A DNA stretch of 64,000 nt from Symmachiella dynata. GTDB lineage: Bacteria; Planctomycetota; Planctomycetia; Planctomycetales; Planctomycetaceae. The translations under genes and the position numbers were made by a program. Numbering within the stretch: the stretch's first letter is position 1; the number at the start of each line of letters is the position of its first letter. The notes under the pieces were generated by a model. That model ran no database searches. It worked only from the letters and a program-made list of their open reading frames with translations, and had not been told where the DNA came from. Below, piece after piece: positions 1 through 64,000 of this stretch. The DNA lies in the NCBI RefSeq assembly GCF_007747995.1, contig NZ_CP036276.1:7120001-7184000 (forward strand), written 5' to 3'.

Positions 1-822
1 ATTTTCATCGATCTCGCGTTGGCAGGTCACAGCCAGCGCGATGTACGCATCGAGATCGATTCCGAACTCGGCAGCCAGCAATTCCTGTGAAGCAGCGACG
101 TATTTGTTATCCGGCGTCCACAAGGCATGTGCCATCAAATCACCGGCGTGTACGGCAACGGTTAACAGTTCCGTCTCTTCCCCCTCGACGTGATGCAAGG
201 CGACCGCTTCGATCAATTCTTCGGGCAACTCCCAACGCTGCAACAGACGTGCGCCCAGTTCCGGATGCGCAAATCCAAACTCTTCGCGTTCGGCTTTGAG
301 TAGTTCAAGGCCGTGTGGGTGTTGGTCGACAATATTAAAAAATCGTTCCGGTTCCAGTTGTGCAAAAATCAATTCGCCCATGTCGGCCAGCAGCCCGGCG
401 GAATAGGCTTCGTCGGCGTTGAGTTCTTTTTTCAGTTTCGCCAATTCGGCCGCCACCGTCGCGATCGTGAGCGAGCGGCGCCAGAATTCTGAATATTGTT
501 TGCCCCGCGCGCCGCGGGTCATGCTCTCCACCAATCCAAAGGTTAAGGCAATCAATCGCAACGACCGCTGCCCGATGAAGGCCACTGCTTGACGCACGCT
601 GGTGACTTTGTGCCGTAAGCCGTACCGCGACGAATTGGCCACGCGAAGGATCTTCGCCGACAACGCCGGGTCGCTCTCGATGCACTGGGCGACGGTGCGG
701 ACGTCAAAGTCGGAGTCGCGGGTGAGTAGCAGGATCTTCTGCGCCACTTGCGGGGCGGAGTGCAACTGATCCATGCGGTCCAAAAAGCCATCGATGGCAC
801 GATTCGGGGTGGGGGCGATCAT
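1..822 (-). CDS. HDOD domain protein (3' end outside window)
   Basis: I translated this frame directly: it is open from an ATG at 820-822 to the window edge (274 codons, no stop), so the C-terminus is missing. Residues about 10-205 match the HDOD fold, a catalytically dead relative of the HD phosphohydrolase: an N-terminal helix bundle with SDPALSAKILRVANSS (about residues 50-65), then SAGLLADMGELIF (about 141-153), where a true HD enzyme would have the HD pair, and a VALHH segment near 207-211. HDOD proteins usually act as signalling adaptors in stress, motility or cyclic-di-GMP networks. The ribosome binding site is weak. A palindrome lies 35 bases upstream. Family call is firm; the specific role is unknown. 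Confidence 0.85.
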   Translation of the reverse strand, partial: MIAPTPNRAIDGFLDRMDQLHSAPQVAQKILLLTRDSDFDVRTVAQCIESDPALSAKILRVANSSRYGLRHKVTSVRQAVAFIGQRSLRLIALTFGLVESMTRGARGKQYSEFWRRSLTIATVAAELAKLKKELNADEAYSAGLLADMGELIFAQLEPERFFNIVDQHPHGLELLKAEREEFGFAHPELGARLLQRWELPEELIEAVALHHVEGEETELLTVAVHAGDLMAHALWTPDNKYVAASQELLAAEFGIDLDAYIALAVTCQREIDEN

Positions 823-856
823 CGCAAGACTCGTTTGCAGGCATATTTTTTGAAAA

Positions 857-873
857 TGACACGGAGTGTGTCA
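857..873. promoter_or_regulatory. Palindrome upstream of the HDOD gene, operator-like
   Basis: TGACAC and GTGTCA form perfect 6-base arms around a 5-base centre, 35 bases before the HDOD start codon, which is a usual place for an operator. A second hairpin follows at 882-905 (arms GCTTGCCC and GGGCAAGC). Regulatory use is inferred from position and symmetry only. Confidence 0.3.
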
Positions 874-1064
874 AAAACATAGCTTGCCCACCGACGGGGG
901 CAAGCCGCCACCCGTCGCTTTTCGGGTTGCCAACTCACCCATCAAATACCACCGCTATAACCCCCACCCAGAGTGTGACGCGTTCGACTTTCTCGCATTG
1001 TCTGAGCGGGCACATAATCGACACGACCGCTATCACTCTCCGGCCGGGCGTTCGGCACCAACGG

Positions 1065-1943
1065 TTAGCTGCGTTTGGTCCGTTTGCGTTTTTTGACCAG
1101 GCTTCTTAGCGTCGCAAGGTTGATCTCATCCAACGGGGTTCCGTCCTCGTCCCCTTTGGGGGTCTCCATGTACATCGGTACCTTGGCGAAACGACGGTCG
1201 TTGAGCAGATTGCGAAACGGTTCCAAGCCCAAAAAGCCTTCGCCGATTTTCTCGTGCCGGTCAACACGGCTGCCGAACTCTTTTTTGCTGTCGTTCAGAT
1301 GAAACGCTCGAATGCGGTCCGTGCCTATCAAGCGGTCAAATTCCTTCATCGTTTTTTTGTAGTCTTTCGGCTCGGTGATGGCATAGCCGGCGGCAAAGAT
1401 ATGGCAGGTATCGACGCACACTCCCAGTCGCTCACTTTGTTCGACATGGTCAAAAATATAGGCCAACTGCTCAAAGCGATGCCCCAGATTGGTCCCTTGC
1501 CCAGCGGTCGTTTCTAATAGGACTTGCGTCTGAAATCCCTCGGTTTGTCGGTGGGCTTCGTCGAGAGCCTGCACAATTTTTTCAAGCCCCTCCTCTTCGC
1601 TCGATTTCACAAAGCTCCCCGGGTGCATGACCACACCGATCAAACCCAACGCCTCGGCGCGTTGTAGTTCGATCACAAAGGCATCGAGTGACTTCTTCCA
1701 CAGCGCGTCGTCGGGACTGGCCAGATTGATCAGATAACTGTCATGCGCGACCGGGTGGGTGACGCCGGTCTCTTCGAGGGCTTCGCGAAACAGCCGGATA
1801 TCCTCTTCGGTGAGCGGCTTGGCGCGCCACTGATTATTGTTCTTCGTAAAGATTTGCACACAGTCCATGTCGAATTGGGCCGCGGCACGAACCGCTTTGT
1901 AATAACCGCCGGCAATGGACATATGAGCGCCGAGAAGGGGCAT
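1065..1943 (-). CDS. nfo: Deoxyribonuclease IV (AP endonuclease)
   Basis: 292 residues, a full-length member of the EndoIV/Nfo family (AP endonuclease 2), which cuts DNA 5' to abasic sites in base excision repair using three zinc ions in a TIM barrel. All nine expected metal ligands are visible in order: His in HDSYLINLASP, His in VVMHPGSF, Glu in LLETTAGQG, Asp and His in GVCVDTCHIFAAGY, His, Asp and His in the stretch AFHLNDSK to RVDRHEKIGEG, and Glu in MYMETPKG. The start at MPLLGAHMS is chosen because the family begins there (G-A-H-x-S); the frame stays open 25 codons further upstream with no family similarity. The basic tail (KKRKRTKRS) is typical. Probably monocistronic. Confidence 0.95.
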   Translation of the reverse strand: MPLLGAHMSIAGGYYKAVRAAAQFDMDCVQIFTKNNNQWRAKPLTEEDIRLFREALEETGVTHPVAHDSYLINLASPDDALWKKSLDAFVIELQRAEALGLIGVVMHPGSFVKSSEEEGLEKIVQALDEAHRQTEGFQTQVLLETTAGQGTNLGHRFEQLAYIFDHVEQSERLGVCVDTCHIFAAGYAITEPKDYKKTMKEFDRLIGTDRIRAFHLNDSKKEFGSRVDRHEKIGEGFLGLEPFRNLLNDRRFAKVPMYMETPKGDEDGTPLDEINLATLRSLVKKRKRTKRS

Positions 1944-2210
1944 AGTCGAACTCAATCTTGAAAAAATGGTGAAACTTTCCAGCAATTCACGTTCAATAAC
2001 CATAGACATATCAGACACTTACGGTCAACCGCCTCCGTCGAAATTGTCCACCGCGCTTGCTGGAAAACGCAATTCTGCTGCCATTGCCTAACCCCTTCGC
2101 CCAGCATTGGTTCGGAAAACTAACTGCCGAATTTGCAAGATGTTCTTGCCAGAAGGCAGTCGTCGCGTCTAAGATTTCGTCATGGCTCCGAATATCTAGG
2201 GGAATTCGCC

Positions 2211-2699
2211 ATGGAATGGAATGCTTTAACCATCGTTGCTTCTCTTGTGGGGGGCGTATTGATTGTTGCGGGAATGTTGGGAGCGGTCGTGCCACTGCGC
2301 CGGCGGTTAAAATCCAATGAAGGCCGCCGCGCCTGTCAGGCGTTTCGTTTTCAGCGGGAAATGCTCGAAGCGAAGTTCTTCGACATTGCCGTAACCTTGG
2401 GAAAACCCCGTGGGTTGCGCTGGATCGATTGCCGTTGGGAGGACAATGTCACATTTGCCCGGGATAAGCAAACGGGGCTCCTCACTGCATTTGTAGCAGT
2501 CAATATCCGCTTTGAAGCGATCGAAGGGGGCGATATGGAGGACGTCGCAGCTGTCGACACGATTCGCGATGCAGCGGCCCTATTCCACTACCAAAACGGA
2601 CGCTGGGGAACCGGCGGGCGGGCCCTGTTTAACCTCAATCCCGACGAAGCGCTGATTCGGCTAGAAAATCAGTTCGAGCCGTTGGCGCCAATGACGTAA
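2211..2699 (+). CDS. Hypothetical protein with N-terminal membrane anchor
   Basis: 162 residues. An N-terminal hydrophobic helix (about residues 6-28) is followed by a charged RRRLK stop-transfer and a soluble domain of about 125 residues that I do not recognise; it contains the string GLRWIDCRWEDNV. The start at MEWNALT is preferred because AGGGGAATT lies just upstream and the membrane helix begins there; the frame is open 26 codons further upstream. The likely topology is a single anchor with a cytoplasmic domain. It is divergent from nfo. No function is proposed. Confidence 0.7.
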   Translation: MEWNALTIVASLVGGVLIVAGMLGAVVPLRRRLKSNEGRRACQAFRFQREMLEAKFFDIAVTLGKPRGLRWIDCRWEDNVTFARDKQTGLLTAFVAVNIRFEAIEGGDMEDVAAVDTIRDAAALFHYQNGRWGTGGRALFNLNPDEALIRLENQFEPLAPMT

Positions 2700-3094
2700 G
2701 ATTTTAGGCCGGTCGATCTGCACAGCTGTGCGGGTTAGTGATTGTCGGTCGGGCTTTCGGCATCGTCGGACGTCACCGCAAAGCGGGGTTGGCGGATCGA
2801 TGCACGTCATTCCGACTTTAGCAGAACTGACCTCGCTGAAAATGTCATCAAAGAACAATTGTCTCAACGTTCGATGTTGGAGAGGGATCGCGGCATCTCA
2901 GAACCGGGCGGATCGCGGATTTTATGGCTGCTGCCCCAGTCGCCACTGCGAAAAACTGGCTGACCGAGACCAGTGACATACTTGAGATGCCTCGGTTCGA
3001 CCGTTACGATAGGGGTGTATTTTCAATGGGAATACACGCCAGCGGTGGTCGGTAAGTACAATCATGTCCCCCGTAACAAGGCGGAACTTTACGA
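2700..3094. other. Intergenic stretch, no gene recognised
   Basis: About 395 bases without a convincing reading frame. Short frames on both strands lack ribosome binding sites and composition typical of the neighbours. A small GCACAGCTGTGC palindrome lies soon after the upstream stop codon but has no T-tract. Nothing else is seen. Confidence 0.5.
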
Positions 3095-3298
3095 ATGAGT
3101 GAATATTTGAATTTAGAACTGACAAAAGAACAGCGTGAGCTGTTACTCGACGGGCTGAGATTTGTCCGCAGCGCGCGGGCCTTAGACGTCCGTGATCCTC
3201 AACCGGGGGATGATCCGACGCGCAAAGCGGAATTGTCCGAAGTCGACGAATTGGTAGGCTTGCTCGAAAAAGGGCCGACCTCGACCGTCAATGCATGA
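3095..3298 (+). CDS. Small acidic hypothetical protein
   Basis: 67 residues with an AAGGCGG ribosome binding site about 10 bases before the ATG. It is predicted mostly helical (LTKEQRELLLDGLRFVRSA), acidic and soluble, without a signal or membrane segment. The stop lies shortly before the thiolase-like gene on the same strand, so co-transcription is possible. I do not recognise a family and propose no role. Good ribosome binding site and codon use favour a real gene. Confidence 0.6.
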   Translation: MSEYLNLELTKEQRELLLDGLRFVRSARALDVRDPQPGDDPTRKAELSEVDELVGLLEKGPTSTVNA

Positions 3299-3420
3299 AC
3301 GCGTTTTCTCATAACCGGCGACGCCGGCGTTGACTGCTCCACCCGGGAACAGTCGGACAGCCGAGTTTGTCGGATGAGAAAACCCTCGAAACGAAGGCCG
3401 CTTGCTGCGGATGTCCCGGA

Positions 3421-4479
3421 ATGCGTTATCAGAACGTGTGCGTTGAGGCACTGACTTACACACTGCCTCCGCATGTCGTGACTTCCGTGGATATCGAGGA
3501 ACAACTCGCCCCAGTCTATGACGGGCTGGGGATGTCGGTCGGCCGCTTGGAACTGATGACCGGAATCCGCGAGCGGCGATTTTTTCCGCCAGGAACCTCG
3601 CCCGGTCACGTCAGCGCCACAACCGCCAACGACGCCATTGAAGCGTCGAAGATCGACCGCCGCCATTTTGGTTGTTTGATTCATGGTTCCGTTTGCCGCG
3701 ACCAAATGGAACCGGCGACCGCTTGCGGCGTACATTACGAAGCCGGCATGCCGGGCGATGCGTTGGTGCTGGACGTCAGCAACGCCTGTCTGGGCATACT
3801 GAATGGCGTGATGATTCTAGCCAACATGATCGAACTGGGGCAGATCCGTGCCGGGGTCGTGGTGGGGACCGAAACCGGTCGCGATTTGGTCGAAGGCACC
3901 ATCGACTCCCTACTCCGCAATCCAGACGTGACCCGCAAGGACGTCAAACTGGCATTCGCGTCGTTGACGATCGGATCGGGATCGGCGGCCATCGTGTTGT
4001 GTGATCGCAAGTTGAGCAAGACAGGAAACCGTCTGCTGGGAGGCGATTTCCGCGCTGATTCCGAAAGCCATCACCTGTGCATGGGGGACAGCGAAATCGA
4101 AACCCACGGCGACGGTCGCCCCCGCATGCTGACCGATGCCGAAGCCCTGCTGCACGCCGGCATCGATCTGGCTGCCGTGACGTGGGAGCGGACCAAACAG
4201 GCCCTGAATTGGACCAATGATTCGGTCGATAAAGCATTCACACACCAAGTTGGCAAAGCCCATAAAAAGCTGCTCTACGAACGTCTGGAGCTAAGCCCCC
4301 AGATTGATTTTTCGACTCTGGAATTCTTGGGAAACACCGGAGCCGCCGCCCTGCCGACCGCCACCGCTGTCGGTATTGAACGGAAACATGTTCAAGCAGG
4401 GGATCATGTCGCTCTGCTGGGTATCGGCAGCGGACTGAACGCCATCATGCTCGGCATGCAATGGTTGGGCCACCCGTAG
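3421..4479 (+). CDS. OleA-like 3-oxoacyl-ACP synthase III (thiolase fold)
   Basis: 352 residues, a KAS III-type condensing enzyme. The catalytic triad is visible: Cys123 in DVSNACLGILNG, His275 in AFTHQVGKAH and Asn305 in EFLGNTGAAALP. A Glu in the QMEPATA stretch (about residue 97) sits where OleA enzymes carry their second catalytic acid, and the start MRYQNV, the string LAPVYDGLGM and the C-terminal GDHVALLGIGSGLN resemble OleA of the long-chain olefin pathway more than FabH. OleA joins two fatty-acyl thioesters head to head. No oleB, oleC or oleD lies in the window, so the pathway is uncertain; FabH-like initiation is the alternative. An upstream ATG at 3367 would add 18 residues with no family match. 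Confidence 0.85.
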   Translation: MRYQNVCVEALTYTLPPHVVTSVDIEEQLAPVYDGLGMSVGRLELMTGIRERRFFPPGTSPGHVSATTANDAIEASKIDRRHFGCLIHGSVCRDQMEPATACGVHYEAGMPGDALVLDVSNACLGILNGVMILANMIELGQIRAGVVVGTETGRDLVEGTIDSLLRNPDVTRKDVKLAFASLTIGSGSAAIVLCDRKLSKTGNRLLGGDFRADSESHHLCMGDSEIETHGDGRPRMLTDAEALLHAGIDLAAVTWERTKQALNWTNDSVDKAFTHQVGKAHKKLLYERLELSPQIDFSTLEFLGNTGAAALPTATAVGIERKHVQAGDHVALLGIGSGLNAIMLGMQWLGHP

Positions 4480-4562
4480 CTTGCTGCCGGCGATCCAGAA
4501 GAGTCGTGCAAGAGTCACTTCGTTCACCCCACATCTTGACGTCTGTTGGTATTGGGTGAGGC

Positions 4563-5099
4563 ATGAACGTCATTCTGCAAACCCCGCGGCTCTCTCTGCG
4601 GGAAATGTCGTTGGACGATCTAGATTTCGTCGCAAGCATGTTGTCCAACCCGGAGGTGATGCGGTATTACCCGAAATGCTATACGCGCAGCGAAGCTCAA
4701 GCGTGGATCGAACGGCAACTCATGCGGTACGAACAGCATGGGCACGGTCTGTGGCTCGTGACCGAAAACACAACCGGCGAACCGGTCGGACAAGTCGGCT
4801 TGGTTCAACAGCAGATTGAGGCGACCGCTGAAACCGAAGTGGGTTACCTCATACACCGTCCGTTTTGGAGGCGGGGACTGGGAACGGAAGCAGCGCGGGG
4901 TTGTCGAGATTTTGCGTTTCAGGAATTGGGCAAGAAGGAACTGATCGCACTAATCCGCCCGGTCAACATCCCCTCACAAGGGGTGGCAACGAACATTGGC
5001 ATGTCCTGGAAACGCCGTCGCGTGCAACACGCCAATTTGGAACATTGCGTATTCACGATCACTCGTAGTGAATGGCAAGCAGAGCTACTGATTTCATAA
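4563..5099 (+). CDS. GNAT acetyltransferase, RimJ/RimL-like
   Basis: 178 residues, a single GNAT domain of the RimJ/RimL type: an N-terminal LQTPRLSLREMSLDDLDFV strand-turn, a central EVGYLIHRPFWRRGLGTEA segment carrying the acetyl-CoA pyrophosphate-binding R/Q-x-x-G-x-G/A turn (RRGLGTEA), and the usual C-terminal N-x-x-S-x-x-V-A-x-x-x-G-M motif (NIPSQGVATNIGM). Members acetylate N-terminal amines of ribosomal proteins or small amines; the substrate here cannot be told. It follows the OleA-like gene by 80 bases on the same strand and converges on the exbD genes. Confidence 0.88.
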   Translation: MNVILQTPRLSLREMSLDDLDFVASMLSNPEVMRYYPKCYTRSEAQAWIERQLMRYEQHGHGLWLVTENTTGEPVGQVGLVQQQIEATAETEVGYLIHRPFWRRGLGTEAARGCRDFAFQELGKKELIALIRPVNIPSQGVATNIGMSWKRRRVQHANLEHCVFTITRSEWQAELLIS

Positions 5100-5150
5100 T
5101 CCGCTGGACGCGGTTGAGTGGCTCGCGCACATTGCCATGCGCAGAAATAA

Positions 5151-5178
5151 GCCTACTGCCTACTGCCTACCGCCTACT
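5151..5178. repeat. Four tandem 7-base repeats at a gene end
   Basis: GCCTACT, GCCTACT, GCCTACC and GCCTACT run head to tail and overlap the stop codon of the exbD-like gene on the minus strand. Only four copies; likely a slippage product. Confidence 0.6.
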
Positions 5179-5632
5179 TCGGCCGTGGCGCCTCGGCGGC
5201 GAAGCTGATGGATTGATAACCGGCGGCGCGGCAGAGGTCGTAGACGTGGATCATGTCGCCCACAGGGACGTCCTTATCAATGTCCAGGATCACCGGGCTT
5301 TCGGCATCGAGTTTGGCGACTCCTTTGAGAACGGGCGCTAACTGATCGAAGCTGTCGTATTCACGATCATTCAACTCGATCACGGTCTGCTGTTCAGCGT
5401 TGCGACTGAGATAGATCCACAGTTTGACCTTGGGGATCACCTCTTCAGGCGGGACAACCGGCGCCTCGATGCTGCCGGAGGGGGGCATATCGGTGGGCAA
5501 TAGATCCTCGATGGTTTGCCCGCTAGCGGCACAGACAAAGAATATCAGCAATAGAAACACGACGTCGATCATCGGCGTCATCGCACCGGTCGCCGAGAGT
5601 TCATCGATGGGTGGATAAGGGGGGCGTTTCAT
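5174..5632 (-). CDS. Biopolymer transporter ExbD/TolR family (second copy)
   Basis: 152 residues. A short cytoplasmic N-terminus leads into one membrane helix (MTPMIDVVFLLLIFFVCAAS, about residues 18-37) with the channel aspartate in the PMIDVVFLLL motif, then a periplasmic domain ending in DKDVPVGDMIHVYDLCRAAG, the usual ExbD/TolR dimer domain. Together with a TolQ/ExbB channel it would use the proton gradient to energise outer-membrane work. It is the last gene of the minus-strand exbB-exbD-exbD block, but a 219-base repeat-rich spacer separates it from the first exbD, so it may have its own promoter. No TonB or TolA homologue is in the window. Confidence 0.92.
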   Translation of the reverse strand: MKRPPYPPIDELSATGAMTPMIDVVFLLLIFFVCAASGQTIEDLLPTDMPPSGSIEAPVVPPEEVIPKVKLWIYLSRNAEQQTVIELNDREYDSFDQLAPVLKGVAKLDAESPVILDIDKDVPVGDMIHVYDLCRAAGYQSISFAAEAPRPK

Positions 5633-5666
5633 GGGATTTGCTGTGCAAATCAGTGGCGAGTGGTCA

Positions 5667-5851
5667 GTGGCCGGTGGCCAGAAATAAGTGGTTCGTCACG
5701 ACTGAATATTTCGATGGGGTGCCACTGGCTTTGCCAGTGCCAATGCAAATGTGTGTGCTACTTACAAAACACTGGCAGAGCCAGTTGCACCCGCCGAGTG
5801 CTTAGAAAAGTTGGTGTTGTTTAAATCTCTCTGTCTCTGGCCACCGGCCAC
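5667..5851. repeat. Nested inverted repeats between the exbD genes (REP-like family 1)
   Basis: Outer arms GTGGCCGGTGGCCAGA (5667-5682) and TCTGGCCACCGGCCAC (5836-5851) are exact complements. Inside them an inner pair (about 5716-5737 and 5770-5791) of 22 bases, each itself a palindrome around CACTGGC...GCCAGTG, is inverted with about two mismatches. The inner unit recurs at about 14974, 34839, 35391 and 45070. Looks like a paired REP (BIME-like) element. Confidence 0.7.
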
Positions 5852-6271
5852 TCACCGCGTCGGCAAGACAGCCCAGTTAAGTTTTGTAATGCCGACTTTA
5901 ACGCAGGAGAGCATGAGTGGTTCGACAGTGCCGTAAGGGACGGTGCGGTCGGCGCGGATTTGGACCTCCAGCGGTTCTTCGCCGGCATCGACCTTGGCTT
6001 GTTGAATCATAAATTCGAGTTGCGGCAACAACATTTCGTTACCACCGACAAAAAATCGCTGCTCAGCCGTGATGGTGACTACCACCCGCTGTGCCAGTTC
6101 AGCTTCGTCGGTTTGTCGCGTCGCTTCGGGGAGTTCGACCGCCTGGGCGGTTTCGGAGCGAGCGAGGTGACTGGCGGCCAGGAAGAAAATGATCAACAGA
6201 AACACGATGTCGATCAACGGCGTGATATTGAAATGCAGCCCGCGTTCGCGGCGGCGCAAGGGGACTTTCAT
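5852..6271 (-). CDS. Biopolymer transporter ExbD/TolR family (first copy)
   Basis: 139 residues. Basic N-terminus ([11 protein letters not shown]), then a membrane helix with the proton-conducting Asp in [17 protein letters not shown] (about residues 14-30), then a periplasmic domain ending [20 protein letters not shown]. Its ATG overlaps the stop codon of the exbB-like gene by four bases (ATGA), a sign of translational coupling and stoichiometric assembly. With the ExbB and second ExbD it should form a proton-driven motor in the inner membrane. The ExbD call is firm; which outer-membrane process it powers is not visible here. Confidence 0.93.
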
Positions 6272-7143
6272 GACGAGGTCGGCTCCTCGCTACTACCGGT
6301 CGTTGGCGGCGACGGCGTGGGGGCTTTGGTCGATTGTTGTGTCACAGCAGGTTGCGAAGTGGCGGTTTGTGAGGCGGGTTCGACAGCCTTCTTTTTTTGC
6401 TGGCGGCGCTGCGCGACGGTGCGTTTGTATTTCGTAAAGACATGCTCGGCCATCAGTGTTGATTCAGCGACCAGTTCGTCAACACGGTTACGGAAAATTG
6501 CGAAGGCTGCCAGCGCCGGGACGGCGACACTTAGTCCCAGCAGTGTGGTCACGAGCGCGCGGTAAATTCCGGGAGCCAATTCCGAGACCTGGGGATTGGC
6601 TTTGGCTTCGAATTCCATAAAGGCCAAGATCATGCCCCAGACCGTGCCGAGCAGTCCCAGCATAGGGGCGAGGTTGCCGATGACGGACAGGTATTCGATT
6701 TTGCGAAACAGCCGCGCGGCTTGTTCCATGCTGGCATCCTCGACCGCTTTTTCGACGGCGGAGTAACCCATTTCGACCTCTGCCAAACCGGCGGAGATCA
6801 CGTAGCCCAAAAAGCTGGGCTGCAGTTTGCATTGCTGTTCGGCTTGGGCGTATTGTTGCAGGCCGACAAGGCGATGGGCTTCTTCGGCCAGTCCGTGTGG
6901 CATCAACGTGGCATGGCGGATGGAGATCAGGTGTTCAAAGATCAGCGCGATCATCGCGACGCTGAGCGCGAGGATGATGTAACCGACGTACCCACCGGCC
7001 TGGATCATTTCTTTAATGTCCAGCTTTGTCGCCTCGGGTTGATCCTGAGCAAATGTCGGAGCTTGCGCAAAACCGGCCTGAGCCATCACCAGCCAGAGAC
7101 AGCCGCCGAGCAAGACGATTATCACGAGTCGTCGCGTATGCAT
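6268..7143 (-). CDS. MotA/TolQ/ExbB proton channel protein
   Basis: 291 residues. An N-terminal signal-like segment ([20 protein letters not shown], cleaved near AQAGFAQA), then three membrane helices typical of TolQ/ExbB: near 50-70 ([17 protein letters not shown]), near 150 ([20 protein letters not shown]) and near 195 ([20 protein letters not shown]). [13 protein letters not shown] is the family hallmark. The tail is rich in Lys, Thr and Pro. The start at MHTRR is chosen because GGAAG lies about 8 bases upstream; the frame is open for 11 further codons. First gene of the exbB-exbD-exbD operon, overlapping exbD by four bases. The N-terminal signal plus extension is common in planctomycete members. 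Confidence 0.92.
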
Positions 7144-7528
7144 CCGCACACTTCCTTTGTCCATGGAAGAGGTCACGCCGTCGATTGGCCCGAAAGAAAC
7201 CGCGTATTTTAGGGAATATGTCGCGCCGTATTACTGCGCGGGGGAGAAAAATGAAAGTGCAATTTGCGGCGGGGGGCTGGTGGGGCTGTCTTAAAACGGT
7301 TTGCAAAGGCTGCGGCGGGGGTTTTGAGATAGCGGCGGTTGCATTGTTCTGCGTTTAGGTTCTGATTCTCTTGCGGTTAGCTGATCGACCCTTTTGTGTG
7401 GGATGGTCAAACTTGGCTTGGCCCTCACCCCCGGCCCCTCTCCCAGGGGGAGAGGGGAGAATGGGTGGGTTTTTGCAGAGTAGCTTGCGCCGCAGCGGAG
7501 ATGGCTGGTTTTTTCCGGTGCGCGGTGA
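7144..7528. other. Intergenic stretch with a CCCTCACC palindrome
   Basis: About 385 bases between two minus-strand genes. The only structure is a GC-rich palindrome at 7422-7460 (CCCTCACCCCCGGCCC, then CTCTCCCAGGGGGAGAGG) that recurs at 22003-22036. The promoter of the exbB operon should lie near 7150-7250, but I see no convincing consensus. Confidence 0.5.
7422..7460. repeat. CCCTCACC...GAGAGGGG palindromic repeat, copy 1
   Basis: GCCCCTCTCCC is mirrored by GGGAGAGGGG to form a strong hairpin. The same sequence with small changes recurs at 22003-22036. Sequences of this kind occur between genes in many bacterial phyla. Confidence 0.65.
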
Positions 7529-9091
7529 TCAGATTTCGCGGGACATGCCGTCTTCTTTGTAGACCACGGTGTACAAATCGCGGCGGCGGTCGTTCCAGTT
7601 TTGGACGGTGCCTGATTCGCGGTGGCGGCGTAATTGTTCCAAATCGAGGTCGTGAATAATGACGGTTTCGACGTTGGGGTTACATTCCGCGGCGACGGCG
7701 TCGCGGGCGAACTCGATATCAGCCGGCGTATAAATGCCCGACTGTGCGTAATGGATGTCGGCGTTTTCGACGGAGGGGAGATTGCCCGTACAACCGGCGA
7801 TCGCTACGTAGATGTGGTTTTCCACACACCGGGCCAGTGCGCAGTGTCGAATTCGCAAATAGCCGTGCCGCGAGTCGGTGTTGAATGGGACGAACACCAT
7901 CCGTGCCCCTTTGGCGGTGGCGATACGAGTCAACTCGGGGAATTCGATGTCGTAACAGACTTGAATCGCGATGCGGCCGCAATCGGTGTCGAAGACTTCG
8001 ACCTTGTCGCCGGGACTGACGCCCCACCATTTCCGTTCGCTGGGGGTGATGTGAATCTTGTACTGCTTGCCGATCGAGCCGTCGCGGCGAAAGAGATACG
8101 AGATGTTGTACAGCGTGTCGTCTTCGACGACGAAATGCGATCCGCCGATCACATTCACGTTGTATTTGACCGCCATTTCGGTGAACAGCTCGAGGTATTG
8201 CGGCGTGAATTCCGAAAGTTGCCGCGCCGCCAATCCGGGGCGTTGCGGTTTGACGCAGGAAAGCAATTGCGTCGTAAATAGCTCGGGAAAGAGTACGAAG
8301 TCAGAGCGGTAGTCAGAGGCGGTGTCGAGAAAGAACTCGACTTGTTGCGCGAATGCCTCGAAGTTATCGATTTTGCGCATCTGGTACTGCACAGCGCAAA
8401 TCCGCACCGGTTCGGTGGGATGGTTATATCGCCGCTTGGGCGCCGGACGGTAGTCCAGATTCCGCCATTCCAGAAACGTCGCATAGCCACGGGATTCGGT
8501 GTCAGAGGGGAAATAGTCGGCGATCAATCCCTGGACGGTAAATCCGTTGGCGAGCTGCGCTGTGAGCACAGAATCGTGCAGCGATTTGTCGGCGACGGCG
8601 TCGATGTATTCGCGAGCGGTCATTTCATCAGCATGTTCCCCGTAGCCGGGAATGCGGCCGGCGATGACAATCCGTTCGAGATTGCGTTCACGGCAGATTT
8701 CTTTGCGGGCGTCGTAGAGTCGCCGCGAGAGTTTCATGCCGCGGTACTCGGGATCGACCATGATCTCGATGCCGTAGAGCGTGTCGCCACGAGGATTGTG
8801 GTTGCGGATGAAGCCATTGTCCGCAACGGCCTGCCAGTTGTGCCATTCCATGGCCGGGTCGTATTCGAGGATCAAACAACTCGCGGAGGCGGCCACTTTT
8901 CCATCGCATTCGACACAGAATTGCCCTTCGGGAAAAAGCTGCAGTTGGCTTTCAATCTGTTCGCGGCCCCACGGTTTCATGCCGGGAAAACACTGCAGTT
9001 GCATGTCGACGAGAGCATCAAAATCGTCGATCGTCATATTGCGAATTTGGAGATTCCATTCGTATTCTGTCAGATTGATTTCGTCCGTCAT
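7529..9091 (-). CDS. GNAT acetyltransferase fused to carbon-nitrogen hydrolase
   Basis: 520 residues in two domains. Residues about 12-215 are a GNAT fold ([20 protein letters not shown] near 106-125 is the acetyl-CoA motif). Residues about 225-520 are a nitrilase-superfamily amidase with the full triad: Glu270 in FVLFPELF, Lys345 in [10 protein letters not shown] and Cys379 in [11 protein letters not shown]. The same fusion is widespread in bacteria, and its substrate is not established from sequence. The pairing suggests acylation and deacylation or amide cleavage of one amine metabolite. Start at MTDEINL is the first in-frame ATG with a sensible distance to the GNAT domain. Single gene; the neighbouring genes do not suggest a pathway. 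Confidence 0.93.
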
Positions 9092-9542
9092 GAGTGGTTA
9101 CTTTCGAAGAACCCGTTTCAAAACATAGTTGCGCTAGTTCCGCAAACTTGCCAAATCAGTGTCAGCGGAACGCGTCAGAGGGACTTGAAACGACCTAAGG
9201 GAAAAGGTGCGCAATGCCGCGCGGTAAACGACTGCGAGCGCGTATCCTAGTTTGTCGATCGTGCGGCGGGAAGCAATATTGCGTTTGCCTGGGGAATTCG
9301 CCAGGCTCCCTGCGATGGACTTTCTTGCGTCACGACTGCGAAGCGTGGTCCACCTGGGTGAGGGGGCTAGTGATCATTTCCCACGGCTATCGCGCAGCCA
9401 CGTTTGTCCGATACGGCGCTTCGCTACTGTCGCTGCCGTTGTTGCTGATAGAGGAGCGGAATGATGGCATGACAATTCCTGTGTCGGAATTAAGGGGCAC
9501 AGAAGTGACCTATGCTCACATGTCTGCAACTTGGACTCACCC
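9092..9542. other. Intergenic stretch, promoter side of the fusion gene
   Basis: About 450 bases. One hairpin is visible, GCCTGG-GGAATTCG-CCAGGC at 9287-9306. Short reading frames here lack ribosome binding sites. Nothing else recognised. Confidence 0.45.
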
Positions 9543-9583
9543 AAAAAAGCAGGCCTGGATCGAGTAATGTCGATCCAGGCCTG
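9543..9583 (-). terminator. Rho-independent terminator
   Basis: Read on the minus strand, arms of 14 bases (CAGGCCTGGATCGA and its complement) close over a 6-base loop and are followed by TTTTTT (the A-run at 9543-9548). It sits 17 bases after the stop codon of the secreted redoxin-like gene. Confidence 0.9.
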
Positions 9584-9599
9584 TCTTCGTTTTCGGTGA

Positions 9600-11603
9600 T
9601 TACTTCTTCTTAACGGCTTGTTCGATTTGCTTGTTGAAGATGTATTCGAAGATCTGCAACTGTTGGCGATTGACTTGCACTTCCGGCCCATCTTCGGGAA
9701 GCGGCCAAGGAATCGACAATGCTTCGGCGGCCTCCATGACCAACTGCATGGCGGATTCTTCTTCAAGAGCATTGAAATTGAAAGTCACACGGCCGTCGCG
9801 GCCAATCACGACAAACCCGGAATCATAGCCGGCAAGATACGTTAAAGCTGTCGCTCCGGCATATGGTTCCAGAGCTTCGTCGATGCCGGCCAAGGATTTC
9901 CAACCGCGAGCCTTTTGGAAATCACGAACACGCTGCATATCAGACCCGGCTTCGAAGATTTCTAAAATGACAACTCCCTGTGGTCCAAATTTGGACTGGA
10001 GTTTCTTCATGGCTGTAATGGCTTCTTGGTTTTCCTCAACCTCTTTGAGATCCTCCATTGGCTGGGAGAAAATAAGAACAACCACTTTGCCTTTGAAGTT
10101 GTCGAGGTTTCTTGACTTGCCATCGATCCATGAGGCAATTTTCAGCGGCGGCGCGACTTGAGAAGGCTGAATGGGCTGAGGCGCCGGGGGCAATGGCTGA
10201 GAATCGCCGGCGCGGTAGGTCCGTTCATCGACCGCATTGATATAGAGAGCGCCCTTGGGAAACGCGAGTGCTAGAGCGGCCGGTTCGATCGCTTTTTTCG
10301 GTTCAAATTTTGTGGCTTCCCAGGCAGTGACGCGTCCCGTCACCAGCGGTGGGCGAGGCGCGTCTTTGGCCAAGGTGCCGGCAGCGAATTCCTCCCGCTG
10401 TTTTTGAGCAATTTTTGCGTCGGGAATGAGATCGCGGCGTCTTATCTTTGCCGGATAGAAGCCATTGGCGACCTTTTTGACGGCCAGGATTTGCAAGTCG
10501 CGATGAAACGGGGTGACGACTTTATCGGCCGTGCTGACGTAACTCCATTCCATGCGTAGCGGCAGAGCGCCTTGCCGGGGGTCGATCCAGACACGCGCCC
10601 GCTCCCCTTTTTCAACGACTTCATCCATGACATACATAACGCGGCCTTTGACCTCAGTCCGCTTGACGACTTTAAAACGACTCGGATCAGCGGTCATCAA
10701 CAGATCCCATTCATGCCAATCTCTTTTGTGGGTCCACTCCTCTTTAACAATACCCATCGGAGGGAGCGAAATGGAGATGCAGTCGTTGAGGACATTCGCC
10801 ACACGGCCCTGGCCGGGGGCGTTTCCGCCGAACCAACACCGCAGCGGTGGGTCGTTGTCTTTTGACCACGATGCCAACACGATCGAGTTATACAGCTCCG
10901 ATAATTTCTCCGGAGGAGTCACTGCGCCGGGAAACAATGTGTCATCGGATGCGGATGGATTGTTTGACCGGCGGAGGTGAAGTGATTGGCCATCGGTCCA
11001 GACATACGGCCGCTGAATCACCCACCCTTTGAGGCGTTTTTTGACCAACTCGTCGGACAGGCCCTGTGTCAGAGATTGAATTTCCGCGTCTAAATACCGC
11101 ATGGTCTCTTTGAATTGCGCTTCATCCAGCGCTTTCCCGTTGACCACAATAGATCCCGGATTTGCCTTGGTGAAGTCTTGTTTCTCCTTGAGACGCTGCC
11201 GTTCGGTTTCAATCGCGGCTTCCGTATCGGTGATTGTCATGCGGTATTCAACACCCAGCGGCATGAACTTGGTGAAATTCTTGTGATAGGCGGCTTGGAT
11301 GGCTTTGACCGAAGGTAACTTCGCGGTTCTGCGCGATGCAGCTGCTCGCTTGCGGGGCGCAGCCGGGCGTTTGCCGGTCGAGGCGGGCCGTTTGCCGGTC
11401 GTCGCGGGCCGTTTGCGCGTAGCGGTTGTCGGTTTGCCTTGAGGGGCTGTTGCCGGCTTGCGCTGAGGAGCGGTTTGTTTTTTAGCAGCGGGCGGATCCG
11501 CGGCGCGGGCGTTGAATCCCCCCACCACAACGGTGAAACCGCAAAGAACGGCAAACAGGGCGCTGAGCGAACGGCCGTAAGGGCGCAATTTCCCGACGGG
11601 CAT
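9600..11603 (-). CDS. Secreted protein with C-terminal redoxin-like domain lacking cysteines
   Basis: 667 residues. A signal peptide (about 1-32, cleavage near NARAAD) leads into a basic low-complexity linker of repeated KRPA-type units (about 40-95), an uncharacterised central domain (about 100-450) and a C-terminal thioredoxin-like domain (about 495-640: SRNLDNFKGKVVVLIF, FGPQGVVILEIFE, FVVIGRDGRV). The position where redox members have C-x-x-C reads FSQPMED, so the domain cannot do disulfide chemistry and probably has a binding role. The start at MPVGKLRP is chosen because GGAGGAG lies 7 bases upstream and the signal begins there. Followed by a strong terminator. Probably acts outside the cytoplasm. 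Confidence 0.8.
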   Translation of the reverse strand: MPVGKLRPYGRSLSALFAVLCGFTVVVGGFNARAADPPAAKKQTAPQRKPATAPQGKPTTATRKRPATTGKRPASTGKRPAAPRKRAAASRRTAKLPSVKAIQAAYHKNFTKFMPLGVEYRMTITDTEAAIETERQRLKEKQDFTKANPGSIVVNGKALDEAQFKETMRYLDAEIQSLTQGLSDELVKKRLKGWVIQRPYVWTDGQSLHLRRSNNPSASDDTLFPGAVTPPEKLSELYNSIVLASWSKDNDPPLRCWFGGNAPGQGRVANVLNDCISISLPPMGIVKEEWTHKRDWHEWDLLMTADPSRFKVVKRTEVKGRVMYVMDEVVEKGERARVWIDPRQGALPLRMEWSYVSTADKVVTPFHRDLQILAVKKVANGFYPAKIRRRDLIPDAKIAQKQREEFAAGTLAKDAPRPPLVTGRVTAWEATKFEPKKAIEPAALALAFPKGALYINAVDERTYRAGDSQPLPPAPQPIQPSQVAPPLKIASWIDGKSRNLDNFKGKVVVLIFSQPMEDLKEVEENQEAITAMKKLQSKFGPQGVVILEIFEAGSDMQRVRDFQKARGWKSLAGIDEALEPYAGATALTYLAGYDSGFVVIGRDGRVTFNFNALEEESAMQLVMEAAEALSIPWPLPEDGPEVQVNRQQLQIFEYIFNKQIEQAVKKK

Positions 11604-11930
11604 TGAGTTCTCCTCCATGAGAAGTTGCAAGCATTTTTTTGAGGTGCGGCGGCATCTACGGCGCAACTGCCGCGGGCCCGATCCACAATGGAACGGGTCT
11701 TTTAACGGATATGAGACAGGTTGGCTAGCCGAGATCGTTGCTGGAATAACGGAAAGTTTTTCAGTCCCGTTTATCTCAAAATGTCGGCGAGTTGTTCGAT
11801 GCTTCTTGCTTATCTTGGAACGACCTATCGGACTAATTGTTACCGGGATTGACGATGCGCAGTGAGTGGTTTTTAATGAATTTACGGTCGTGCACGTGGA
11901 ATTGAAATTTCTCGTCCAGAAAGAAAACTG
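11604..11930. other. Divergent promoter region, nothing specific seen
   Basis: About 327 bases between the divergent genes for the redoxin-like secreted protein and the next secreted protein. Promoters for both must lie here, but I find no confident -35/-10 pair or palindrome. Confidence 0.4.
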
Positions 11931-12926
11931 ATGGGAGCGCCTCGCCAAAAACAGTGGACCTGGATTGTTTTCGGAGTATTCCTGACAAGCTGTCTGCCAC
12001 TGACAATCAGGGCTGATGAGGGTGCGATTCAAAAAGAGACGGTCGCCAAGAGCACGTCTGGCGAAACGGTGAAAATGCCGGTGAACTACAATCGGGCGAT
12101 GCTAGTCGTCGTTTCGGAACAGGGCGTCGCGGGGGTGCGTTTTCTTGATGCCTTTGAGCGGGGCAACAAAACCGGCAATGGAGTTGTGGGCGTCTCGTAC
12201 GAATGGCGTTTTCTGGGGCGAGAAGCCGATGCGAAAGAGCAAACCGGAAGAGGTCGCGTGTTTGCCAAACTGAAAGACAGCGAGGTGCAAAAAGGGACAT
12301 TCGATGTGCAATGTGGGCCGATGAGTCTGACGTGGTCCTATCGCCAACAAAAGTCGGGGGTCGTGGCATTCGACCCCCGCAACATGTCGGTTCACTCCCT
12401 TGCCGACAACTACTTCACCAAGAGAAAGGGCGACCCGCTCCACAAACCGGTCGACCTTCGCCGCTTTCTACAGGCCGAGGCAAACTCCAACGGATCGCAA
12501 ATGGGAGCGCCGGTCTACTACCAAGATTGCGCCGTCGTCGTAAAGCACCCGTCAGGATTGGCAATTTTTGAATTTGGTGAACCTTTCGAACACGAAACGG
12601 ACAAGGAATTCCCGCACTACGGGATTCCGTTTCACGGCAGGTTTTTGTCGCCCGGAAAACCGACCCGCGAACACAACGGTGAAGTCTATGAAGAGCGATT
12701 CCTACGAGGCGGATTCATCAAGTCCCAATTGAATCTTGAAGTCGGACCGCTGCAGATGGAGTGGTCGCAAGGGGATAATTCATTGGGTTGGGTTTACTAC
12801 GCTCCCGAGCAAACCCCTGTTTGGATTGTTGAGAAAGGCTCCTTAGAGACATTAATTGCCGCCCTTTCCACGCCACACAAAAGCGAAGAAACCAAACCGG
12901 CGCCAATTTTGGAAAAGACCCCGTAA
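11931..12926 (+). CDS. Secreted hypothetical protein
   Basis: 331 residues. N-terminal signal sequence (MGAPRQKQWTWIVFGVFLTS, hydrophobic core to about residue 27, cleavage near IRADEG). The rest appears rich in beta strands (for example GVRFLDAFERGNKTGNGVVG and SYEWRFLGREAD), with no cysteine pairs or catalytic motif I can name. It has an AGAAAG ribosome binding site. It is divergent from the redoxin-like secreted protein and upstream of a tiny membrane protein gene. The family is not recognised, so no function is proposed beyond export. Confidence 0.72.
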   Translation: MGAPRQKQWTWIVFGVFLTSCLPLTIRADEGAIQKETVAKSTSGETVKMPVNYNRAMLVVVSEQGVAGVRFLDAFERGNKTGNGVVGVSYEWRFLGREADAKEQTGRGRVFAKLKDSEVQKGTFDVQCGPMSLTWSYRQQKSGVVAFDPRNMSVHSLADNYFTKRKGDPLHKPVDLRRFLQAEANSNGSQMGAPVYYQDCAVVVKHPSGLAIFEFGEPFEHETDKEFPHYGIPFHGRFLSPGKPTREHNGEVYEERFLRGGFIKSQLNLEVGPLQMEWSQGDNSLGWVYYAPEQTPVWIVEKGSLETLIAALSTPHKSEETKPAPILEKTP

Positions 12927-13003
12927 CGACTGTTCCTGTCTGGGGTTGATGGGGACGATGAAGCGAGTTGGACTATCGTACAAATCTGAGAGGGGAGTTG
13001 CTG

Positions 13004-13147
13004 ATGTTTCTACCTGGCCCGATGGAACTGCTGATCATCGCCGCGATTTTCTTGATGCTCATCGGCGTGCCGTTGCTCATCGCTGTGCTGGTGATTTATC
13101 TGGTCAAAAGCACGAAACCGCCGGGGGGCGACGATCGGCACGGCTAG
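13004..13147 (+). CDS. Small single-span membrane protein, TatA-like N-terminus
   Basis: 47 residues, read directly from the sequence: ATG at 13004, TAG at 13145-13147, with GAGGGGAG about 8 bases before the start. The N-terminus FLPGPMELLIIAAIFLMLIG resembles the membrane anchor of TatA/TatE (G-P-x-E-L-L-I-I-x-x-I), but the helix simply continues (VPLLIAVLVIYLVK) and the amphipathic helix and acidic tail of real TatA are absent; it ends in PPGGDDRHG. It is therefore a small membrane protein of unknown role, not a functional TatA. Good ribosome binding site and hydrophobic design argue that it is real. Confidence 0.6.
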   Translation: MFLPGPMELLIIAAIFLMLIGVPLLIAVLVIYLVKSTKPPGGDDRHG

Positions 13148-13150
13148 CTC

Positions 13151-13173
13151 GCCCCCCGGCATAGCCGGGGGGC
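13151..13173. terminator. Perfect hairpin between convergent genes
   Basis: GCCCCCCGGC-ATA-GCCGGGGGGC has 10-base perfect arms between two convergent genes. There is no T-tract on either side, so it may be an attenuating hairpin or a REP-like palindrome rather than a classic terminator. Confidence 0.5.
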
Positions 13174-13202
13174 TAATGGAAACTGGGGCTAATGTCGGTG
13201 AA

Positions 13203-14867
13203 CTACCACTCCTTGCCATCGGCGCGGGTGCCGCAGAGGGCGACTTCGATTCCCAGTTCGGCGGCCATTGAGGCTTTGGCGAGTAATGCTTTGTCGGCAT
13301 CGGCGGCCGACTTGGCGTAGGCGACTTGGATGTGGTTCGATTTGTGACGGGCCATCATTTGATCGCGCGACGTTCCGTAGGTGACGGCGTGCATGATCGG
13401 CCATTGAGGGGTGGTTTCGTTCCAGCGTCGCTCGGTTTCTTTTTTGGATAGCTTCACCACGCCGCCGCGGCCGAGGTCCATTTTCAGGCGATCGTCTTCG
13501 ACATAAATCCGCGACCAGATGATTTCACCCGGTTTGGAAATGCCTCGCAGCGTGCTGCCGCCGGCGGGGAAGTACATGGGGACTTGCCGCAGGCCGTCGG
13601 CCCCTTTCCATCCACCGATGAAATGCGCCGGCGGGGCGGCGCCGCTGATGAGCAGCACCCAGATGTAGTCATCCACTTTGCCCGTAGCATCGTGATCGCC
13701 CCAACGAATGTCGTGCAGCGTGTTTTCGACCGGTTGGCCCATCGCTTTGTGGACGCGATAGGTAATCAAGCTGTCCAGGCCGGCGCACTCGTCAACTTCG
13801 TTGAAGTGCGGGATCGCTTCGCCAGCGTACAGTTCGCGTTTGCCATCGCGACTGGTGACGGGCGGGCGGTCCTGGTTGTTGAGGGTCCCTTCGACCAAGT
13901 CGCTGGCCGGGAGCAGGTCTTTGAGTCCCTGTTGGTATTGAATCCCGATGCAGTCGCAGCCAAAGTCATCGGCAATCCGCACCGCAGCGATGTACATTTG
14001 GCATTGCTTGTGAATTTGATCATCGGTGAGATCGGTTTCGTGGGTGGGTCCGGTGTGGAAGGTCATGCCTTTGTCTTCCATCCACTTGCGGACTGCTTTG
14101 GCTTCGGCGTCTTTGACTTGCGTCGATTCATGGTACAGCGCCGACTGGCTGAGGCGTTCTTTGTAGAGGCCGGTCGGGTTGAGGAGATGGTCGGGAATGA
14201 TCGCATTGAACATGCCCATGCAGCCTTCGTCGAAGACACCCATGATGGCTTTTTCGGATTGCATCTGGGCGGCCAGCGACTCGCCGAGTTTGCGTTCCTT
14301 GCCTGAGATTTTCACCCGCTTGAGCGGTTTGACATGTTTGGTCGCGTGCCTGCACGTGCCGTTCGTCAGCCATTTCTTGAGGCGAGTCGTGAAATATTTA
14401 TCGGTGAAATCCTCGCTCCAGAGTGTGGAATACTCTACACCCGCTTTGGTGAGCGAGCCGTTAAGATTCAGCATGCCGACCAAACCGGGCCAGGTCCCCG
14501 ACCAGTTGGCAACGGTCAGAATCGGGCCTTGATGCGTGGCCAACCCCGAAAGGACGTGATGCGAGTACTGCCAAACCGCTTCGGCCACGATCAACGGAGC
14601 GTGCGGATCGATGTTTTCAAAAACCTGCATGCCTTGTTTTTGCGAGCCGATGAAGCCGTGCTTTTCGGTTTCGTCATAAGGATGCGCGCGAACGATTTCA
14701 TAACCGGCCGCTTCGACCGCTTGGGTCAGTGCAGCTTCCATTTGCTCTTGCGCTTCCCAGCAGTTTTGGTTTGCGGAAAGCCGCAAGTCGCCACTGGCGA
14801 TCAATTGAACTTGGTTCTTTTTGAGTTTTGGTTTTTTGGTCGGTTTAGAAATTGTATAGGCGGCCAT
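13203..14867 (-). CDS. L-fucose/L-arabinose isomerase family protein
   Basis: 554 residues. The layout matches the fucose/arabinose isomerase superfamily: an N-terminal Rossmann-like part (about 20-200), a middle segment with [17 protein letters not shown], and a C-terminal part with [27 protein letters not shown] and a substrate-domain His-rich end ([20 protein letters not shown]). The gene just upstream on the same strand encodes an AraB-type kinase, so the pair would isomerise an aldose and phosphorylate the ketose, most simply L-arabinose to L-ribulose 5-phosphate. Sequence does not settle the sugar (arabinose, fucose or a planctomycete polysaccharide sugar). The start at MAAYTISK is the first ATG. 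Confidence 0.82.
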
Positions 14868-14973
14868 CGTCGGTGTGTCCTAATTTGTAGTTTGCAAATG
14901 TGATCAATAGCAAAAGGAATTCAAAAATGTGCCGTCATCGGCCCGCTTATGAAATCAGAGAGCCCCTATTCTC

Positions 14974-15053
14974 GGGTGCCACTGCTGGCTTGTCCAGCAT
15001 TGTTGATGCAGGTCGTGCCGTTTGCACTGGCGGACGAGCCGCCAGTGGCACCC
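14974..15053. repeat. Paired inverted REP-like element, family 1
   Basis: GGTGCCACTGCTGGCTTGTC at about 14975-14994 and its inverted partner (ending GCCAGTGGCACCC at 15053) form a pair of head-to-head palindromes, each built on CACTG...CAGTG. It lies between the isomerase and kinase genes, so it would sit in their shared transcript. Confidence 0.7.
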
Positions 15054-15067
15054 ACTCCAATGGGGTA

Positions 15068-16696
15068 TTAGAGGTTTTCGGCAACGAGCACATCGGCCAG
15101 TTTGCGGTAACGTTGATAGATGTTTTCATAGGCTGCTTGTGCATCCGCTTCTGGTTCGACAATTTTCGCCGCACGACTCGGATCATCCGCACGCGGACCG
15201 GCCATAGCGGCGATGGCGTCGGCGGTGGTGGCAAAGTGTTTTCGATCGGTGTCGGCGGCCAAGACGCCGAGAATCGCCGCCCCGAGTGCGGGGCCTTGTT
15301 TTGAGGGATGCACTGTGATCGGCAACCCCAGGACGTCGGCGTAGATTTGTACCAACAATGGATTGTGGTGCGGAAGTCCTCCGGTGGCAACGATGCAGGT
15401 GACCGGCACGCCGTTTTCTCGCAGCAGGTCAACGATCCAACGCACGCCAAAGGCGGAGCCTTCCATCAAGGCGCGGTACATGTGCCCTGCCCCGTGGTTC
15501 ATGGTTAATCCGACGAACGCGCCGCGCAGTCCCCCATCCATCAGCGGCGTGCGGCAACCGTTGAACCAATCCATACAGAGCACGCCCTCAGCACCCGGCG
15601 GCATCGTTGCGGCCTGAGCGGTGAGTTGATCAAAGTTGTCGTGGCCGGTCGTGCGCCGCAGCCAATCGAAGGCGTCTCCCACAGCGGCCTGTCCGGTTTC
15701 GTAACCGAAAAAGCCAGGAAGGATTCCCCCTTCGACGATCCCCGCAACGCCGGGGACGTTTTGTTCAGCATCGGCATTGAGCATGTGGCAACTGCTGGTT
15801 CCCATGACCATCACCAACGTGCCTGCTCCAGCAGCGCCGGCGCCGGGGACACCGGCGTGTGCATCGATCGTGGCGGCGCTGACGGGGATTCCGGCGGGGA
15901 GTCCGAATTTCTCTGCGATCGATGCACAGAGGGTGCCGGCCGCTTCGCCCGGCGCGAGGAATTGTCCTGGCATTTTCTCGGCGACAACGTTTTCTAGTTT
16001 AGGATGCAATGCGGCAAAGAATTCACGGGAGGGGAAACCATCGTGGCTATGCCACATGCCCTTATAACCCGCTTGGCAGGTGGAACGAGGCAGTTTGTCG
16101 GCGGGACTATCAACCAGTTGCCAGACATACCAGTCCCCTGCTTCGAGCCAGACTTCGGTCGCTTCGTAAACGGCGGGCGCCTCTTCGAGGGTTTCGAGCA
16201 TTTTGGGAAAGAACCACTCCAGGCCGATGATGCCGCCGTAGCGAGCTAGCCAAGGTTCGTTGCGGGCGCGGGCCAGTTCGTTGATTTTCTCGGTTTGCGT
16301 TTTCGCGCCGTGATGTTTCCACAGTTTGGGCCAAGCAAATTTTTCAGCAGCCCACTGCGGCACGAGACACAGCGGCGTGCCGTCGCTCAGCGCGGGGAGC
16401 ATGGTGCAACTGGTGAAATCGACACCGATGCCGATGATTTCGTCGCCGGTCAACCCAGCTGCGGCCACAGCATCGCGAACTGCTTGAGCGGAGGCTTCGA
16501 TCCAGTCGCTGGGATGCTGAAAGGCAAAATCGGCGGGGAGTTTTTCATCCGTGCCGGGCAAGGTCTCGGTAATTTGTCCGTGCTCATAAGGCACGACAGC
16601 CGAGGCGAGTTCGTTGCCGTTCAGATCGGTCAACAAGGCCCGGACCGATTCGGTACCAAAGTCGAGTCCGAGTGCAACATGTGCCGGTTGATTCAT
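15068..16696 (-). CDS. araB: Ribulokinase (FGGY carbohydrate kinase)
   Basis: 542 residues, full length for AraB-type FGGY kinases. N-terminal FGGY domain begins with ALGLDFGTESVRALLTD (ATP phosphate-binding loop), with GVDFTSCTMLP near residue 100; the C-terminal domain contains MVMGTSSCHMLNAD and FGYETGQAAVGDAFDWL, both hallmarks of ribulokinase rather than xylulokinase or glycerol kinase. It phosphorylates L-ribulose with ATP. GGAG lies about 8 bases before the chosen ATG (MNQPAHVAL); an upstream start would add 10 residues. It precedes the isomerase gene with a 200-base spacer carrying a REP-like pair, so the two are probably one operon. No araD is in the window. Confidence 0.92.
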   Translation of the reverse strand: MNQPAHVALGLDFGTESVRALLTDLNGNELASAVVPYEHGQITETLPGTDEKLPADFAFQHPSDWIEASAQAVRDAVAAAGLTGDEIIGIGVDFTSCTMLPALSDGTPLCLVPQWAAEKFAWPKLWKHHGAKTQTEKINELARARNEPWLARYGGIIGLEWFFPKMLETLEEAPAVYEATEVWLEAGDWYVWQLVDSPADKLPRSTCQAGYKGMWHSHDGFPSREFFAALHPKLENVVAEKMPGQFLAPGEAAGTLCASIAEKFGLPAGIPVSAATIDAHAGVPGAGAAGAGTLVMVMGTSSCHMLNADAEQNVPGVAGIVEGGILPGFFGYETGQAAVGDAFDWLRRTTGHDNFDQLTAQAATMPPGAEGVLCMDWFNGCRTPLMDGGLRGAFVGLTMNHGAGHMYRALMEGSAFGVRWIVDLLRENGVPVTCIVATGGLPHHNPLLVQIYADVLGLPITVHPSKQGPALGAAILGVLAADTDRKHFATTADAIAAMAGPRADDPSRAAKIVEPEADAQAAYENIYQRYRKLADVLVAENL

Positions 16697-17026
16697 GGGG
16701 TGGCTCCGCTGAGATTTGTCGATCATTGACGAGAGGTGTTATAAAATAAAGTCTCGCGCAGAGACGCTGAGGCGCAGAGAAAAAAGTTGGTGGAAAAACG
16801 GGGTTCCGAAAAGTTGCCAGGATAGCGTAAAACGGCGGTGACTGCGAATGGTGGCGGGGGAATTTTGTGGAGGTTGGGAGGTTGTCTCCGCAGTCTTGGC
16901 TGAAGTTGGTACACTGCGGGGGCGTGAACCGGTGGGCCGTCGGATGCGTTACGGTATTAGCGGCCCGAACGGGCTGTTTTCGAGTTATTTTTGGGTTGGA
17001 GCAATCGCCTCGCAAGGACGTTTGTT
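16697..17026. other. Divergent spacer with a CTCTGCG-type repeat
   Basis: About 330 bases between the divergent ribulokinase and membrane-protein genes. A repeat, CTCGCGCAGAGACGC and more, at 16752-16780 is shared with 45231-45258 and 45363-45388. Nothing else is recognised. Confidence 0.5.
16752..16780. repeat. CTCGCGCAGAGACGC repeat, copy 1
   Basis: CTCGCGCAGAGACGCTGAGG and the following GCGCAGAGA match two inverted copies at 45231-45258 and 45363-45388. This sequence is recurrent between genes in many bacteria. Confidence 0.6.
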
Positions 17027-17800
17027 GTGGGATATTTTTTCAGATACTTGTTTAAACTACCGCCGGCAAGGGCGGCCGTTCGATTTCTGTTGGGCGTGAT
17101 CGCAATCCCGACATTTCGGCTATTTTTGCGCAAGGTCGTGCGTCTACAGGATTTGGACGCTGAACTTGAAAAAGATTTAGAGCAATGGTTTCGTGCCTCG
17201 CTGGTTCTGTTGGCCGTGACAGCCAACATGGAACATTTGATGTTTGACTGGATCACGGGTGAGCATACAAGGATTGACCTGGATTGGTTGGTGCTTGGCG
17301 GACGGATTTTGATCGCGGTCGGTGTGATTGAAACGATGCCGGATCAGGAGTTGTTTGCAATTATTTATCCTGGTCCGCCGCACCTGAAGTTTCGTCGCGG
17401 GCAAATCCTGAGCACAGTGAAAGAACATTGGCGGCCCTACATCAGAGGTTTGATTTGCCAACACATCAATCGCTCATCGCCGGTCTTTGCGATTATGTCG
17501 GCAATTTTTTCTGGCCCCGCGGGTTGGGTGTTTTACGTACTTGCGATTATTCAATATTTGATTATTGGACTGGTCACATCCCGCGACCATGCAATGAGCG
17601 TGCTCAGTGAGTTTGACAAACAGGTCACGAACCGACGGCGGGAGTTGATTGAAGAGTTTCACCTGGACGAGTCAGACACGCAGGTTGCACCGCCCGAAGA
17701 ACAAACGACCGCGGAAGAGGCCCCGCCCCCCGATGGCACCGCTTCCGACAAAACGGCACAACAACCGGCGCCTGAACCGACGCGAGATTCGTCGCCATAG
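17027..17800 (+). CDS. Integral membrane protein of unknown function
   Basis: About 257 residues. Hydrophobic segments lie near the N-terminus (VVGYFFRYLF and FLLGVIAIPTFRLFL), near 55-95 (ASLVLLAVTANM and LVLGGRILIAVGVIE) and near 165-200 (VFAIMSAIFSGPAGWVFYVL, IIQYLIIGLV), followed by a long acidic, Pro/Glu-rich tail (from about 215 to the end). The start is uncertain: GTG at 17027 has AAGGA 8 bases upstream, while TTG at 16991 would add 12 residues. I do not recognise a family. It is divergent from the ribulokinase gene and stands alone. Confidence 0.65.
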   Translation: MGYFFRYLFKLPPARAAVRFLLGVIAIPTFRLFLRKVVRLQDLDAELEKDLEQWFRASLVLLAVTANMEHLMFDWITGEHTRIDLDWLVLGGRILIAVGVIETMPDQELFAIIYPGPPHLKFRRGQILSTVKEHWRPYIRGLICQHINRSSPVFAIMSAIFSGPAGWVFYVLAIIQYLIIGLVTSRDHAMSVLSEFDKQVTNRRRELIEEFHLDESDTQVAPPEEQTTAEEAPPPDGTASDKTAQQPAPEPTRDSSP

Positions 17801-17824
17801 CCGGTTGGAAGCAATCGGGAGATG

Positions 17825-18034
17825 TTTGGCCAACGGCCAAATGACATCATAGCCTAGGGCATTCGCCCTAGGTATTTGCGTTGGCAACAATTTTGTCATT
17901 GGCCAACGGCCAATTTCACGCTTTCGGCACGTGCGCAACGCATATGAATTTGGCCTTCAGCCAAAAATCATTGTTGCCATAATAATACCAGGGGCGTTGC
18001 CCCTGGCTAAGGTGGGGATTGGCCGTTGGCCAAT
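17825..18034. repeat. Cluster of six short palindromes
   Basis: Six hairpins in 210 bases: TTTGGCCAACGGCCAAA (17825-17841), CCTAGGGCATTCGCCCTAGG (17853-17872), ATTGGCCAACGGCCAAT (17898-17914), TTTGGCCTTCAGCCAAA (17949-17965), CCAGGGGCGTTGCCCCTGG (17988-18006) and ATTGGCCGTTGGCCAAT (18018-18034). Arms TTGGCAACAAT (17881) and ATTGTTGCCA (17969) add an outer inversion. Not a CRISPR: no constant repeat or spacer length. Confidence 0.75.
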
Positions 18035-18177
18035 CTTGTGTGGGGCGCTCGTGGTGTGCTCGTGGGGTGCTCGTGGGGTGCGGTTGGGGCGGTGCTGGTT
18101 GATCACGTCCTTTTTGGTGGGCGCTGCTGCGGGATGCTATGGTCGACTTGCTTGCTTCTCTTATTGGCAACGTGGGA

Positions 18178-18235
18178 ATTGCGGCTTCTTGCGGGCTTCG
18201 CCCGCCCCGATAGCAGAGCTATCGCGGCCACCCTG
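18178..18235. repeat. GCGGGC/GCCCGC repeat, copy 1
   Basis: A segment of about 58 bases (ATTGCGGCTTCTTGCGGGCT, then CGCCCGCCCCGAT and ATCGCGGC) recurs inverted at 28868-28922 with few differences. It contains the hairpin GCGGGC-TTC-GCCCGC. Together with the palindrome cluster it fills the 450-base gap 17801-18253. Confidence 0.7.
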
Positions 18236-18253
18236 TGGATGGTTCTGGCCGGT

Positions 18254-18682
18254 TTACTCGTAGTAATACCCCAGGCTGCGGGTCATGCCGCGCATTGTGT
18301 CGGCGGTCTCTTCGAGTTCTAGGTCGTTGGCTTGGTAGAGGACCAGGGCGGAGAATAGGTCGGTTTGGAAGGTGCGGACCCATGCGCTGTTGTAGACCTC
18401 CATCGCCCGGAATTCGAGGTCCCAGGCGACGGCATTCTCGTCGCAGATGTTGTCGTCACCTTCGTAGATGTCGAGGTCGTCGTATTCCTGCCGGAAGGCG
18501 TCGAGGGCGGCTTCGGCGATTTTTTCAGGATCGGGCCGGTCGAAAAATACGGTCAACAGCCAAAACGAGGTTTCCGGACTTTGCACCGTGATCGCGACTT
18601 CCTGGGCGTCTTGTTGTTCGGTGATTTCCCAATCGTCGGGATATTCAAAACTAACACCGTGTGACTGATAGGTCTCGACCAT
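18254..18682 (-). CDS. Small acidic soluble protein, unknown function
   Basis: 142 residues. N-terminal MVETYQSHGVSFEYPDDWEI, then alternating strands and helices (AITVQSPETSFWLLTVFFDR; IAEAALDAFRQEYDDLDIYE), ending DTMRGMTRSLGYYYE. Strings such as VSFEYPDDWEI followed by a strand-helix pattern recall PsbP/DUF1795-like (Mog1 fold) proteins; this is a suggestion only. The start is fixed by GGAGAA about 8 bases upstream; the frame is open 29 codons further upstream without coding character. Strongly acidic, no signal. It lies just downstream of the ATP-grasp gene on the same strand. Confidence 0.72.
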   Translation of the reverse strand: MVETYQSHGVSFEYPDDWEITEQQDAQEVAITVQSPETSFWLLTVFFDRPDPEKIAEAALDAFRQEYDDLDIYEGDDNICDENAVAWDLEFRAMEVYNSAWVRTFQTDLFSALVLYQANDLELEETADTMRGMTRSLGYYYE

Positions 18683-18765
18683 GAGGGAATTCTCCACGAA
18701 AGCACGACTGCAAATGTCAATTCTGGGGGGCAATTCCCAAACGTTAGACGGGACGGCGGCGGAAA

Positions 18766-19731
18766 TCAATACTCGACGTTCGTGAGATCCGTGGCGGGTG
18801 GATGAGGCAGGCAGTGCACCGCTTCGGCAGCCGCATCGAGTAACTGGACAGCTTCGAGCGCGGGTGCCTGAAGTGCGGCAGCGGTTTCATCGTCGAGTCG
18901 TTGTGGCGTCCCGCCTTGAAAGACGTTGGTCACAGCACCGGGACTGGTCCGCAACACACCGCCCAGATACCGACCGGCCATCACGAACAGCCGCACATCC
19001 CAAAAGTTGCCGTCGCGAAGTTGCGGGATGATCCGCTCGGACAGCAGATGATTCCCAAAAAACGACTGTGGCGGATCGTGCGGATCGGCGACTTGTACGC
19101 CATGCCCACCAAAACCAACGCGAGGTTTGATCACATACCCGCGTTCAAATAGATTGGGATGTGCACTGAGGATCGCGGCTGCCTCACTGGGAGTTTCCAC
19201 CGCAAAACTGCGCGGGACACGAAAGCTGGTTGCCGACTTCAGCGCGGTATAACAGTCGAGTTTGTCGCGGACAGCGACCCAGGCGGCGTTGGGATTGATC
19301 ACGCGGACGCCGCTGCGCTCATACGACCACGGTAGGTCGTACCACCAGCGGAAAATGCTCCCGGGTCGTACACGATTCCCTTTGCGGGTCAGTAACTCAT
19401 GGGAATCTTGCTGGTTGTCCTCCACGTGGCAAATGACCAGCTCTCGGTCGAGGTGCAAACGCAGGTGCCCGGCAATCCAACAGGCGTCTTCGTCGGCGTC
19501 GGGCAAGGGATCGTTCCGCCGCCACATCAGGCAGGTGGGGCCGTCGGCTGCGTTTAAGACCTCGGCGGTATGTCGAAACGGCATATCGTTTTTGTAGAGC
19601 AACAGGTATTCCCACAGCATGTGCGAACAACGATTGGCCTCCAATAAGACCGGTGTGCCGTCGGCATCGAACATGAAGTCCAACCCGGCCCACTGGTAAT
19701 GCTGCACTGGGACGGAAGCGAAATTAGGCAT
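18766..19731 (-). CDS. ATP-grasp protein with unusual (possibly permuted) domain order
   Basis: 321 residues. ATP-grasp signatures are present but out of order. WAGLDFMFDADGTPVLLEAN (14-33), the metal-binding D...E-x-N segment that normally ends the domain, comes first. A pre-ATP-grasp-like part follows (VINPNAAWVAVRDKLDCYTA, 144-162), then the glycine-rich loop GYVIKPRVGFGGHGVQVADP (Lys202), a nucleotide-binding Glu near 232, and WDVRLFVMAGRYLGGVL (Arg247). No E-x-N follows before the end. Such enzymes ligate a carboxylate to an amine or thiol using ATP. The start MPNFASV overlaps the end of the QueC-like gene (ATGCCTAA, 8 bases), which rules out a longer N-terminus in an independent gene. 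Substrate unknown. Confidence 0.75.
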   Translation of the reverse strand: MPNFASVPVQHYQWAGLDFMFDADGTPVLLEANRCSHMLWEYLLLYKNDMPFRHTAEVLNAADGPTCLMWRRNDPLPDADEDACWIAGHLRLHLDRELVICHVEDNQQDSHELLTRKGNRVRPGSIFRWWYDLPWSYERSGVRVINPNAAWVAVRDKLDCYTALKSATSFRVPRSFAVETPSEAAAILSAHPNLFERGYVIKPRVGFGGHGVQVADPHDPPQSFFGNHLLSERIIPQLRDGNFWDVRLFVMAGRYLGGVLRTSPGAVTNVFQGGTPQRLDDETAAALQAPALEAVQLLDAAAEAVHCLPHPPATDLTNVEY

Positions 19732-20392
19732 CGGCGTACACCGTCGGATCGTCAATACCTGCCGCCATGAATGCCTGCTGCCGGCTGCCACATTTGATGC
19801 AGCGTCCGCAATGCTGATTGTCCCGAGGATCGACACAGGAGAAACTGTGCGCCAGCGTGTCGCGATCGGTTTCGCGGATGACGTCGGTCTTGGTCATTTG
19901 GATATAGGGGGTGAGAATTTCAATCGGACGACCTGCTTCGAGGCTGAGCAGTTCCTGCGCGCTGTCAAAGTATGCGCGGCTACCATCGCGAAAGGAGTTG
20001 TCGGCGGTGGTGCCGAGCGCGCATTGAAAGTCCGGCAAATGTGCGACTTTAGGGAGTGCAAAACTCAAAAGCATGAGATTGCGTAGAGGGATTTCCAAAT
20101 CGTGGCTTCTAGCTCCCGCACGGGGGATGTTGTTTCCGGTGACGGCCCAATGATTGTCGAGCCAACCGGCGAGGGGAATCTGAAATTGAATGAGCGGGTC
20201 CAAGTTGTCTGATGCGTGTGCCTGGCATAATTGTTGAACGAAGAGCGTCTCGACGTCATCCCAAATCAAGCCGCAATGCACGTGCACGGGAACAACGCGT
20301 CGCTGCTGGCTGAGAAATCGGCTGACCAACGACGTGCTTTCGACACCGCCGCCAAGCAGTACAACGATCGGACATTCCAGGGTGTTTGACAT
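19724..20392 (-). CDS. QueC-like PP-loop protein (7-cyano-7-deazaguanine synthase-like)
   Basis: 222 residues. The PP-loop LLGGGVESTSL (about 12-22) deviates slightly from the usual S-G-G-x-D-S. EIPLRNLMLLSFALPKVA matches the QueC helix with the Arg-Asn pair; TPYIQMTKTDVI and the four zinc cysteines (186, 195, 198, 201 in SCVDPRDNQHCGRCIKC) complete the family pattern. QueC adenylates carboxy-deazaguanine and amidates it to preQ0. No queD, queE or queF is nearby. The gene overlaps the ATP-grasp gene by 8 bases, so this may be a paralogue acting on another carboxylate. The start at MSNTLE is chosen because the fold begins there; the frame is open far upstream. Confidence 0.85.
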   Translation of the reverse strand: MSNTLECPIVVLLGGGVESTSLVSRFLSQQRRVVPVHVHCGLIWDDVETLFVQQLCQAHASDNLDPLIQFQIPLAGWLDNHWAVTGNNIPRAGARSHDLEIPLRNLMLLSFALPKVAHLPDFQCALGTTADNSFRDGSRAYFDSAQELLSLEAGRPIEILTPYIQMTKTDVIRETDRDTLAHSFSCVDPRDNQHCGRCIKCGSRQQAFMAAGIDDPTVYADA

Positions 20393-20454
20393 CGCGGGTG
20401 TGGGGTGGTGTGCGCAATGGTGTGGGGTGAAACCGGTGTGGACGCGGCGGGATG

Positions 20455-21972
20455 TTATTTGCCTTCGGCGGCCCAACGTTTCATTTGTTGGATGTTGTCC
20501 TGCAATTCTTGAAGATCTTCGATCGATCCGCGGCGCCGCCGAGTATCGAGGTACAGCTCCATGTCGCTGTCGTACATGGCTTCGGATTCGGGATTCCGGC
20601 CGTGGTCGTTGGTGCGGACAATCCAATCGTCGAGGCGGTTTCGCATGTCGGCCAATGGCGTGGCGAATTTGGCGTCGCCGGCAAGATTGTGAATTTCGTG
20701 CGGATCATTTTCGAGATCGTACAATTCTTCCGGCGGTCGGGTGGGAGCGAACAGTTGTTTTTGGATGTCGTTCAACTCACCAGCAGCAAAGGCGCGCCGC
20801 AGATCGATGAGGATTGATTTGTGGTCTTTATAGGCGCACGGCTGGAGGTGCGGTCGTTGTGGCAAATAATTGCGGATGTATTTGAAACGATCCGTCCGCA
20901 CGCATCGCAGATGTTCGACCGTTTCGTCGCAGCGATCACGGGCGGCAAAGATCGCTTCACGGGGTTGATAGTCCTCGGCAAGTACATCCTGCGCCTGCAT
21001 GGTTTCGGGGAGCGGAATTCCCGCTGCTGCAAGGGATATGGCCGCCATGTCGATGTGTTCGATCAAGTCCTCCCGAATGGTTCCCGCTGCGATCCCCGGG
21101 CCGCGGAGGATGAACGGAACGTGAATTCCTTCTTCGTACAAAAACTGTTTGCCGCGGGCGTGGCTGATGCCGTGGTCGGTCATGAACAGCACGAGTGTTT
21201 GGTCAAGGACGCCTTCCTCCTTGAGCCGCGCGATGATCTCCCCGACAACGCGGTCCGTTTCGAGGACGGAATCCAAATAGGCGGCCCAATCTTCGCGCTG
21301 CACCGGTGTGTCGGGGTAATAGGGAGGAAGTTTTACGTCAGCAGGGTCCGTTTTGCTTCCAAACTTTTGCTTTGCCTTTTGAGCAAATTTTTGCGCCGAC
21401 TGCCGCGTACCGCCGCGGAGTTTTCCACCGGGGAGTTGGATCTGAGCAAAGAAGGGCTGCCCCGGTTTGCGGTTGGCCCAATCGGAACCGTCGTACATCG
21501 ATCGATCCCACTCGAAATTGTAGTCGGTTTTGCCGAGTCGATTGGGACGGATCGGCCATCCGCTGATGGTCGTGTAATAGCCGGCGCGTTGGAACAACAG
21601 CGGAATCGGTTCGACGCCGGGCGGGAGGTGAATTTTTTCTTCGCCACGTCCACTGCGATGATGGTGCGCTCCAATCGCTGTTTGGTACATGCCGGTGATA
21701 AAGGCCGAACGACACGTGGAACAGACCGGAGCAGTCACAAATGCGCGGTTAAACTGCACGCCCTCCCGGGCGAGTTGATCAACATGTGGTGTTTCGATCA
21801 ACGTTTCTCCGTAACAGGAAAAGTTGGCCGACATGTCGTCGACAACGATCCAGAGAATATTGGGCCGCGCGGGGGCAGGATCGGCGGCCTTCGTCATGGA
21901 GGGGGATGCGAAGACGAGGGTAGCGAGGAATAGTAAGACTGATGTCCAGCGAATGGTGTTTGCGTTGTTCAT
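20455..21972 (-). CDS. Secreted sulfatase with atypical CSTCR active-site motif
   Basis: 505 residues. Signal peptide about 1-29 (cleavage near MTKAAD). The sulfatase fold begins PNILWIVVDDMSANFSCYG with the first metal aspartates; the nucleophile region reads APVCSTCRSAFITGMYQT, so Cys84 is the predicted formylglycine. The core is C-S-T-C-R where most family members have C-x-P/A-S-R. Downstream TDHGISHARGKQFLYEEGIH supplies the other metal and catalytic residues. Resembles the heparan N-sulfatase-like group (YQTAIGAHHHRSGRG). Planctomycetes carry many such enzymes for sulfated algal polysaccharides. No anaerobic or aerobic maturase is in the window. Upstream lies a repeat of the CCCTCACC family. 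Confidence 0.9.
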   Translation of the reverse strand: MNNANTIRWTSVLLFLATLVFASPSMTKAADPAPARPNILWIVVDDMSANFSCYGETLIETPHVDQLAREGVQFNRAFVTAPVCSTCRSAFITGMYQTAIGAHHHRSGRGEEKIHLPPGVEPIPLLFQRAGYYTTISGWPIRPNRLGKTDYNFEWDRSMYDGSDWANRKPGQPFFAQIQLPGGKLRGGTRQSAQKFAQKAKQKFGSKTDPADVKLPPYYPDTPVQREDWAAYLDSVLETDRVVGEIIARLKEEGVLDQTLVLFMTDHGISHARGKQFLYEEGIHVPFILRGPGIAAGTIREDLIEHIDMAAISLAAAGIPLPETMQAQDVLAEDYQPREAIFAARDRCDETVEHLRCVRTDRFKYIRNYLPQRPHLQPCAYKDHKSILIDLRRAFAAGELNDIQKQLFAPTRPPEELYDLENDPHEIHNLAGDAKFATPLADMRNRLDDWIVRTNDHGRNPESEAMYDSDMELYLDTRRRRGSIEDLQELQDNIQQMKRWAAEGK

Positions 21973-22002
21973 GCTGGTGGGCGCCTGATGGTGGTGTGAA
22001 AA

Positions 22003-22036
22003 CCCTCACCCCGGCCCTCTCCCAGAGGGAGAGGGG
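22003..22036. repeat. CCCTCACC...GAGAGGGG palindromic repeat, copy 2
   Basis: CCCTCACCCCGGCCC then CTCTCCCAGAGGGAGAGGGG, nearly the same as 7422-7460, in the spacer between the divergent sulfatase and lipoprotein genes. Confidence 0.65.
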
Positions 22037-22226
22037 GTCGCCGAGTGGTGGGTGGTGAGATTTAGGTTGGTGGTTACGATTTTTAGGCTGGCCGTTGGTT
22101 TACAGTATAAACGTGGATTGATTTGATCAATAGCGTGGCCCCAGGGAATAAACGGCATGCATGGAGGATCTTACCATTGTGCGATCTCGCGAATTCTTTC
22201 ATGGACGTTTTGAAAGGGCGCTCTCC

Positions 22227-23063
22227 ATGGTTAGACCTTGTGCGATGTGGTGTCTGCTTCTGTTGACCGGTTGCGGTGCAGCAGAGGGAATCGATAAGAA
22301 ACCAGCGGTCGCCGTTGCACCTGCGCGCGGCGATAAGGTGGCGGCTGACGAGGGGGACTTGGCTCAAAGGGGGCAACTTGAACGCAAGATCATCTACCGC
22401 GCTGACATGGATATCGTCGTTGAAGATTTCTCCGGTGTACCCGCACAGGTGCAGGCGATCATCCGCCGCCTCGATGCATTTGTTGCAGATGCTCAAGTAT
22501 CAGGCACTGCCAACGTGCCGCGTCACGCGTATTGGACAATCCGCATTCCGGCGGAGAAGTTCGAGGAGTTTCTCGTTGCGAGTCGACTCTTGGGAGAAGT
22601 TCGTAGCGAAAGCCAAACGGCCCAGGACGTCAGCGAAAAATTCTATGACCTGCAGGCACGGCTGGCCAATCAGCAACAAGAAGAACAGCGACTCAAGGAA
22701 TTACTCGATCAGCACAGCGGCAAGTTGGAGGAAATCTTGGCCGTGGAACGCGAGATCTCAAGGGTTCGGGGGGAAGTGGAACAACTGCAAGGTCAACTCC
22801 GCGTTCTATCGGATCTGACAGCCTATTCGACGGTCACACTTCGATTCGAAGAGATCAGCAATTACGCACCTGTGCAATCGGCATCGTTTACGACACGCAT
22901 CGAACGCACATGGTCATCGTCGATTGAATCGTTTAGCGAATTGGCGCAATCGATCGTGTTGGCCGTGGTCTTCGTCGCTCCTTGGATTTGCGTCCTGGCT
23001 ATTCCGTTGGTGGCAATTACTGTCTTTCTAAAGTGGATTCGACGCAAACCGGTTTCGATGTAA
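22227..23063 (+). CDS. DUF4349-type lipoprotein
   Basis: 278 residues. Lipobox LLLTGC at the end of a short signal (MVRPCAMWCLLLLTGCG), so lipidated at Cys. A conserved domain follows (RKIIYRADMDIVVEDFSGVP, then YWTIRIPAEKFEEFL), then a coiled coil (about 160-215: YDLQARLANQQQEEQRLKEL), then SDLTAYSTVTLRFEE and one C-terminal membrane helix (SIVLAVVFVAPWICVLAIPL) with a basic tail. This is the layout of DUF4349 proteins, which span the envelope and have no assigned reaction. The start is placed at the signal sequence; the frame is open 22 codons further upstream. Confidence 0.85.
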   Translation: MVRPCAMWCLLLLTGCGAAEGIDKKPAVAVAPARGDKVAADEGDLAQRGQLERKIIYRADMDIVVEDFSGVPAQVQAIIRRLDAFVADAQVSGTANVPRHAYWTIRIPAEKFEEFLVASRLLGEVRSESQTAQDVSEKFYDLQARLANQQQEEQRLKELLDQHSGKLEEILAVEREISRVRGEVEQLQGQLRVLSDLTAYSTVTLRFEEISNYAPVQSASFTTRIERTWSSSIESFSELAQSIVLAVVFVAPWICVLAIPLVAITVFLKWIRRKPVSM

Positions 23064-23581
23064 CGACTGTTCGAGAACCGTTTTTAGTGATTATTGGGCC
23101 CTAGCAGTGTTCAGTGGCAGATAGGCTAGGTCGATCTGCTTAGCAGCGTGGCGGTGGGTCTGGCGTTTGAACAAACTTGGTGCGTCGTTCGGTTTGCTCC
23201 GCTGCTGGGTGGGGAGGCAAAGTTTTCCCAGACCACCAATCCGGCTGAAACTCGCTGCTGCGGCGATTTGATTTTGTGAAATCCCGGAAATTCATCTTCA
23301 CAGCCCCCAAGAGTCGGGTATGTTGAAGTAAGCAGATTCGAAAACAATTACGAACGGGTCTCGCGTTTCTGGGTCAGACGCGATAACCCTTCGACGAATC
23401 ATAACTGGGCAGTGACGACCGGCGGCGACTTCTTTCATCGCGGGCGATTTCTATATTTCTTGCATCTGCGGTGTCTGCTGCGCGGTCGGTCCGGCTGGTG
23501 AAATTGTTACGACTGAATGTGCCAAGGTGGGCAGGGAGACTGACAACGGAATGGCCGATTCATCCAACGAGGAGGACCATG
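23064..23581. other. Intergenic stretch before the DUF1573 gene
   Basis: About 518 bases. No convincing reading frame with a ribosome binding site, no repeat matching the families seen elsewhere, and no clear terminator after the lipoprotein gene. It must contain the DUF1573 promoter. Confidence 0.4.
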
Positions 23582-24619
23582 ATGTTCAAATTTTGCACGA
23601 TTACTCCTGCCACACTTTTGCAGAAAGGGAGACCGGCGGCAGTCGCGGTCTGTTGCTTGCTGCTGTGCTCGGCAGTTTCGGCACAGGCCGCAGAGTTGAC
23701 TTGGGCAGAAAAGATGTTCGACCGGCTGAATCAGGATTTTGGCACGGTTCCCAAAGGCTCGGTTGCCAAGGCGCGGATTAAGATCACCAGTCATTGGCGG
23801 GATGATACGCACATTGCCGATGTCCGCACGACCTGCGGGTGCTCTGCTGCTGAGCCGGAAAGAACGACGCTCAAAAGCAACGAATCGACGTACATCGAAA
23901 TCACGATGAATACGCACAAGTTTTCGCACCGCAAGAACTCGAATGTGATCGTGACCTTCGACAAACCACAGCGGGCTGAAGTGCGGATTCCGATCACGGC
24001 ATTCATTCAACCAGACATCATCCTCGCGCCGGGGAGTGTGAATTTCGGGACGGTCGATTATGGAACGGGATGGCGACAAAAGGTGCAGGTTTCTCATGCA
24101 CGTTCGCCCAACTGGAAAGTCCGCAGCGCGCATACGGACAACGAACACTTGGACGTGACTGTCACGCCGAACGCAAATGGAAAACCGGGGTATGAAGTTT
24201 CGGTTCTGTTAAAACCGACCGCACCGGTGGGAGACTTCCGCGATCAAGTCGTGTTGGAAACCGTGGGCGGGGAATCGTCGCAAGTGACGGTATTGGTCGA
24301 AGGGAAAATCGCCCCGGATGTAATCGTCTCACCGCAAACCGCCTCGGTGGGTAAACTCCACCCGGGCGACAAAAAAACGGTGCAGTTCGTGGTCCGCGGG
24401 AAAAAGGCGATCATGATCGAGAAGATCACCTCGGGCGCCGATGAATCGGCATTTGCCTGGCAATCACCGACAGATGAAAAGAACGTGCACGTGATTCCGA
24501 TTCACCTCAAAGGGGACTCACCCATGGGCAAGTTCGTGGAGGAATTCGACGTCCGCATCGCCGGTCGTTCTGAACCGGTACACTTCAAGGTGTATGGTGA
24601 GATTGCCGCAACGGAGTAA
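23582..24619 (+). CDS. Secreted DUF1573 protein
   Basis: 345 residues. Signal peptide (hydrophobic core AVAVCCLLLCSAVSAQAAE, cleavage near AQAAE), then repeated immunoglobulin-like beta domains. The first carries FGTVPKGSVAKARIKI and TTCGCSAAEPERTTLKSNES, the CGC-x-x motif typical of DUF1573; a second unit starts near APGSVNFGTVDYGTGWRQKV and a third near VSPQTASVGKLHPGDKKTV. Such proteins are exported and abundant in planctomycetes and Bacteroidota, with no known reaction. Of two adjacent ATGs the second is chosen: GAGGAGG lies 6 bases from it and only 3 from the first. Ends in a strong terminator. Confidence 0.88.
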   Translation: MFKFCTITPATLLQKGRPAAVAVCCLLLCSAVSAQAAELTWAEKMFDRLNQDFGTVPKGSVAKARIKITSHWRDDTHIADVRTTCGCSAAEPERTTLKSNESTYIEITMNTHKFSHRKNSNVIVTFDKPQRAEVRIPITAFIQPDIILAPGSVNFGTVDYGTGWRQKVQVSHARSPNWKVRSAHTDNEHLDVTVTPNANGKPGYEVSVLLKPTAPVGDFRDQVVLETVGGESSQVTVLVEGKIAPDVIVSPQTASVGKLHPGDKKTVQFVVRGKKAIMIEKITSGADESAFAWQSPTDEKNVHVIPIHLKGDSPMGKFVEEFDVRIAGRSEPVHFKVYGEIAATE

Positions 24620-24650
24620 TGTTCTCCGCGGTGTGGGAACACGAGAATAG

Positions 24651-24692
24651 CGCTCGGCCTTCGGTTATGACACCGAAGGCCGAGCGTTTTTT
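24651..24692 (+). terminator. Rho-independent terminator of the DUF1573 gene
   Basis: CGCTCGGCCTTCGGT (24651-24665) pairs perfectly with ACCGAAGGCCGAGCG (24672-24686) over a 6-base loop, followed by TTTTTT. It sits 31 bases after the stop codon. Confidence 0.95.
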
Positions 24693-24729
24693 GTCTAGCG
24701 ACTGCACTTACGGGCCGTCCATGCCCAAA

Positions 24730-25305
24730 TCATTTGCCGAGTTCAGCGATGATTTCCTTGGCTTTCGTCCGCCCGCCATGTGAGCGGCTGATTTTTGCGA
24801 ACGTGACTTTCTGATCCCCATCGATGATGAAGGTCGAAGGATACGAGGTTTCCTTCTCCCCTTCCCAGCGCAATCCGTAGGCATTGGTGAACGCAAAATC
24901 GGGATCGAGCAGAAACAGGAAATTCGGGGGAAACTTCTTTCCCTTGATGAATTGCTGAGCATGCTCGGCCACCCCATCTTTGTTGTCGGGATACACAAAC
25001 ACGACCGTCGATTTCTGCTCGTTGAACCCCTTGGCGGCGTTGAGAAATTCGGTCATTTGCCGGGAGCAGAGTGGGCATTGGTAGGTGGGAAAACCGCGGA
25101 GCATAACGACCACGACCGGTCCCTCTTCGATCAGCTTGCTCAGTTTGTGTTTTTTGCCCTCCAATGTCGGGAGTTCAAAATCGGGGGCTTTTTTACCGAC
25201 GGCGGGTGGTTTGGTTTCCTTTTCTGCGCTGCGAAGTTCGCCGCCTGTCCAAAATAGTCCACAGGCGATGGCCAGCAGTGTCAACGGAATGTGTATTCGA
25301 TTCAT
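24730..25305 (-). CDS. Peroxiredoxin/redoxin-like exported protein
   Basis: 191 residues. A short hydrophobic N-terminus (MNRIHIPLTLLAIACGLFWT) suggests export or anchoring. The AhpC/TSA-like fold starts at VGKKAPDFELPTLEGKKHKL; the active region reads RGFPTYQCPLCSRQM, giving a C-P-L-C motif with the resolving cysteine two residues on. This resembles the PRX-like AhpC/TSA family more than TlpA (whose motif is C-P-x-C after W). FLLDPDFAFTNAYGLRWEG and STFIIDGDQKVTFAKISRSH complete the fold. It probably reduces peroxides or disulfides outside the cytoplasm. The start is set at the signal sequence; the frame is open upstream. It is convergent with the DUF1573 gene across a terminator. Confidence 0.82.
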   Translation of the reverse strand: MNRIHIPLTLLAIACGLFWTGGELRSAEKETKPPAVGKKAPDFELPTLEGKKHKLSKLIEEGPVVVVMLRGFPTYQCPLCSRQMTEFLNAAKGFNEQKSTVVFVYPDNKDGVAEHAQQFIKGKKFPPNFLFLLDPDFAFTNAYGLRWEGEKETSYPSTFIIDGDQKVTFAKISRSHGGRTKAKEIIAELGK

Positions 25306-25487
25306 GGAATTCGCTTTCTGGAAAATGTCGTGCTGTTGTGTTTGGAAAAGTGCCTTGAACATCGGCCGCTTCGCGGCATGTGAAACGGCGTTCTTTACGC
25401 GGACGGCAGAATTATGAGACTTAGGGTGCACGGTGACTGTGAACTGCAACACAATCGTGATTTCACAGGGTTGATTGACACGGGGCG

Positions 25488-26411
25488 TTATTCGCCCTTT
25501 TTCGACAGGGCTGCCTCAATTTCGTCGCGGTCGGCCAGAGACGGTTGCGCGCCGGAGCGGGTGACGGCAATGGCCGCGGCGGCGGTTGCCCAGTGTGCGG
25601 CTTGTTCCAGCGCCAGACCTTCGGAGACTGCTACGGCAAGTGCGCCGTTAAAAGCGTCTCCGGCAGCGGTGGTATCGACGGCGGTGACCTTCCGGCTGGG
25701 AATGCGTACGTTCGTTTCACCCGTGATCTGGCAACCGTCGGGCCCCAAGGTGGTGATGACGCAGCCACATCCGAGATCGCGCAACTGTTGCGCCGCCTCC
25801 CCAACACCGTCTCTCCCGGTCAGCAACGCAGCTTCACCGGCATTGGGGGTCAGCACGTCGACCAATGCCAGGATCTCAGGAGTGGCGATTTCAGGGAGCG
25901 CCGGTGCGGGGTTGAGGATGGTGATCAGTCCGGCAGCTCGCGCGCGCTGTAGTCCCCGGACGACGGTTTCTATGGGGGATTCCAAACAGCACAGAAACAC
26001 CCCTGCGGCGGCGAACAAGTTCTCGGGGAGCGCATCAACGTGCTGAGGAGTAAGATGCAGATTGGCACCGGAGGCAACGCTGATCGCGTTTTCGCCCTGT
26101 TCATCCACAAAAATCAGCGCCACACCGGAGGGTTGGTGGGGTACGGTCGTGATGTACTGGCTGACGAGGTTTTCGCGAGAGAAATTATCAAGCGCAGCGC
26201 GTCCGAATTCGTCATCCCCGACGGCAGCAATAAAGGTGACCGGATCGCGGGCGGCACGGGCAGCGGCGACGGCTTGGTTGGCCCCTTTGCCGCCCGGCGC
26301 CTGAAAGTATTCGCCCCCCAGAACCGTTTCTCCAGGAGCAGGAATCCGTGGTGAACGAATGACTAAATCGGTGTTCACCGAACCGAGCACAATAATGGCC
26401 GAAGGCGGCAT
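25488..26411 (-). CDS. rbsK: Ribokinase (PfkB family)
   Basis: 307 residues. The two PfkB signatures are visible: the sugar-binding GGEYFQAPGGKGANQAVAAA region (about 31-50) and the C-terminal DTTAAGDAFNGAL with the catalytic Asp of the GAGD-type motif (here A-A-G-D). The start GSVNTDLVIRSPRIPAPGET is characteristic of ribokinase rather than fructokinase or adenosine kinase. It phosphorylates D-ribose at O5 with ATP. No ribose transporter or RbsD lies next to it, so it probably serves nucleoside salvage or another sugar route. Single gene with a good family match along its length. Confidence 0.92.
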   Translation of the reverse strand: MPPSAIIVLGSVNTDLVIRSPRIPAPGETVLGGEYFQAPGGKGANQAVAAARAARDPVTFIAAVGDDEFGRAALDNFSRENLVSQYITTVPHQPSGVALIFVDEQGENAISVASGANLHLTPQHVDALPENLFAAAGVFLCCLESPIETVVRGLQRARAAGLITILNPAPALPEIATPEILALVDVLTPNAGEAALLTGRDGVGEAAQQLRDLGCGCVITTLGPDGCQITGETNVRIPSRKVTAVDTTAAGDAFNGALAVAVSEGLALEQAAHWATAAAAIAVTRSGAQPSLADRDEIEAALSKKGE

Positions 26412-26529
26412 AAGTGGCGAGACGTCTTAATTCGGGGAGTCGTGATGGATTACAAACAAACGGGACGAACATGGTCGCTAAATCGGGACGAGAGGAGCAC
26501 GCTGAGATTTGCCGCTTCTGCCATCCGTT

Positions 26530-28782
26530 TCACAACCTGAAGTGGAACGTCTCAGCGAGATACCGCCAAGCGACTTGTGCGAGGGTGCGGCGTTTGCATT
26601 CGATTTTGGCGCGGCCTTTTAATCCCGACACCAACAGATCCATAGGAAAATTGCCCTCCGGGTCTTGGATGAAGACCAGTGCTTGATAGGAGGTGTTGAG
26701 CGGCTTCATGCGACCGGAGGAATCCTGGGTGGTGGCAAGTTCACCGCCGAGGGAGTTGGAGAGTTGGCTGGGGGAGTCCTCCATCACGCGCCGCGAAAGC
26801 TGTTCGATTTTGCATTGAAAGGTTTTGTCGGGAAACGCATCGAATTTGATGTAGACCGGAAAACCTTCCTGGACGAACTCAATCTCGGATTGGTCGATGA
26901 TCAGAATCGCTTCTTTTTGGTGAGGATCGCCAATCGTGCAAACGGACGTACCCGGTTCTAAAAAAGTACCGAGGTTGCGCTTGTCGAGCGGGCTCCCATG
27001 CCAGCGGGGGAGCGTTTCGTAGATATCGTGGTGGGGCGGTTCAGAGACAATTTCGGGAGGAAACACGGTTCCGTCGACCGGCGCTGTGACGCGGAGGTCG
27101 TCGATCTGCTCTTGGCGGATTTCGACTTGTTTGAGGGCGTCATGATAAAGCTCCTCGGACTGGGCTCTCTCTCCGCCAAATTTGCTGCCCAGATTGCGAT
27201 AAACGACTTCCGCGTATTTTTGGTCGGTGGCAATCCGTTCCTGTGCGCGCAGTTCGAAGTTGAAGTCCTCGTTCTCCAATTCGACGAGTACGTCCCCTTT
27301 TTTGACTTGTTCCCCTGGTTGCACAAGCACCTTTTTGATGCGACCACCCCCTTTGACGAACACCGCTTCGGCGTCGCGGGGCCGGACGGTAAAGACCGTG
27401 TTGACTCGCTTAGGCACCGGGATCATTAAAAAGCCGACCAGCAATGCGACAGCGACGACTCCACTGACCGTGGCCCGGAATTTTTTGATCATTTCCAACC
27501 TTCCCGGAGTAAAGATGAACTTCACCATTTTGACGACCGGCATGACAAACATCATGATGACAATACCGGTAGCCATCATCGCGCTGATGGCGCCTAACTT
27601 GTACGGTTTGAGAAACGTGTACAAGAACAGCAGAATCCCGAACGTGACCATCCAGCGATAACACCAACTGGCGATGGCATAAGTAATAAACCACCCTTTG
27701 CGAGATTTGGGCATAAAGGGATCGGCGGGCATTTCCAAGCCGAGGCAGACCTGCGCGGCGGTCCGTTGCAGCAGTTGGTTTGCCTTGGTTCGCAGGTTGG
27801 GAATTTCCAACCAGTCGCTCATGACGTAGTAGCCGTCAAATCGCATCAGCGGGTTGGCGTTGAGCAGGATGGTATTTACCGAACAGACAAACATCGTGCT
27901 AAAGGCGATGTTGTGGATCAAGCCGGGTGCGGAATACCACCAGATGAACGTAGAGATCGAGGCGAGCACCACTTCGACGTAAATTCCAGCCAGACTGATG
28001 GCGATGCGGTGCCATTTGTTGGGCATTGTCCAGGAGTCCGAGACGTTGCAATACAGCGCCGGGGAGAGCACGAGGAACAGCATCCCCATTTCATGGCATT
28101 CGCCGCCAAAATGATGGCAAGTCAAGCCGTGTCCGAACTCGTGGACAATTTTTGTCATCCCCATGGCGATCCACAGCCAGACGATGTTTTTCATGTTGAA
28201 AAAGGAGTGAAAGCTTTCCATTTCCGGGCGACCGCGGAACTCATGGAAATTCACCAAGACTAACCCCAAAGCGGAGAACGCCAGCAGAACAACACAGGCC
28301 AGCGCCCATGGGGTGTAGATCCATTCGAAGCGGGGATACAGCCAATTGAGCGCCCGTGCGGGGTCGAAACCAGGGAGTTTGATGTACAGCACGTTCGACA
28401 GCGTGGACTTCAATTGCTTTTTGGCGCGGTCCTCGCGGCGTTTGAGCAGCTTTGCCCCCTGCCCTGCCGCCTCGCTGATGACCATTCCCGATTCATGCAG
28501 CCGGCCGATGAATTGCTGCAATTCTTCGAGCGTGATTTTTTGCGGAATGAATTCCGCCTCGAATTCGTCTTTGATTTCCTTGAGGCTCCGCACGCCATCG
28601 AGCGACGCGAGGATTTTGTATTCTTCTTCCTGAAACCGGTAGTACTTGAGTCCGACCGGATCCTTAATCAGGTAGTAGGTCCGCCCCTCGTAGCGTTGCT
28701 CGCTGACGACCAAATCGGGACGGCGGCGCAAAATCACCGGCCGTTCGATCGAGGCAGCCATCGAGGAATTGGGGGAGGCCAT
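26530..28782 (-). CDS. PqqD-like / M50 protease / HlyD adaptor fusion
   Basis: 750 residues in three parts. Residues about 22-105 resemble PqqD (YYLIKDPVGLKYYRF, EYKILASLDGVRSLKEIKDE), the fold that recognises peptide leaders. About 155-440 is an M50 (site-2 protease) membrane core with the zinc site HEFGH at 214-218 and NPLMRFDGYY at 310-319 (Asp316). From about 455 on is an HlyD/RND adaptor: a helix, a biotinyl-lipoyl-like region (KVLVQPGEQVKKGDVLVELE), a coiled coil and a barrel. No outer-membrane factor or ABC ATPase adjoins it. It lies downstream of the GAF-HlyD and SecA-like genes on the same strand. Substrate unknown; peptide processing with export is an inference from the domains. Confidence 0.85.
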   Translation of the reverse strand: MASPNSSMAASIERPVILRRRPDLVVSEQRYEGRTYYLIKDPVGLKYYRFQEEEYKILASLDGVRSLKEIKDEFEAEFIPQKITLEELQQFIGRLHESGMVISEAAGQGAKLLKRREDRAKKQLKSTLSNVLYIKLPGFDPARALNWLYPRFEWIYTPWALACVVLLAFSALGLVLVNFHEFRGRPEMESFHSFFNMKNIVWLWIAMGMTKIVHEFGHGLTCHHFGGECHEMGMLFLVLSPALYCNVSDSWTMPNKWHRIAISLAGIYVEVVLASISTFIWWYSAPGLIHNIAFSTMFVCSVNTILLNANPLMRFDGYYVMSDWLEIPNLRTKANQLLQRTAAQVCLGLEMPADPFMPKSRKGWFITYAIASWCYRWMVTFGILLFLYTFLKPYKLGAISAMMATGIVIMMFVMPVVKMVKFIFTPGRLEMIKKFRATVSGVVAVALLVGFLMIPVPKRVNTVFTVRPRDAEAVFVKGGGRIKKVLVQPGEQVKKGDVLVELENEDFNFELRAQERIATDQKYAEVVYRNLGSKFGGERAQSEELYHDALKQVEIRQEQIDDLRVTAPVDGTVFPPEIVSEPPHHDIYETLPRWHGSPLDKRNLGTFLEPGTSVCTIGDPHQKEAILIIDQSEIEFVQEGFPVYIKFDAFPDKTFQCKIEQLSRRVMEDSPSQLSNSLGGELATTQDSSGRMKPLNTSYQALVFIQDPEGNFPMDLLVSGLKGRAKIECKRRTLAQVAWRYLAETFHFRL

Positions 28783-28813
28783 AGTTCACATCGGGTAGAA
28801 GATTGGTTGATTC

Positions 28814-28834
28814 GTAGGGTGCGTCGCGACGCAC
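28814..28834. repeat. GTGCGTCGCGACGCAC repeat, family 2, copy 1
   Basis: GGTGCGTCGCGACGCAC at the core is a 16-base perfect palindrome. Other copies: 29263-29284, 41973-41990, 42683-42700 and 45423-45444. Confidence 0.75.
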
Positions 28835-28867
28835 TTATCTGTGGAGGACGATTGATAAAAAGTTCGG

Positions 28868-28922
28868 GGTAGCCGCGATGGCGCAGACATCGGGGCGGGC
28901 GCAGCCCGCAAGAAGCCGCAAT
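28868..28922. repeat. GCGGGC/GCCCGC repeat, copy 2 (inverted)
   Basis: Inverted copy of 18178-18235 over about 55 bases; the shared parts include ATCGGGGCGGGC and GCCCGCAAGAAGCCGCAAT. Confidence 0.7.
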
Positions 28923-29262
28923 ATCCGCGCCCTGATACGAGTAGAGTCTCGATGGCAAGGACAGCTGAAACTGCTGCGTCTTGTGCCTACGGCACACCGA
29001 TTGCCGTTGGCAATCGCTGCCACCCTGTAATTGTTTCCTCCGAGGCTAAATGAATTTGTCCCAAAGGGACAGGGAGTATGTTGTTGGGTGAAGTTACGGA
29101 GTTGTGTGACGTGGATCGGTTGTGTGCGGCTTGGCGGGAGCCTCGACCTCCCGGTTTTTTTTACGTGGGTTTGCGATTTTGTTTGCTTTTTTCCTCTTTG
29201 CGATTTCTGCGACTTTGCGTGAGGTTTTTTTCCGGTTGGGAATTTCTCGTACTACTCAGAAA

Positions 29263-29284
29263 GGTGCTTCGCGACGCACCCTAC
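29263..29284. repeat. GTGCGTCGCGACGCAC repeat, family 2, copy 2
   Basis: GGTGCTTCGCGACGCACCCT, one change from the palindrome, inverted relative to the copy at 28814. Confidence 0.7.
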
Positions 29285-29288
29285 CTTG

Positions 29289-31313
29289 TCAGTAGCCGAG
29301 CCAGAACTTGACGTTGTAATAAAACGCATCGATGGCGGGGTGGAAGTAGACGTAGCCTAGGGGGCGTTCGCCGCAGATGATGCCTGCTTTGACCTCAGCA
29401 CCGGGGCGGAGTTTTTCGGGCATGTCTTCGGGGTCGGGCGTGATCGTCAAGAGGACGACGTTTCCTTCTTCTTCGACAACCTCGGTGATCATGGCGGTTT
29501 TTTCGACTTTGCCGTGATAACGCCGCTCGGGATTGGTGGCCAGGACGTACGTCACATCGAGTTGTTCCCCCGGTTTCAATTCTTGTTGTGCGCGGAGAAT
29601 ATGGCCGACGCGGTCCTCGGGGACTTTGACTTCCAACACCCAGGATTTTTGGTCATCGGCGACGCTGACCAGCAACGTTCCGGGTTGGACGGGGCGATTG
29701 GCGATGCGTTCTTCGATACCCCAAGTCGTAACCACACCTTCGATAGGGGAGATGATGTTGAGGTTCCGTTTGCGTTGCTGGAGCGATTCCACATCCGCTT
29801 TCAAGCTTTCGCGGTTGGCATCCAGCGACATTAAATCGCCCGTGATTTGGATTTTTTCCTGCTCGGAAATTCCCTCAGCATTACGCTGATTGCGTTTGAT
29901 GTTGTATTCGCTTTCGGCGCGATGCAATTCGATTTGGGCTTTTTGGAGTTGGCTTTCAAGGTTGAGATCTTCCATCTCGACCAAGACGTCGCCCGGATGA
30001 ACACGATCGCCATGGTCCACGCGAATATTGCGGACGGTTCCCGCTTCGCTGGCAAATAGGTCGCGGCGGATCCTGGGCTGCAATTTCCCGTCACCTTCCA
30101 GACGGAACTCACCCGGCACAAGCGTGAGCACACCAATGATTCCGGCCAGCAACATCAACACCGCCAGGAATTTCGCCAGTCCGCGGCCTTTGAGTTTGGA
30201 GACCTGGCTTCCCATCCATTGCCAAACTGGCAGCAGAAACACGCGCTGGTAGCGCTGCGAGTTATACAAGGCGGTTTCGCTGTGCCGCACGACGATCTCG
30301 GCCAGTTCCCGCAATTGCGGTTCGGGCTGATTGTCCTCGATCTGCTCTACGACCAACGCACCAAAATAGCGGCTCTCTGCTTCGGGGTCGTCTTGGGTTT
30401 CTTTGAGCGGCATGACAAACACCGCTTTGGAACTTCCTTCGTCGACATAGTCCCGCAGGGCCTCTTCGATTCGAGGAGGCAGATCATCTGTTGAACCGGT
30501 ATAGACCAATGGTTCACCGGCGAAGACAACCGAATCGACCAGTGCGGACATCAATTGTGTAAGGTTGGCGCGGCGGTCGACGACGTCCTGCCCACTGATG
30601 GCCTCGATCCGCATTTTTTTACCATGCCGCAGCGCGACGCTGACACGGTCGCAACCGATGAGCCGGCGTCCGTCGTTGGCAACAGTGTAGGCAACGGCAT
30701 TGGTTTTTAGCGAAGTGTGGACCTGCCGGGTGAAGGATTCCAAACGCGACCAAAGATGTTGGCGATCGACGAGTCCCCGCAGGCGACGGTTTTTGAGGAA
30801 ACCCGCACCAAGTTCGCAGACTTGGTTCAAAAAGCGCTCGTAGCCTTGTTGCACGACGGGCGCCGCCGAGGGGTTGTGAAAAACTTCTACGAGGCCTTCG
30901 GCTGTGCCATCGACAGTCAAGGGACTGGCAACGATCAGATAATCAGTCGGATTGCCGGGGCTGCCGGGTTCGGTGCCCCCACTCTTGGCCGGGATCGCTG
31001 CACCGCGATTGTTGGTGAGAATTTGTCCCAGCAAGCGGCCGTGTGTTTGTTGTCCCGCTTCGCCAAGTTGATCAAAACCAACTTCTTGCAAATTGATTTG
31101 ATAAACAAGTTCCAAAGCGCCGGCATCATTGCGGAGCCAAACCGCTCCGGCGGGCGCGGCTAAGGCGGCCAGGATTCGCCCCAGATAATTGGGGAAATAC
31201 TCCTCGTCCGAGACATCGGTCTCCGACAGCCGTGCAATCTCGCTCACCAGACGGCGGATCTGCTGCTTGGTTTTTTCAATTTGGCTGGTGCCGGCGGTTT
31301 CGGTCGTAGACAT
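29289..31313 (-). CDS. GAF domain / HlyD membrane fusion protein
   Basis: 674 residues. The cytoplasmic half holds two GAF-like sensor regions (about 40-170 and 195-350: LAAPAGAVWLRNDAGALELV and GCDRVSVALRHGKKMRIEAI). One membrane helix follows (KFLAVLMLLAGIIGVLTLVP, 381-400). The periplasmic half is an HlyD adaptor: VRNIRVDHGDRVHPGDVLVE (lipoyl-like), a coiled coil (about 455-525, LQKAQIELHRAESEYNIK), the second lipoyl half (RNLNIISPIEGVVTTWGIEE) and a barrel. GAF domains on an adaptor protein suggest signal-gated transport. It is the middle gene of the SecA-like/GAF-HlyD/PqqD-M50-HlyD row on the minus strand. Family call firm; partner and cargo unknown. Confidence 0.88.
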   Translation of the reverse strand: MSTTETAGTSQIEKTKQQIRRLVSEIARLSETDVSDEEYFPNYLGRILAALAAPAGAVWLRNDAGALELVYQINLQEVGFDQLGEAGQQTHGRLLGQILTNNRGAAIPAKSGGTEPGSPGNPTDYLIVASPLTVDGTAEGLVEVFHNPSAAPVVQQGYERFLNQVCELGAGFLKNRRLRGLVDRQHLWSRLESFTRQVHTSLKTNAVAYTVANDGRRLIGCDRVSVALRHGKKMRIEAISGQDVVDRRANLTQLMSALVDSVVFAGEPLVYTGSTDDLPPRIEEALRDYVDEGSSKAVFVMPLKETQDDPEAESRYFGALVVEQIEDNQPEPQLRELAEIVVRHSETALYNSQRYQRVFLLPVWQWMGSQVSKLKGRGLAKFLAVLMLLAGIIGVLTLVPGEFRLEGDGKLQPRIRRDLFASEAGTVRNIRVDHGDRVHPGDVLVEMEDLNLESQLQKAQIELHRAESEYNIKRNQRNAEGISEQEKIQITGDLMSLDANRESLKADVESLQQRKRNLNIISPIEGVVTTWGIEERIANRPVQPGTLLVSVADDQKSWVLEVKVPEDRVGHILRAQQELKPGEQLDVTYVLATNPERRYHGKVEKTAMITEVVEEEGNVVLLTITPDPEDMPEKLRPGAEVKAGIICGERPLGYVYFHPAIDAFYYNVKFWLGY

Positions 31314-31782
31314 GAAAGTCCTAGTGCTGCTCGGCAGCTTGGTTTTCGGAGCGGTTATTCATATACGCCACTCCGGTGTCGCTTTCCTGTTCGTTGTTCG
31401 TACTCGAAAACTAAGTTGATATGGTCTACTCCTGGAATGACCACTTCAATTTGTCATGCGGCAATTTGCCGATTCCGCACGAACCCCCAACGGGCTTCGT
31501 GTCCTGATCGATACGATCATTTAGGTTGTCACAATTACACGACAGCACAGTCCGAAAGTGAGCAGCCCTTCGGTTGCTGTATTCTGCCAGATGCATGGCA
31601 ATCCGTCCAACGGGAATTGCTGCCTAGCCTAGAATAAGGCGAAATGTACGAACGGCTCGTTCGGCAGCGGCCGTCGCGATAAACGGTTTTCCTATTTATA
31701 ATGGTTGCGTAATTCACCGATGAATCAAGCCTCCCGCCGCAGACTTCAAGCGAATCCGCGTCTGGAAGTGTTATCGCTACGA

Positions 31783-31804
31783 TAAAAAAGCCTCCAAAGT
31801 AGGC
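31783..31804 (-). terminator. Weak terminator after the SecA-like gene
   Basis: On the minus strand GCCTAC-TTTG-GAGGC followed by TTTTTT, about 190 bases beyond the stop codon of the SecA-like gene. The stem is short (5 base pairs), so this is tentative. If real, it would separate the SecA-like transcript from the GAF-HlyD gene. Confidence 0.4.
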
Positions 31805-31892
31805 ACTACGTCAGAATTTTGTGCAGAGACTTCCGTTGACGCCCACTGAATCAGACACCCCGGTACATCATTCTGCTTCCGATCACACATTG

Positions 31893-31916
31893 CGACGGCA
31901 AGCCGTCGGTTTGGGG
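31893..31916. repeat. GACGGCAAGCCGTC repeat, family 3, copy 1
   Basis: GCGACGGCAAGCCGTCGGTT plus TGGGG; further copies at 40158-40182 (inverted, diverged) and 40296-40320. GACGGC-AA-GCCGTC is a perfect hairpin. Confidence 0.65.
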
Positions 31917-31995
31917 TGCTGCTGTTTCAGGCCTGAAAAACTGTGTTTCTTCGGTGTTTCTTCAGCGGCTAGGCGATGCACACTGCGTTGTGGGG

Positions 31996-33972
31996 TTATT
32001 CTGCGGTGTTGAGGAAAGGGTCGAGGCCCATGTTTTCTTGCATCTCGGTGCGGCGTTTTTCGAATTTCATCATTTGTGTGCGTCCGCGGGAATGTTTGCG
32101 TTCGATCCTGCGTTGTGCTTTACGGAGCAATTTGACGAGGCGGTCTTTTTGGACGCCGCCGTTGGAAGCTGCGGAGCGGTAACTTTCGCGAATGCGCCGC
32201 GCTTTGGCGGTGCCGTAGCCTTCGAGCAATTGGTCGTCCAGTGAGAGGAAAAACTGACTGGAGCCGGGTGCACCGTGGCGGCCGGAGCGACCGACCAGTT
32301 GGTTGTCGACCCGTTCGGAGTCATGCCGCTCGGTCCCGATGACGTGCAGGCCCCCCATGGCATCGACTTCTTTGGACACTTTGATATCGGTCCCGCGGCC
32401 CGCCATGTTGGTGGCAATGGTCACGGCGCCGAGTTCTCCGGCTTTGGAAACGATCTCCGCTTCCTTTGCATGTTCCTTGGCATTGAGAATGGTGTGCGGG
32501 ACGCCGTTTTCTTTGAGTAGTTTGCTGACGTGCTCCGACGCATCAATGGAGCGGGTACCGATCAAGACCGGTCGTTGTTGCTCATGCAATTTCCGCGCTT
32601 CGTTGACGACCGCTTGCCAACGCGCCTCGGCTTGGGTGAACATTTGGTCGGGCAGGCGTTTGCGCTTCGATGGATAGTGTGTGGGGATTTTCAAGGCGGT
32701 CAGGTTGTAGATCCGTCGGACTTCCCAGCGCGAACTCCAAATCGTTCCCGTCATGCCGAGAAGGTTTTTGTACCTTAAAAAATAGTTTTGAATCGTCGTC
32801 CGCGCCGCCTGGCTGGTGCCGACCGTTACAGCCACGCGTTCCTTGGCCTCGATGGCTTGGTGCAATCCGCCGCGAAGTTTACGGCCGTGCATAATCCGCC
32901 CGGTACCTTCGTCGACGAGTTGAATCTCGCCATCCATCACGACGTATTGCTGATCACACTGAAATTCGAGCAGGACTTTGATCGCCCGCTCGATGTATTC
33001 GTATAGTTCCTCCAACGGCATCTGCCGGACAAGATTAGACATCGGCAGCGCGCGGACCTTCCAACGTCCCTCGCGTTTCAATTCGATGGTTTTCTTTTCC
33101 GGATCACGGGTAAAGTCTTCGCGGTCCTGAAACTCACCGGCATGCCGCGCCGCCCATTCGTAGGTATCGACGACCTGTTGTTCCGGCTCGGAACTGGGGG
33201 CACTGATGATCAATGGGGTACGAGCATCGTCGATCAGGACGCTATCGGCTTCGTCGATAATGGCGCAATAATGCCCGCGCTGCATGGGCGTTTCGGTTTT
33301 GCCCTTCTCGCCGAACAACAAATCCGCGGCACCGGATGCGGATGCTTCGCCCCCCATCGCCAAGCGATCTTGCAAAAAGTCGAAGCCAAACTGCGTGGCT
33401 GTTCCGTAGGTGATATCGCATTGATAGGCGGCGCGGCGGGTGTTTTTATCGAAATCGGGATTGGTCACCCCGACCCGCATGCCCAACAGGTTATAGACGG
33501 GCGACATCAGTTCGGCGTCGCGTTGGGCGAGATAGTCATTGACGGTCATCACATGCACGCCCTGACCGGCCAGGGCGTAGAGGTAAACCGGGAGCGTGGC
33601 AACCAGGGTTTTGCCTTCGCCCGGTTCCATTTCGATGAGCGCACGGCGGGTCATGGCGGTACCGCCCAGCAATTGCACGTCGTGGTGCCTTAGTCCGACG
33701 GTGCGTTGCGCGGCCTCGCGGACGATAGCGAATGCACGAGGCATGACTTTCTCAAGGGTTTCGCCCCCTTTGATCCGCCAACGGAGGTCTAAACTCGCCT
33801 TGCGTAGTTCGGCATCGGTGAGCTTTTTGATCTCATCTTCGAGCGCATTCACACGGCGAACGTTGAGCGCCGATTGCGCAAAGGCACGTGCAGCGCGGCC
33901 TCCGATACGGGCTCGAATTGCATTCCACCAAGCGGGTCCAAATCTCGACATCGACCGCGAATATCCCCTCAT
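31996..33972 (-). CDS. SecA-like ATPase lacking the C-terminal SecA domains
   Basis: 658 residues, against about 850-950 for housekeeping SecA. NBD1 has the Walker A loop MEPGEGKTLVATLP (Lys121) and the DEAD-type IIDEADSVLIDDARTPLIIS (about 238-257). A PPXD-like stretch and the VDEGTGRIMHGRKLRGGLHQ segment follow, then NBD2 with TIATNMAGRGTDI. The arginine-finger motif reads QLVGRSGRHG where SecA has Q-L-R-G-R-x-G-R-Q-G, so one Arg is lost. After NBD2 only about 70 basic residues remain, so the helical wing, most of the scaffold and the zinc tail are missing. This resembles accessory SecA (SecA2-type) proteins. The start is uncertain by 7 residues (33972 or 33951). Confidence 0.85.
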   Translation of the reverse strand: MRGYSRSMSRFGPAWWNAIRARIGGRAARAFAQSALNVRRVNALEDEIKKLTDAELRKASLDLRWRIKGGETLEKVMPRAFAIVREAAQRTVGLRHHDVQLLGGTAMTRRALIEMEPGEGKTLVATLPVYLYALAGQGVHVMTVNDYLAQRDAELMSPVYNLLGMRVGVTNPDFDKNTRRAAYQCDITYGTATQFGFDFLQDRLAMGGEASASGAADLLFGEKGKTETPMQRGHYCAIIDEADSVLIDDARTPLIISAPSSEPEQQVVDTYEWAARHAGEFQDREDFTRDPEKKTIELKREGRWKVRALPMSNLVRQMPLEELYEYIERAIKVLLEFQCDQQYVVMDGEIQLVDEGTGRIMHGRKLRGGLHQAIEAKERVAVTVGTSQAARTTIQNYFLRYKNLLGMTGTIWSSRWEVRRIYNLTALKIPTHYPSKRKRLPDQMFTQAEARWQAVVNEARKLHEQQRPVLIGTRSIDASEHVSKLLKENGVPHTILNAKEHAKEAEIVSKAGELGAVTIATNMAGRGTDIKVSKEVDAMGGLHVIGTERHDSERVDNQLVGRSGRHGAPGSSQFFLSLDDQLLEGYGTAKARRIRESYRSAASNGGVQKDRLVKLLRKAQRRIERKHSRGRTQMMKFEKRRTEMQENMGLDPFLNTAE

Positions 33973-34186
33973 AACCGGCGACGACCTGACAACCAGCGCA
34001 TGATAGCAGGGCGGACTGGGTTTGGCGATTCAACTTTTTGTAGCCCAGGGCCGTTGAATACGCCGGCAATCCTTCTACAACGCACAGAGAGACTCCAGGC
34101 AACGTGGCAATGACCTTGGTTAGTCGTTACGCTGCATGATGTGCTTTTTCACTCCGCCGAAATTGAGATTTTTGCTGCAGTCCGCC

Positions 34187-34795
34187 ATGACCGAGTCCCA
34201 TGACCAACTTATTGAGGAATCCCGCCCCCCGCGCAGCGGCCTGCCAAAAATTGTGTGGGTGATTCCGGCGGCGGCTGTGTTGATCGTGTCCGCAATTGTG
34301 ATCCGGTCGACGTACGGGCCGCTTTGGCAAAAGGACGGGTCGGGGGGATTTCAGCCCCGCCCTGCCCCGGAGATCGTGTTGCTTGATCAAAGCAAAGAGC
34401 GGCACCGCACGGCACGGTATCTCGGCCGGCGGTCGCTGATCGTGCTGTTTTTTGACGGCCAAAAGCGACCCGAAGACGTCCGCCAATTGGCGATGCTCCG
34501 CGATGCCTATCCTCAAATCCGAGACGCCAACGCTGAGATCGTGGCAGTCAGCGGGGCACCGTCGGAAACGATGGCGCAATGGGGCGGCGGCTCGATCCCG
34601 TTTCCTATCCTGGCCGATGTCGACTATGCTGTACACAAGCAATGGGGTGTTACGGTTCCCGAAACAGGACCGTTCATGCCGGTCATGTTTCTGGTCGATA
34701 TTCGTGGCGTGATCCGCGATTCGCAAGAGTTTGATCCGCCCGATTCGCCCCTCGACTTGCCCCAACTTCTCGATCAACTCGCACGACTTCAGTAG
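34187..34795 (+). CDS. Membrane-anchored redoxin-like protein without active cysteines
   Basis: About 202 residues from MTESHDQL. One membrane helix (KIVWVIPAAAVLIVSAIVIR, about 20-40) places the domain outside the cytoplasm. The rest has an AhpC/TSA-like outline (PEIVLLDQSK, RRSLIVLFFDGQKRPEDVRQ, AVHKQWGVTVPETGPFMPVM, FLVDIRGVIRDSQEF). Where the peroxidatic Cys belongs, the sequence reads FFDGQKRPEDV with no Cys, so it cannot be a classic peroxidase. Upstream in-frame ATGs add up to 17 residues. It is divergent from the SecA-like gene and 130 bases upstream of another membrane protein on the same strand. Confidence 0.72.
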   Translation: MTESHDQLIEESRPPRSGLPKIVWVIPAAAVLIVSAIVIRSTYGPLWQKDGSGGFQPRPAPEIVLLDQSKERHRTARYLGRRSLIVLFFDGQKRPEDVRQLAMLRDAYPQIRDANAEIVAVSGAPSETMAQWGGGSIPFPILADVDYAVHKQWGVTVPETGPFMPVMFLVDIRGVIRDSQEFDPPDSPLDLPQLLDQLARLQ

Positions 34796-34838
34796 GGCTT
34801 TGCCAGTCGAAGTCGAGATGTCGGGAAGAATTACCAGA

Positions 34839-34858
34839 CACTGGCCGAGCCAGTGGCA
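34839..34858. repeat. REP-like unit, family 1
   Basis: CACTGGCCGAGCCAGTGGCA, the CACTGG...CCAGTG palindrome of family 1, in the spacer between two plus-strand genes. A half-copy (AGTGGCACTGCCAC) follows near 34888. Confidence 0.55.
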
Positions 34859-34923
34859 TTCGAAATTCTAAGTGTGACCAAATACTAGTGGCACTGCCAC
34901 GCAATCTTGCGACCCAACGAAAT

Positions 34924-35382
34924 ATGTCTTCCTCTGAGACCGACAAGACGCAATCGGACGCCGCCCCCCGCACCATATCGGGTCGATTGGTGGTCATGTC
35001 GATGTTTATTCTGGGTGTCATCGGCGGAACGATTTGTGTGACCTATGCGATTTGGCACAACGCACCGTTCATTGAACTGAAGAAGGCCTTAGCAGCGGAA
35101 TTCCCCAAGTCGGTCCCACAGATCGAGGGGGGCCAGCACAAAGGCTCGCCGATGACATTGCGGATCGTGATGAAAGTCGATTTTCACCCCGGCGAAGAAG
35201 CCAACGCGCCGCTCGCTGAGGCGGCGACGAAGCGGATCGTTGAGTTGGCGCAGCAACACCAAGATCTGTCCCCTTACGAGATCTTGCGTATCCACCTAGT
35301 CAAGCAGCGTCCGCAGGATCTCACATCGCGAAAGACGATTGATTTTCGCGTCGCGGATTTGCCAGACGAATCGCCGAAATGA
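34924..35382 (+). CDS. Single-span membrane protein of unknown function
   Basis: 152 residues from MSSSETDK. One N-terminal membrane helix (VVMSMFILGVIGGTICVTYA, about 24-43) is followed by an extracytoplasmic domain of about 105 residues (MTLRIVMKVDFHPGEEANAP, KRIVELAQQHQDLSPYEILR) in an alpha/beta pattern that I do not recognise. An upstream in-frame ATG would add 12 residues. It follows the cysteine-less redoxin-like gene on the same strand, with a REP-like unit between, and may be co-transcribed. No function is proposed. Confidence 0.65.
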   Translation: MSSSETDKTQSDAAPRTISGRLVVMSMFILGVIGGTICVTYAIWHNAPFIELKKALAAEFPKSVPQIEGGQHKGSPMTLRIVMKVDFHPGEEANAPLAEAATKRIVELAQQHQDLSPYEILRIHLVKQRPQDLTSRKTIDFRVADLPDESPK

Positions 35383-35390
35383 GATAGCGG

Positions 35391-35454
35391 ACTGCCAGTG
35401 TTTTATCAGTCATTCCGGCATCTCTCATCGCACTGGCAAAGCCAGCAGCACCCC
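35391..35454. repeat. REP-like pair, family 1 (diverged)
   Basis: CTGCCAGTG at 35392-35400 and CACTGGCAAAGCCAGCAGCA at 35431-35450 face each other, directly after the stop codon of the membrane protein. Confidence 0.55.
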
Positions 35455-35652
35455 CTCTATGTCAGTGCTCCCCTCTTGAGATGGCGATTTATCGAATTGG
35501 GAATTCTCCTCAATCGGAATCAGAAATTGGTGAGAGGCGGCGGTTCCGGGTTTCCAAGATGTGGATTGATTGGTATGTTCCGCCTCCCTCGCTGAATGCG
35601 GAATGCCGTGCATCTCAAAACAACGGTTTCTCGCGGCGAGGTCTCTACAAGA

Positions 35653-35730
35653 AGTTTCAAAACCCTCTGGCGCGTCACGCAAACACTTGCATTGTAGAAT
35701 CCTGAACAAGCGCAACCGGGTTTTGAAACT
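35653..35730. repeat. 13-base inverted repeat before the secreted protein gene
   Basis: AGTTTCAAAACCC (35653-35665) and GGGTTTTGAAACT (35718-35730) are perfect complements separated by 52 bases, 46 bases before the next start codon. The rest of the 393-base gap 35383-35775 shows no gene. Could be an RNA leader structure or protein binding site; unproven. Confidence 0.5.
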
Positions 35731-35775
35731 GGTTCTACGACTTCGACGACTTTTTTATTGGCTGTTGAAATCCTC

Positions 35776-36885
35776 ATGTTAAAATCACGAATCCTGCCAA
35801 TCGCCACCTGCTGCTTGGGTATCGCGCTTTTGGTTACGAGTTCCGGTTGGTTTGGCAAGTCGGCTGACAGCGACGACAAGGCAGAGGCCGAATCCGAACA
35901 GACAGCCGCATTGCCGGCTTCGTTTTTCGATGACGTTGAGCCGCCGGCAGCGGTGGTTGCGCCGGGTCAAAGCGGATTGCGGATTGGCAACCGCTATGCG
36001 TACTTAAAGACCGTGGAACAACGCATCACGCAAGATCAAGCCGTTGGTGCAACCAGTGGTAGTTCACGGTTGACGATTGGCCTGACGTTGGAAGTTAAAG
36101 ATACGGTCAGCGACGATGAGTTGCAGGTTGCCAGCTCTCAACAAAACGCCGGCGACACGCTGTTCAACGTGCGGTATCAAAACGTCAAATTGGTGCAAGA
36201 TATTCCAGGACAAGAAATCAATTACAACTCGGACCAACCCAACAGTCCCGTGCCACCTCAAGCCGAAGCTTATCAAGGATTGCCGGGCCACGGTTTTTCG
36301 TTTTGGTTGGACAAGCAAAATCGTTTACGGAATCTCGTCGGGTTTCAAGACTTCTTGCAATCCTGCCTGCAAAATGCGTCGCCTGAACAGCGAACCTTCG
36401 TTTGGAACTCACTGGCCGGGATGACCGAGGAAGACTATCTGGCGAATTTTATTGACGACGGCATGGGCCTGTTGCCGCTGGACACGATAGTGCGCGGCAA
36501 GACTTGGCAACGAGAACGAAAGATTCACCAACCGCTGCCAGTGAACTTGCAATTGACGTATACCATCGATGAGGTGCAGGAATCGTTGGTAGAACTGGCA
36601 GTCGGGGGTACCGTGACGCCGCAGGCGGCGCAGGAACTCGGAGATGTGCAACTACAAATTGTCGGCGGGCGGATTTCGGGTCGCTGTACAATTGACCGTC
36701 AAACGGGGTTGCCACAAAATAGCCGCGTCGAGCAGGTGATGCAGATGGTCGTGCATTTGCCCGGCGGCGAATCGATTCCGCAGACCAAACAAACGATCTC
36801 GCAATTGACGGCAGTGCCGGAATCCGACGACCTCCGAGAGCCGCTTCCCTATGCAGGTATCGAAAAAGAATCGCGACTCCGCTGA
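35776..36885 (+). CDS. Secreted protein, DUF6263-like
   Basis: 369 residues from MLKSRI. Hydrophobic signal segment (ILPIATCCLGIALLVTSSGW, about 5-24), then an acidic linker and a beta-rich body (for example RYAYLKTVEQRITQDQAVGA, SRLTIGLTLEVKDTVSDDEL, SGRCTIDRQTGLPQNSRVEQ, MVVHLPGGESIPQTKQTISQ). The overall pattern, with a repeated x-Q-x-I-T/S-x-L start and a closing VEQVM...VVHLPGG strand pair, recalls DUF6263-type exported proteins common in planctomycetes; that match is from memory and moderate. Two cysteines only, no catalytic signature. The start replaces an upstream TTG at 35758. Confidence 0.7.
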   Translation: MLKSRILPIATCCLGIALLVTSSGWFGKSADSDDKAEAESEQTAALPASFFDDVEPPAAVVAPGQSGLRIGNRYAYLKTVEQRITQDQAVGATSGSSRLTIGLTLEVKDTVSDDELQVASSQQNAGDTLFNVRYQNVKLVQDIPGQEINYNSDQPNSPVPPQAEAYQGLPGHGFSFWLDKQNRLRNLVGFQDFLQSCLQNASPEQRTFVWNSLAGMTEEDYLANFIDDGMGLLPLDTIVRGKTWQRERKIHQPLPVNLQLTYTIDEVQESLVELAVGGTVTPQAAQELGDVQLQIVGGRISGRCTIDRQTGLPQNSRVEQVMQMVVHLPGGESIPQTKQTISQLTAVPESDDLREPLPYAGIEKESRLR

Positions 36886-36917
36886 CACAACCTGCGAGCG
36901 ACGGAGCGCACTTTCGG

Positions 36918-38015
36918 TTACTCGTCGTCGTTGCCCCGTTTGAGGAATCGGAGCCAGCGTCCGCTATTGGCATCTTCGCCAGTTTGCGCGGCATTGTTGG
37001 ACGGGCTCGCTTGGCCAGTGACGCCCATTTTTTCGCGGTGCTTTTGCATTTGGTGTTGTTGCTGCTGCAATTCCGCTTTTTCTCGGGCAATTTTGGCGCG
37101 TTCCAACGAAAGCTCGACTTCGGTTTCGCGAATTTTGTCCTTCCACTCTTCTTCGAGAGCTTCCAGTTTTTCGCGAAATTCGTCCGGCATGCTTTCCATT
37201 GTGTCGAACTTGACGACTTCGCCTGAGCCTTCCTGTTCCTCGATTTGCTGCTTGAGCGAGGCAATAATCCGATCACGCTCCTGAACAGCTTGCCGCAATT
37301 GATCGATGTCGGCACTGTGCAAATCGATCGGTGTCGGCGTATTGGTCAGATCCTCAGCGGCTTCATCAACCGCAGCCTCTGGTTGCTCGGCGGGTGTTTC
37401 GATTTCAGCGACGGGTTCGGGTTTTGACTCCGGAACCGGTTCGCCCGCCATTAATGCGGCGCGTTGCGCTTCCCAACTGCCCGGTTTGAAGTCGTTGGCC
37501 GGCGCCTCTTCTTCTTGAGGCTCCTCAGCGGCGGGAGCTGGGTCGGATTTCGTGAGCGCTGACAACGCGCTGCCGATTCCACCGCCGCCACTTCCCTCAC
37601 CCAGGACGTTCCCGGCAACCATATCGCGCAGTTCGGTCACCTGCAGTTCAATCCGCCCCAAGGTGACACCCGGTTGGGTGGCTTCCCATTGAGCGATCAT
37701 TTGCCGCATTTCGTCAAAGAGCGTTTTTTGCTCTTCGACGATCTCTTTCGGCATTCCGCCACCGGAGCGGCTTTGCCTGGCGCCGGCTCTACGGTAACGA
37801 TCTAATTGTTCCGCGGCTTGTTCCAGGCGCTCGGTGAGTGCAAAGACCAAATCTTCCTTCTCTTGGAGTTGCGACTCCAAGAGTTCGATTTGTTGTTGCG
37901 GACCTTGCCCTGGATCAGTCATCGAGGCGCCATTCTCTTGGGTTTCTTCAGGCGCAGGCAAAGAATCGAAATCAATGCCTTCCAGGTCGGCGTTGTTGTC
38001 TGTATTTGAGGACAT
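36918..38015 (-). CDS. Cytoplasmic coiled-coil protein
   Basis: 365 residues from MSSNTDNN. Two long coiled coils dominate: about 42-80 (QQQIELLESQLQEKEDLVFA) and about 240-340 (ERDRIIASLKQQIEEQEGSG; ELSLERAKIAREKAELQQQQ), separated by an acidic Pro/Glu-rich linker (about 155-225). It has no signal or membrane helix and ends in a basic/acidic tail (LRFLKRGNDDE). The composition suggests a structural or scaffolding role, possibly at the cell envelope or chromosome. I do not recognise a named family. It is convergent with the secreted-protein gene. Confidence 0.75.
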   Translation of the reverse strand: MSSNTDNNADLEGIDFDSLPAPEETQENGASMTDPGQGPQQQIELLESQLQEKEDLVFALTERLEQAAEQLDRYRRAGARQSRSGGGMPKEIVEEQKTLFDEMRQMIAQWEATQPGVTLGRIELQVTELRDMVAGNVLGEGSGGGGIGSALSALTKSDPAPAAEEPQEEEAPANDFKPGSWEAQRAALMAGEPVPESKPEPVAEIETPAEQPEAAVDEAAEDLTNTPTPIDLHSADIDQLRQAVQERDRIIASLKQQIEEQEGSGEVVKFDTMESMPDEFREKLEALEEEWKDKIRETEVELSLERAKIAREKAELQQQQHQMQKHREKMGVTGQASPSNNAAQTGEDANSGRWLRFLKRGNDDE

Positions 38016-38195
38016 CGTTGAGGCAATCTCCGAGGGGTGTCGTGCCACACCTGTGATTTGTGACAGTAGAAATGCCGTTTCCAAAACAGCACATCGACAG
38101 AGGTCACAGGCTACAAGAGATATAGGTCACACATCTTGCAGCGTCAAATTGTCCTCGTTGAAGTTGAGCAACATGGCCCAACTCACTGCCATCAA

Positions 38196-39167
38196 TCAGT
38201 TGGAGTGCGGCCAAATTTGCGGATTGACCAGATGTTCCGGTTGGCGGGCATGCAACATGTCGGCGATTTGACGCGCGACGCGGTTGCGTAATTCCGCCAA
38301 AGATTGCTGTGAAACGAACGCCGCATGCGGTGTGACAATCACCCGTTGGTCGAGATACAACGGTTGTGACAAATCGGGAGGTTCGGGGTCGAAAACATCC
38401 AATGCCGCACCGGCGATTTCATTGTTCTTCAAAGCGGACCACAAATCGTCTGTGGAGATCACCCCGCCCCGCGAGGTATTGATCAAAAAGGCGGAAGGCT
38501 GCATTCGTTGGAATTGGAGTAGCCCGAACATTCCCCGCGACTGTGGCGTCAATGGGCAATGCAAAGATACAAAATCGCTACGATCCAACAATTCGTCAAA
38601 ACTGACCATCTCGCAACCGCTGCTGCGCGGATTGCCCGACGGTGTATGAGACAGCGTCCGCATGCCGAAAGCGCGGGCTCGCGCTGCGACTTCACTTCCG
38701 ATGCGGCCCAAACCGACCAAACCGAGCACGCATTCACTCAGGCGGCGCATGGTCGGGGCGGCACTCAGGTCGTATTCCTCCATCTTGGTCCGCGCGTGAA
38801 AAAAAGCCACATTCCGGGCACAGGCCAACAGCAATGCCAGCGTGTGGTCTGCAACCTCGCCGACGCAGTAGTCGGGCACATAGGTGACTGGAATATTTAA
38901 TTGCGTGGCGGTGTCGACGGCGATGTTGTCCAAGCCAATGCCGAACCGTGCAATTCCCCGACAACGCGGCGCTGCATTGATCACAGCTTCGGTGACCTGC
39001 GCCCAACAGGTGCCAATGGCGTCGCAATCCTGAGCCAAATCGACCAGCGTGGCTTCGTCTCCGTTGGGGGCTGCGATGATCTCGGTATCGGCGGCGGAGA
39101 GAATTTTGCGTTCAATCTCCCAATCCGACCATGGCCGGTCGGTTAACAGTACTTTGAATTTCGGCAT
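38196..39167 (-). CDS. D-2-hydroxyacid dehydrogenase (CtBP-type)
   Basis: 323 residues. The Rossmann signature VLGLVGLGRIGSEVAARARA binds NAD(P). The catalytic trio is visible: Arg in NTSRGGVISTDDL, Glu in DVFDPEPPDL and His in VIVTPHAAFVSQQSLAEL. The N-terminus (MPKFKVLLTDRPWSDWEIER) places it nearer the C-terminal-binding-protein branch than to phosphoglycerate dehydrogenase, which has extra ACT domains. It reduces 2-keto acids or oxidises 2-hydroxy acids; the specific acid cannot be read. The start at MPKFKV is chosen because the fold begins there; the frame is open 29 codons upstream. Divergent from the RraA-family gene, possibly one catabolic module. Confidence 0.88.
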   Translation of the reverse strand: MPKFKVLLTDRPWSDWEIERKILSAADTEIIAAPNGDEATLVDLAQDCDAIGTCWAQVTEAVINAAPRCRGIARFGIGLDNIAVDTATQLNIPVTYVPDYCVGEVADHTLALLLACARNVAFFHARTKMEEYDLSAAPTMRRLSECVLGLVGLGRIGSEVAARARAFGMRTLSHTPSGNPRSSGCEMVSFDELLDRSDFVSLHCPLTPQSRGMFGLLQFQRMQPSAFLINTSRGGVISTDDLWSALKNNEIAGAALDVFDPEPPDLSQPLYLDQRVIVTPHAAFVSQQSLAELRNRVARQIADMLHARQPEHLVNPQIWPHSN

Positions 39168-39356
39168 GGTTGTGACTCGTGTGGAAATTGGCAGTGATCT
39201 GGGCGCGCTTCCGGTCAGTCCACAATTTAACAAAACAGACGGCAAAGGCGTCAACAGGCGTTGCGTGTTGGAGCTGTCGACGGGAATATGTCAGATACTC
39301 GTACCTACTTCACAACCGCGTGCGACGCATTACGTTTTCTAAAGAAGGCACCGACC

Positions 39357-40025
39357 ATGGCCGTTGAAGATCCGGCAACAATCACACTCCCGCAAATGCG
39401 CGAGCAACTCTACAGTGCGGTCGTCAGCGACGCATTGGATGGACTGGGATATTCCAATCAATCACCGCGCGTCCCCTTGCCTCCCATCACCGTCGACACC
39501 ACGCTCGTTGGCCGTGCCAAAACAACTTTGTGGGCGGATATGGCGCATGAAGACCCGCAGCCGTACGAACTAGAATTGCAGGCGGTCGACAGTTGCCAAC
39601 CGGACGACGTCTTCGTCGCTGCCGCCGGTGGATCGTGGCGATCCGGGGTGTGGGGCGAGTTATTATCAACCGCTGCAAGCAACAGCGGATGCGTGGGAGC
39701 AATCATCGATGGCGCGGTCCGCGACGTTGTCAAAATGCGGGCGATGCAATTTCCCGTGTTTGCCCGTGGAACCTGCGTTTACGACAGTATGCATCGCCAA
39801 CGTGTGATCGACATCGACGTGCCGGTACAAATCGACCGCGTGACGATCTGTCCCGGCGATTTAATCTTCGCCGACGAAGACGGGGTCGTTGTCGTGCCCC
39901 AAGCCGTGGAACAGGAAGCCATCCGCGCTGCCTGGGATAAAGTGCATGCCGAAAACATCACGCGTGACGCGATCAAAAACGGTATGAAAGCGGTCGATGC
40001 TTATGCGAAGTATGGCGTGCTTTGA
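39357..40025 (+). CDS. RraA-family aldolase/dimethylmenaquinone methyltransferase-like protein
   Basis: 222 residues. Family pattern: a start with the fold LREQL-like SAVVSDALDGLGYSNQSPRV, the central AGSNSGCVGAIIDGAVRDVV (metal and pyruvate-binding D-G-x-x-R-D), and PVQIDRVTICPGDLIFADED near the end. The closest characterised members are 4-hydroxy-4-methyl-2-oxoglutarate/oxaloacetate aldolases; others are RNase E inhibitors or annotated as MenG. AAGAAGG lies about 10 bases upstream of the ATG. The D-G-A-V-R-D site and divergence from the dehydrogenase gene favour an aldolase for a keto acid. The exact substrate is unknown. Confidence 0.85.
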   Translation: MAVEDPATITLPQMREQLYSAVVSDALDGLGYSNQSPRVPLPPITVDTTLVGRAKTTLWADMAHEDPQPYELELQAVDSCQPDDVFVAAAGGSWRSGVWGELLSTAASNSGCVGAIIDGAVRDVVKMRAMQFPVFARGTCVYDSMHRQRVIDIDVPVQIDRVTICPGDLIFADEDGVVVVPQAVEQEAIRAAWDKVHAENITRDAIKNGMKAVDAYAKYGVL

Positions 40026-40157
40026 GCGGGGTGCGCAAATTCACCACGGAGTCACGGAGGACACAGAGCGACGGAGCCGCAACGATGCGTGATTGTTTTA
40101 CTTAGCCACAGATTGAACACAGAAGGAACACAGATTTCCGGGGGGGGCCTTGAAAAT

Positions 40158-40182
40158 CCCAAACCGACCGCTTGCGGTCGCA
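40158..40182. repeat. GACGGCAAGCCGTC repeat, family 3, copy 2 (inverted)
   Basis: CCCAAACCGACCGCTTGCGG and the following TCGCA align inverted to 31893-31916 and 40296-40320. The compensating changes (GACCGC...GCGGTC) keep the hairpin. Confidence 0.6.
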
Positions 40183-40295
40183 TTGTGCGATCGGTGGTAA
40201 GTAGCGAATCTTGCTTGAATTCTTGTTCAACTGAAAACCTGTTTTTATCGTCCCGGGTACGACTTTGGGGCGTCTCCTGGCATGCTGCACAGTGC

Positions 40296-40320
40296 GCGAC
40301 GGCAAGCCGTCGGTTTGGGG
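40296..40320. repeat. GACGGCAAGCCGTC repeat, family 3, copy 3
   Basis: CGCGACGGCAAGCCGTCGGT plus TTGGGG, nearly identical to 31893-31916. Confidence 0.65.
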
Positions 40321-40365
40321 ATTTTTTGATTACTACGTCTAGGCTTTTGCGAGGAGTGGGGAGTG

Positions 40366-41829
40366 ATGCGGGTTGGGATATTGGGGATTCAGCATGAGTC
40401 GAATACATTTTTGCCGGTCCCCACCACGGAGGAGCATTTTCGCAACGGGGCCTTGCTGAGCGGTGAGGCCATCCGCGAGGAGTATGCCGACTCGCATCAC
40501 GAATTGGGCGGGTTCTTTGCGGCGCTCGATGCGAGTGACATCCAAGCGGTGCCGCTATTCTTTGCTTGGGCCTTACCCAGCGGAACGATCACCACCGCGT
40601 CGGCGGAGTTTTTGTGCCGGCAACTCAAGGATGCCGTGGCCGCCGCTGGAGAATTGGATGGCCTGCTTGTTGCGCCACACGGGGCGGCGGTCAGCGAGCC
40701 GTATGCCGATTTTGACGGGCATTGGTTGTCGCAGTTGCGAGAACAAGTCGGTACTGAGGTACCGATCATCGGGACATTGGACCTGCACGCCAATTTATCG
40801 CAACAGATGGCCGATGCCTGTGATGCCTTGATTGCCTACCGGACAAATCCTCATCTCGATCAACGTCAACGGGGAGAGCAAGCGGGGGAATTGATGATTC
40901 GCACATTGCGCGGCGAGATTCATCCGGTGCAAGTGGCTTCGCTGCCAGCGGTATTGATCAACATCGAACGGCAATTGACCTCCGACTCTCCCTGCCGGGA
41001 AATGTACGCCTTCGCGGATGAACAGTTAGATCGCGAAGGTGTGCTTGCCAATAGCCTCCTCTTAGGATTTCCCTATGCCGACGTCGCAGAGATGGGATCG
41101 GCGTTTCTCGTTGTTACCGATGGCGACCGGGCGTTAGCGCAACGGAGTGTTGATGAATTGGGCGACTATCTGGTCCAGCATCGCGACGATTTTTTGCCGC
41201 ACATGGTGGAAATCGACGAAGCGGTGCCCCGCGCACTCGCAGCGGCCACACCAGCCTGCTTGTTGGACATGGGAGACAATGTCGGGGGCGGTTCGCCGGG
41301 GGACAGCACATTTTTGTTGCACGCGCTCTGTGAGGCGGGCGTGGGTGAGGCGTTTGTCTGCATTTATGACCCTGAGTCGGTGGTAATTGCCGACGCAACT
41401 GGTCCGGGCAGCACGGTAGAATTGAACATTGGCGGCAAAACGGATGATCGCCACGGCGCCCCCTACCAAACCACCGCAACGGTGGTCAGCCTGCACGAAG
41501 GCAAATTCCGTGAGGACCAACCGCGACACGGAGGACGGACACATTACGACATGGGCCGGACCGCTGTCGTGCGAACCGCAGCGGGTCCCACAGTGATGCT
41601 GACCACGCGGCGGATGGTGCCGTTTAGTTTGGCGCAATTGACCAGTTGCGAGATTCAACCGCAACAGTACAAAATTCTGGTGGCCAAAGGGGTTCACGCG
41701 CCAACGGCCGCCTATGCTCCGGTTTGCCCGACGCTGTTGCGCGTGAACACACCGGGGGTGACGACAGCTGACATGCAGCGGCTCGATTTCCAAAACCGCC
41801 GCCACCCACTGTTTCCCTTCGAGCGCTAA
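40366..41829 (+). CDS. M81 family metallopeptidase, MlrC-like
   Basis: 487 residues, full length for the M81/MlrC family. N-terminal MRVGILGIQHESNTFLPVPT is diagnostic, with the zinc-binding HESNTF. Downstream LDGLLVAPHGAAVSEPYADF, PIIGTLDLHANLSQQMADAC and AYRTNPHLDQRQRGEQAGEL carry the other His/Asp ligands, and LLDMGDNVGGGSPGDSTFLL marks the C-terminal half. MlrC cleaves linear peptides from microcystin in Sphingomonas; most family members have unknown substrates. The ATG at 40366 follows AGGAGTGGGGA; a GTG three bases earlier is equally in frame. It stands downstream of the RraA-family gene on the same strand, with a repeat-rich gap. Confidence 0.9.
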   Translation: MRVGILGIQHESNTFLPVPTTEEHFRNGALLSGEAIREEYADSHHELGGFFAALDASDIQAVPLFFAWALPSGTITTASAEFLCRQLKDAVAAAGELDGLLVAPHGAAVSEPYADFDGHWLSQLREQVGTEVPIIGTLDLHANLSQQMADACDALIAYRTNPHLDQRQRGEQAGELMIRTLRGEIHPVQVASLPAVLINIERQLTSDSPCREMYAFADEQLDREGVLANSLLLGFPYADVAEMGSAFLVVTDGDRALAQRSVDELGDYLVQHRDDFLPHMVEIDEAVPRALAAATPACLLDMGDNVGGGSPGDSTFLLHALCEAGVGEAFVCIYDPESVVIADATGPGSTVELNIGGKTDDRHGAPYQTTATVVSLHEGKFREDQPRHGGRTHYDMGRTAVVRTAAGPTVMLTTRRMVPFSLAQLTSCEIQPQQYKILVAKGVHAPTAAYAPVCPTLLRVNTPGVTTADMQRLDFQNRRHPLFPFER

Positions 41830-41972
41830 ACGACGGCTTTTCAATACCTGCTTTGCGAATACAGACCAGCGAACCGGGAGGGCGAAGCTCCTGCTGAGCC
41901 GCGATTCAAAGAAGACAGTCACTCTGCACGAGGTTTTCTTGCAGCGGTTCAACGGTCGTCCTATGCAGAAAA

Positions 41973-41990
41973 GTGCGTCGCGACGCAACC
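41973..41990. repeat. GTGCGTCGCGACGCAC repeat, family 2, copy 3
   Basis: GTGCGTCGCGACGCAACC, perfect for 15 of 16 palindrome bases, just outside the stop codon of the small membrane protein. Confidence 0.65.
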
Positions 41991-41998
41991 TGCACCAC

Positions 41999-42385
41999 TC
42001 AAACGCTGGCCGCGATGAATGCAAATAAAGTAAACGTCCAATAGGCGAGCGTTAGGAGAATGGTGGATAGCGGAGCTACGTAATCCAGTGGCTCAAATTG
42101 ACGCACCCAAGCTTCCAAAATACATAGAATCGACCAACAACCGAGCCAGGGGACTAAGTGAACCGCCAGGTATTCGTTATGGAATATCTCGTTGCCGAAG
42201 ACCAACGCGAATGTGAAAAAGCTGAGATAAATGAAAAACGAGATCGGTCGAGGCGGCCGTTTAAATAATTGAATTAAAGTGAAAACGAGCATGCAAAAGC
42301 TCAAAAAAACGAGAGATACGGCGATTCCCCCGAGTGTGTTCAAGTCGAATAATAGGCCTGGTAGTTCAAACAAATCGCGCTGCAT
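41999..42385 (-). CDS. Four-span membrane protein of unknown function
   Basis: 128 residues. Hydrophobic segments near 18-40 (LGGIAVSLVFLSFCMLVFTL), 48-65 (ISFFIYLSFFTFALVFGNEI), 73-92 (YLAVHLVPWLGCWSILCILE) and 103-126 (PLSTILLTLAYWTFTLFAFI). Short loops, basic after the first helix (KRPPRP), so the N-terminus is probably outside. No motif is recognised. Its reading frame is much better hydrophobic-patterned than random frames here. It is flanked on both sides by family 2 palindromes (41973 and 42683). Confidence 0.6.
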   Translation of the reverse strand: MQRDLFELPGLLFDLNTLGGIAVSLVFLSFCMLVFTLIQLFKRPPRPISFFIYLSFFTFALVFGNEIFHNEYLAVHLVPWLGCWSILCILEAWVRQFEPLDYVAPLSTILLTLAYWTFTLFAFIAASV

Positions 42386-42904
42386 GATAATCCCTCGAAC
42401 GGTTGACTGCCTTCAAATTGAAGAGAATCGGGCACTTTGCAACGATATCGAGACGATTCCCCACGATGAGCACTTTGGCGATTTCGCCACGCGTATATAA
42501 CGCGACTCAATCACAAATGTCCGTCGCTCCGTGGTGAATTTAACCGATCCAATCGACGTGCCTGACGCAATCGATGTGTATCTAACGCGTCCGGAAGGTG
42601 TTCACGCATGGTTTTGATTGCCGAATGAAAACGTTTCCCGGCGCCGTTTTTGTTTGGAGGGACTTTATTGCCGAACAGGAACGTGCGTCGCGACGCGCCC
42701 TGCAAAGATGAGTAGGCCGGCGTGATTGGTTTAATCGAAATAATCGTGTCGCGTTGGCGAGGGATTGTTGTCTGCGGCGGAGCTTAATTGGTTGTGGGGA
42801 CGGAAGTTGCGGAGATGTGTTTGACTCCGTCTCTCCGTGAGATAGTCTTTTCTGGCGATTGCGGAGCGTGCGCGGTGCCAAGATGATCTCGGAGAATCCC
42901 CCCC
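42386..42904. other. Intergenic stretch with a family 2 repeat
   Basis: About 519 bases between divergent genes. One GTGCGTCGCGACGC-type unit at 42683-42700. Nothing gene-like with a ribosome binding site; the promoter of the HD-GYP/GGDEF gene must lie at the right end. Confidence 0.45.
42683..42700. repeat. GTGCGTCGCGACGCAC repeat, family 2, copy 4
   Basis: GTGCGTCGCGACGCGCCC, one change from the palindrome. Confidence 0.65.
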
Positions 42905-45052
42905 ATGATGAATGTCACTGAAGTACCGGCCCCCTCTAACTCAAACAGCCAACAGTATCTCACCGACTCTTCGCAAGTCTTGTTGGGTTTGTTGACGTTG
43001 TCCGACAATTGTGTCGCACATCCCCGCACGACCGATGACGATACCGGCGACGTCATTGCGCGCCCGGCGTTGACCAGCTTGCTGTCGGCGCTGCATTACC
43101 GCGACGTGGCGACGGTCGAACATGCGCGGCGGGTGGCGATGTTGGCATTGGGCATGGCATCGCAAATTGGCTGGGAAGATCGGGAACTGAAGGTACTGGA
43201 AGTAGCCGCACTGCTGCATGACATCGGCAAGATCGGCGTTCCGGACAGCATCCTGTTCAAGCCAAGCTCCTTGAGTCCCGAAGAAGCGGAACTCATGTCG
43301 CTGCATTATTACATTGCCAACGACGTGCTGCAGGCGTACCACGTAGATCCTGAAGTCTTAGAGATCGTCAGCCAATGTCACGAACACTACGACCGTGTTG
43401 GGTATGATTCCCAACGCGTGGGCAGCGACGTCCATATGGGCGCGCGGATTTTAGCAGTGGCCGACGCCTATGATTCCTTGGCGACCGAACAGGTCTACCG
43501 CAAGGCCAAGCCGCACGATGAGATCATGCAGATCTTAATGCTCGGCGCGGGAACGCAATTTGATGGAAATATCATTTGTTCGTTGTCACGCTGGGTGGAA
43601 GATGGCCGGGTGCCGACGGGAATGCATTTGAACAGCAAGGGTTTGCTGCCCTCTGAAGTTTCGGAACGTGAATTTCGCGGCGACTCAGAAAATGCCGGCG
43701 CTCTGTGCCATATTTTTGCTTATCTCCACTTATTAGAGAATCTGTATGACGGATTCTATTTGATGAATTCCGATCAACGTTTCGTCGTCTGGAACCGCCG
43801 CGCCGAAGACCTGCTGGGGCATCGCCCACACCATATGCTGAACAACGTCTGGTCCAACAAGACCTTGGGCTACTGCAACGAAAAAGGCAAACCGCTTGCC
43901 GACAAGAAGTGTCCCCTCTTTCAAGCATTGGCCGAACGAAAGCCGGTTACCACCACGCTGCCGGTGCGGCATCGCAGTGGCGAACTGGTTGAGGTGGAAG
44001 TCCAGACCGTACCGTTGATCGATAGCGAGGGAATCCTGAAGGGCGTCGCGGAGATCTTCCGCAATACCTCTCGACAGGGAGGAAAAACCCAGCAGTATCG
44101 CGAGCTCAAAGAAGCCGCCAGTCGCGATTCGCTGACGCAAACGGCCAATCGCGGCGAGATGGAACGGCAACTCGAACAGACATTGGCCGAGGCGACAAAT
44201 GGCCAAACCGCTGAGACGTTCTGCGTTATTTTTATTGATGCCGATCATTTCAAGAGCATCAACGACGATTTCGGCCATACGGTCGGGGACGACGTGTTAG
44301 TCGAACTCGCCAAACTCCTGCAGAATGAAACCTACTCTGGCGAGTTGGTGGCGCGTTACGGCGGCGAGGAATTTGTGGTCATCTGTCCCGCAACGGACCT
44401 CGACCAAGGTTACAAGCGAGCCGAGCGGCTCCGCATCGCTGTGAGCAAACTCAAGATCGCCGATCTCAAAGGTCGCAAGCTGACCGCATCGCTGGGTATC
44501 GCGGTGAACGAGCCGGGTGATACCGTCACGGATCTTCTCAGCCGCGCTGACAAGGCACTGTACGAAGCCAAAGGGGCCGGCCGCAATACGACGCGGGCGT
44601 ACGCAAACAAAGAGTTGGACATCCAGTGCCAACTGGAGAACGCCCAAAAAGAGGCCAAAGAGGCGGAGGCATTTATGTACAAAGGCACCTTCCACGCAGT
44701 GATCGCGTCGGACATGTTGGTCTATAAGCTGGCAGGATTTGTCGACGATTACCAATCCAAAATTCTGGAAGTGACCCCCGAGCGCGTCGTCATGCGTCTC
44801 GGCAACCGCGGCGTCATTCCAGGGTGGGGCAATCATGACGGCCGACGCCCGGTGACGATTGAGGTGGTTATCGGCAAGGAAGAAGTCCAAGAGCCTGGCA
44901 AGACGCGCGCACGGGCCAAGCGGGTGGAGATTCTGGTCACAATTAGTCCTGTGGGCTGGATCCGCAAAAAAGACGTCTTCCAACACCGCGCTGCCGGCGT
45001 CTTCAAGGATTTGAAGAGCTACTTCATCGCTGATATGGATTTATCACCGTAG
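42905..45052 (+). CDS. HD-GYP / PAS-like / GGDEF signalling protein
   Basis: 715 residues. HD-GYP-like domain about 55-230: VEHARRVAML, LLHDIGKIGVPD (His105-Asp106) and a changed GYP region, CHEHYDRVGYD, where H-H-E-x-x-D-G-x-G-Y-P is usual. A PAS-like domain (about 275-390: GFYLMNSDQRFVVWNRRAED, LVEVEVQTVPLIDSEGILKG). GGDEF domain about 405-570 with an intact catalytic RYGGEEF (486-490) and DADHFKSINDDFGHTVGDDV; the allosteric R-x-x-D site before it is absent. The last 135 residues form an unrecognised domain. It probably makes cyclic di-GMP; phosphodiesterase activity is doubtful. GGAGA lies upstream of the ATG. Single gene, no membrane segment. Confidence 0.88.
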   Translation: MMNVTEVPAPSNSNSQQYLTDSSQVLLGLLTLSDNCVAHPRTTDDDTGDVIARPALTSLLSALHYRDVATVEHARRVAMLALGMASQIGWEDRELKVLEVAALLHDIGKIGVPDSILFKPSSLSPEEAELMSLHYYIANDVLQAYHVDPEVLEIVSQCHEHYDRVGYDSQRVGSDVHMGARILAVADAYDSLATEQVYRKAKPHDEIMQILMLGAGTQFDGNIICSLSRWVEDGRVPTGMHLNSKGLLPSEVSEREFRGDSENAGALCHIFAYLHLLENLYDGFYLMNSDQRFVVWNRRAEDLLGHRPHHMLNNVWSNKTLGYCNEKGKPLADKKCPLFQALAERKPVTTTLPVRHRSGELVEVEVQTVPLIDSEGILKGVAEIFRNTSRQGGKTQQYRELKEAASRDSLTQTANRGEMERQLEQTLAEATNGQTAETFCVIFIDADHFKSINDDFGHTVGDDVLVELAKLLQNETYSGELVARYGGEEFVVICPATDLDQGYKRAERLRIAVSKLKIADLKGRKLTASLGIAVNEPGDTVTDLLSRADKALYEAKGAGRNTTRAYANKELDIQCQLENAQKEAKEAEAFMYKGTFHAVIASDMLVYKLAGFVDDYQSKILEVTPERVVMRLGNRGVIPGWGNHDGRRPVTIEVVIGKEEVQEPGKTRARAKRVEILVTISPVGWIRKKDVFQHRAAGVFKDLKSYFIADMDLSP

Positions 45053-45069
45053 AGAGTCCGCCCGAAAAA

Positions 45070-45148
45070 GGGTGCCACTGGCGGCTTGTCCGCCAGTGCC
45101 TACGATGTCACCAGAAAAACACTGCTGGACGAGCCAGCAGTAGCACCC
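45070..45148. repeat. Paired inverted REP-like element, family 1
   Basis: GGGTGCCACTGGCGGCTTGT at 45070-45089 and its inverted mate ending CAGCAGTAGCACCC at 45148 form the same paired layout as 14974-15053. Confidence 0.75.
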
Positions 45149-45230
45149 GACGCGGCTTCTCGATGCTGAACATCTCAGTGCTGTACAATAGCGCGCTACA
45201 CAATGCACGTACTCTGCAAAGTTCAAAAAG

Positions 45231-45388
45231 CCTCGCGCAGAGACGCGAAGGCGCAGAGGGTGTTGTGTGACACGGATTGGTCTGTGCGCGACTCGCTGCC
45301 GGAGCCTTGCGTTTTCAGGTTTTCGCCAATGTGGGTTTGCAACCCTCGCTTCTTTTCTTCTTTGCGCCTCTGCGTCTCTGCGCGAGGT
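45231..45388. repeat. Inverted pair of CTCTGCG-type repeats
   Basis: CCTCGCGCAGAGACGCGAAG (from 45231) and CTCTGCGTCTCTGCGCGAGG (to 45388) are inverted copies about 100 bases apart, near-identical to 16752-16780. Confidence 0.7.
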
Positions 45389-45422
45389 TTTTAGATGCGC
45401 AGTTCTCTCGTCCTCTGCAGAA

Positions 45423-45444
45423 AGGTGCGTCGCGACGCACCCTA
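45423..45444. repeat. GTGCGTCGCGACGCAC repeat, family 2, copy 5
   Basis: GGTGCGTCGCGACGCACCCT, a perfect palindrome core with the same flanks as 28814-28834 (inverted). Confidence 0.75.
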
Positions 45445-45573
45445 CGTTGCTGGTTGGCAACGGGGACAGCCCAAGAGTTGCGGAAGGACCGACTGTCGTT
45501 CTAACATAGCGCGGCTGACCGGAACCGTCGCACTGCCGGAACACTTTATCAGAGAACTGCTGAGGACTTCATC

Positions 45574-46155
45574 ATGGCGAAACAAATATTAATGCTCGTC
45601 GGCGATTTCGTTGAGGACTACGAGGTGATGGTGCCGTTTCAGGCGCTGTGGATGGTCGGGTTGGAAGTGCATGCGGTTTGCCCGCAGAAAAAGGCGGGGG
45701 ATTCGGTGCGGACCGCCGTGCATGATTTCGAAGGGGATCAAACTTATAGCGAAAAACCGGGGCACAATTTTACGCTCAACGCCGATTTCGATGCGGTCGA
45801 TCCAACGGCCTACGACGGGTTGGTCGTGCCGGGGGGACGGTCGCCGGAGTATCTGCGGCTGGACGGCAAGGTCCTCGAGATGGTGCGGCACTTTGCGGAA
45901 ACCGGCAAGCCGATCGCGTCGATTTGCCACGGCCCGCAATTGTTGGCGACCGCTGGAATTCTTAAAGGCCGCAGCTGTGCCGCTTATCCCGCTTGCCGAC
46001 CGGAGGTCGAAGCGGCCGGCGGTCAGTTTGCGGAAATCCCGGTCGACGGTGTGCACGTTGACGGCAACCTTGTCACAGCACCGGCATGGCCCGCGCATCC
46101 CCGCTGGTTGGCGGCGTTTTTGGATGTGTTGGGCGTTACGATTCAACACGGATAA
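45574..46155 (+). CDS. DJ-1/PfpI family protein
   Basis: 193 residues of the class I glutamine-amidotransferase-like fold. The nucleophile elbow reads [14 protein letters not shown] (Cys with the following His), and a Glu-rich N-terminal segment ([19 protein letters not shown]) provides the usual acid; [17 protein letters not shown] is the oxyanion-side motif. Members include proteases/chaperones (PfpI), deglycases (YajL-type) and stress proteins. The exact activity cannot be read. Its start is clear: the frame begins directly after the repeat-dense gap. It precedes the DUF423 gene on the same strand by 22 bases, so the two are probably one operon. Confidence 0.9.
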
Positions 46156-46177
46156 CTGAATATAAAGGTGCTTGCTA

Positions 46178-46633
46178 ATGTGTTGCTCGAAAAGTTGGAC
46201 GTGGATCGGGGCGGTGATTGCCGGATTGGCGGTCGTGATGGGGGCGTTTGGCGCGCACGGCGTGGATGGGTATTTCGCCGATAAATACGCGGATCAAACC
46301 AAAGAACTCGCCGGGGGAGAAATCCCCGCTGCACAGAAATATCTGCGCGATTTTAACACAGCGGCGGATTATCAGATGTACCACGGCTTAGCCTTGCTGG
46401 CAGTCGGATTGCTGTCGACGATGCAGCCGAAGCGGTCGTTGCAGATCGCCGGTTGGTCGTTTGTGGGGGGCGTGGTTTTGTTCTCGGGGTCGCTGTACGT
46501 ACTCACGCTCACCGGCAATACGAAGCTGGGCATGATTACACCCATAGGTGGTTTGCTGTTTCTTGTAGGTTGGGTGGCATTGGCGATCGGGGCGTGTCCC
46601 TGTGGGACGACCAAAGTTGAGTTGAATGTGTAA
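46178..46633 (+). CDS. DUF423 membrane protein
   Basis: 151 residues. Four hydrophobic segments with the family marks GAVIAGLAVVMGAFGAHGVD near the N-terminus, YQMYHGLALLAVGLLS in the middle and GGVVLFSGSLYVLTLTGNTK and MITPIGGLLFLVGWVALAIG near the end. DUF423 (YgdD/SPH-like) proteins are small inner-membrane proteins of unknown role. The start at ATG 46178 is chosen over TTG 46172 because AAAGGTG lies 7 bases before it. It follows the PfpI gene by 22 bases. An insert of about 30 hydrophilic residues (ADKYADQTKELAGGEIPAAQ) between the first two helices is longer than I expect for the family. Confidence 0.88.
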   Translation: MCCSKSWTWIGAVIAGLAVVMGAFGAHGVDGYFADKYADQTKELAGGEIPAAQKYLRDFNTAADYQMYHGLALLAVGLLSTMQPKRSLQIAGWSFVGGVVLFSGSLYVLTLTGNTKLGMITPIGGLLFLVGWVALAIGACPCGTTKVELNV

Positions 46634-46679
46634 AGTCGCCGACCGCTGAGAACCACCATTTCAGGAGTCTGATTGCGTC

Positions 46680-47417
46680 ATGAAATTCCTGGTGCTGCTG
46701 TTTATCTTCATCATCATGTGCATGGTCGGCACAATTCTGGTCTTCCAGTATTTTGGATGGACGGGGTTGGCTTGTGTGTTGGTCGTCCTGTTTTTGGGCG
46801 TGATCTTCCTCAAGCGACTGATGAGTTGGTTGTTTATCCGATTGCTGATGACGCCGTTTCGCAAGAAGGCGGCGGTGCTTAAGAATGCGACCGTTGAAGT
46901 GCACCGCGTCGCTCCGGCAGATCCTCCGGATCGCAGTGACGAAATCGCCGAAGAACGAGCCATGCTGGAAGAGGCGGGTTTTGATGATGAAGATTTAGAG
47001 GAAGAGGAAGAAGAGTACAGCTCTGAGGAATATCTACGCGATTTGATCGCACACGATGCGGCTGCCGATTGGTATGAGATTGATGTGACGATCACCCCAG
47101 CGACGCCAAGCGAAGGCCGCGAACAGACGCCGTTTCAATATTGGGAACCGGCAGAGTTGATGCTCGTGCCCTTTGATTATTCCGGAAACCGTTTTGACGG
47201 TGATGATTCGGACGATCCGGAAGAAAACGCCGGACTGGGGATTCACTCGGTGCAGATCTGGCAGGAGAGCGCGTTCCAGGAAGACGAAGAGGGAAAATAC
47301 GCCGGACCACAACGAATCTTGCTGCACGTGGGCGTCCCCCGCGGAAGCAACGACATGGCATTCATGTACTATTTCGAAAAATTCGGGCAGGTGGAATTGC
47401 CCACAATCAACGTCTGA
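46680..47417 (+). CDS. Membrane-anchored acidic protein of unknown function
   Basis: 245 residues. Two close N-terminal membrane helices (FLVLLFIFIIMCMVGTILVF and LACVLVVLFLGVIFLKRLMS, about 3-50) precede a strongly acidic stretch (about 84-120, DDEDLEEEEEEYSSEEYL) and a C-terminal domain (about 128-245) with YEIDVTITPATPSEGREQ, WEPAELMLVPFDYSG and LLHVGVPRGSNDMAFMYYF. I do not recognise the C-terminal domain. The gene follows the DUF423 gene by 46 bases, so it may end the same transcript. Real by composition and context; function unknown. Confidence 0.7.
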   Translation: MKFLVLLFIFIIMCMVGTILVFQYFGWTGLACVLVVLFLGVIFLKRLMSWLFIRLLMTPFRKKAAVLKNATVEVHRVAPADPPDRSDEIAEERAMLEEAGFDDEDLEEEEEEYSSEEYLRDLIAHDAAADWYEIDVTITPATPSEGREQTPFQYWEPAELMLVPFDYSGNRFDGDDSDDPEENAGLGIHSVQIWQESAFQEDEEGKYAGPQRILLHVGVPRGSNDMAFMYYFEKFGQVELPTINV

Positions 47418-47653
47418 ACTGTTGGCACAATCCGGTCGCTCGGCAAAGCCGGGGGCTGAGGGGCGAAATTTTGCGGGATCCGCCCGCGAACCCGCCGCAT
47501 GTTGCCAAAATGCATCGTATGTTTCCAGTAGACCACAGCCATTCCGGTGCGCGTTGCGATTTGTGAACGCAAAACCGGCATGTTCCCTACAATTGCCCGA
47601 AGACTCGCGAATCTCCGCGTCGATTCGGTCCCTTGGTCCGCCGGAGACAAAGC

Positions 47654-49063
47654 ATGTTCAATCGCAAAATCCATCGGCACGCCACACACATCCCACAGCG
47701 GGGAACCCACGCCGATATCGCCCAGCCGGCACAAGCCGCGGCGGTGGTCGGTGCACAACTTCCACAAACGCAAACCCCCGCTGCTGTCGCTTATCTCGAC
47801 GTGCAGGAAACACTCCACTTAGCGAATGACCGGAACTACGACTTATCGTCGTTTCGCCACACGTGGCAGGAACCAGAGTTCACGCGTTTGATTCAGCAAC
47901 TCTCCCAAAAAACTGCAGCCACCGAGACTGCTACACTGGAGCGTCGCTGTCTGCAAATGCTAGGGGATCTGTTCCATACCGCCGAACCGGCGGGAGCTTC
48001 GGTCTCGAGCCCAGCACTGGCCGTGCAATTGGCGGGGCTGGCAATGCTTTGGAATTGGCGCCGCCATCACCGGACGTCGGGCCAACCGATCACACGTCCA
48101 AATATCATTTGGGGTCGGACCCCCTCACCCGCATGGGCGCAATTCTCGCGCATCTTTGAAATCGAACCGCGCAGCGCAGAGTCGACCGACAACCGTTTCG
48201 TGTTGGATGTCGACAGCGCAATGGCGCGGATTGATGCGAATACGATTGGCGTCGTCGGTGTGCTGGGCAATGATGTGACTGGCAATTACGACTCCCTGGC
48301 GGAACTCAATGACGGGCTGACCCACATTGACAACACAACTGGTCACAACGTGCCGATTCACGTCGATGCGGCGGGCGGCTTCGTGGCGCCGTTTCTGACA
48401 CCCGAAATGCCCTGGGATTTCCGTTTGCCGCGCGTGCAGTCCATTCAGGTTTCGGGAGGACAGTATGGGATGGTCCAACCCGCAGCTGAGTGGGTCTTAT
48501 GGCGCGACCCGGCGACATTGCCCGCCGGATTGTGCGACACAAATCACGATGACAACGCGGTCTCCGCACCCGAACACGTGGTGGCCCAGTATTACAGTTT
48601 CCTCAGACTCGGTCGGGACGGGTATACGCGGATCATGCAGGATCTGCAGGACGTTTCACAAATCGTTGCGCAAGGATTGGCGGCGACAAATCGATTTGAG
48701 GTCTTGAGCGACAGTCACTCATTGCCGCTGGTGTGCGCCAAATTGCGGGATGGCTCCCGGTTTTCGGTGCTTGACGTCTCACAGGAATTGCACGAACGGG
48801 GCTGGCAGGTGCCGGCTTCGCGCGTCGGCAGTGGTCCCGTTGAGATCCTCCGCATTGTGCCGGGCGAGGGATTCGATCGCAGCCGTGCGGAGATGCTGGT
48901 TCAGGATATCCGGAGAGTTCTGAAAGTCCTCGACATTCGTCCTCCGCGGCGCACCCGACAAGAAATCGAGCAATCGTTGTTGCACGATGTCTCCGAAACA
49001 CTGCACGATCTTCGCGGCATCCATACGCGGATTCCGCTGACCACGCCTGCTCGCGTCAGCTGA
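47654..49063 (+). CDS. Glutamate decarboxylase-like protein lacking the PLP lysine
   Basis: 469 residues, similar across most of its length to group II PLP decarboxylases (GadB). LERRCLQMLGDLFHTAE, the cofactor-contact Asp in PIHVDAAGGFVAPF (Asp238) and PAAEWVLWRDPATLPAGL match the family, but the stretch that should read S-G-H-K-Y-G reads VSGGQYGM (Gln270), so the Schiff-base lysine is gone. The upstream G-S-S/T-E-A segment is also altered (SVSSPALAV). A normal decarboxylase reaction is therefore not expected. GGAG lies 7 bases before the ATG at 47654. It is an intact frame with neighbour-like codon use, which argues for a retained non-PLP role rather than recent decay. Confidence 0.82.
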   Translation: MFNRKIHRHATHIPQRGTHADIAQPAQAAAVVGAQLPQTQTPAAVAYLDVQETLHLANDRNYDLSSFRHTWQEPEFTRLIQQLSQKTAATETATLERRCLQMLGDLFHTAEPAGASVSSPALAVQLAGLAMLWNWRRHHRTSGQPITRPNIIWGRTPSPAWAQFSRIFEIEPRSAESTDNRFVLDVDSAMARIDANTIGVVGVLGNDVTGNYDSLAELNDGLTHIDNTTGHNVPIHVDAAGGFVAPFLTPEMPWDFRLPRVQSIQVSGGQYGMVQPAAEWVLWRDPATLPAGLCDTNHDDNAVSAPEHVVAQYYSFLRLGRDGYTRIMQDLQDVSQIVAQGLAATNRFEVLSDSHSLPLVCAKLRDGSRFSVLDVSQELHERGWQVPASRVGSGPVEILRIVPGEGFDRSRAEMLVQDIRRVLKVLDIRPPRRTRQEIEQSLLHDVSETLHDLRGIHTRIPLTTPARVS

Positions 49064-49321
49064 CGCACCATTGCTTGACTCCATTCCTCCAAGACGATCG
49101 TAACAATCGTGCCGATTGTGGCGTTACCGTTGCTGCTCGCGAGCGCTCCTAGAGGAATTGGGCGAAACACTTTTTTTCGAGCCGATGCTCCGACTTTTGT
49201 CGTGAAGACGGACTAGGCTTTAACTGACCGATTGCGCAGGCAACTTCTGCATTGCGTTCGAACTGCCCTGCCCTCGGTTGATGTTCGCAAAAGTGTTTCA
49301 GGATTTAGTCGAGGAATTGCC

Positions 49322-50713
49322 ATGGTGTCTTCCGATATGAGTACCGAATCGTTGTTGGCCTCTTTGTTTGCGGAAAAAGGGGTTCCTCAATCTCCCGCAC
49401 CAGACGCCGTGACTGCCGCCAGCACAATAGATTCGGAATTCATTCCCGAAGAACCAACGACATTTGAAGAAGCGGATCTGCGTGAGGCGGAAGTTGAAGC
49501 GCTCATTCTGAAATTTCTGATGAATACTGCCTCGGCGACCGGGGCGGAGATCGCAGAACAGATCAAGCTGCCGCAAAAAATGATCGACCCTGTCCTACGG
49601 CGTCTCAAGGATGAACAGCAACTCGTCTATAAAGGGATGGGCTCGCTGAATGATTACATTCACGAGATCACCGAAATTGGGGCTGTCCGCGCGCGACGTT
49701 TCTCGGAGAAAAACACACATTTTGGATCCGCGCCGGTTTCGATCAAGGATTACATTGCGGCCATCGAAGCGCAATCCATCGATAAAGATAAACCGACGGT
49801 TGCCAAACTGCAGGCAGCGTTTGCGGGATTGACGATGTGCGACGATTTGATGCGCCGCGTCGGACGGGCGATCCATTCCGGACGAGGCCTATTCCTTTAC
49901 GGAAGTCCCGGGAATGGCAAGACTAGTATTGCCGAACGGATTACCGGTGCATTCGGGGAACATATTTGGATCCCCCGCATCCTGAACATGTATGGTGAAA
50001 TCGTACGGTTGTTCGATCCCAGCAGCCATGAGGAATTGCCACTCAGTTCCAACAACGGATTGGAAAACGGTATTAAAGTCGACCGGCGATGGATCAAAAT
50101 TCGACGGCCGACGATCATCGTGGGTGGCGAATTGACGATGGACAATCTGGAGATGACCAAAAACCGCGATTCGGGAATCAGCGAAGCGCCGGTACAACTC
50201 AAAAGCAATTGCGGCACATTGCTGATCGACGATTTCGGTCGGCAACGCATGAGCGTCGCTGAGTTGCTGAATCGTTGGATTGTTCCGCTAGAAAAACGGT
50301 ATGACATTTTGAGCATGGCCAGCGGCCGCAAGGTGCGTGTCCCTTTTGACCAGATGATTGTGTTTTCGACCAACCTGGATCCGTCGGATCTGGTCGACGA
50401 AGCCTTCTTGCGGCGCATTCCGTATAAAATCGAAGCGAAGGATCCCACCGAATCGCAGTTCCGCGAACTGTTCGCAGAGCAGGCAGCGACGTGGAACATT
50501 GAACTGCCCGCCGGTGCCCTCGAACATCTGATTGAGCAGCACTACAAATCGCCGCGCCGCAACATGCGATTTTGCCATCCCCGCGACATCCTGCAACAGG
50601 TCCGCAATCTGTGTGAGTTTGAAGGACAGCCACGGATCGCCGACATTTCCGCCCTGGATGCCGCTGTGGAAACCTATTTCGGAATCATGTACGGAACCGA
50701 AGATTGGGTTTGA
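49322..50713 (+). CDS. AAA+ ATPase with N-terminal winged-helix-like domain
   Basis: 463 residues. The N-terminal part (about 50-115: LILKFLMNTASATGAEIAEQ, LPQKMIDPVLRRLKDEQQLV) reads as a winged-helix or DprA/FtsK-type helix-turn-helix. The ATPase domain has Walker A GSPGNGKTS (194-202), Walker B CGTLLIDDFGRQ, sensor residues after VFSTNLDPSDLVDEAFLRRI, and an arginine-finger-like RRIPYKIEA. GAGGAA lies before the ATG. The arrangement resembles planctomycete AAA proteins annotated as ATPases with unknown targets; it may remodel pili or regulate transcription. The frame is open 30 codons upstream, but the family-like start is at MVSSDM. Confidence 0.82.
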   Translation: MVSSDMSTESLLASLFAEKGVPQSPAPDAVTAASTIDSEFIPEEPTTFEEADLREAEVEALILKFLMNTASATGAEIAEQIKLPQKMIDPVLRRLKDEQQLVYKGMGSLNDYIHEITEIGAVRARRFSEKNTHFGSAPVSIKDYIAAIEAQSIDKDKPTVAKLQAAFAGLTMCDDLMRRVGRAIHSGRGLFLYGSPGNGKTSIAERITGAFGEHIWIPRILNMYGEIVRLFDPSSHEELPLSSNNGLENGIKVDRRWIKIRRPTIIVGGELTMDNLEMTKNRDSGISEAPVQLKSNCGTLLIDDFGRQRMSVAELLNRWIVPLEKRYDILSMASGRKVRVPFDQMIVFSTNLDPSDLVDEAFLRRIPYKIEAKDPTESQFRELFAEQAATWNIELPAGALEHLIEQHYKSPRRNMRFCHPRDILQQVRNLCEFEGQPRIADISALDAAVETYFGIMYGTEDWV

Positions 50714-50988
50714 GTCGCCCCCTGCTCTGCTTGCTGTGAGCGGGGTTCTCATCCCGGCAATGGTGGACTGGTTTCCCGGCTGCGAATCGTCGGTCGATGA
50801 GGTGTATTATCACAAATACTTTGTGTCCTCTACGGTTCTGCTGACTTCGCATTCTGTCTTGGCCGCCCGTATTTCGTCCATTAAGGCACGGTTGAGGGCG
50901 TTTCTAGCAGGCAATCTCGACAGTTGACTGGCGACATTTCTCGAAATCCTCGTTGATTGCCGCTGAGCAGATGCGTAGAGTGCTTATT

Positions 50989-52632
50989 ATGAATGGGCCA
51001 ACGCAACGTGCTCCAATCGGTTTCGATTCTTCGTCCGCGAATCAGCGGATCGCCTCTCCCCCGCCTGGGCGACCGAAGTCCCGGCGGACGGCGCCCAAAT
51101 TGAAACCCCTTGCTGACGAATCCGGCGACAGCAATCGCCCTGCCTCGTGGCCCTTTCGCAACTTGGGTGATGCCCCGGGATGGGTCTGTAGCCTGTTAAT
51201 TCATGCTGCTCTGCTGATTATTCTCGCACTGATCACCGTCACGCATCAGTTTCGTGATCGCTTGCCGGAGATTTTGGCTGTTCTCGGCGAACGCGAACGA
51301 GCGCCGGTAGCGGAAGAGTTAGAGACGACCTTCCAGCCCATTGAGATGCCTGCTTCGGACAGTTCTCTGGAATCGTTTGATGCGCAGGATATGGTGTCGA
51401 GCTTGTCGGTGCCGCTGCCGCTGGAGGAAACGCCTCAAGAGCCGATCCAAGTGTCGAAGAAGACCGATTTAATTTCGCTGGAATCGATCCCAACGGTCGG
51501 GTCGCCGGAGTTATCAGGCCGGACGGGTGCCGGAAAAGCTGCACTCATTGCGAGAGAGGGCGGGACGCCGGAAAGTGAAGCCGCCGTCGCGCTGGGATTG
51601 CAATGGCTGGCCAACCACCAAAATCGCAACGGCAGTTGGAGTTTTAATCACACAACCCGGCAATGCCGTGGTCAATGCAGCCACCCCGGCTCACTCAACA
51701 ACTGCACGACCGGCGCGACCGGTTTGGCGTTGTTATGTTTTTTGGGTGCTGGACATTCGGACCAATCGGGGGAATACAAAAGAACCGTATATCGCGGGTT
51801 GAAATACCTGCTGTCGCAGATGAAATCCTCGAAACGTGACACGGGCAATCTGATGGGGCGCACCGCCCGCCGCGGTCGGCGTGGAGGTAATGAAGGAATG
51901 TATGCGCAGGGCATCGCCACGTTGGCACTTTGCGAAGCGTATAATTTGGGCCACAGCAAATTTTTGCGAAAGCCCACACAAGATGCGCTGAACTTTATTG
52001 TCCGAGCTCAAGACTCCTCCGGCGGAGGCTGGCGGTATAATCCCGGTGACCCCGGCGATACGTCTGTTGTCGGCTGGCAAGTGATGGCACTCTACAGCGG
52101 TCGCATCGCGGAAATGGATGTGCCGCAACAAACGTTTGACGGCGCGTGGGCATTTCTGGACAGCGTGCAATCCGATGAAGGGGTCGGCTACGGTTACCGA
52201 CGACCTGGTGCCACGCCCACGTTATCGGCTGTCGGTTTGTTGTCGCGGATGTACTTAGGTAAACAGCACGGATGGGATCCGACCAATCCGGTCGTTAAGT
52301 TGGGGGCCAACCGACTGTCCGTCTTGGGCCCCTCGGCCAAGGACATGTATTACAACTACTACGCCACGCAGTTTATGTACCAAGTCGGCGGCGACACCTG
52401 GATCAGTTGGAACAACGAATTGCGGGACCAATTGGTGGCCAAGCAAGATAAAAAGGGGCATGCCGCCGGGAGCTGGCTTCCGACCTGTCGACATGGCAGC
52501 CGACCAGGCGGACGCTTGTACATGACAGCGATGTCGATTTTGACGTTGGAAGTCTACTACCGGCATTTGCCGATTTACGCCCGTAGCGGCGATGTCCCGG
52601 CAGATGGCGGGGACAGGCCGATCGACTTTTAA
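50989..52632 (+). CDS. Prenyltransferase/squalene-cyclase-repeat membrane protein
   Basis: About 547 residues. A proline-rich basic N-terminus and one membrane helix (GWVCSLLIHAALLIILALIT, about 65-84) are followed by a linker and an alpha-alpha toroid of squalene-cyclase/prenyltransferase-like repeats (AVALGLQWLANHQNRNGSW, YAQGIATLALCEAYNLGHSK, AQDSSGGGWRYNPGDPGD, VQSDEGVGYGYRR). The repeats carry no DxDD motif as in cyclases, so it is a binding or structural relative. Many planctomycetes encode such exported proteins. The start is uncertain (50971 and 50989 both ATG). No partner gene identified. Confidence 0.78.
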   Translation: MNGPTQRAPIGFDSSSANQRIASPPPGRPKSRRTAPKLKPLADESGDSNRPASWPFRNLGDAPGWVCSLLIHAALLIILALITVTHQFRDRLPEILAVLGERERAPVAEELETTFQPIEMPASDSSLESFDAQDMVSSLSVPLPLEETPQEPIQVSKKTDLISLESIPTVGSPELSGRTGAGKAALIAREGGTPESEAAVALGLQWLANHQNRNGSWSFNHTTRQCRGQCSHPGSLNNCTTGATGLALLCFLGAGHSDQSGEYKRTVYRGLKYLLSQMKSSKRDTGNLMGRTARRGRRGGNEGMYAQGIATLALCEAYNLGHSKFLRKPTQDALNFIVRAQDSSGGGWRYNPGDPGDTSVVGWQVMALYSGRIAEMDVPQQTFDGAWAFLDSVQSDEGVGYGYRRPGATPTLSAVGLLSRMYLGKQHGWDPTNPVVKLGANRLSVLGPSAKDMYYNYYATQFMYQVGGDTWISWNNELRDQLVAKQDKKGHAAGSWLPTCRHGSRPGGRLYMTAMSILTLEVYYRHLPIYARSGDVPADGGDRPIDF

Positions 52633-52658
52633 TTGCGGTTCACGAAGTGTCTGTGGTG

Positions 52659-53507
52659 TTAAGACAAAATTCGTGGTTCTCGGCGGGGGACGTAGCCGAC
52701 TTCGCTGATCTTGATCCCGAATTTCTCACCGATTTTGACTGCTTCGCCGCGAGCATACATCTGGTTGCTCACCATCAGTTCCAACAGGTCCTCGCACGGT
52801 TTGTCGAACGAGACGATGGTTCCGGGACAGAGATGCAATAGCTCATCGATTTCAATACGCCGCTCAGCCAGCTTTACGATCACGGGAACATTGATGCCAC
52901 GAATGCGTGCCAACGGATCGACCGGCGGCGGTGCCCCGGGTGTGTTGGTGGATGCCGCGACGGGTGCCTCGACTGCGGTTTCAGCCACTTTTTCACGGGA
53001 TGGTTCGGCACTGGCCGATGCAGTCACGGCAGCGGGCAGCGGCCATACGATCCATAGACGACTTTGATCCTCATCGACACTGACCGGCAACATCGTCGCG
53101 GATTCCGCTGGACCGGGCTGCGTCATGGCCGTCAGTAGATTGTCATGTGCCGTTGTTGTGAATTCTTCGCATTCGATATCGGGCGGCAGTAGATTCATCG
53201 ACCATTCCATGGCCAATGTTTCCAATCGCGCACGCTGGCTGTCTCCCGGTTCGGTATACCACTCGGGAAGCGGCAAAGATGCAGGGATGGCGCACACCAA
53301 CGACTGATCGCCGACGCGGCAACAAACCAGCAATCCCGGACCGGCAAGTTCGGAGGGGGCATCGTCGCTGGACCAATCGGCGGGCTCGCCGATGGTTAAT
53401 GTCTGCTTGGTGTCAAAGCATTGATTGAGCGACTCGGCAATTGCGGCACTATTTTCGCAGCAAATGCTGACAATCCCCTCAACGGTGGTCGATGAGAAAT
53501 CGGCCAT
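52659..53507 (-). CDS. FliN/SpoA domain protein, not in a flagellar cluster
   Basis: 282 residues. The C-terminal about 75 residues are a surface-presentation-of-antigens (SpoA) domain: IRGINVPVIVKLAERRIEID, LLHLCPGTIVSFDKPCEDLL, VKIGEKFGIKISEVG, as in FliN/FliM. The N-terminal about 170 residues have no match I know. It could be a flagellar switch component or part of a type III secretion C-ring, but neither neighbours nor other flagellar genes are present. The ATG begins MADFSSTTVEG. It is convergent with the squalene-cyclase-repeat gene. Confidence 0.82.
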   Translation of the reverse strand: MADFSSTTVEGIVSICCENSAAIAESLNQCFDTKQTLTIGEPADWSSDDAPSELAGPGLLVCCRVGDQSLVCAIPASLPLPEWYTEPGDSQRARLETLAMEWSMNLLPPDIECEEFTTTAHDNLLTAMTQPGPAESATMLPVSVDEDQSRLWIVWPLPAAVTASASAEPSREKVAETAVEAPVAASTNTPGAPPPVDPLARIRGINVPVIVKLAERRIEIDELLHLCPGTIVSFDKPCEDLLELMVSNQMYARGEAVKIGEKFGIKISEVGYVPRREPRILS

Positions 53508-53657
53508 GGTCCCCCTTTATCTCGAAACCGCGTCCTTACCAGTGGTGTCGACGCGCGCACTCCCGGTGTTTGGAAGTGTTATCGGCGCCAACAGATCCGG
53601 AGCTTTTGGTAAAGCCGTTGCAATCGTCGCAAATTCCCACGGGAAGGGATCACGACA

Positions 53658-54536
53658 TCATTCCGCAGCGATCTTCCACTGGTAGCGAAATATGCGAGCA
53701 TCCTGTCCCAAATCGCCGGGCAGGAAGAATAGCTGGTCACCCAATACGGCTAGTCCCTCGCGGGTGAGGGTCTGTTCGGTCCCCTTTGGACGCGGCACGC
53801 GGGCAGAAGCAATTTTTGATCGTTGGCGAATGTCCACAATGGCCACCAGCGCGGGGGATGTCGCTGGTTCGCGGTCGCGATTTTTGTCGACCCCACCGGC
53901 AAGGACTCGTTGCTTGCCAATTCCTTTCCAGTCTTGGACTGCCAGAGCCCAAGTTTTGTCGTCGCTGATTAGTTCTTGGCGGGGAATGGTTTCCACTACC
54001 GTCCCATCCGTCCGCCAACGATAGACGAGCTTCGTATCCCAATTGGCTCCGTACAATTCGCGGGACATCGAATCACAGGCGATGGCCCCAATGTGATCAT
54101 CGCAGGTGAAGGCCACTTTGCTCACGGTAGTGGATAATGGTTTGTCCGGTTGATGGGGGAATCTCAGCACAACAGTGCGGCTATGGGGCCGACTGGCGGA
54201 GATGGGGATCCAAAAATCCTGACCGTCGAAATCAAAGCCGCCGGGATGATCCAAACGCAATGCATCGTCCGGACTCTTTTGCGGAGGGGTAATCTCGACG
54301 AATTCGACTGTTTCTAGATTCTTGCGATCAAATCGCAACAGCAATGCGCGGCGCGGTTGTGTCTCCAAACGACCAGTGACGTAGTAGTGCCGCTGTGTGA
54401 CAAACAAGCCTTGCGTATGAATCCGCGCCGGCTTTCCATCGATGTCAAAATTCGGCAACGCCTCGGCGGCTTTATACTCCAGCAGCAGAGATTGCGCTGC
54501 GGCGGGGGTGACAGACCAACAGTTCTGCATCGCCAT
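53658..54536 (-). pseudogene. DUF6454-like gene, probably 5'-truncated by IS3 insertion
   Basis: 292 codons remain. The body matches DUF6454-type exported proteins as I remember them (PNFDIDGKPARIHTQGLFVT, YYVTGRLETQPRRALLLRFD, GFDFDGQDFWIPISASRPHS, WKGIGKQRVLAGG). Intact relatives begin with a signal peptide; here the frame starts MAMQNCWSVTPAAAQSLLLE with none. An in-frame stop lies just upstream and the IS3 left end is only 24 bases from the ATG. A signal-like peptide start with a good ribosome binding site exists on the other side of the IS (55889-55938). The remaining frame could still be translated as a cytosolic stub; loss of function is an inference. Confidence 0.65.
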
Positions 54537-54571
54537 TGCGACTGACCTGCATCAAATTCCTGTACCACCGC

Positions 54572-55501
54572 TTATGAAGATCGGGTTAGGTAAAGCACGT
54601 CCTGTTTTTCATCGGAAGCTTCGTGAGCCCCGTTCGCCTTCGCTGTCGCCTCGGCCTGCGTAGCGGGAGGGGCCGAGGGGGCGGCGATGGTGGGCGGGGC
54701 GGACCCCGTTTGTCGAGTTCGAGCTGAGGTCAACCTCTGCCCAAACTCCGCCGGCGTCAAATATCCCAGTGAACTGTGTGGCCGATGCTCGTTGTAATCT
54801 TCACGCCAAACTGTTGTCAGCTGTCGTGCCGCTCGCAAACTTTCAAACTCCTCGGTCGCTAAAAACTCATCACGAAACCGGCTGTGAAAGCTTTCCGCAA
54901 AACCATTCTCCCACGGACTGCCCGGCGCGATGTACAACGCCTCCACGCCCAACTGTCCTAACCAACTCCGAAGCGCCTGCGCCACAAACTCCGGACCATT
55001 GTCGCTGCGAACATGACGCGGCACGCCCCGCATGGCGAACAATTCCGCCAGCGTGTCGATCACATCTTCACTTGTAATGCTGCGATCCACTTTCAAAGCC
55101 AAACACTCCCGGGTGTGTTCGTCGACGATCGACAACCACTTCAGCGGACTGCCGCTCGCCGTGCGATCGAACACAAAATCCCACGCCCACACATCGTTCT
55201 GGGACGCCGCTTTTCGCCGGTGACAGCCATTGGCAGTCGTTCCCAGACGGCGTTTCTTACGCTTCTTCTGCGGCACTTTCAGCCCTTCTCGACGCCACAG
55301 CCGATAGACCCGCGTGTCGCTCGCCCGCCAACCTTCGCGACGCAGCAAATGGGCGATGCGGCGATAACCGAACCGCGAACGACGGCCTACCAACTGCAGC
55401 ATCCGCTTGAGCAAACCATGCTCATCGTCGCGCGGTTGCGCCACATAGCGTTGGCTGCTACGAGGCTGCTTCACCACGTGGCACGCTCGCCGCTCCGACA
55501 C
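54572..55501 (-). CDS. IS3-family transposase OrfB (integrase core)
   Basis: 309 residues of the OrfB/Rve integrase type. The DDE triad is visible: Asp in WAWDFVFDRT, Asp in VRSDNGPEFVAQ and Glu in SPWENGFAESFHSRFRDEFL. Upstream of the GTG used here the same frame is open and reads LVSPSRKRSAVRELQHTF and then AVSERRACHVV, the usual start of OrfB in the IS407/IS2 group, so the true product is made as an OrfAB fusion by -1 frameshift at a G_GGA_AAC heptamer at 55558-55564 (just before the orfA stop). The C-terminal tail is Ala/Thr-rich (TIAAPSAPPATQAEATAKAN) and unusual for the family, possibly extended past the original stop. Confidence 0.92.
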   Translation of the reverse strand: MSERRACHVVKQPRSSQRYVAQPRDDEHGLLKRMLQLVGRRSRFGYRRIAHLLRREGWRASDTRVYRLWRREGLKVPQKKRKKRRLGTTANGCHRRKAASQNDVWAWDFVFDRTASGSPLKWLSIVDEHTRECLALKVDRSITSEDVIDTLAELFAMRGVPRHVRSDNGPEFVAQALRSWLGQLGVEALYIAPGSPWENGFAESFHSRFRDEFLATEEFESLRAARQLTTVWREDYNEHRPHSSLGYLTPAEFGQRLTSARTRQTGSAPPTIAAPSAPPATQAEATAKANGAHEASDEKQDVLYLTRSS

Positions 55502-55551
55502 CGCAAACGTGTGTTGCAGTTCACGGACGGCACTACGCTTTCGAGAAGGGC

Positions 55552-55836
55552 TTACCAGTTTCCCTCCGCAAGGTGTTTCAACATCTTGATGTCCAACGTC
55601 TGGTCCGCCACGATTTCCTTCAGCCGCCGGTTCTCATCTTCCAAGGCCTTGAGTCGCATCGCCTCCTCCGACTTCATCCCGCCGTACTGTTTCCGCCAAC
55701 GGTCCAATGTCGCTTGGCTGACTTCCAGCGCCTGCAGCACGACCGCTTCGTCTTGCCCGGCATTGAGCATCGCATCGGCGTCACGCAACTTCTTCACAAT
55801 CTGCTGCGGCGAATGCCGCCTGCGTCGTTTCGTCAT
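55552..55836 (-). CDS. IS3-family transposase OrfA (helix-turn-helix)
   Basis: 94 residues from MTKRRRRHSPQQ. The basic helix-turn-helix (HSPQQIVKKLRDADAMLNAG, AVVLQALEVSQATLDRWRKQ) and the leucine-zipper-like KALEDENRRLKEIVADQTLD are typical for OrfA of the IS3/IS407 type. GGAGAT lies 7 bases before the ATG at 55836; a longer frame would start inside the terminal repeat. Ends LAEGNW-stop; the G_GGA_AAC heptamer lies at its last sense codons and shifts ribosomes into orfB. Confidence 0.9.
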   Translation of the reverse strand: MTKRRRRHSPQQIVKKLRDADAMLNAGQDEAVVLQALEVSQATLDRWRKQYGGMKSEEAMRLKALEDENRRLKEIVADQTLDIKMLKHLAEGNW

Positions 55837-55888
55837 TAAAAGATCTCCTTGCAAAAATCGCTCAGAAACCTTCATAACCAATGGCACA

Positions 55889-55938
55889 GTTTTTTAAAGG
55901 CAGGCCACGACCACCACGATTCCCAACCAACATTTCAT
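55889..55938 (-). pseudogene. Putative stranded 5' end (signal peptide) of the DUF6454-like gene
   Basis: ATG at 55936-55938 with GAGGGGAA 5 bases upstream encodes MKCWLGIVVVVACL, a textbook signal-peptide start, then meets TAA five bases before the IS end. The DUF6454-like body on the other side of the IS lacks a signal. Joining them needs a small loss at the junction, so the link is inferred, and chance cannot be excluded. Confidence 0.4.
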
Positions 55939-56008
55939 CACAATTCCCCTCAGCGATTGAGGACCAACGGCGGGTAAAACGTAGCCACTTCTCTACGTCC
56001 ATCCTAAC

Positions 56009-56039
56009 AAAAAAGCCGCCCCCGGGATGCGGGGACGGC
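56009..56039 (-). terminator. Rho-independent terminator of the first PEP-CTERM gene
   Basis: On the minus strand GCCGTCCCC and GGGGGCGGC close a hairpin (56015-56039) and run into TTTTTT (A-run 56009-56014), 35 bases after the stop codon. Confidence 0.85.
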
Positions 56040-56073
56040 CGAATGCCAAATATCAAATTGTTGTCAGATGGTT

Positions 56074-57003
56074 TCAGGCAGCCGCTTGACGTTGCTTGCG
56101 GCGACGCATGCCATAACCGGCCAATCCGACCATGCCGATGCCGAGCAGCACCATGCTGGAGGGTTCGGGAACGGCATTCACGTTATTGACTTCGGTCAAT
56201 ACGTTATCAATGTACAGTCCTCCGCCCAGGGTACCGGTAGCAGCAGTCCCAGAAACTCGAAACAGTGTCGTTTGCACGGGAACACCCAATGGCTGCAGGG
56301 CCGGTTGGTGGATGGCATAAAATTGCTCCCAACTCGTTCCAGAATAAACAAGACTGTTATTCACGTAATAGTTAACAACATCGTTTTCCACACCATCCAT
56401 GAACAGCACTTCTATTCCCAGCGTGTGCCAATCGGTATAGCTAAGGCCCGTCGAAATTGTCGTCGGTCCGACGAAATTACCTGAGGAATCCACGTCATAG
56501 GTAATGATCTCCAGCGAAGACCCAGTATCTTCGATATCAACAAATCCTTGACGGCCACCGGAACCATTGTCGGGGCTCAGCGTAATGCTCAAACCAGCTT
56601 GAGCGGCACCAGTCGCTGATTGGAAGTCGAATTCCGTAAAGTAGCGGTTATAGGTCGCGCCGGTGGAACCTTCGCCCGCGAATTCATTCGGCATGGAATT
56701 GGTGGGATCCAACGGAAGTGAGGGAATTCCCCCAGGCCGCGGCGCAAAAGGCATATCACCAAACGAGCTTCCAGTCACTGCATTGGAAATCCGCCAAACC
56801 TGATTCCCAGTGCCATCATCAACGACTCCTTGGTCGATGTTGGCGTTTGTCGCGCTCCATCCACCTTGCCCGTTCACACTTCCCAGTGCAAACGATTCAA
56901 AATCGGTGAAGCTACCAGCCTGTGCCTTGGATACAAGGCAAGTCGACACGGCCATTACCATTCCGGCAACGAGCCATCGTGAACGCATAACTTTTTTAAT
57001 CAT
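56074..57003 (-). CDS. PEP-CTERM sorting domain protein 1
   Basis: 309 residues. Signal peptide (MIKKVMRSRWLVAGMVMAVS, cleavage near SKAQAG), a beta-rich lectin/laminin-like body (SFTDFESFALGSVNGQGGWS at its start), then the C-terminal sorting signal AVPEPSSMVLLGIGMVGLAG followed by a basic tail (MRRRKQRQAAA). PEP-CTERM signals are removed by an EpsH/XrtA-type exosortase, and the proteins end in the envelope or extracellular matrix. No exosortase gene is in the window. Start chosen at MIKKV with AGGAAAG about 6 bases upstream. Same sorting tail as the next gene; the bodies differ. Confidence 0.9.
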   Translation of the reverse strand: MIKKVMRSRWLVAGMVMAVSTCLVSKAQAGSFTDFESFALGSVNGQGGWSATNANIDQGVVDDGTGNQVWRISNAVTGSSFGDMPFAPRPGGIPSLPLDPTNSMPNEFAGEGSTGATYNRYFTEFDFQSATGAAQAGLSITLSPDNGSGGRQGFVDIEDTGSSLEIITYDVDSSGNFVGPTTISTGLSYTDWHTLGIEVLFMDGVENDVVNYYVNNSLVYSGTSWEQFYAIHQPALQPLGVPVQTTLFRVSGTAATGTLGGGLYIDNVLTEVNNVNAVPEPSSMVLLGIGMVGLAGYGMRRRKQRQAAA

Positions 57004-57180
57004 GTTGTCTTTCCTACTGCTAAATGGTGAGCGATTGTTATCCGATTCATTCTTATATACTGCGGAACTAAATGCCACAGTCGTTGTTCCTGTTCAGATA
57101 TCGATTGTGCGCAGTTTTGCGCGGCAAGGTTCCACCGTTGGGGAATCTCGCCAAATCCAGCCACAATCGGAGCAACGACA

Positions 57181-57214
57181 GGGCGGGCGTGATCAGACTA
57201 TCACACCCGCCCGG
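57181..57214. terminator. GC-rich hairpin downstream of the second PEP-CTERM gene
   Basis: Arms GGGCGGGCGTGAT and ATCACACCCGCCC (one mismatch) around a 6-base loop, about 60 bases beyond the stop codon of the second PEP-CTERM gene. No T-tract on the minus strand, so termination is likely inefficient or Rho-assisted. Confidence 0.5.
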
Positions 57215-57275
57215 GTCGTATTCCTAGCTATTCCTCAAATGACTCAAACCAGCTGACAAGCAGCGGAGAGCATTT

Positions 57276-57983
57276 TTAGGCAGCGGCTTGATTTTGCTTG
57301 CGGCGACGCATGCCGAAGCCAACCAATCCGACCATGCCGATGCCGAGCAGCACCACGCTGGAGGGTTCGGGAGTGACGACCACTTGCGCCGTCGTCTGAG
57401 CTAGCGTGCCTCCGTTAGCGTCCAGAACCGTCAGACGGAAATCGTAAATTCCGTCGGCATATGGATCGAACGCGATTGGCGCCCAACCGAGGTTTTGCGA
57501 GTTCTGCACGACGTTGTAGAGGTTCAGATTAGCGTTGTCGATGACGCCGCCGCCGTTTCCAGTGGCGTTGGTTCCGACCGCATTATCTGTCCACGCAGAG
57601 AAGACATCAAAAGGCCCCAAGAAACTTACGCCAGCAGAGGGATCGACGTCGATCTCCAGCATCACCTGCACGTCAGCCAGGGTCAAACCGCTTGTACCGT
57701 CCCAATCGACATTTGCCGAGAATTCGTAATTCCACGTTGCTGCGGTTCCGGAAGAAATTCCAGGTGTGGCCTGATAAACGCCTCCGCTGTTCGGAAGCAC
57801 AGGTCCAAACCGCTGCTTGCCACGCAAACCAACTTCCACTCCATTGGACTGGCTGATCGTCCAGCCGCCATTGGGATTGCCACTGCCAAAAATTACATCG
57901 GGCGTGACATTCCCAGCTTGTGCCGTCGTTGTCAGCAAGGCTGCAACGGCAATAACCGCAAATCCTGTAGTAAGTCTCTTCAT
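57276..57983 (-). CDS. PEP-CTERM sorting domain protein 2
   Basis: 235 residues. Signal peptide (MKRLTTGFAVIAVAALLTTT, cleavage near TAQAGN), then a beta-sandwich body (FGPVLPNSGGVYQATPGISS, WNYEFSANVDWDGTSGLTLA, DFRLTVLDANGGTLAQTTAQ), then the sorting tail VTPEPSSVVLLGIGMVGLVG and MRRRKQNQAAA. The tail is almost the same as in the gene just downstream on the strand; the bodies look unrelated, so the tail was probably shared by recombination or strong selection. GAGGAGA lies about 9 bases before the ATG at 57983; an upstream start would add 7 residues. Not an operon partner necessarily: 272 bases separate the two genes. Confidence 0.9.
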   Translation of the reverse strand: MKRLTTGFAVIAVAALLTTTAQAGNVTPDVIFGSGNPNGGWTISQSNGVEVGLRGKQRFGPVLPNSGGVYQATPGISSGTAATWNYEFSANVDWDGTSGLTLADVQVMLEIDVDPSAGVSFLGPFDVFSAWTDNAVGTNATGNGGGVIDNANLNLYNVVQNSQNLGWAPIAFDPYADGIYDFRLTVLDANGGTLAQTTAQVVVTPEPSSVVLLGIGMVGLVGFGMRRRKQNQAAA

Positions 57984-58261
57984 CGGGGCATCTCTCCTCA
58001 ACATTCCATGGTTTAAGTGGGGCAGAACGAAATCAAAATCCAGGGTGGCCCGCATGGAAATTAGCAGTATTGAAGCTGGGCCGAATTCCGGCGGTAGCTG
58101 GAGCGCAATTCAATTTGATTGCAGCAAATTGGTTAGGCCCATTCTGAAGCCTCGCAGAGGGAATTACAAGCAGAATCGCCCAATTCAGTACAATCCCTAC
58201 ATTCAACCGTTCTTAACATTCACCAAAGAGCGGTCGAGCGAGATTCTTCAGGCGCAGCGGG

Positions 58262-59674
58262 CTATTGATTCAGCCCGAATTCCTTGATTTTGCGGTAGAG
58301 CGTCCGCTCGCCAATCCCCAGAATGCGGGCCGCTTCCTCGCGTTTGCCCTCGGTCAACTGGAGAGTCTTTTCGATGTAAAACCGCTCGATGTCGGAGAGC
58401 GACTTGCCGATCAGAGCATCGTGGCCATCGAATCCCAGAATTGGCTCATCACCCGCGCGCGGCGGGGGGGCAATCTCTTCGGGCAGATCGTCGACGTCTA
58501 ACAATCCGTCCATATCGACGACCACCATCCGTTCGATGACATTTCGCAATTGGCGGATATTGCCTGGCCAGTCATAGGCCATCAGTGCTTGCCGCGCCGA
58601 TTTCGACACATGTTCGACCTCACGTCCATGTCGTGCCGTCATTTCTTTGATGAAATGCTCGATCAACAGCGGGATGTCTCCCCGGCGCTCCCGCAGCGGC
58701 GGGAGATTGATTTTGACCACATCCAGGCGGTAGTACAGGTCCTTGCGAAACTTTTTGTCTTCCACCATCTGCGCCAAATCGGCATTGGTGGCAGCCACCA
58801 AACGGACGTTCACCTTGATCGGCTCGTTGGCGCCGACACGATTGATCTGACCGTCCTCTAGTACGCGGAGCAACTTGATTTGCGTCGACATGGGCATTTC
58901 GCCGACTTCGTCGAGGAACAGCGTGCCACCGTTGGCGTATTCAAATTGTCCAATCCGCCGCCGCTCCGCTCCGGTGAACGAGCCTTTTTCATGGCCGAAC
59001 AATTCGCTTTCCAGAATACCTTCGGACAGGGCCGAGATATTCAGCGGTACGAATGGCTTATTTTTGCGGCGACTGTTTTGGTGAATCGCCTTGGCCACCA
59101 GTTCCTTGCCGGTCCCATTTTCCCCCAAGATCAATACCGAACTATCGGTTGGGGCGAGTTGCTGCAGTTGCGTGATGATCTTCAGCATTTGCGGCGTGTT
59201 GCCGACCACCCCTTCGAAGCCGAATTTTTCGTCGAGTTGTCGTTTGAGTTGCGTATTGTAGCGGGCCAGCTTGAGGCGTGACGAAGCCTTTTCGACCGCC
59301 GCTCGCAGTTCAGAAATGTCGAGCGGTTTGGTGAGGTACGTATAGGCCCCGTGTTGCATGGCCGTGACAGCGGAGTTGATCGAACCATGTCCGGTGAGCA
59401 GGATCACCTCAGCGTCGGGGAGTTCCTCTTTGGCTTTGGCGAGAATCGCCAACCCGTCCATGTCGTCCATTTTGAGATCGGTGACGACGACATCGAATGT
59501 ATCACTCTCAATCAGAGCGGCCCCCCGTACGCCCGAGGCGGCGACGGTGCAATCGTAGTCGACCCGTTCCAAGCTTTCAGCGACTGCCTGCGCGTGCGGC
59601 TCATCATCGTCGATAATCAGCACGTGGATCTGAATCGCCGAGAGGTCGATGGAATTGTCTTGGGAGTCCGCCAT
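58262..59674 (-). CDS. Sigma-54-dependent NtrC-type response regulator
   Basis: 470 residues. Receiver domain about 15-130 with the phospho-acceptor Asp66 in [11 protein letters not shown] and the TKPLDI switch. AAA+ domain about 155-380: Walker A GENGTGKE (184-191), the sigma-54-contact GSFTGA loop (231-236), Walker [13 protein letters not shown] and an R-finger-bearing [13 protein letters not shown]-terminal Fis-type helix-turn-helix ends in [20 protein letters not shown]. It activates sigma-54 promoters when phosphorylated. The kinase gene just upstream on the same strand (59809-60528) is its likely partner. The start at MADSQD is preceded by AAGAAG at 15 bases and by a long poly-C/poly-A run. 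Confidence 0.93.
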
Positions 59675-59691
59675 GGACAATCAGCTTCTTA

Positions 59692-59711
59692 TTTTTTTTT
59701 TTGGGGGGGGG
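59692..59711. repeat. Homopolymer T11-G9 tract upstream of the response regulator
   Basis: Eleven T then nine G on the plus strand (poly-C then poly-A in the transcript direction of the regulator gene), 18 bases before its start codon and after the kinase stop. Such tracts change length easily and could tune translation or transcription. Confidence 0.7.
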
Positions 59712-59808
59712 TATGGCGCTGTGCGTCTCTAGTTCGACTTCTGACAGCGGATGCGCGCCTGAAGTTTTTCATCGTGACAGCTAAGAGTAGACATTCCGAT
59801 GAAAATGA

Positions 59809-60528
59809 TCAATCCGCGGCGGGCAAAGCGATTGTAAAACGTGTTCCGCGCCCCGGTTCGCTATCGACGGCAATGCGGCCGCCATGTGCTTGAACAATCT
59901 TGCGGGCGGTGGGGAGTCCGAGTCCGCTGCCGCCGGATTTGGTGGAGTAAAACACTTGAAACATTTTTTCCACCGTGGCGGGACTCATGCCAACGCCGTT
60001 GTCAATCAAATCCAGCAGAACTTCGCCATCGCGTGTATAGGTTTGCAATTCCAGCAGTCCGCCTTCGGGCATGGCTTGTTGCGCGTTTAAGGCAAAATTC
60101 ATCAGAACTTGACGAAACAGCGCGCGATCGAGACGCACGTGGGGAATATTGCTTTGAAAGTGCGGGCTGATTTCTACATTTTGCTCTGCAGCTTCGGCTT
60201 TGTAGAATTCGACGAATTCGCTGATCACTTCATTCAAATCAGCCGGGGCCAAGTCGATTTCACCCATGCGGGCAAAATTGAGGAATTCTTCTAGGATGGA
60301 CTGCAGGTGCTGACACTCGCGCTGTACGGTCTCCACCTTCCGCAACATACGGTGGCCGTTGGCGACTTCGCTTTCCACGATATCTTCTTGCAACAACTCG
60401 AGGCTCAGCAAGATGGTCGAGAGCGGATTTTTGATTTCGTGCGCCAAACCACCGGCCAGCGCAGCGATCTCCTCGTATTGATCAAGCAACCGCTGCTGTT
60501 CGGCTGCGTTCATGGATTCAGCGGCCAT
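59809..60528 (-). CDS. Soluble NtrB-like sensor histidine kinase
   Basis: About 239 residues, only the catalytic core. The H-box GGLAHEIKNPLSTILLSLEL carries the phosphorylated His30; the N-box LMNFALNAQQAMP and the G-boxes DNGVGMSPATVEKMF and GGSGLGLPTARKIV bind ATP. No membrane segment, PAS or GAF domain is present, so sensing must come from a partner protein or from binding another cytosolic component, as with NtrB and its PII partner. It lies upstream of the NtrC-like gene by about 134 bases on the same strand. The start is uncertain: GTG at 60537 or ATG at 60528 or 60513. Confidence 0.9.
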   Translation of the reverse strand: MAAESMNAAEQQRLLDQYEEIAALAGGLAHEIKNPLSTILLSLELLQEDIVESEVANGHRMLRKVETVQRECQHLQSILEEFLNFARMGEIDLAPADLNEVISEFVEFYKAEAAEQNVEISPHFQSNIPHVRLDRALFRQVLMNFALNAQQAMPEGGLLELQTYTRDGEVLLDLIDNGVGMSPATVEKMFQVFYSTKSGGSGLGLPTARKIVQAHGGRIAVDSEPGRGTRFTIALPAAD

Positions 60529-60559
60529 CCGGATCACCCACTTTCCGCTGGAACGCGCA

Positions 60560-60595
60560 AAAGGAAACGAGGCTGCGATGCGAGTCGCAGCCTCG
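60560..60595 (-). terminator. Rho-independent terminator of the rpsO-pnp block
   Basis: CGAGGCTGCGA (60568-60578) pairs perfectly with TCGCAGCCTCG (60585-60595) over a 6-base loop, followed on the minus strand by TTTCCTTTT. It sits 33 bases after the pnp stop codon and ahead of the kinase gene. Confidence 0.9.
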
Positions 60596-60627
60596 TGAAA
60601 TTCTTAATCATCTATCACGACGCAAAG

Positions 60628-62763
60628 TTAGGACTCGTCCGACTCGGCCTTTTCGTCGGATTCACCCATTTCGACCATGGCGGCTTTGCGAGAGAGTTTG
60701 ACGCGGTTTTGGTCGTCAACGGCGATGACCTTCACGTGCATCTTGTCCCCTTCTTTGCACACCTCGCCAACCGATTTCACATAACCATCGGAAAGCTCGC
60801 TGATGTGGCAAAGGCCATCTTTCCCGGGAGCGATTTCGACAAACGCGCCGAAGTCCTTCACGGAGCTGACGGTTCCGCTATAGATCTTGCCGACCTTGAT
60901 CTCTTCGGTCAAAGCTTCGATACGCGCCAAGGCGTCTTCGACTTGGGATCCACCGGCACCGGCGATAGTCACCGTGCCGTCTTCACCCACATCCAAGGTC
61001 GTGCCGGTTTCTTCTTGAATGGCGCGAATCGTCTTGCCGCCCGGCCCGATCAACAAGCCGATCTTGGACGGGTCGATCGAAGTTTGCAGCAATTGCGGCG
61101 CGAAGCTTGAAATCGCTTCACGCGGCCGGCGAATCGCACTGAGGATCGATCGCAGCAAATCCAATCGCGCCTCTTTGGCTTGAGCCAAAGTTTCACGAAT
61201 GATTTTTTCGCTGATTCCGTCGATCTTGAGGTCCAATTGGATGCCGGTGATCCCTTTTTGGGTTCCGGCAATTTTGAAGTCCATATCGCCGAAGTGGTCT
61301 TCGTTCCCAATGATGTCGGTCAGAATGACATATTCGTCGCCCTCTTTGACCAAACCAATGGAAATTCCGGCCACCGGTTGGCTGATTGGCACACCGGCAT
61401 CCATCAGGCTCAATGTGGCGGCACAAACCGTCGCCATCGAGCTACTCCCGTTGGACTCAGTAATGTCGGAAATCACCCGCATGGTGTAGGGGAAATTTTC
61501 GGAACTGGGCAACACCGGCTTAACGGAACGTTCGGCCAAGGCACCATGACCGATTTCCCGGCGTCCGGGACCACGAATCGGGCGACATTCACCGACCGAA
61601 TAGGACGGGAAATTGTAATCGAGCATGAACCGTTTGCCGTAGTCGTCAAACAATCCGTCGACCCGTTGTTCATCACGCGTCGTTCCCAACGTGACGGTCG
61701 AGACCGATTGGGTTTCGCCACGAGTAAACAGAGCCGAACCGTGGACACGGGGCAGGATCTGCACTTCGCAAGAGACCGCACGCAAGTCGGTCGGACCACG
61801 ACCATCGAGCCGTTTGCCGCCGAGCGTCATTTCCCGAATCGCTCGGGCTTCGACGTCGTGGAATGCTTTTTTCAAATCGCCGATCGTTGCGCCGTCGGCA
61901 GTCTCTTCGACACCTTCGGGGAAGAACTCTTCCATCAGTTCGTCGCGCACAGCCTTCGTGGCGTCGGCTTGGGCGTGTTTGCCCGAGACTTCCTTAGCGG
62001 CCCGGATTTTATCCAGCGCTTTTTCGGTGACAATCGCATCGAAGGGATTGGCGGGCGGAGCCTCGTATTCGACTGGCGAATTTCCAACCTTTTCGATGAG
62101 CTCTTCTTGAATTTCGCACAGCGTTTTGATGTGCTTGTGAGCAAACATAATCGCTTCGGACATGCGCTCTTCGTCCATCTGGGCAGCAAACCCCTCGATC
62201 ATCAACACCGAGTCTTTCGAACCGGAAACGATCAAGTCCAAGTCGCTAACATCCAGTTGTTCCTGCGTCGGCAAAACGGCGAATTCGCCATCGACGTGAG
62301 CAACGCGGACAGCTGCGATGGGTCCTTGGAAGGGCACCGGAGCGATGCACAACGCGGCGCTGGCCCCTAGCATGGCCAGGATGTCCGGGTCGTTTTCATG
62401 GTCGAACGCCAAGACGTTGGCCATGACTTGTACTTCTTCGTGGTACCCTTTGGGGAACAAGGGGCGAATCGGACGGTCGATCAAGCGGCTGGTGAGGATT
62501 TCCCGTGTTGTGGGCCGTCCTTCGCGTTTGAGGAACCCGCCGGGGAATTTACCGGCTGCCGCCATGCGCTCACGGTAATCGCAAGTCAACGGAAAAAAGT
62601 CGATTCCCGGTCGCGGGGGACCGGATTGAGCGGCCACAAGTACGACCGTCTCTCCATATTGCACCAACACACAACCGTCGGCTTGCTTGGCAATTTCGCC
62701 AGTTGTGATACTGAGTTTTCTGCCTGCAAATTCTCGTTCGACAACAACTTTCACTGCATTCAC
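60628..62763 (-). CDS. pnp: Polyribonucleotide nucleotidyltransferase (PNPase)
   Basis: 711 residues, the normal length. Two RNase PH domains (about 5-145 and 315-550; the second has LFTRGETQSVSTVTLGT and DESNGSSSMATVC-like DITESNGSSSMATVCAATLS), a KH domain (about 555-615: IGLLIGPGGKTIRAIQEETG) and an S1 domain (about 620-690: GKIYSGTVSSVKDFGAFVEI). It degrades RNA 3' to 5' with phosphate and is part of the degradosome. The start codon is GTG (62761-62763). Directly downstream of rpsO on the same strand with 315 bases between, the arrangement known in many bacteria; a strong terminator follows. Confidence 0.97.
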   Translation of the reverse strand: MNAVKVVVEREFAGRKLSITTGEIAKQADGCVLVQYGETVVLVAAQSGPPRPGIDFFPLTCDYRERMAAAGKFPGGFLKREGRPTTREILTSRLIDRPIRPLFPKGYHEEVQVMANVLAFDHENDPDILAMLGASAALCIAPVPFQGPIAAVRVAHVDGEFAVLPTQEQLDVSDLDLIVSGSKDSVLMIEGFAAQMDEERMSEAIMFAHKHIKTLCEIQEELIEKVGNSPVEYEAPPANPFDAIVTEKALDKIRAAKEVSGKHAQADATKAVRDELMEEFFPEGVEETADGATIGDLKKAFHDVEARAIREMTLGGKRLDGRGPTDLRAVSCEVQILPRVHGSALFTRGETQSVSTVTLGTTRDEQRVDGLFDDYGKRFMLDYNFPSYSVGECRPIRGPGRREIGHGALAERSVKPVLPSSENFPYTMRVISDITESNGSSSMATVCAATLSLMDAGVPISQPVAGISIGLVKEGDEYVILTDIIGNEDHFGDMDFKIAGTQKGITGIQLDLKIDGISEKIIRETLAQAKEARLDLLRSILSAIRRPREAISSFAPQLLQTSIDPSKIGLLIGPGGKTIRAIQEETGTTLDVGEDGTVTIAGAGGSQVEDALARIEALTEEIKVGKIYSGTVSSVKDFGAFVEIAPGKDGLCHISELSDGYVKSVGEVCKEGDKMHVKVIAVDDQNRVKLSRKAAMVEMGESDEKAESDES

Positions 62764-63078
62764 CTCACCCGGCCCAGCCGGTACCTAACGACACAAATTT
62801 CCGCTGATGCAACCACTTTCGACGGGTCACACCGGTAATCCAACACAAAAGCCAACACATTTTTCCTGACCAACCCAATTGATACCGCGTTGCTCGCAAT
62901 ACTTTGGGGTGGGTATATATCGCGCATGGCCAACTGGCGCCGAAACGCATGTGCAACCAAACGGCGGAGACGAGTGCATTTCAGTTTTGATAACTGGAAC
63001 TCGTCTGTCTCGAACAGCATCGCCGCCGGAGCTTGATTCCGCGCAGCCGGAAACCGCGCGGCGTTCCGGACGGAATCT

Positions 63079-63348
63079 TTACTTACGAATCGACAATTTC
63101 CCGATGATGTCGACGTATTTCTGTTGATTCTTCCCTTTCAGGTAATCCAACAGTCCCCGTCGACGGCTGACCAGCATCAACAAACCGCGCCGACTAGCGT
63201 GATCCTTGGGATGCGTCTGCAAGTGTGAGGTCAACTCATTGATCCGTTCGGTCAATACGGCGATTTGTACTTCCGGCGAACCGGTATCCCCGTCTGAACG
63301 AGCGTATTCTTTAATCAATTCCGACTTACGATCCTTGGTAATCGACAT
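63079..63348 (-). CDS. rpsO: 30S ribosomal protein S15
   Basis: 89 residues, the standard length. The family sequence is clear: [40 protein letters not shown] and [21 protein letters not shown]15 binds 16S rRNA early in 30S assembly and commonly represses its own mRNA. AGGAAATG lies just before the ATG. First gene of the rpsO-pnp block; about 315 bases to pnp leave room for a second promoter or an RNase III-type processing site. Confidence 0.98.
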
Positions 63349-63957
63349 CCATCATTTCCTAGTTTTCCCGCAACGGCATAGTGAGTCCGGGTGCCCAAGT
63401 CGCGGGGTCAGGCAGCCCGTTTCCAGCATTTGGAAGTGAAGTTCCGGCCCCGGTAAAAATCGGGGTCGAAGAATTGCTTTAACTCTATCAATGCTGGGGG
63501 AATATGCAACGGTAAAACCAACCCCGGCAGCTCAAGGCAGCAAGTTTCAACCGGTCCGCCGGACACCCCCAACGACGAAGAAATCGGCCATTCCCCCCAC
63601 TGCCCCACCGCACAGGAAATCACGCATAAACAACTACTATCATTGGGCTTACATCGCGCCTCATACTCGTTGAAATACTCAACGACACCTGAAAATGACT
63701 CCGCGCAGCAGTTCGGGGAGGCAACCAGAACCGGAGAACCTGTGGCAAAGTCGCTAATTTGACTCTCCCGTACATCCGGGTCATCGCTGGGCAGGTTTTG
63801 GGCTAAGGGTGCGGGTTACCTGTGGTCTACTACAGTTACGGCTTGAGCAGCACCGATACGATTAGTGTTATCCAAACGAAACCTACGACACGACCGCCAC
63901 GCACGTGTCTGCAGGGAACGTATTGAAATCCAGAATAATGATCGGTGGGAATCTTCC
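63349..63957. other. Leader side of rpsO and of the last gene
   Basis: About 609 bases between two divergent genes. Short frames on both strands (for example 63491-63673) lack ribosome binding sites and are Pro/Thr-rich in a way that looks accidental. I see no tRNA or known RNA motif; the rpsO autoregulatory leader should lie next to 63348. Confidence 0.4.
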
Positions 63958-64000
63958 ATGACGGACCAACACGATTGCCAAAAACACCTTGCTGAAATCA
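63958..64000 (+). CDS. Start of a gene cut by the window end
   Basis: ATG at 63958 preceded by GGTGGGAA 7 bases upstream; the 14 full codons visible read MTDQHDCQKHLAEI. The pattern D-C-x-x-H-L-A-E-I recalls the zinc-finger start of anti-sigma factors (which often continue with a helix ending Y-L-D-G-E), but too little is present to be sure. The frame is open to the last base. Confidence 0.45.
   Translation, partial: MTDQHDCQKHLAEI

Follow-up and report, generated by a model that had tools for sequence, protein, structure and literature searches.

The window analysed here is a 64,000-nt stretch of Symmachiella dynata (NZ_CP036276.1, positions 7,120,001 to 7,184,000, forward strand), in which the segment 26530–33972 had been read, from the sequence alone, as a possible undescribed export cassette. 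Open reading frames and Pfam matches bore out three intact genes at this place, all on the minus strand. They encode a SecA-like ATPase (31996–33972, 658 aa), a GAF-HlyD adaptor (29289–31313, 674 aa) and a protein that joins a PqqD-like region to an M50 peptidase and an HlyD adaptor (26530–28782, 750 aa), called M50-HlyD hereafter. These genes are one of two copies of the cassette in the S. dynata genome.

The three proteins and the gaps between their genes

The SecA-like protein consists of a DEAD/P-loop motor (Pfam SecA_DEAD, 335 bits; P-loop_SecA, 208 bits) and a preprotein cross-linking domain (SecA_PP_bind, PF01043, 84.9 bits; residues 269–375, at 32848–33168 on the minus strand). Its Walker A motif GEGKT (residues 118–122, 33607–33621, minus strand) was kept in 21 of 21 SecA-like relatives, the window protein included. 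These parts are common to SecA and SecA2, whereas their C-terminal scaffold/wing part is absent here: SecA_SW gave no Pfam match in the protein at E≤0.001, and the alignment with the best solved relative, the SecA2 entry 6t4h, spans residues 23–612 of its 781, so that the C-terminal part is missing. NCBIfam SecA models matched the protein below their cut-offs.

In M50-HlyD, Pfam called Peptidase_M50 (30.0 bits, cut-off 27.2) as well as HlyD. The zinc-protease motif HEFGH lies at residues 214–218 (28129–28143, minus strand), and the HExxH residues together with the Asp of the DG motif (H214, E215, H218, D316) were invariant in 34 of 34 aligned relatives; HExxH was also kept in all 13 proteobacterial relatives. 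HExxH and the distal Asp of M50 (site-2) proteases are both in place; proteolysis inside the membrane is putative. The family profile gave a weak match to the M50 entry 3b4r and strong matches to adaptors. The PqqD-like domain proposed by the sequence-only reading has more support in the family than in this member. PF05402 matched 19 of the 34 aligned proteins at E≤1 (best 1.6e-6), and positions 8–99 of the family profile matched the solved PqqD 3g2b weakly (E 0.0052), but the window protein itself stayed below Pfam detection even at E≤1. Its corresponding N-terminal region is approximate (about residues 10–105, 28468–28755, minus strand), with boundaries set by us.

Two NCBIfam models of peptide-processing proteases also matched M50-HlyD, under their cut-offs: the daptide intramembrane metalloprotease NF041824 (188 bits, cut-off 300, residues 37–421) and the YydH/LiaK epipeptide protease NF058609 (39.5 bits, cut-off 225, residues 189–335). 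The M50-type HExxH protease part is what they have in common with it; M50-HlyD differs in its fused HlyD adaptor and in its proposed cargo of giant proteins.

The GAF-HlyD adaptor carries HlyD domains and a GAF domain (PF01590, 31.2 bits; residues 206–348, 30270–30698, minus strand). It had been credited with GAF sensors in the plural; support was obtained for one domain only, which lies above the Pfam cut-off. The NCBIfam model RND_mfp matched this protein below its cut-off.

The gaps between the genes measure 506 bp (28783–29288, between M50-HlyD and GAF-HlyD) and 682 bp, and a tight operon is therefore not shown. They had been described as filled with repeats. This was true in so far as a dispersed palindrome, GTGCGTCGCGACGCACC, occurs twice in the 506-bp gap (up to two mismatches allowed) and at five places in the window, with ten strand matches against a mean of 0.06 in shuffled sequences, but there is no tandem array at 26–36 kb of the window. 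The number of promoter-like matches (4) did not differ from chance (mean 3.6), and terminator-like matches numbered 20 versus 11.6 (sd 3.7); neither decides co-transcription.

The gene set in other loci

The statement that no outer-membrane factor is adjacent was right for the window: our own profiles detected no OEP or MFP gene in the neighbourhood, and neither a third HlyD protein nor an OEP protein at the locus. Pfam and NCBIfam scans of the genes surrounding the cassette, a subset of the window's ORFs, showed no ABC exporter. The second cassette of S. dynata has a TolC-like channel (OEP protein) and a third adaptor. The three kinds of gene seen in the window recur there in identical order, as they do in a locus of another genome (L015, in G121). 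A large PKD-repeat gene adjoining the second cassette encodes LEERRLLDS near the N-terminus.

Conserved adjacency of the three genes in other genomes gave a mixed picture, since it held for two of them. Among 47 named loci, each longer than 15 kb, GAF-HlyD accompanied M50-HlyD in 36, but a SecA-like gene lay in the stretch in only 6. Among 35 M50 stretches picked from genome matches, those in the window and in the second cassette included, 17 had a SecA-like gene. In proteobacterial plasmid loci this gene was often absent from the M50-HlyD neighbourhood. A periplasmic adaptor gene lies near the M50-HlyD/GAF-HlyD pair in most named relatives, and none in the window.

Small precursor-peptide genes, which the sequence-only reading had proposed to look for near the cassette, were considered as cargo and rejected: apart from a DUF3467 protein, no small-gene family was listed as common to the loci, in listings that were not systematic for very short ORFs. 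The DUF3467 protein is common to several loci (cluster C5, three of its six members scanned), and in Methylosinus, Pseudosulfitobacter and Thalassospira the NCBI annotation has DUF3467 at the corresponding position.

The cassette is not new. A module with a SecA_DEAD protein devoid of SecA_SW, M50+HlyD, GAF+HlyD, a further HlyD and sometimes OEP was published in 2015 by Kamneva, Poudel and Ward (PMC4452313), who proposed even then that SecA acts as the ATPase and M50 forms the pore in the membrane, and who report such an operon in Methylorubrum extorquens AM1. The window matches it in having a SecA_DEAD protein without all or most of SecA_SW together with M50+HlyD and GAF+HlyD in one locus; the third HlyD and the OEP are absent from the window locus, whereas the second cassette has them. 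The main text of that article names no cargo, calls the biological role completely unknown, and does not contain the terms PqqD, LEPR, adhesin, cadherin or DUF3467. What is added here is the link to a leader and a cargo, the PqqD-like domain and the version lacking SecA.

An N-terminal motif in large proteins near M50-HlyD

Large proteins encoded beside cassettes carry, near the N-terminus, a basic stretch followed by the motif LExRx(L/V/M)(L/F)x(A/G), which overlaps the NCBI ‘LEPR-XLL’ domain (NF012209). Cargo candidates matched by the NCBI model, whose motif is that of the proposed leader, occurred in 23 of 392 Planctomycetota genomes; of these 23, 22 belong to the 98 genomes that have M50-HlyD (P 1.5e-13). 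It was too narrow for the family of the window, with no match in the S. dynata genome at E≤0.001, and a model of our own (A1) was therefore built from 16 N-termini, 9 of proteins encoded next to cassette genes and 7 of NF012209 matches. Given this origin of its rows, proximity in the first sample is partly built in, and counts outside that sample were kept separate.

At E≤0.01, A1 matched 72 of the 392 genomes, 67 of which had M50-HlyD; for the 243 genomes that were not in the first sample, the corresponding count was 47 of 49. The first sample comprised 149 genomes in 76 families, 19 of these families with M50-HlyD. Counted by family, 11 were matched at E≤1e-3 and 11 of 11 had M50-HlyD (Fisher P 1.3e-8), while a permutation test inside the 7 mixed-content families gave a P of only 0.046. 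Five matched genomes were without M50-HlyD (G003, G013, G061, G165 and G223), and G165 was also matched by the NCBI model. Conversely, 31 of the 98 M50-HlyD genomes had no A1 match at E≤0.01.

The motif was also found close to M50-HlyD. Among 111 matches in genomes left out of A1 building, 12 lay within 5 kb of M50-HlyD against 0.41 expected, and these came from 11 genomes and 7 families. In 12 of 17 proteobacterial plasmid loci the motif adjoined M50-HlyD; in most cases a giant gene belonging to the same row of genes began with it. The Thalassospira motif protein is named LEPR-XLL by NCBI itself. The same arrangement occurs in Planctomycetota and Proteobacteria. The motif was absent from four plasmid loci with M50-HlyD (Magnetospirillum, Phyllobacterium, Ensifer and Indioceanicola). 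The 80 named loci closest to the window M50-HlyD gave 3 ORFs with the N-terminal motif in their flanks, not a clear excess over 200 permuted motifs (mean 0.65, sd 0.89, maximum 4), so that in the lineage of the window itself the evidence for proximity is weak.

In S. dynata itself, where only the wider A1 finds the motif, all eight listed matches read as N-terminal, in proteins of 286–6,482 aa, but each of them is more than 15 kb away from either cassette. Four of these proteins were scanned and had RTX/PKD, FG-GAP/Calx-beta or haem-peroxidase domains. A leader subtype with D before A/G (for instance MFDA or VLDG), frequent where the SecA-like gene is not adjacent, was dropped as a distinguishing mark because D also occurs in the SecA locus L015.

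A possible export route for giant proteins

We consider it fairly probable that the cassette is part of a trans-envelope exporter for large or giant leader-tagged proteins, with M50-HlyD at its core. Such an exporter would consist of the PqqD-like/M50/HlyD protein, partner adaptors and a TolC-like channel, and its cargo would be made with an N-terminal leader of the LEPR-XLL type. Most likely the PqqD-like domain would bind the leader in the cytoplasm and the M50 site would cut it, possibly where the conserved x-A/G follows the two hydrophobic residues. Where present, the SecA-like ATPase would thread the unfolded chain, while the bridge to the outer-membrane channel would be formed by GAF-HlyD together with the small adaptor of the periplasm and the HlyD portion of M50-HlyD. 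The sequence-only reading had proposed that a single machine recognises the leader, cleaves it and carries out export; we still infer this, on stronger grounds, but for large or giant LEPR-XLL-like proteins and not for small RiPP precursors.

The motif could instead direct proteins into the canonical Sec route or hold them in the envelope. SecYEG and the housekeeping SecA would then take the chain across the inner membrane, and the cassette would only complete its passage through the outer membrane or keep it at the surface, while M50 trims a leader held in the membrane. Several neighbourhoods do keep M50-HlyD and a motif-bearing giant with no SecA-like gene, where the motor must therefore come from elsewhere, and a longer SecA is also present in planctomycete genomes of this analysis. 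Yet the scored leaders mostly lack a signal-peptide-like hydrophobic stretch: peak hydropathy was at most 1.52 in 10 of 12 N-termini, the others being 2.26 (own2) and 1.64 (Methylosinus), against 2.5–3.0 in three signal-peptide-like N-termini. The PqqD-like region of M50-HlyD also argues against this route, as such regions in known systems bind leaders in the cytoplasm. We regard the Sec route as unlikely, though with an appreciable chance of being correct. That the window genes are separate paralogues no longer working together, as their wide gaps with the dispersed palindrome and a neighbourhood devoid of OEP or MFP genes might suggest, seems improbable given three intact ORFs, conserved catalytic motifs and the same gene order in L015 and in the second cassette. 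It is a little more doubtful still that the cassette has another export substrate, be it small peptides or unrelated proteins, and that the motif-bearing giants merely accompany it in genomes with large cell-surface repertoires. The M50-HlyD genomes lacking an A1 match (31 of 98), the scarcity of motif genes beside the cassette in the 80 nearest named loci and the resemblance to the daptide protease would fit such a cargo; the co-occurrence (22 of 23 and 67 of 72), a proximity far above expectation and the giant motif genes directly adjacent in proteobacterial plasmids point the other way.

The proposed exporter of leader-tagged giants resembles type I secretion (HlyB-HlyD-TolC) in its HlyD adaptors, in the TolC-like channel, which the second cassette and relatives have but the window locus lacks, and, in part, in the large repeat or RTX-type proteins among its candidate cargo. 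The ABC exporter that drives type I secretion was not seen beside the cassettes examined. Classical type I signals are C-terminal and uncleaved, in contrast to the N-terminal motif common to the cargo candidates here. About as likely as not is a wider view, in which LEPR-XLL would be a cleavable export leader and the PqqD/M50/HlyD protein its dedicated receptor-protease, in a giant-protein route that crosses phyla and is distinct from ABC-driven type I secretion; in one branch a SecA-derived motor would have taken the place of the ABC transporter, and in another this motor would be dispensable. A literature search whose scope excluded all preprints and most subscription papers found no such link between exporter and cargo in print. 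In the literature searched, LEPR-XLL came up only twice, each time as the name of a domain and unconnected to any exporter in the passages concerned (PMC10868602, PMC9611531).

An orphan exporter, published in 2015, and an orphan N-terminal domain, LEPR-XLL, may thus explain each other. If this is true, planctomycetes and many proteobacteria would have a way to secrete proteins thousands of residues long, and the cooperation of a SecA-derived motor with HlyD/TolC parts would be explained. The question of what the locus secretes would then be directly testable.

Gene content and conservation of the cassette

The S. dynata genome (7.77 Mb) is a single contig, of which the window covers 7,120,001–7,184,000. 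The three minus-strand genes proposed by the sequence-only reading were all recovered intact, M50-HlyD at 26530–28782, GAF-HlyD at 29289–31313 and SecA-like at 31996–33972. By Pfam, the SecA-like protein contains the DEAD motor, P-loop and preprotein cross-linking domains. Its alignment with SecA2 (6t4h) stops at residue 612 of 781, so that the C-terminal scaffold/wing part is missing; Walker A was retained in 21/21 SecA-like proteins from the fetched loci. The middle gene combines a single GAF domain with an HlyD part, and the third combines M50 and HlyD parts. In the N-terminal region of M50-HlyD, a PqqD match was found in 19 of 34 relatives, whereas the window's own protein gave none. The family profile matched the solved PqqD 3g2b and the M50 protease entry 3b4r weakly (E 0.0052 and 0.0041, respectively), and HExxH and the distal Asp were invariant in all 34 proteins aligned.

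A second cassette, at about 4.175–4.185 Mb of the same genome, has an identical gene order, with identities of 45% (SecA-like), 31% (GAF-HlyD) and 35% (M50-HlyD). There, the opposite strand encodes a TolC-like OEP protein, and between these genes lies a small HlyD adaptor, the third of the cassette. A longer SecA, the third of the genome, is located elsewhere. At the second cassette (L013), a gene for a 1,864 aa protein kinase, in which WD40-type repeats were recognised by eye (3582–9176, plus strand), sits between a large PKD-repeat gene and the SecA-like gene; its cluster, C4, was found in six loci.

Conservation was assessed in a non-random sample of 35 M50-HlyD stretches (the window, the second cassette and 33 hand-picked matches). 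GAF-HlyD or a shorter HlyD relative was present in 30, the small adaptor in 25, SecA-like in 17 and a TolC-like gene in 10. A second set, 47 named planctomycete loci of more than 15 kb that surround the nearest M50-HlyD relatives, gave 36, 33, 6 and 3, for GAF-HlyD, adaptor, SecA-like and TolC-like, respectively. Therefore, M50-HlyD and GAF-HlyD form the stable core. SecA-like is often located away from this pair, and the contiguous trio of the window is the rarer arrangement within its own lineage. The check on conserved adjacency put forward by the sequence-only reading thus had a mixed outcome, with the pair kept together in 36/47 and SecA-like in the stretch in only 6/47. A DUF3467 protein of about 100–150 aa, possibly a chaperone or regulator, adjoins adaptor genes in eight fetched loci (L015, L035, L036, L045, L049, L176, L177 and L179).

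Within the window, the dispersed palindrome GTGCGTCGCGACGCACC occurs with at most two mismatches at 28818–28835, 29263–29280, 41972–41989, 42682–42699 and 45424–45441 (ten strand matches versus 0.06 expected). At 18766–20626, neighbouring minus-strand ORFs resemble a QueC-like enzyme at 40.7 bits (cut-off 150.3) and a RimK/ATP-grasp ligase at about 33 bits (under cut-offs); they may form a small biosynthetic pair. An HD/PAS/GGDEF-type signalling protein is encoded at 42905–45052 (plus strand).

A shared N-terminal motif and its association with M50-HlyD

Several large proteins adjoining cassette genes in relatives start with a basic stretch that is followed by a motif, as in LEPRVVLTA, LEERIVLDA and LEDRTLLSA. 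This motif overlaps NCBI's LEPR-XLL domain (NF012209), a model that matched two of eight N-termini, both under its cut-off (E 0.0084 and 0.032). A wider profile, A1, was built from 16 N-termini, nine of them from beside cassette genes.

In a first sample of 149 Planctomycetota genomes (E<=0.001), NF012209 matched 7, all among the 32 with M50-HlyD (P 1.2e-5, kinship ignored), and A1 matched 19, all with M50-HlyD. Over 392 genomes, M50-HlyD was found in 98 and NF012209 in 23, of which 22 were among the 98 (P 1.5e-13, kinship ignored); the lone exception, genome G165, had a match (5.5e-4) without M50-HlyD. For A1 at E<=0.01, 67 of the 72 matched genomes had the gene. In the 243 out-of-sample genomes (taking G000–G148 as the first 149), where M50-HlyD was present in 66, the proportions were 15/16 for NF012209 and 47/49 for A1. 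By family (76 in the first sample, 19 with M50-HlyD), the gene was present in 11/11 families matched by A1 at E<=0.001 (P 1.3e-8) and in 12/14 at E<=0.01 (P 1.2e-7). A shuffle restricted to the seven families of mixed content gave P 0.046, with one contrary family, f50.

Among 47 first-sample A1 matches (E<=0.01, genomes with M50-HlyD), 15 were no more than about 10 kb away from a cassette gene, versus 0.57 expected; nine of the 15 are rows of A1 itself, and the other six are in genomes G048 (two), G005, G105, G126 and G137. Of the 111 matches listed out of sample, 12 were within 5 kb of M50-HlyD, versus 0.41 expected (P 1.5e-14, kinship ignored), in 11 genomes and seven families, a single family (f2) supplying five of the 11. 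Evidence against a proximity link comes from the 80 named loci nearest to the M50-HlyD gene of the window, which held only three N-terminal motif ORFs, permuted motifs giving a mean of 0.65 and a maximum of 4.

In S. dynata itself, A1 gave ten matches at E<=1. All eight listed carry the motif near the N-terminus when read in place, in proteins of 286 to 6,482 aa, and none of these eight falls in the 15-kb surroundings of the cassettes. Four were scanned: two contain RTX and PKD repeats, one is an animal-type haem peroxidase, and one contains FG-GAP and Calx-beta repeats. The large PKD-repeat gene upstream of the second cassette, absent from the listed matches, has LEERRLLDS about 68 residues into the open frame, an imperfect motif with S replacing A/G.

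Leaders with D before A/G (FDA, LDA, LDG) were seen in loci L015, L042, L043, L180, L182, L183, L212 and L214. They occur often in loci that lack an adjacent SecA-like gene, but are also found with one (L015). They possibly represent leader subtypes.

Proteobacterial plasmid loci

Searched at the protein level with M50-HlyD from the window, plasmids yielded 80 records, all at <=60% identity, and 17 of 30 listed records were examined. The motif was encoded beside M50-HlyD in 12 of the 17: Methylosinus, Pseudosulfitobacter, Thalassospira (where NCBI's own name for the protein is LEPR-XLL), Variovorax, Azospirillum brasilense, A. lipoferum, A. thermophilum, Burkholderia anthina, Niveispirillum, Tistrella, an Escherichia coli plasmid and Alisedimentitalea (in frame, immediately upstream of the annotated start). 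In most, the motif stands at the start of a giant gene that belongs to the row and encodes 3,302 to about 16,200 aa. In A. thermophilum it starts a short annotated gene adjoining cadherin- and VCBS-type genes, and in Tistrella, unannotated, a frame of 1,893 codons that lies about 5 kb downstream. The scan found no motif in the fetched loci of Magnetospirillum, Phyllobacterium, Ensifer and Indioceanicola, the last ending, with its record, about 7 kb upstream of the M50-HlyD match; a Rhizobium match 1.3 kb from its record's end was counted neither way. A few matches also occurred elsewhere in frames (L179, L181, L194, L219). Single matches therefore mean little, and the argument rests on position and gene size.

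HExxH was kept in 13/13 plasmid M50-HlyD proteins checked, although in B. anthina its first match, at residue 102, is outside the usual place. SecA-like is present in Methylosinus (prepilin peptidase in the annotation, but SecA by Pfam), Pseudosulfitobacter and Alisedimentitalea, and is not annotated in the fetched stretches of Thalassospira, Variovorax, A. brasilense, Niveispirillum, B. anthina and the E. coli plasmid. The latter stretch (L183, NZ_CP081687.1 52799–69240) encodes a giant Ig-like protein, with LESRQLFDG at its N-terminus, together with TolC, two adaptors and M50-HlyD. Among 5,426 E. coli genomes, 24 contained the M50-HlyD DNA, and 21 of its 25 places were on plasmids.

A proposed export route

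PqqD-like domains bind leaders in RiPP systems, and the M50 proteases of daptide and epipeptide systems, similar by family models to the M50 part of the cassette, act on leaders. A scheme of recognition, cutting, threading and export is therefore proposed. At every step we infer the role: the PqqD-like region would recognise the leader, M50 would cut it, SecA-like, where present, would thread the cargo, and the adaptors together with a TolC-like channel would let it pass. Where SecA-like is not encoded nearby, some other source of motor would be needed. Of 12 leaders scored, ten lack a strong hydrophobic stretch, which makes an ordinary Sec signal improbable for most. According to PMC4452313, the part absent from SecA-like is that by which SecA engages the rest of the translocase; SecA-like may thus dock on the adaptors instead.

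The cassette, which the sequence-only reading put forward as possibly undescribed, is already known: Kamneva et al. (2015, PMC4452313) described it and named no cargo. No later paper naming its cargo was found in the literature searched. Relative to that literature the proposed cargo and leader are new, and the proposal is directly testable.
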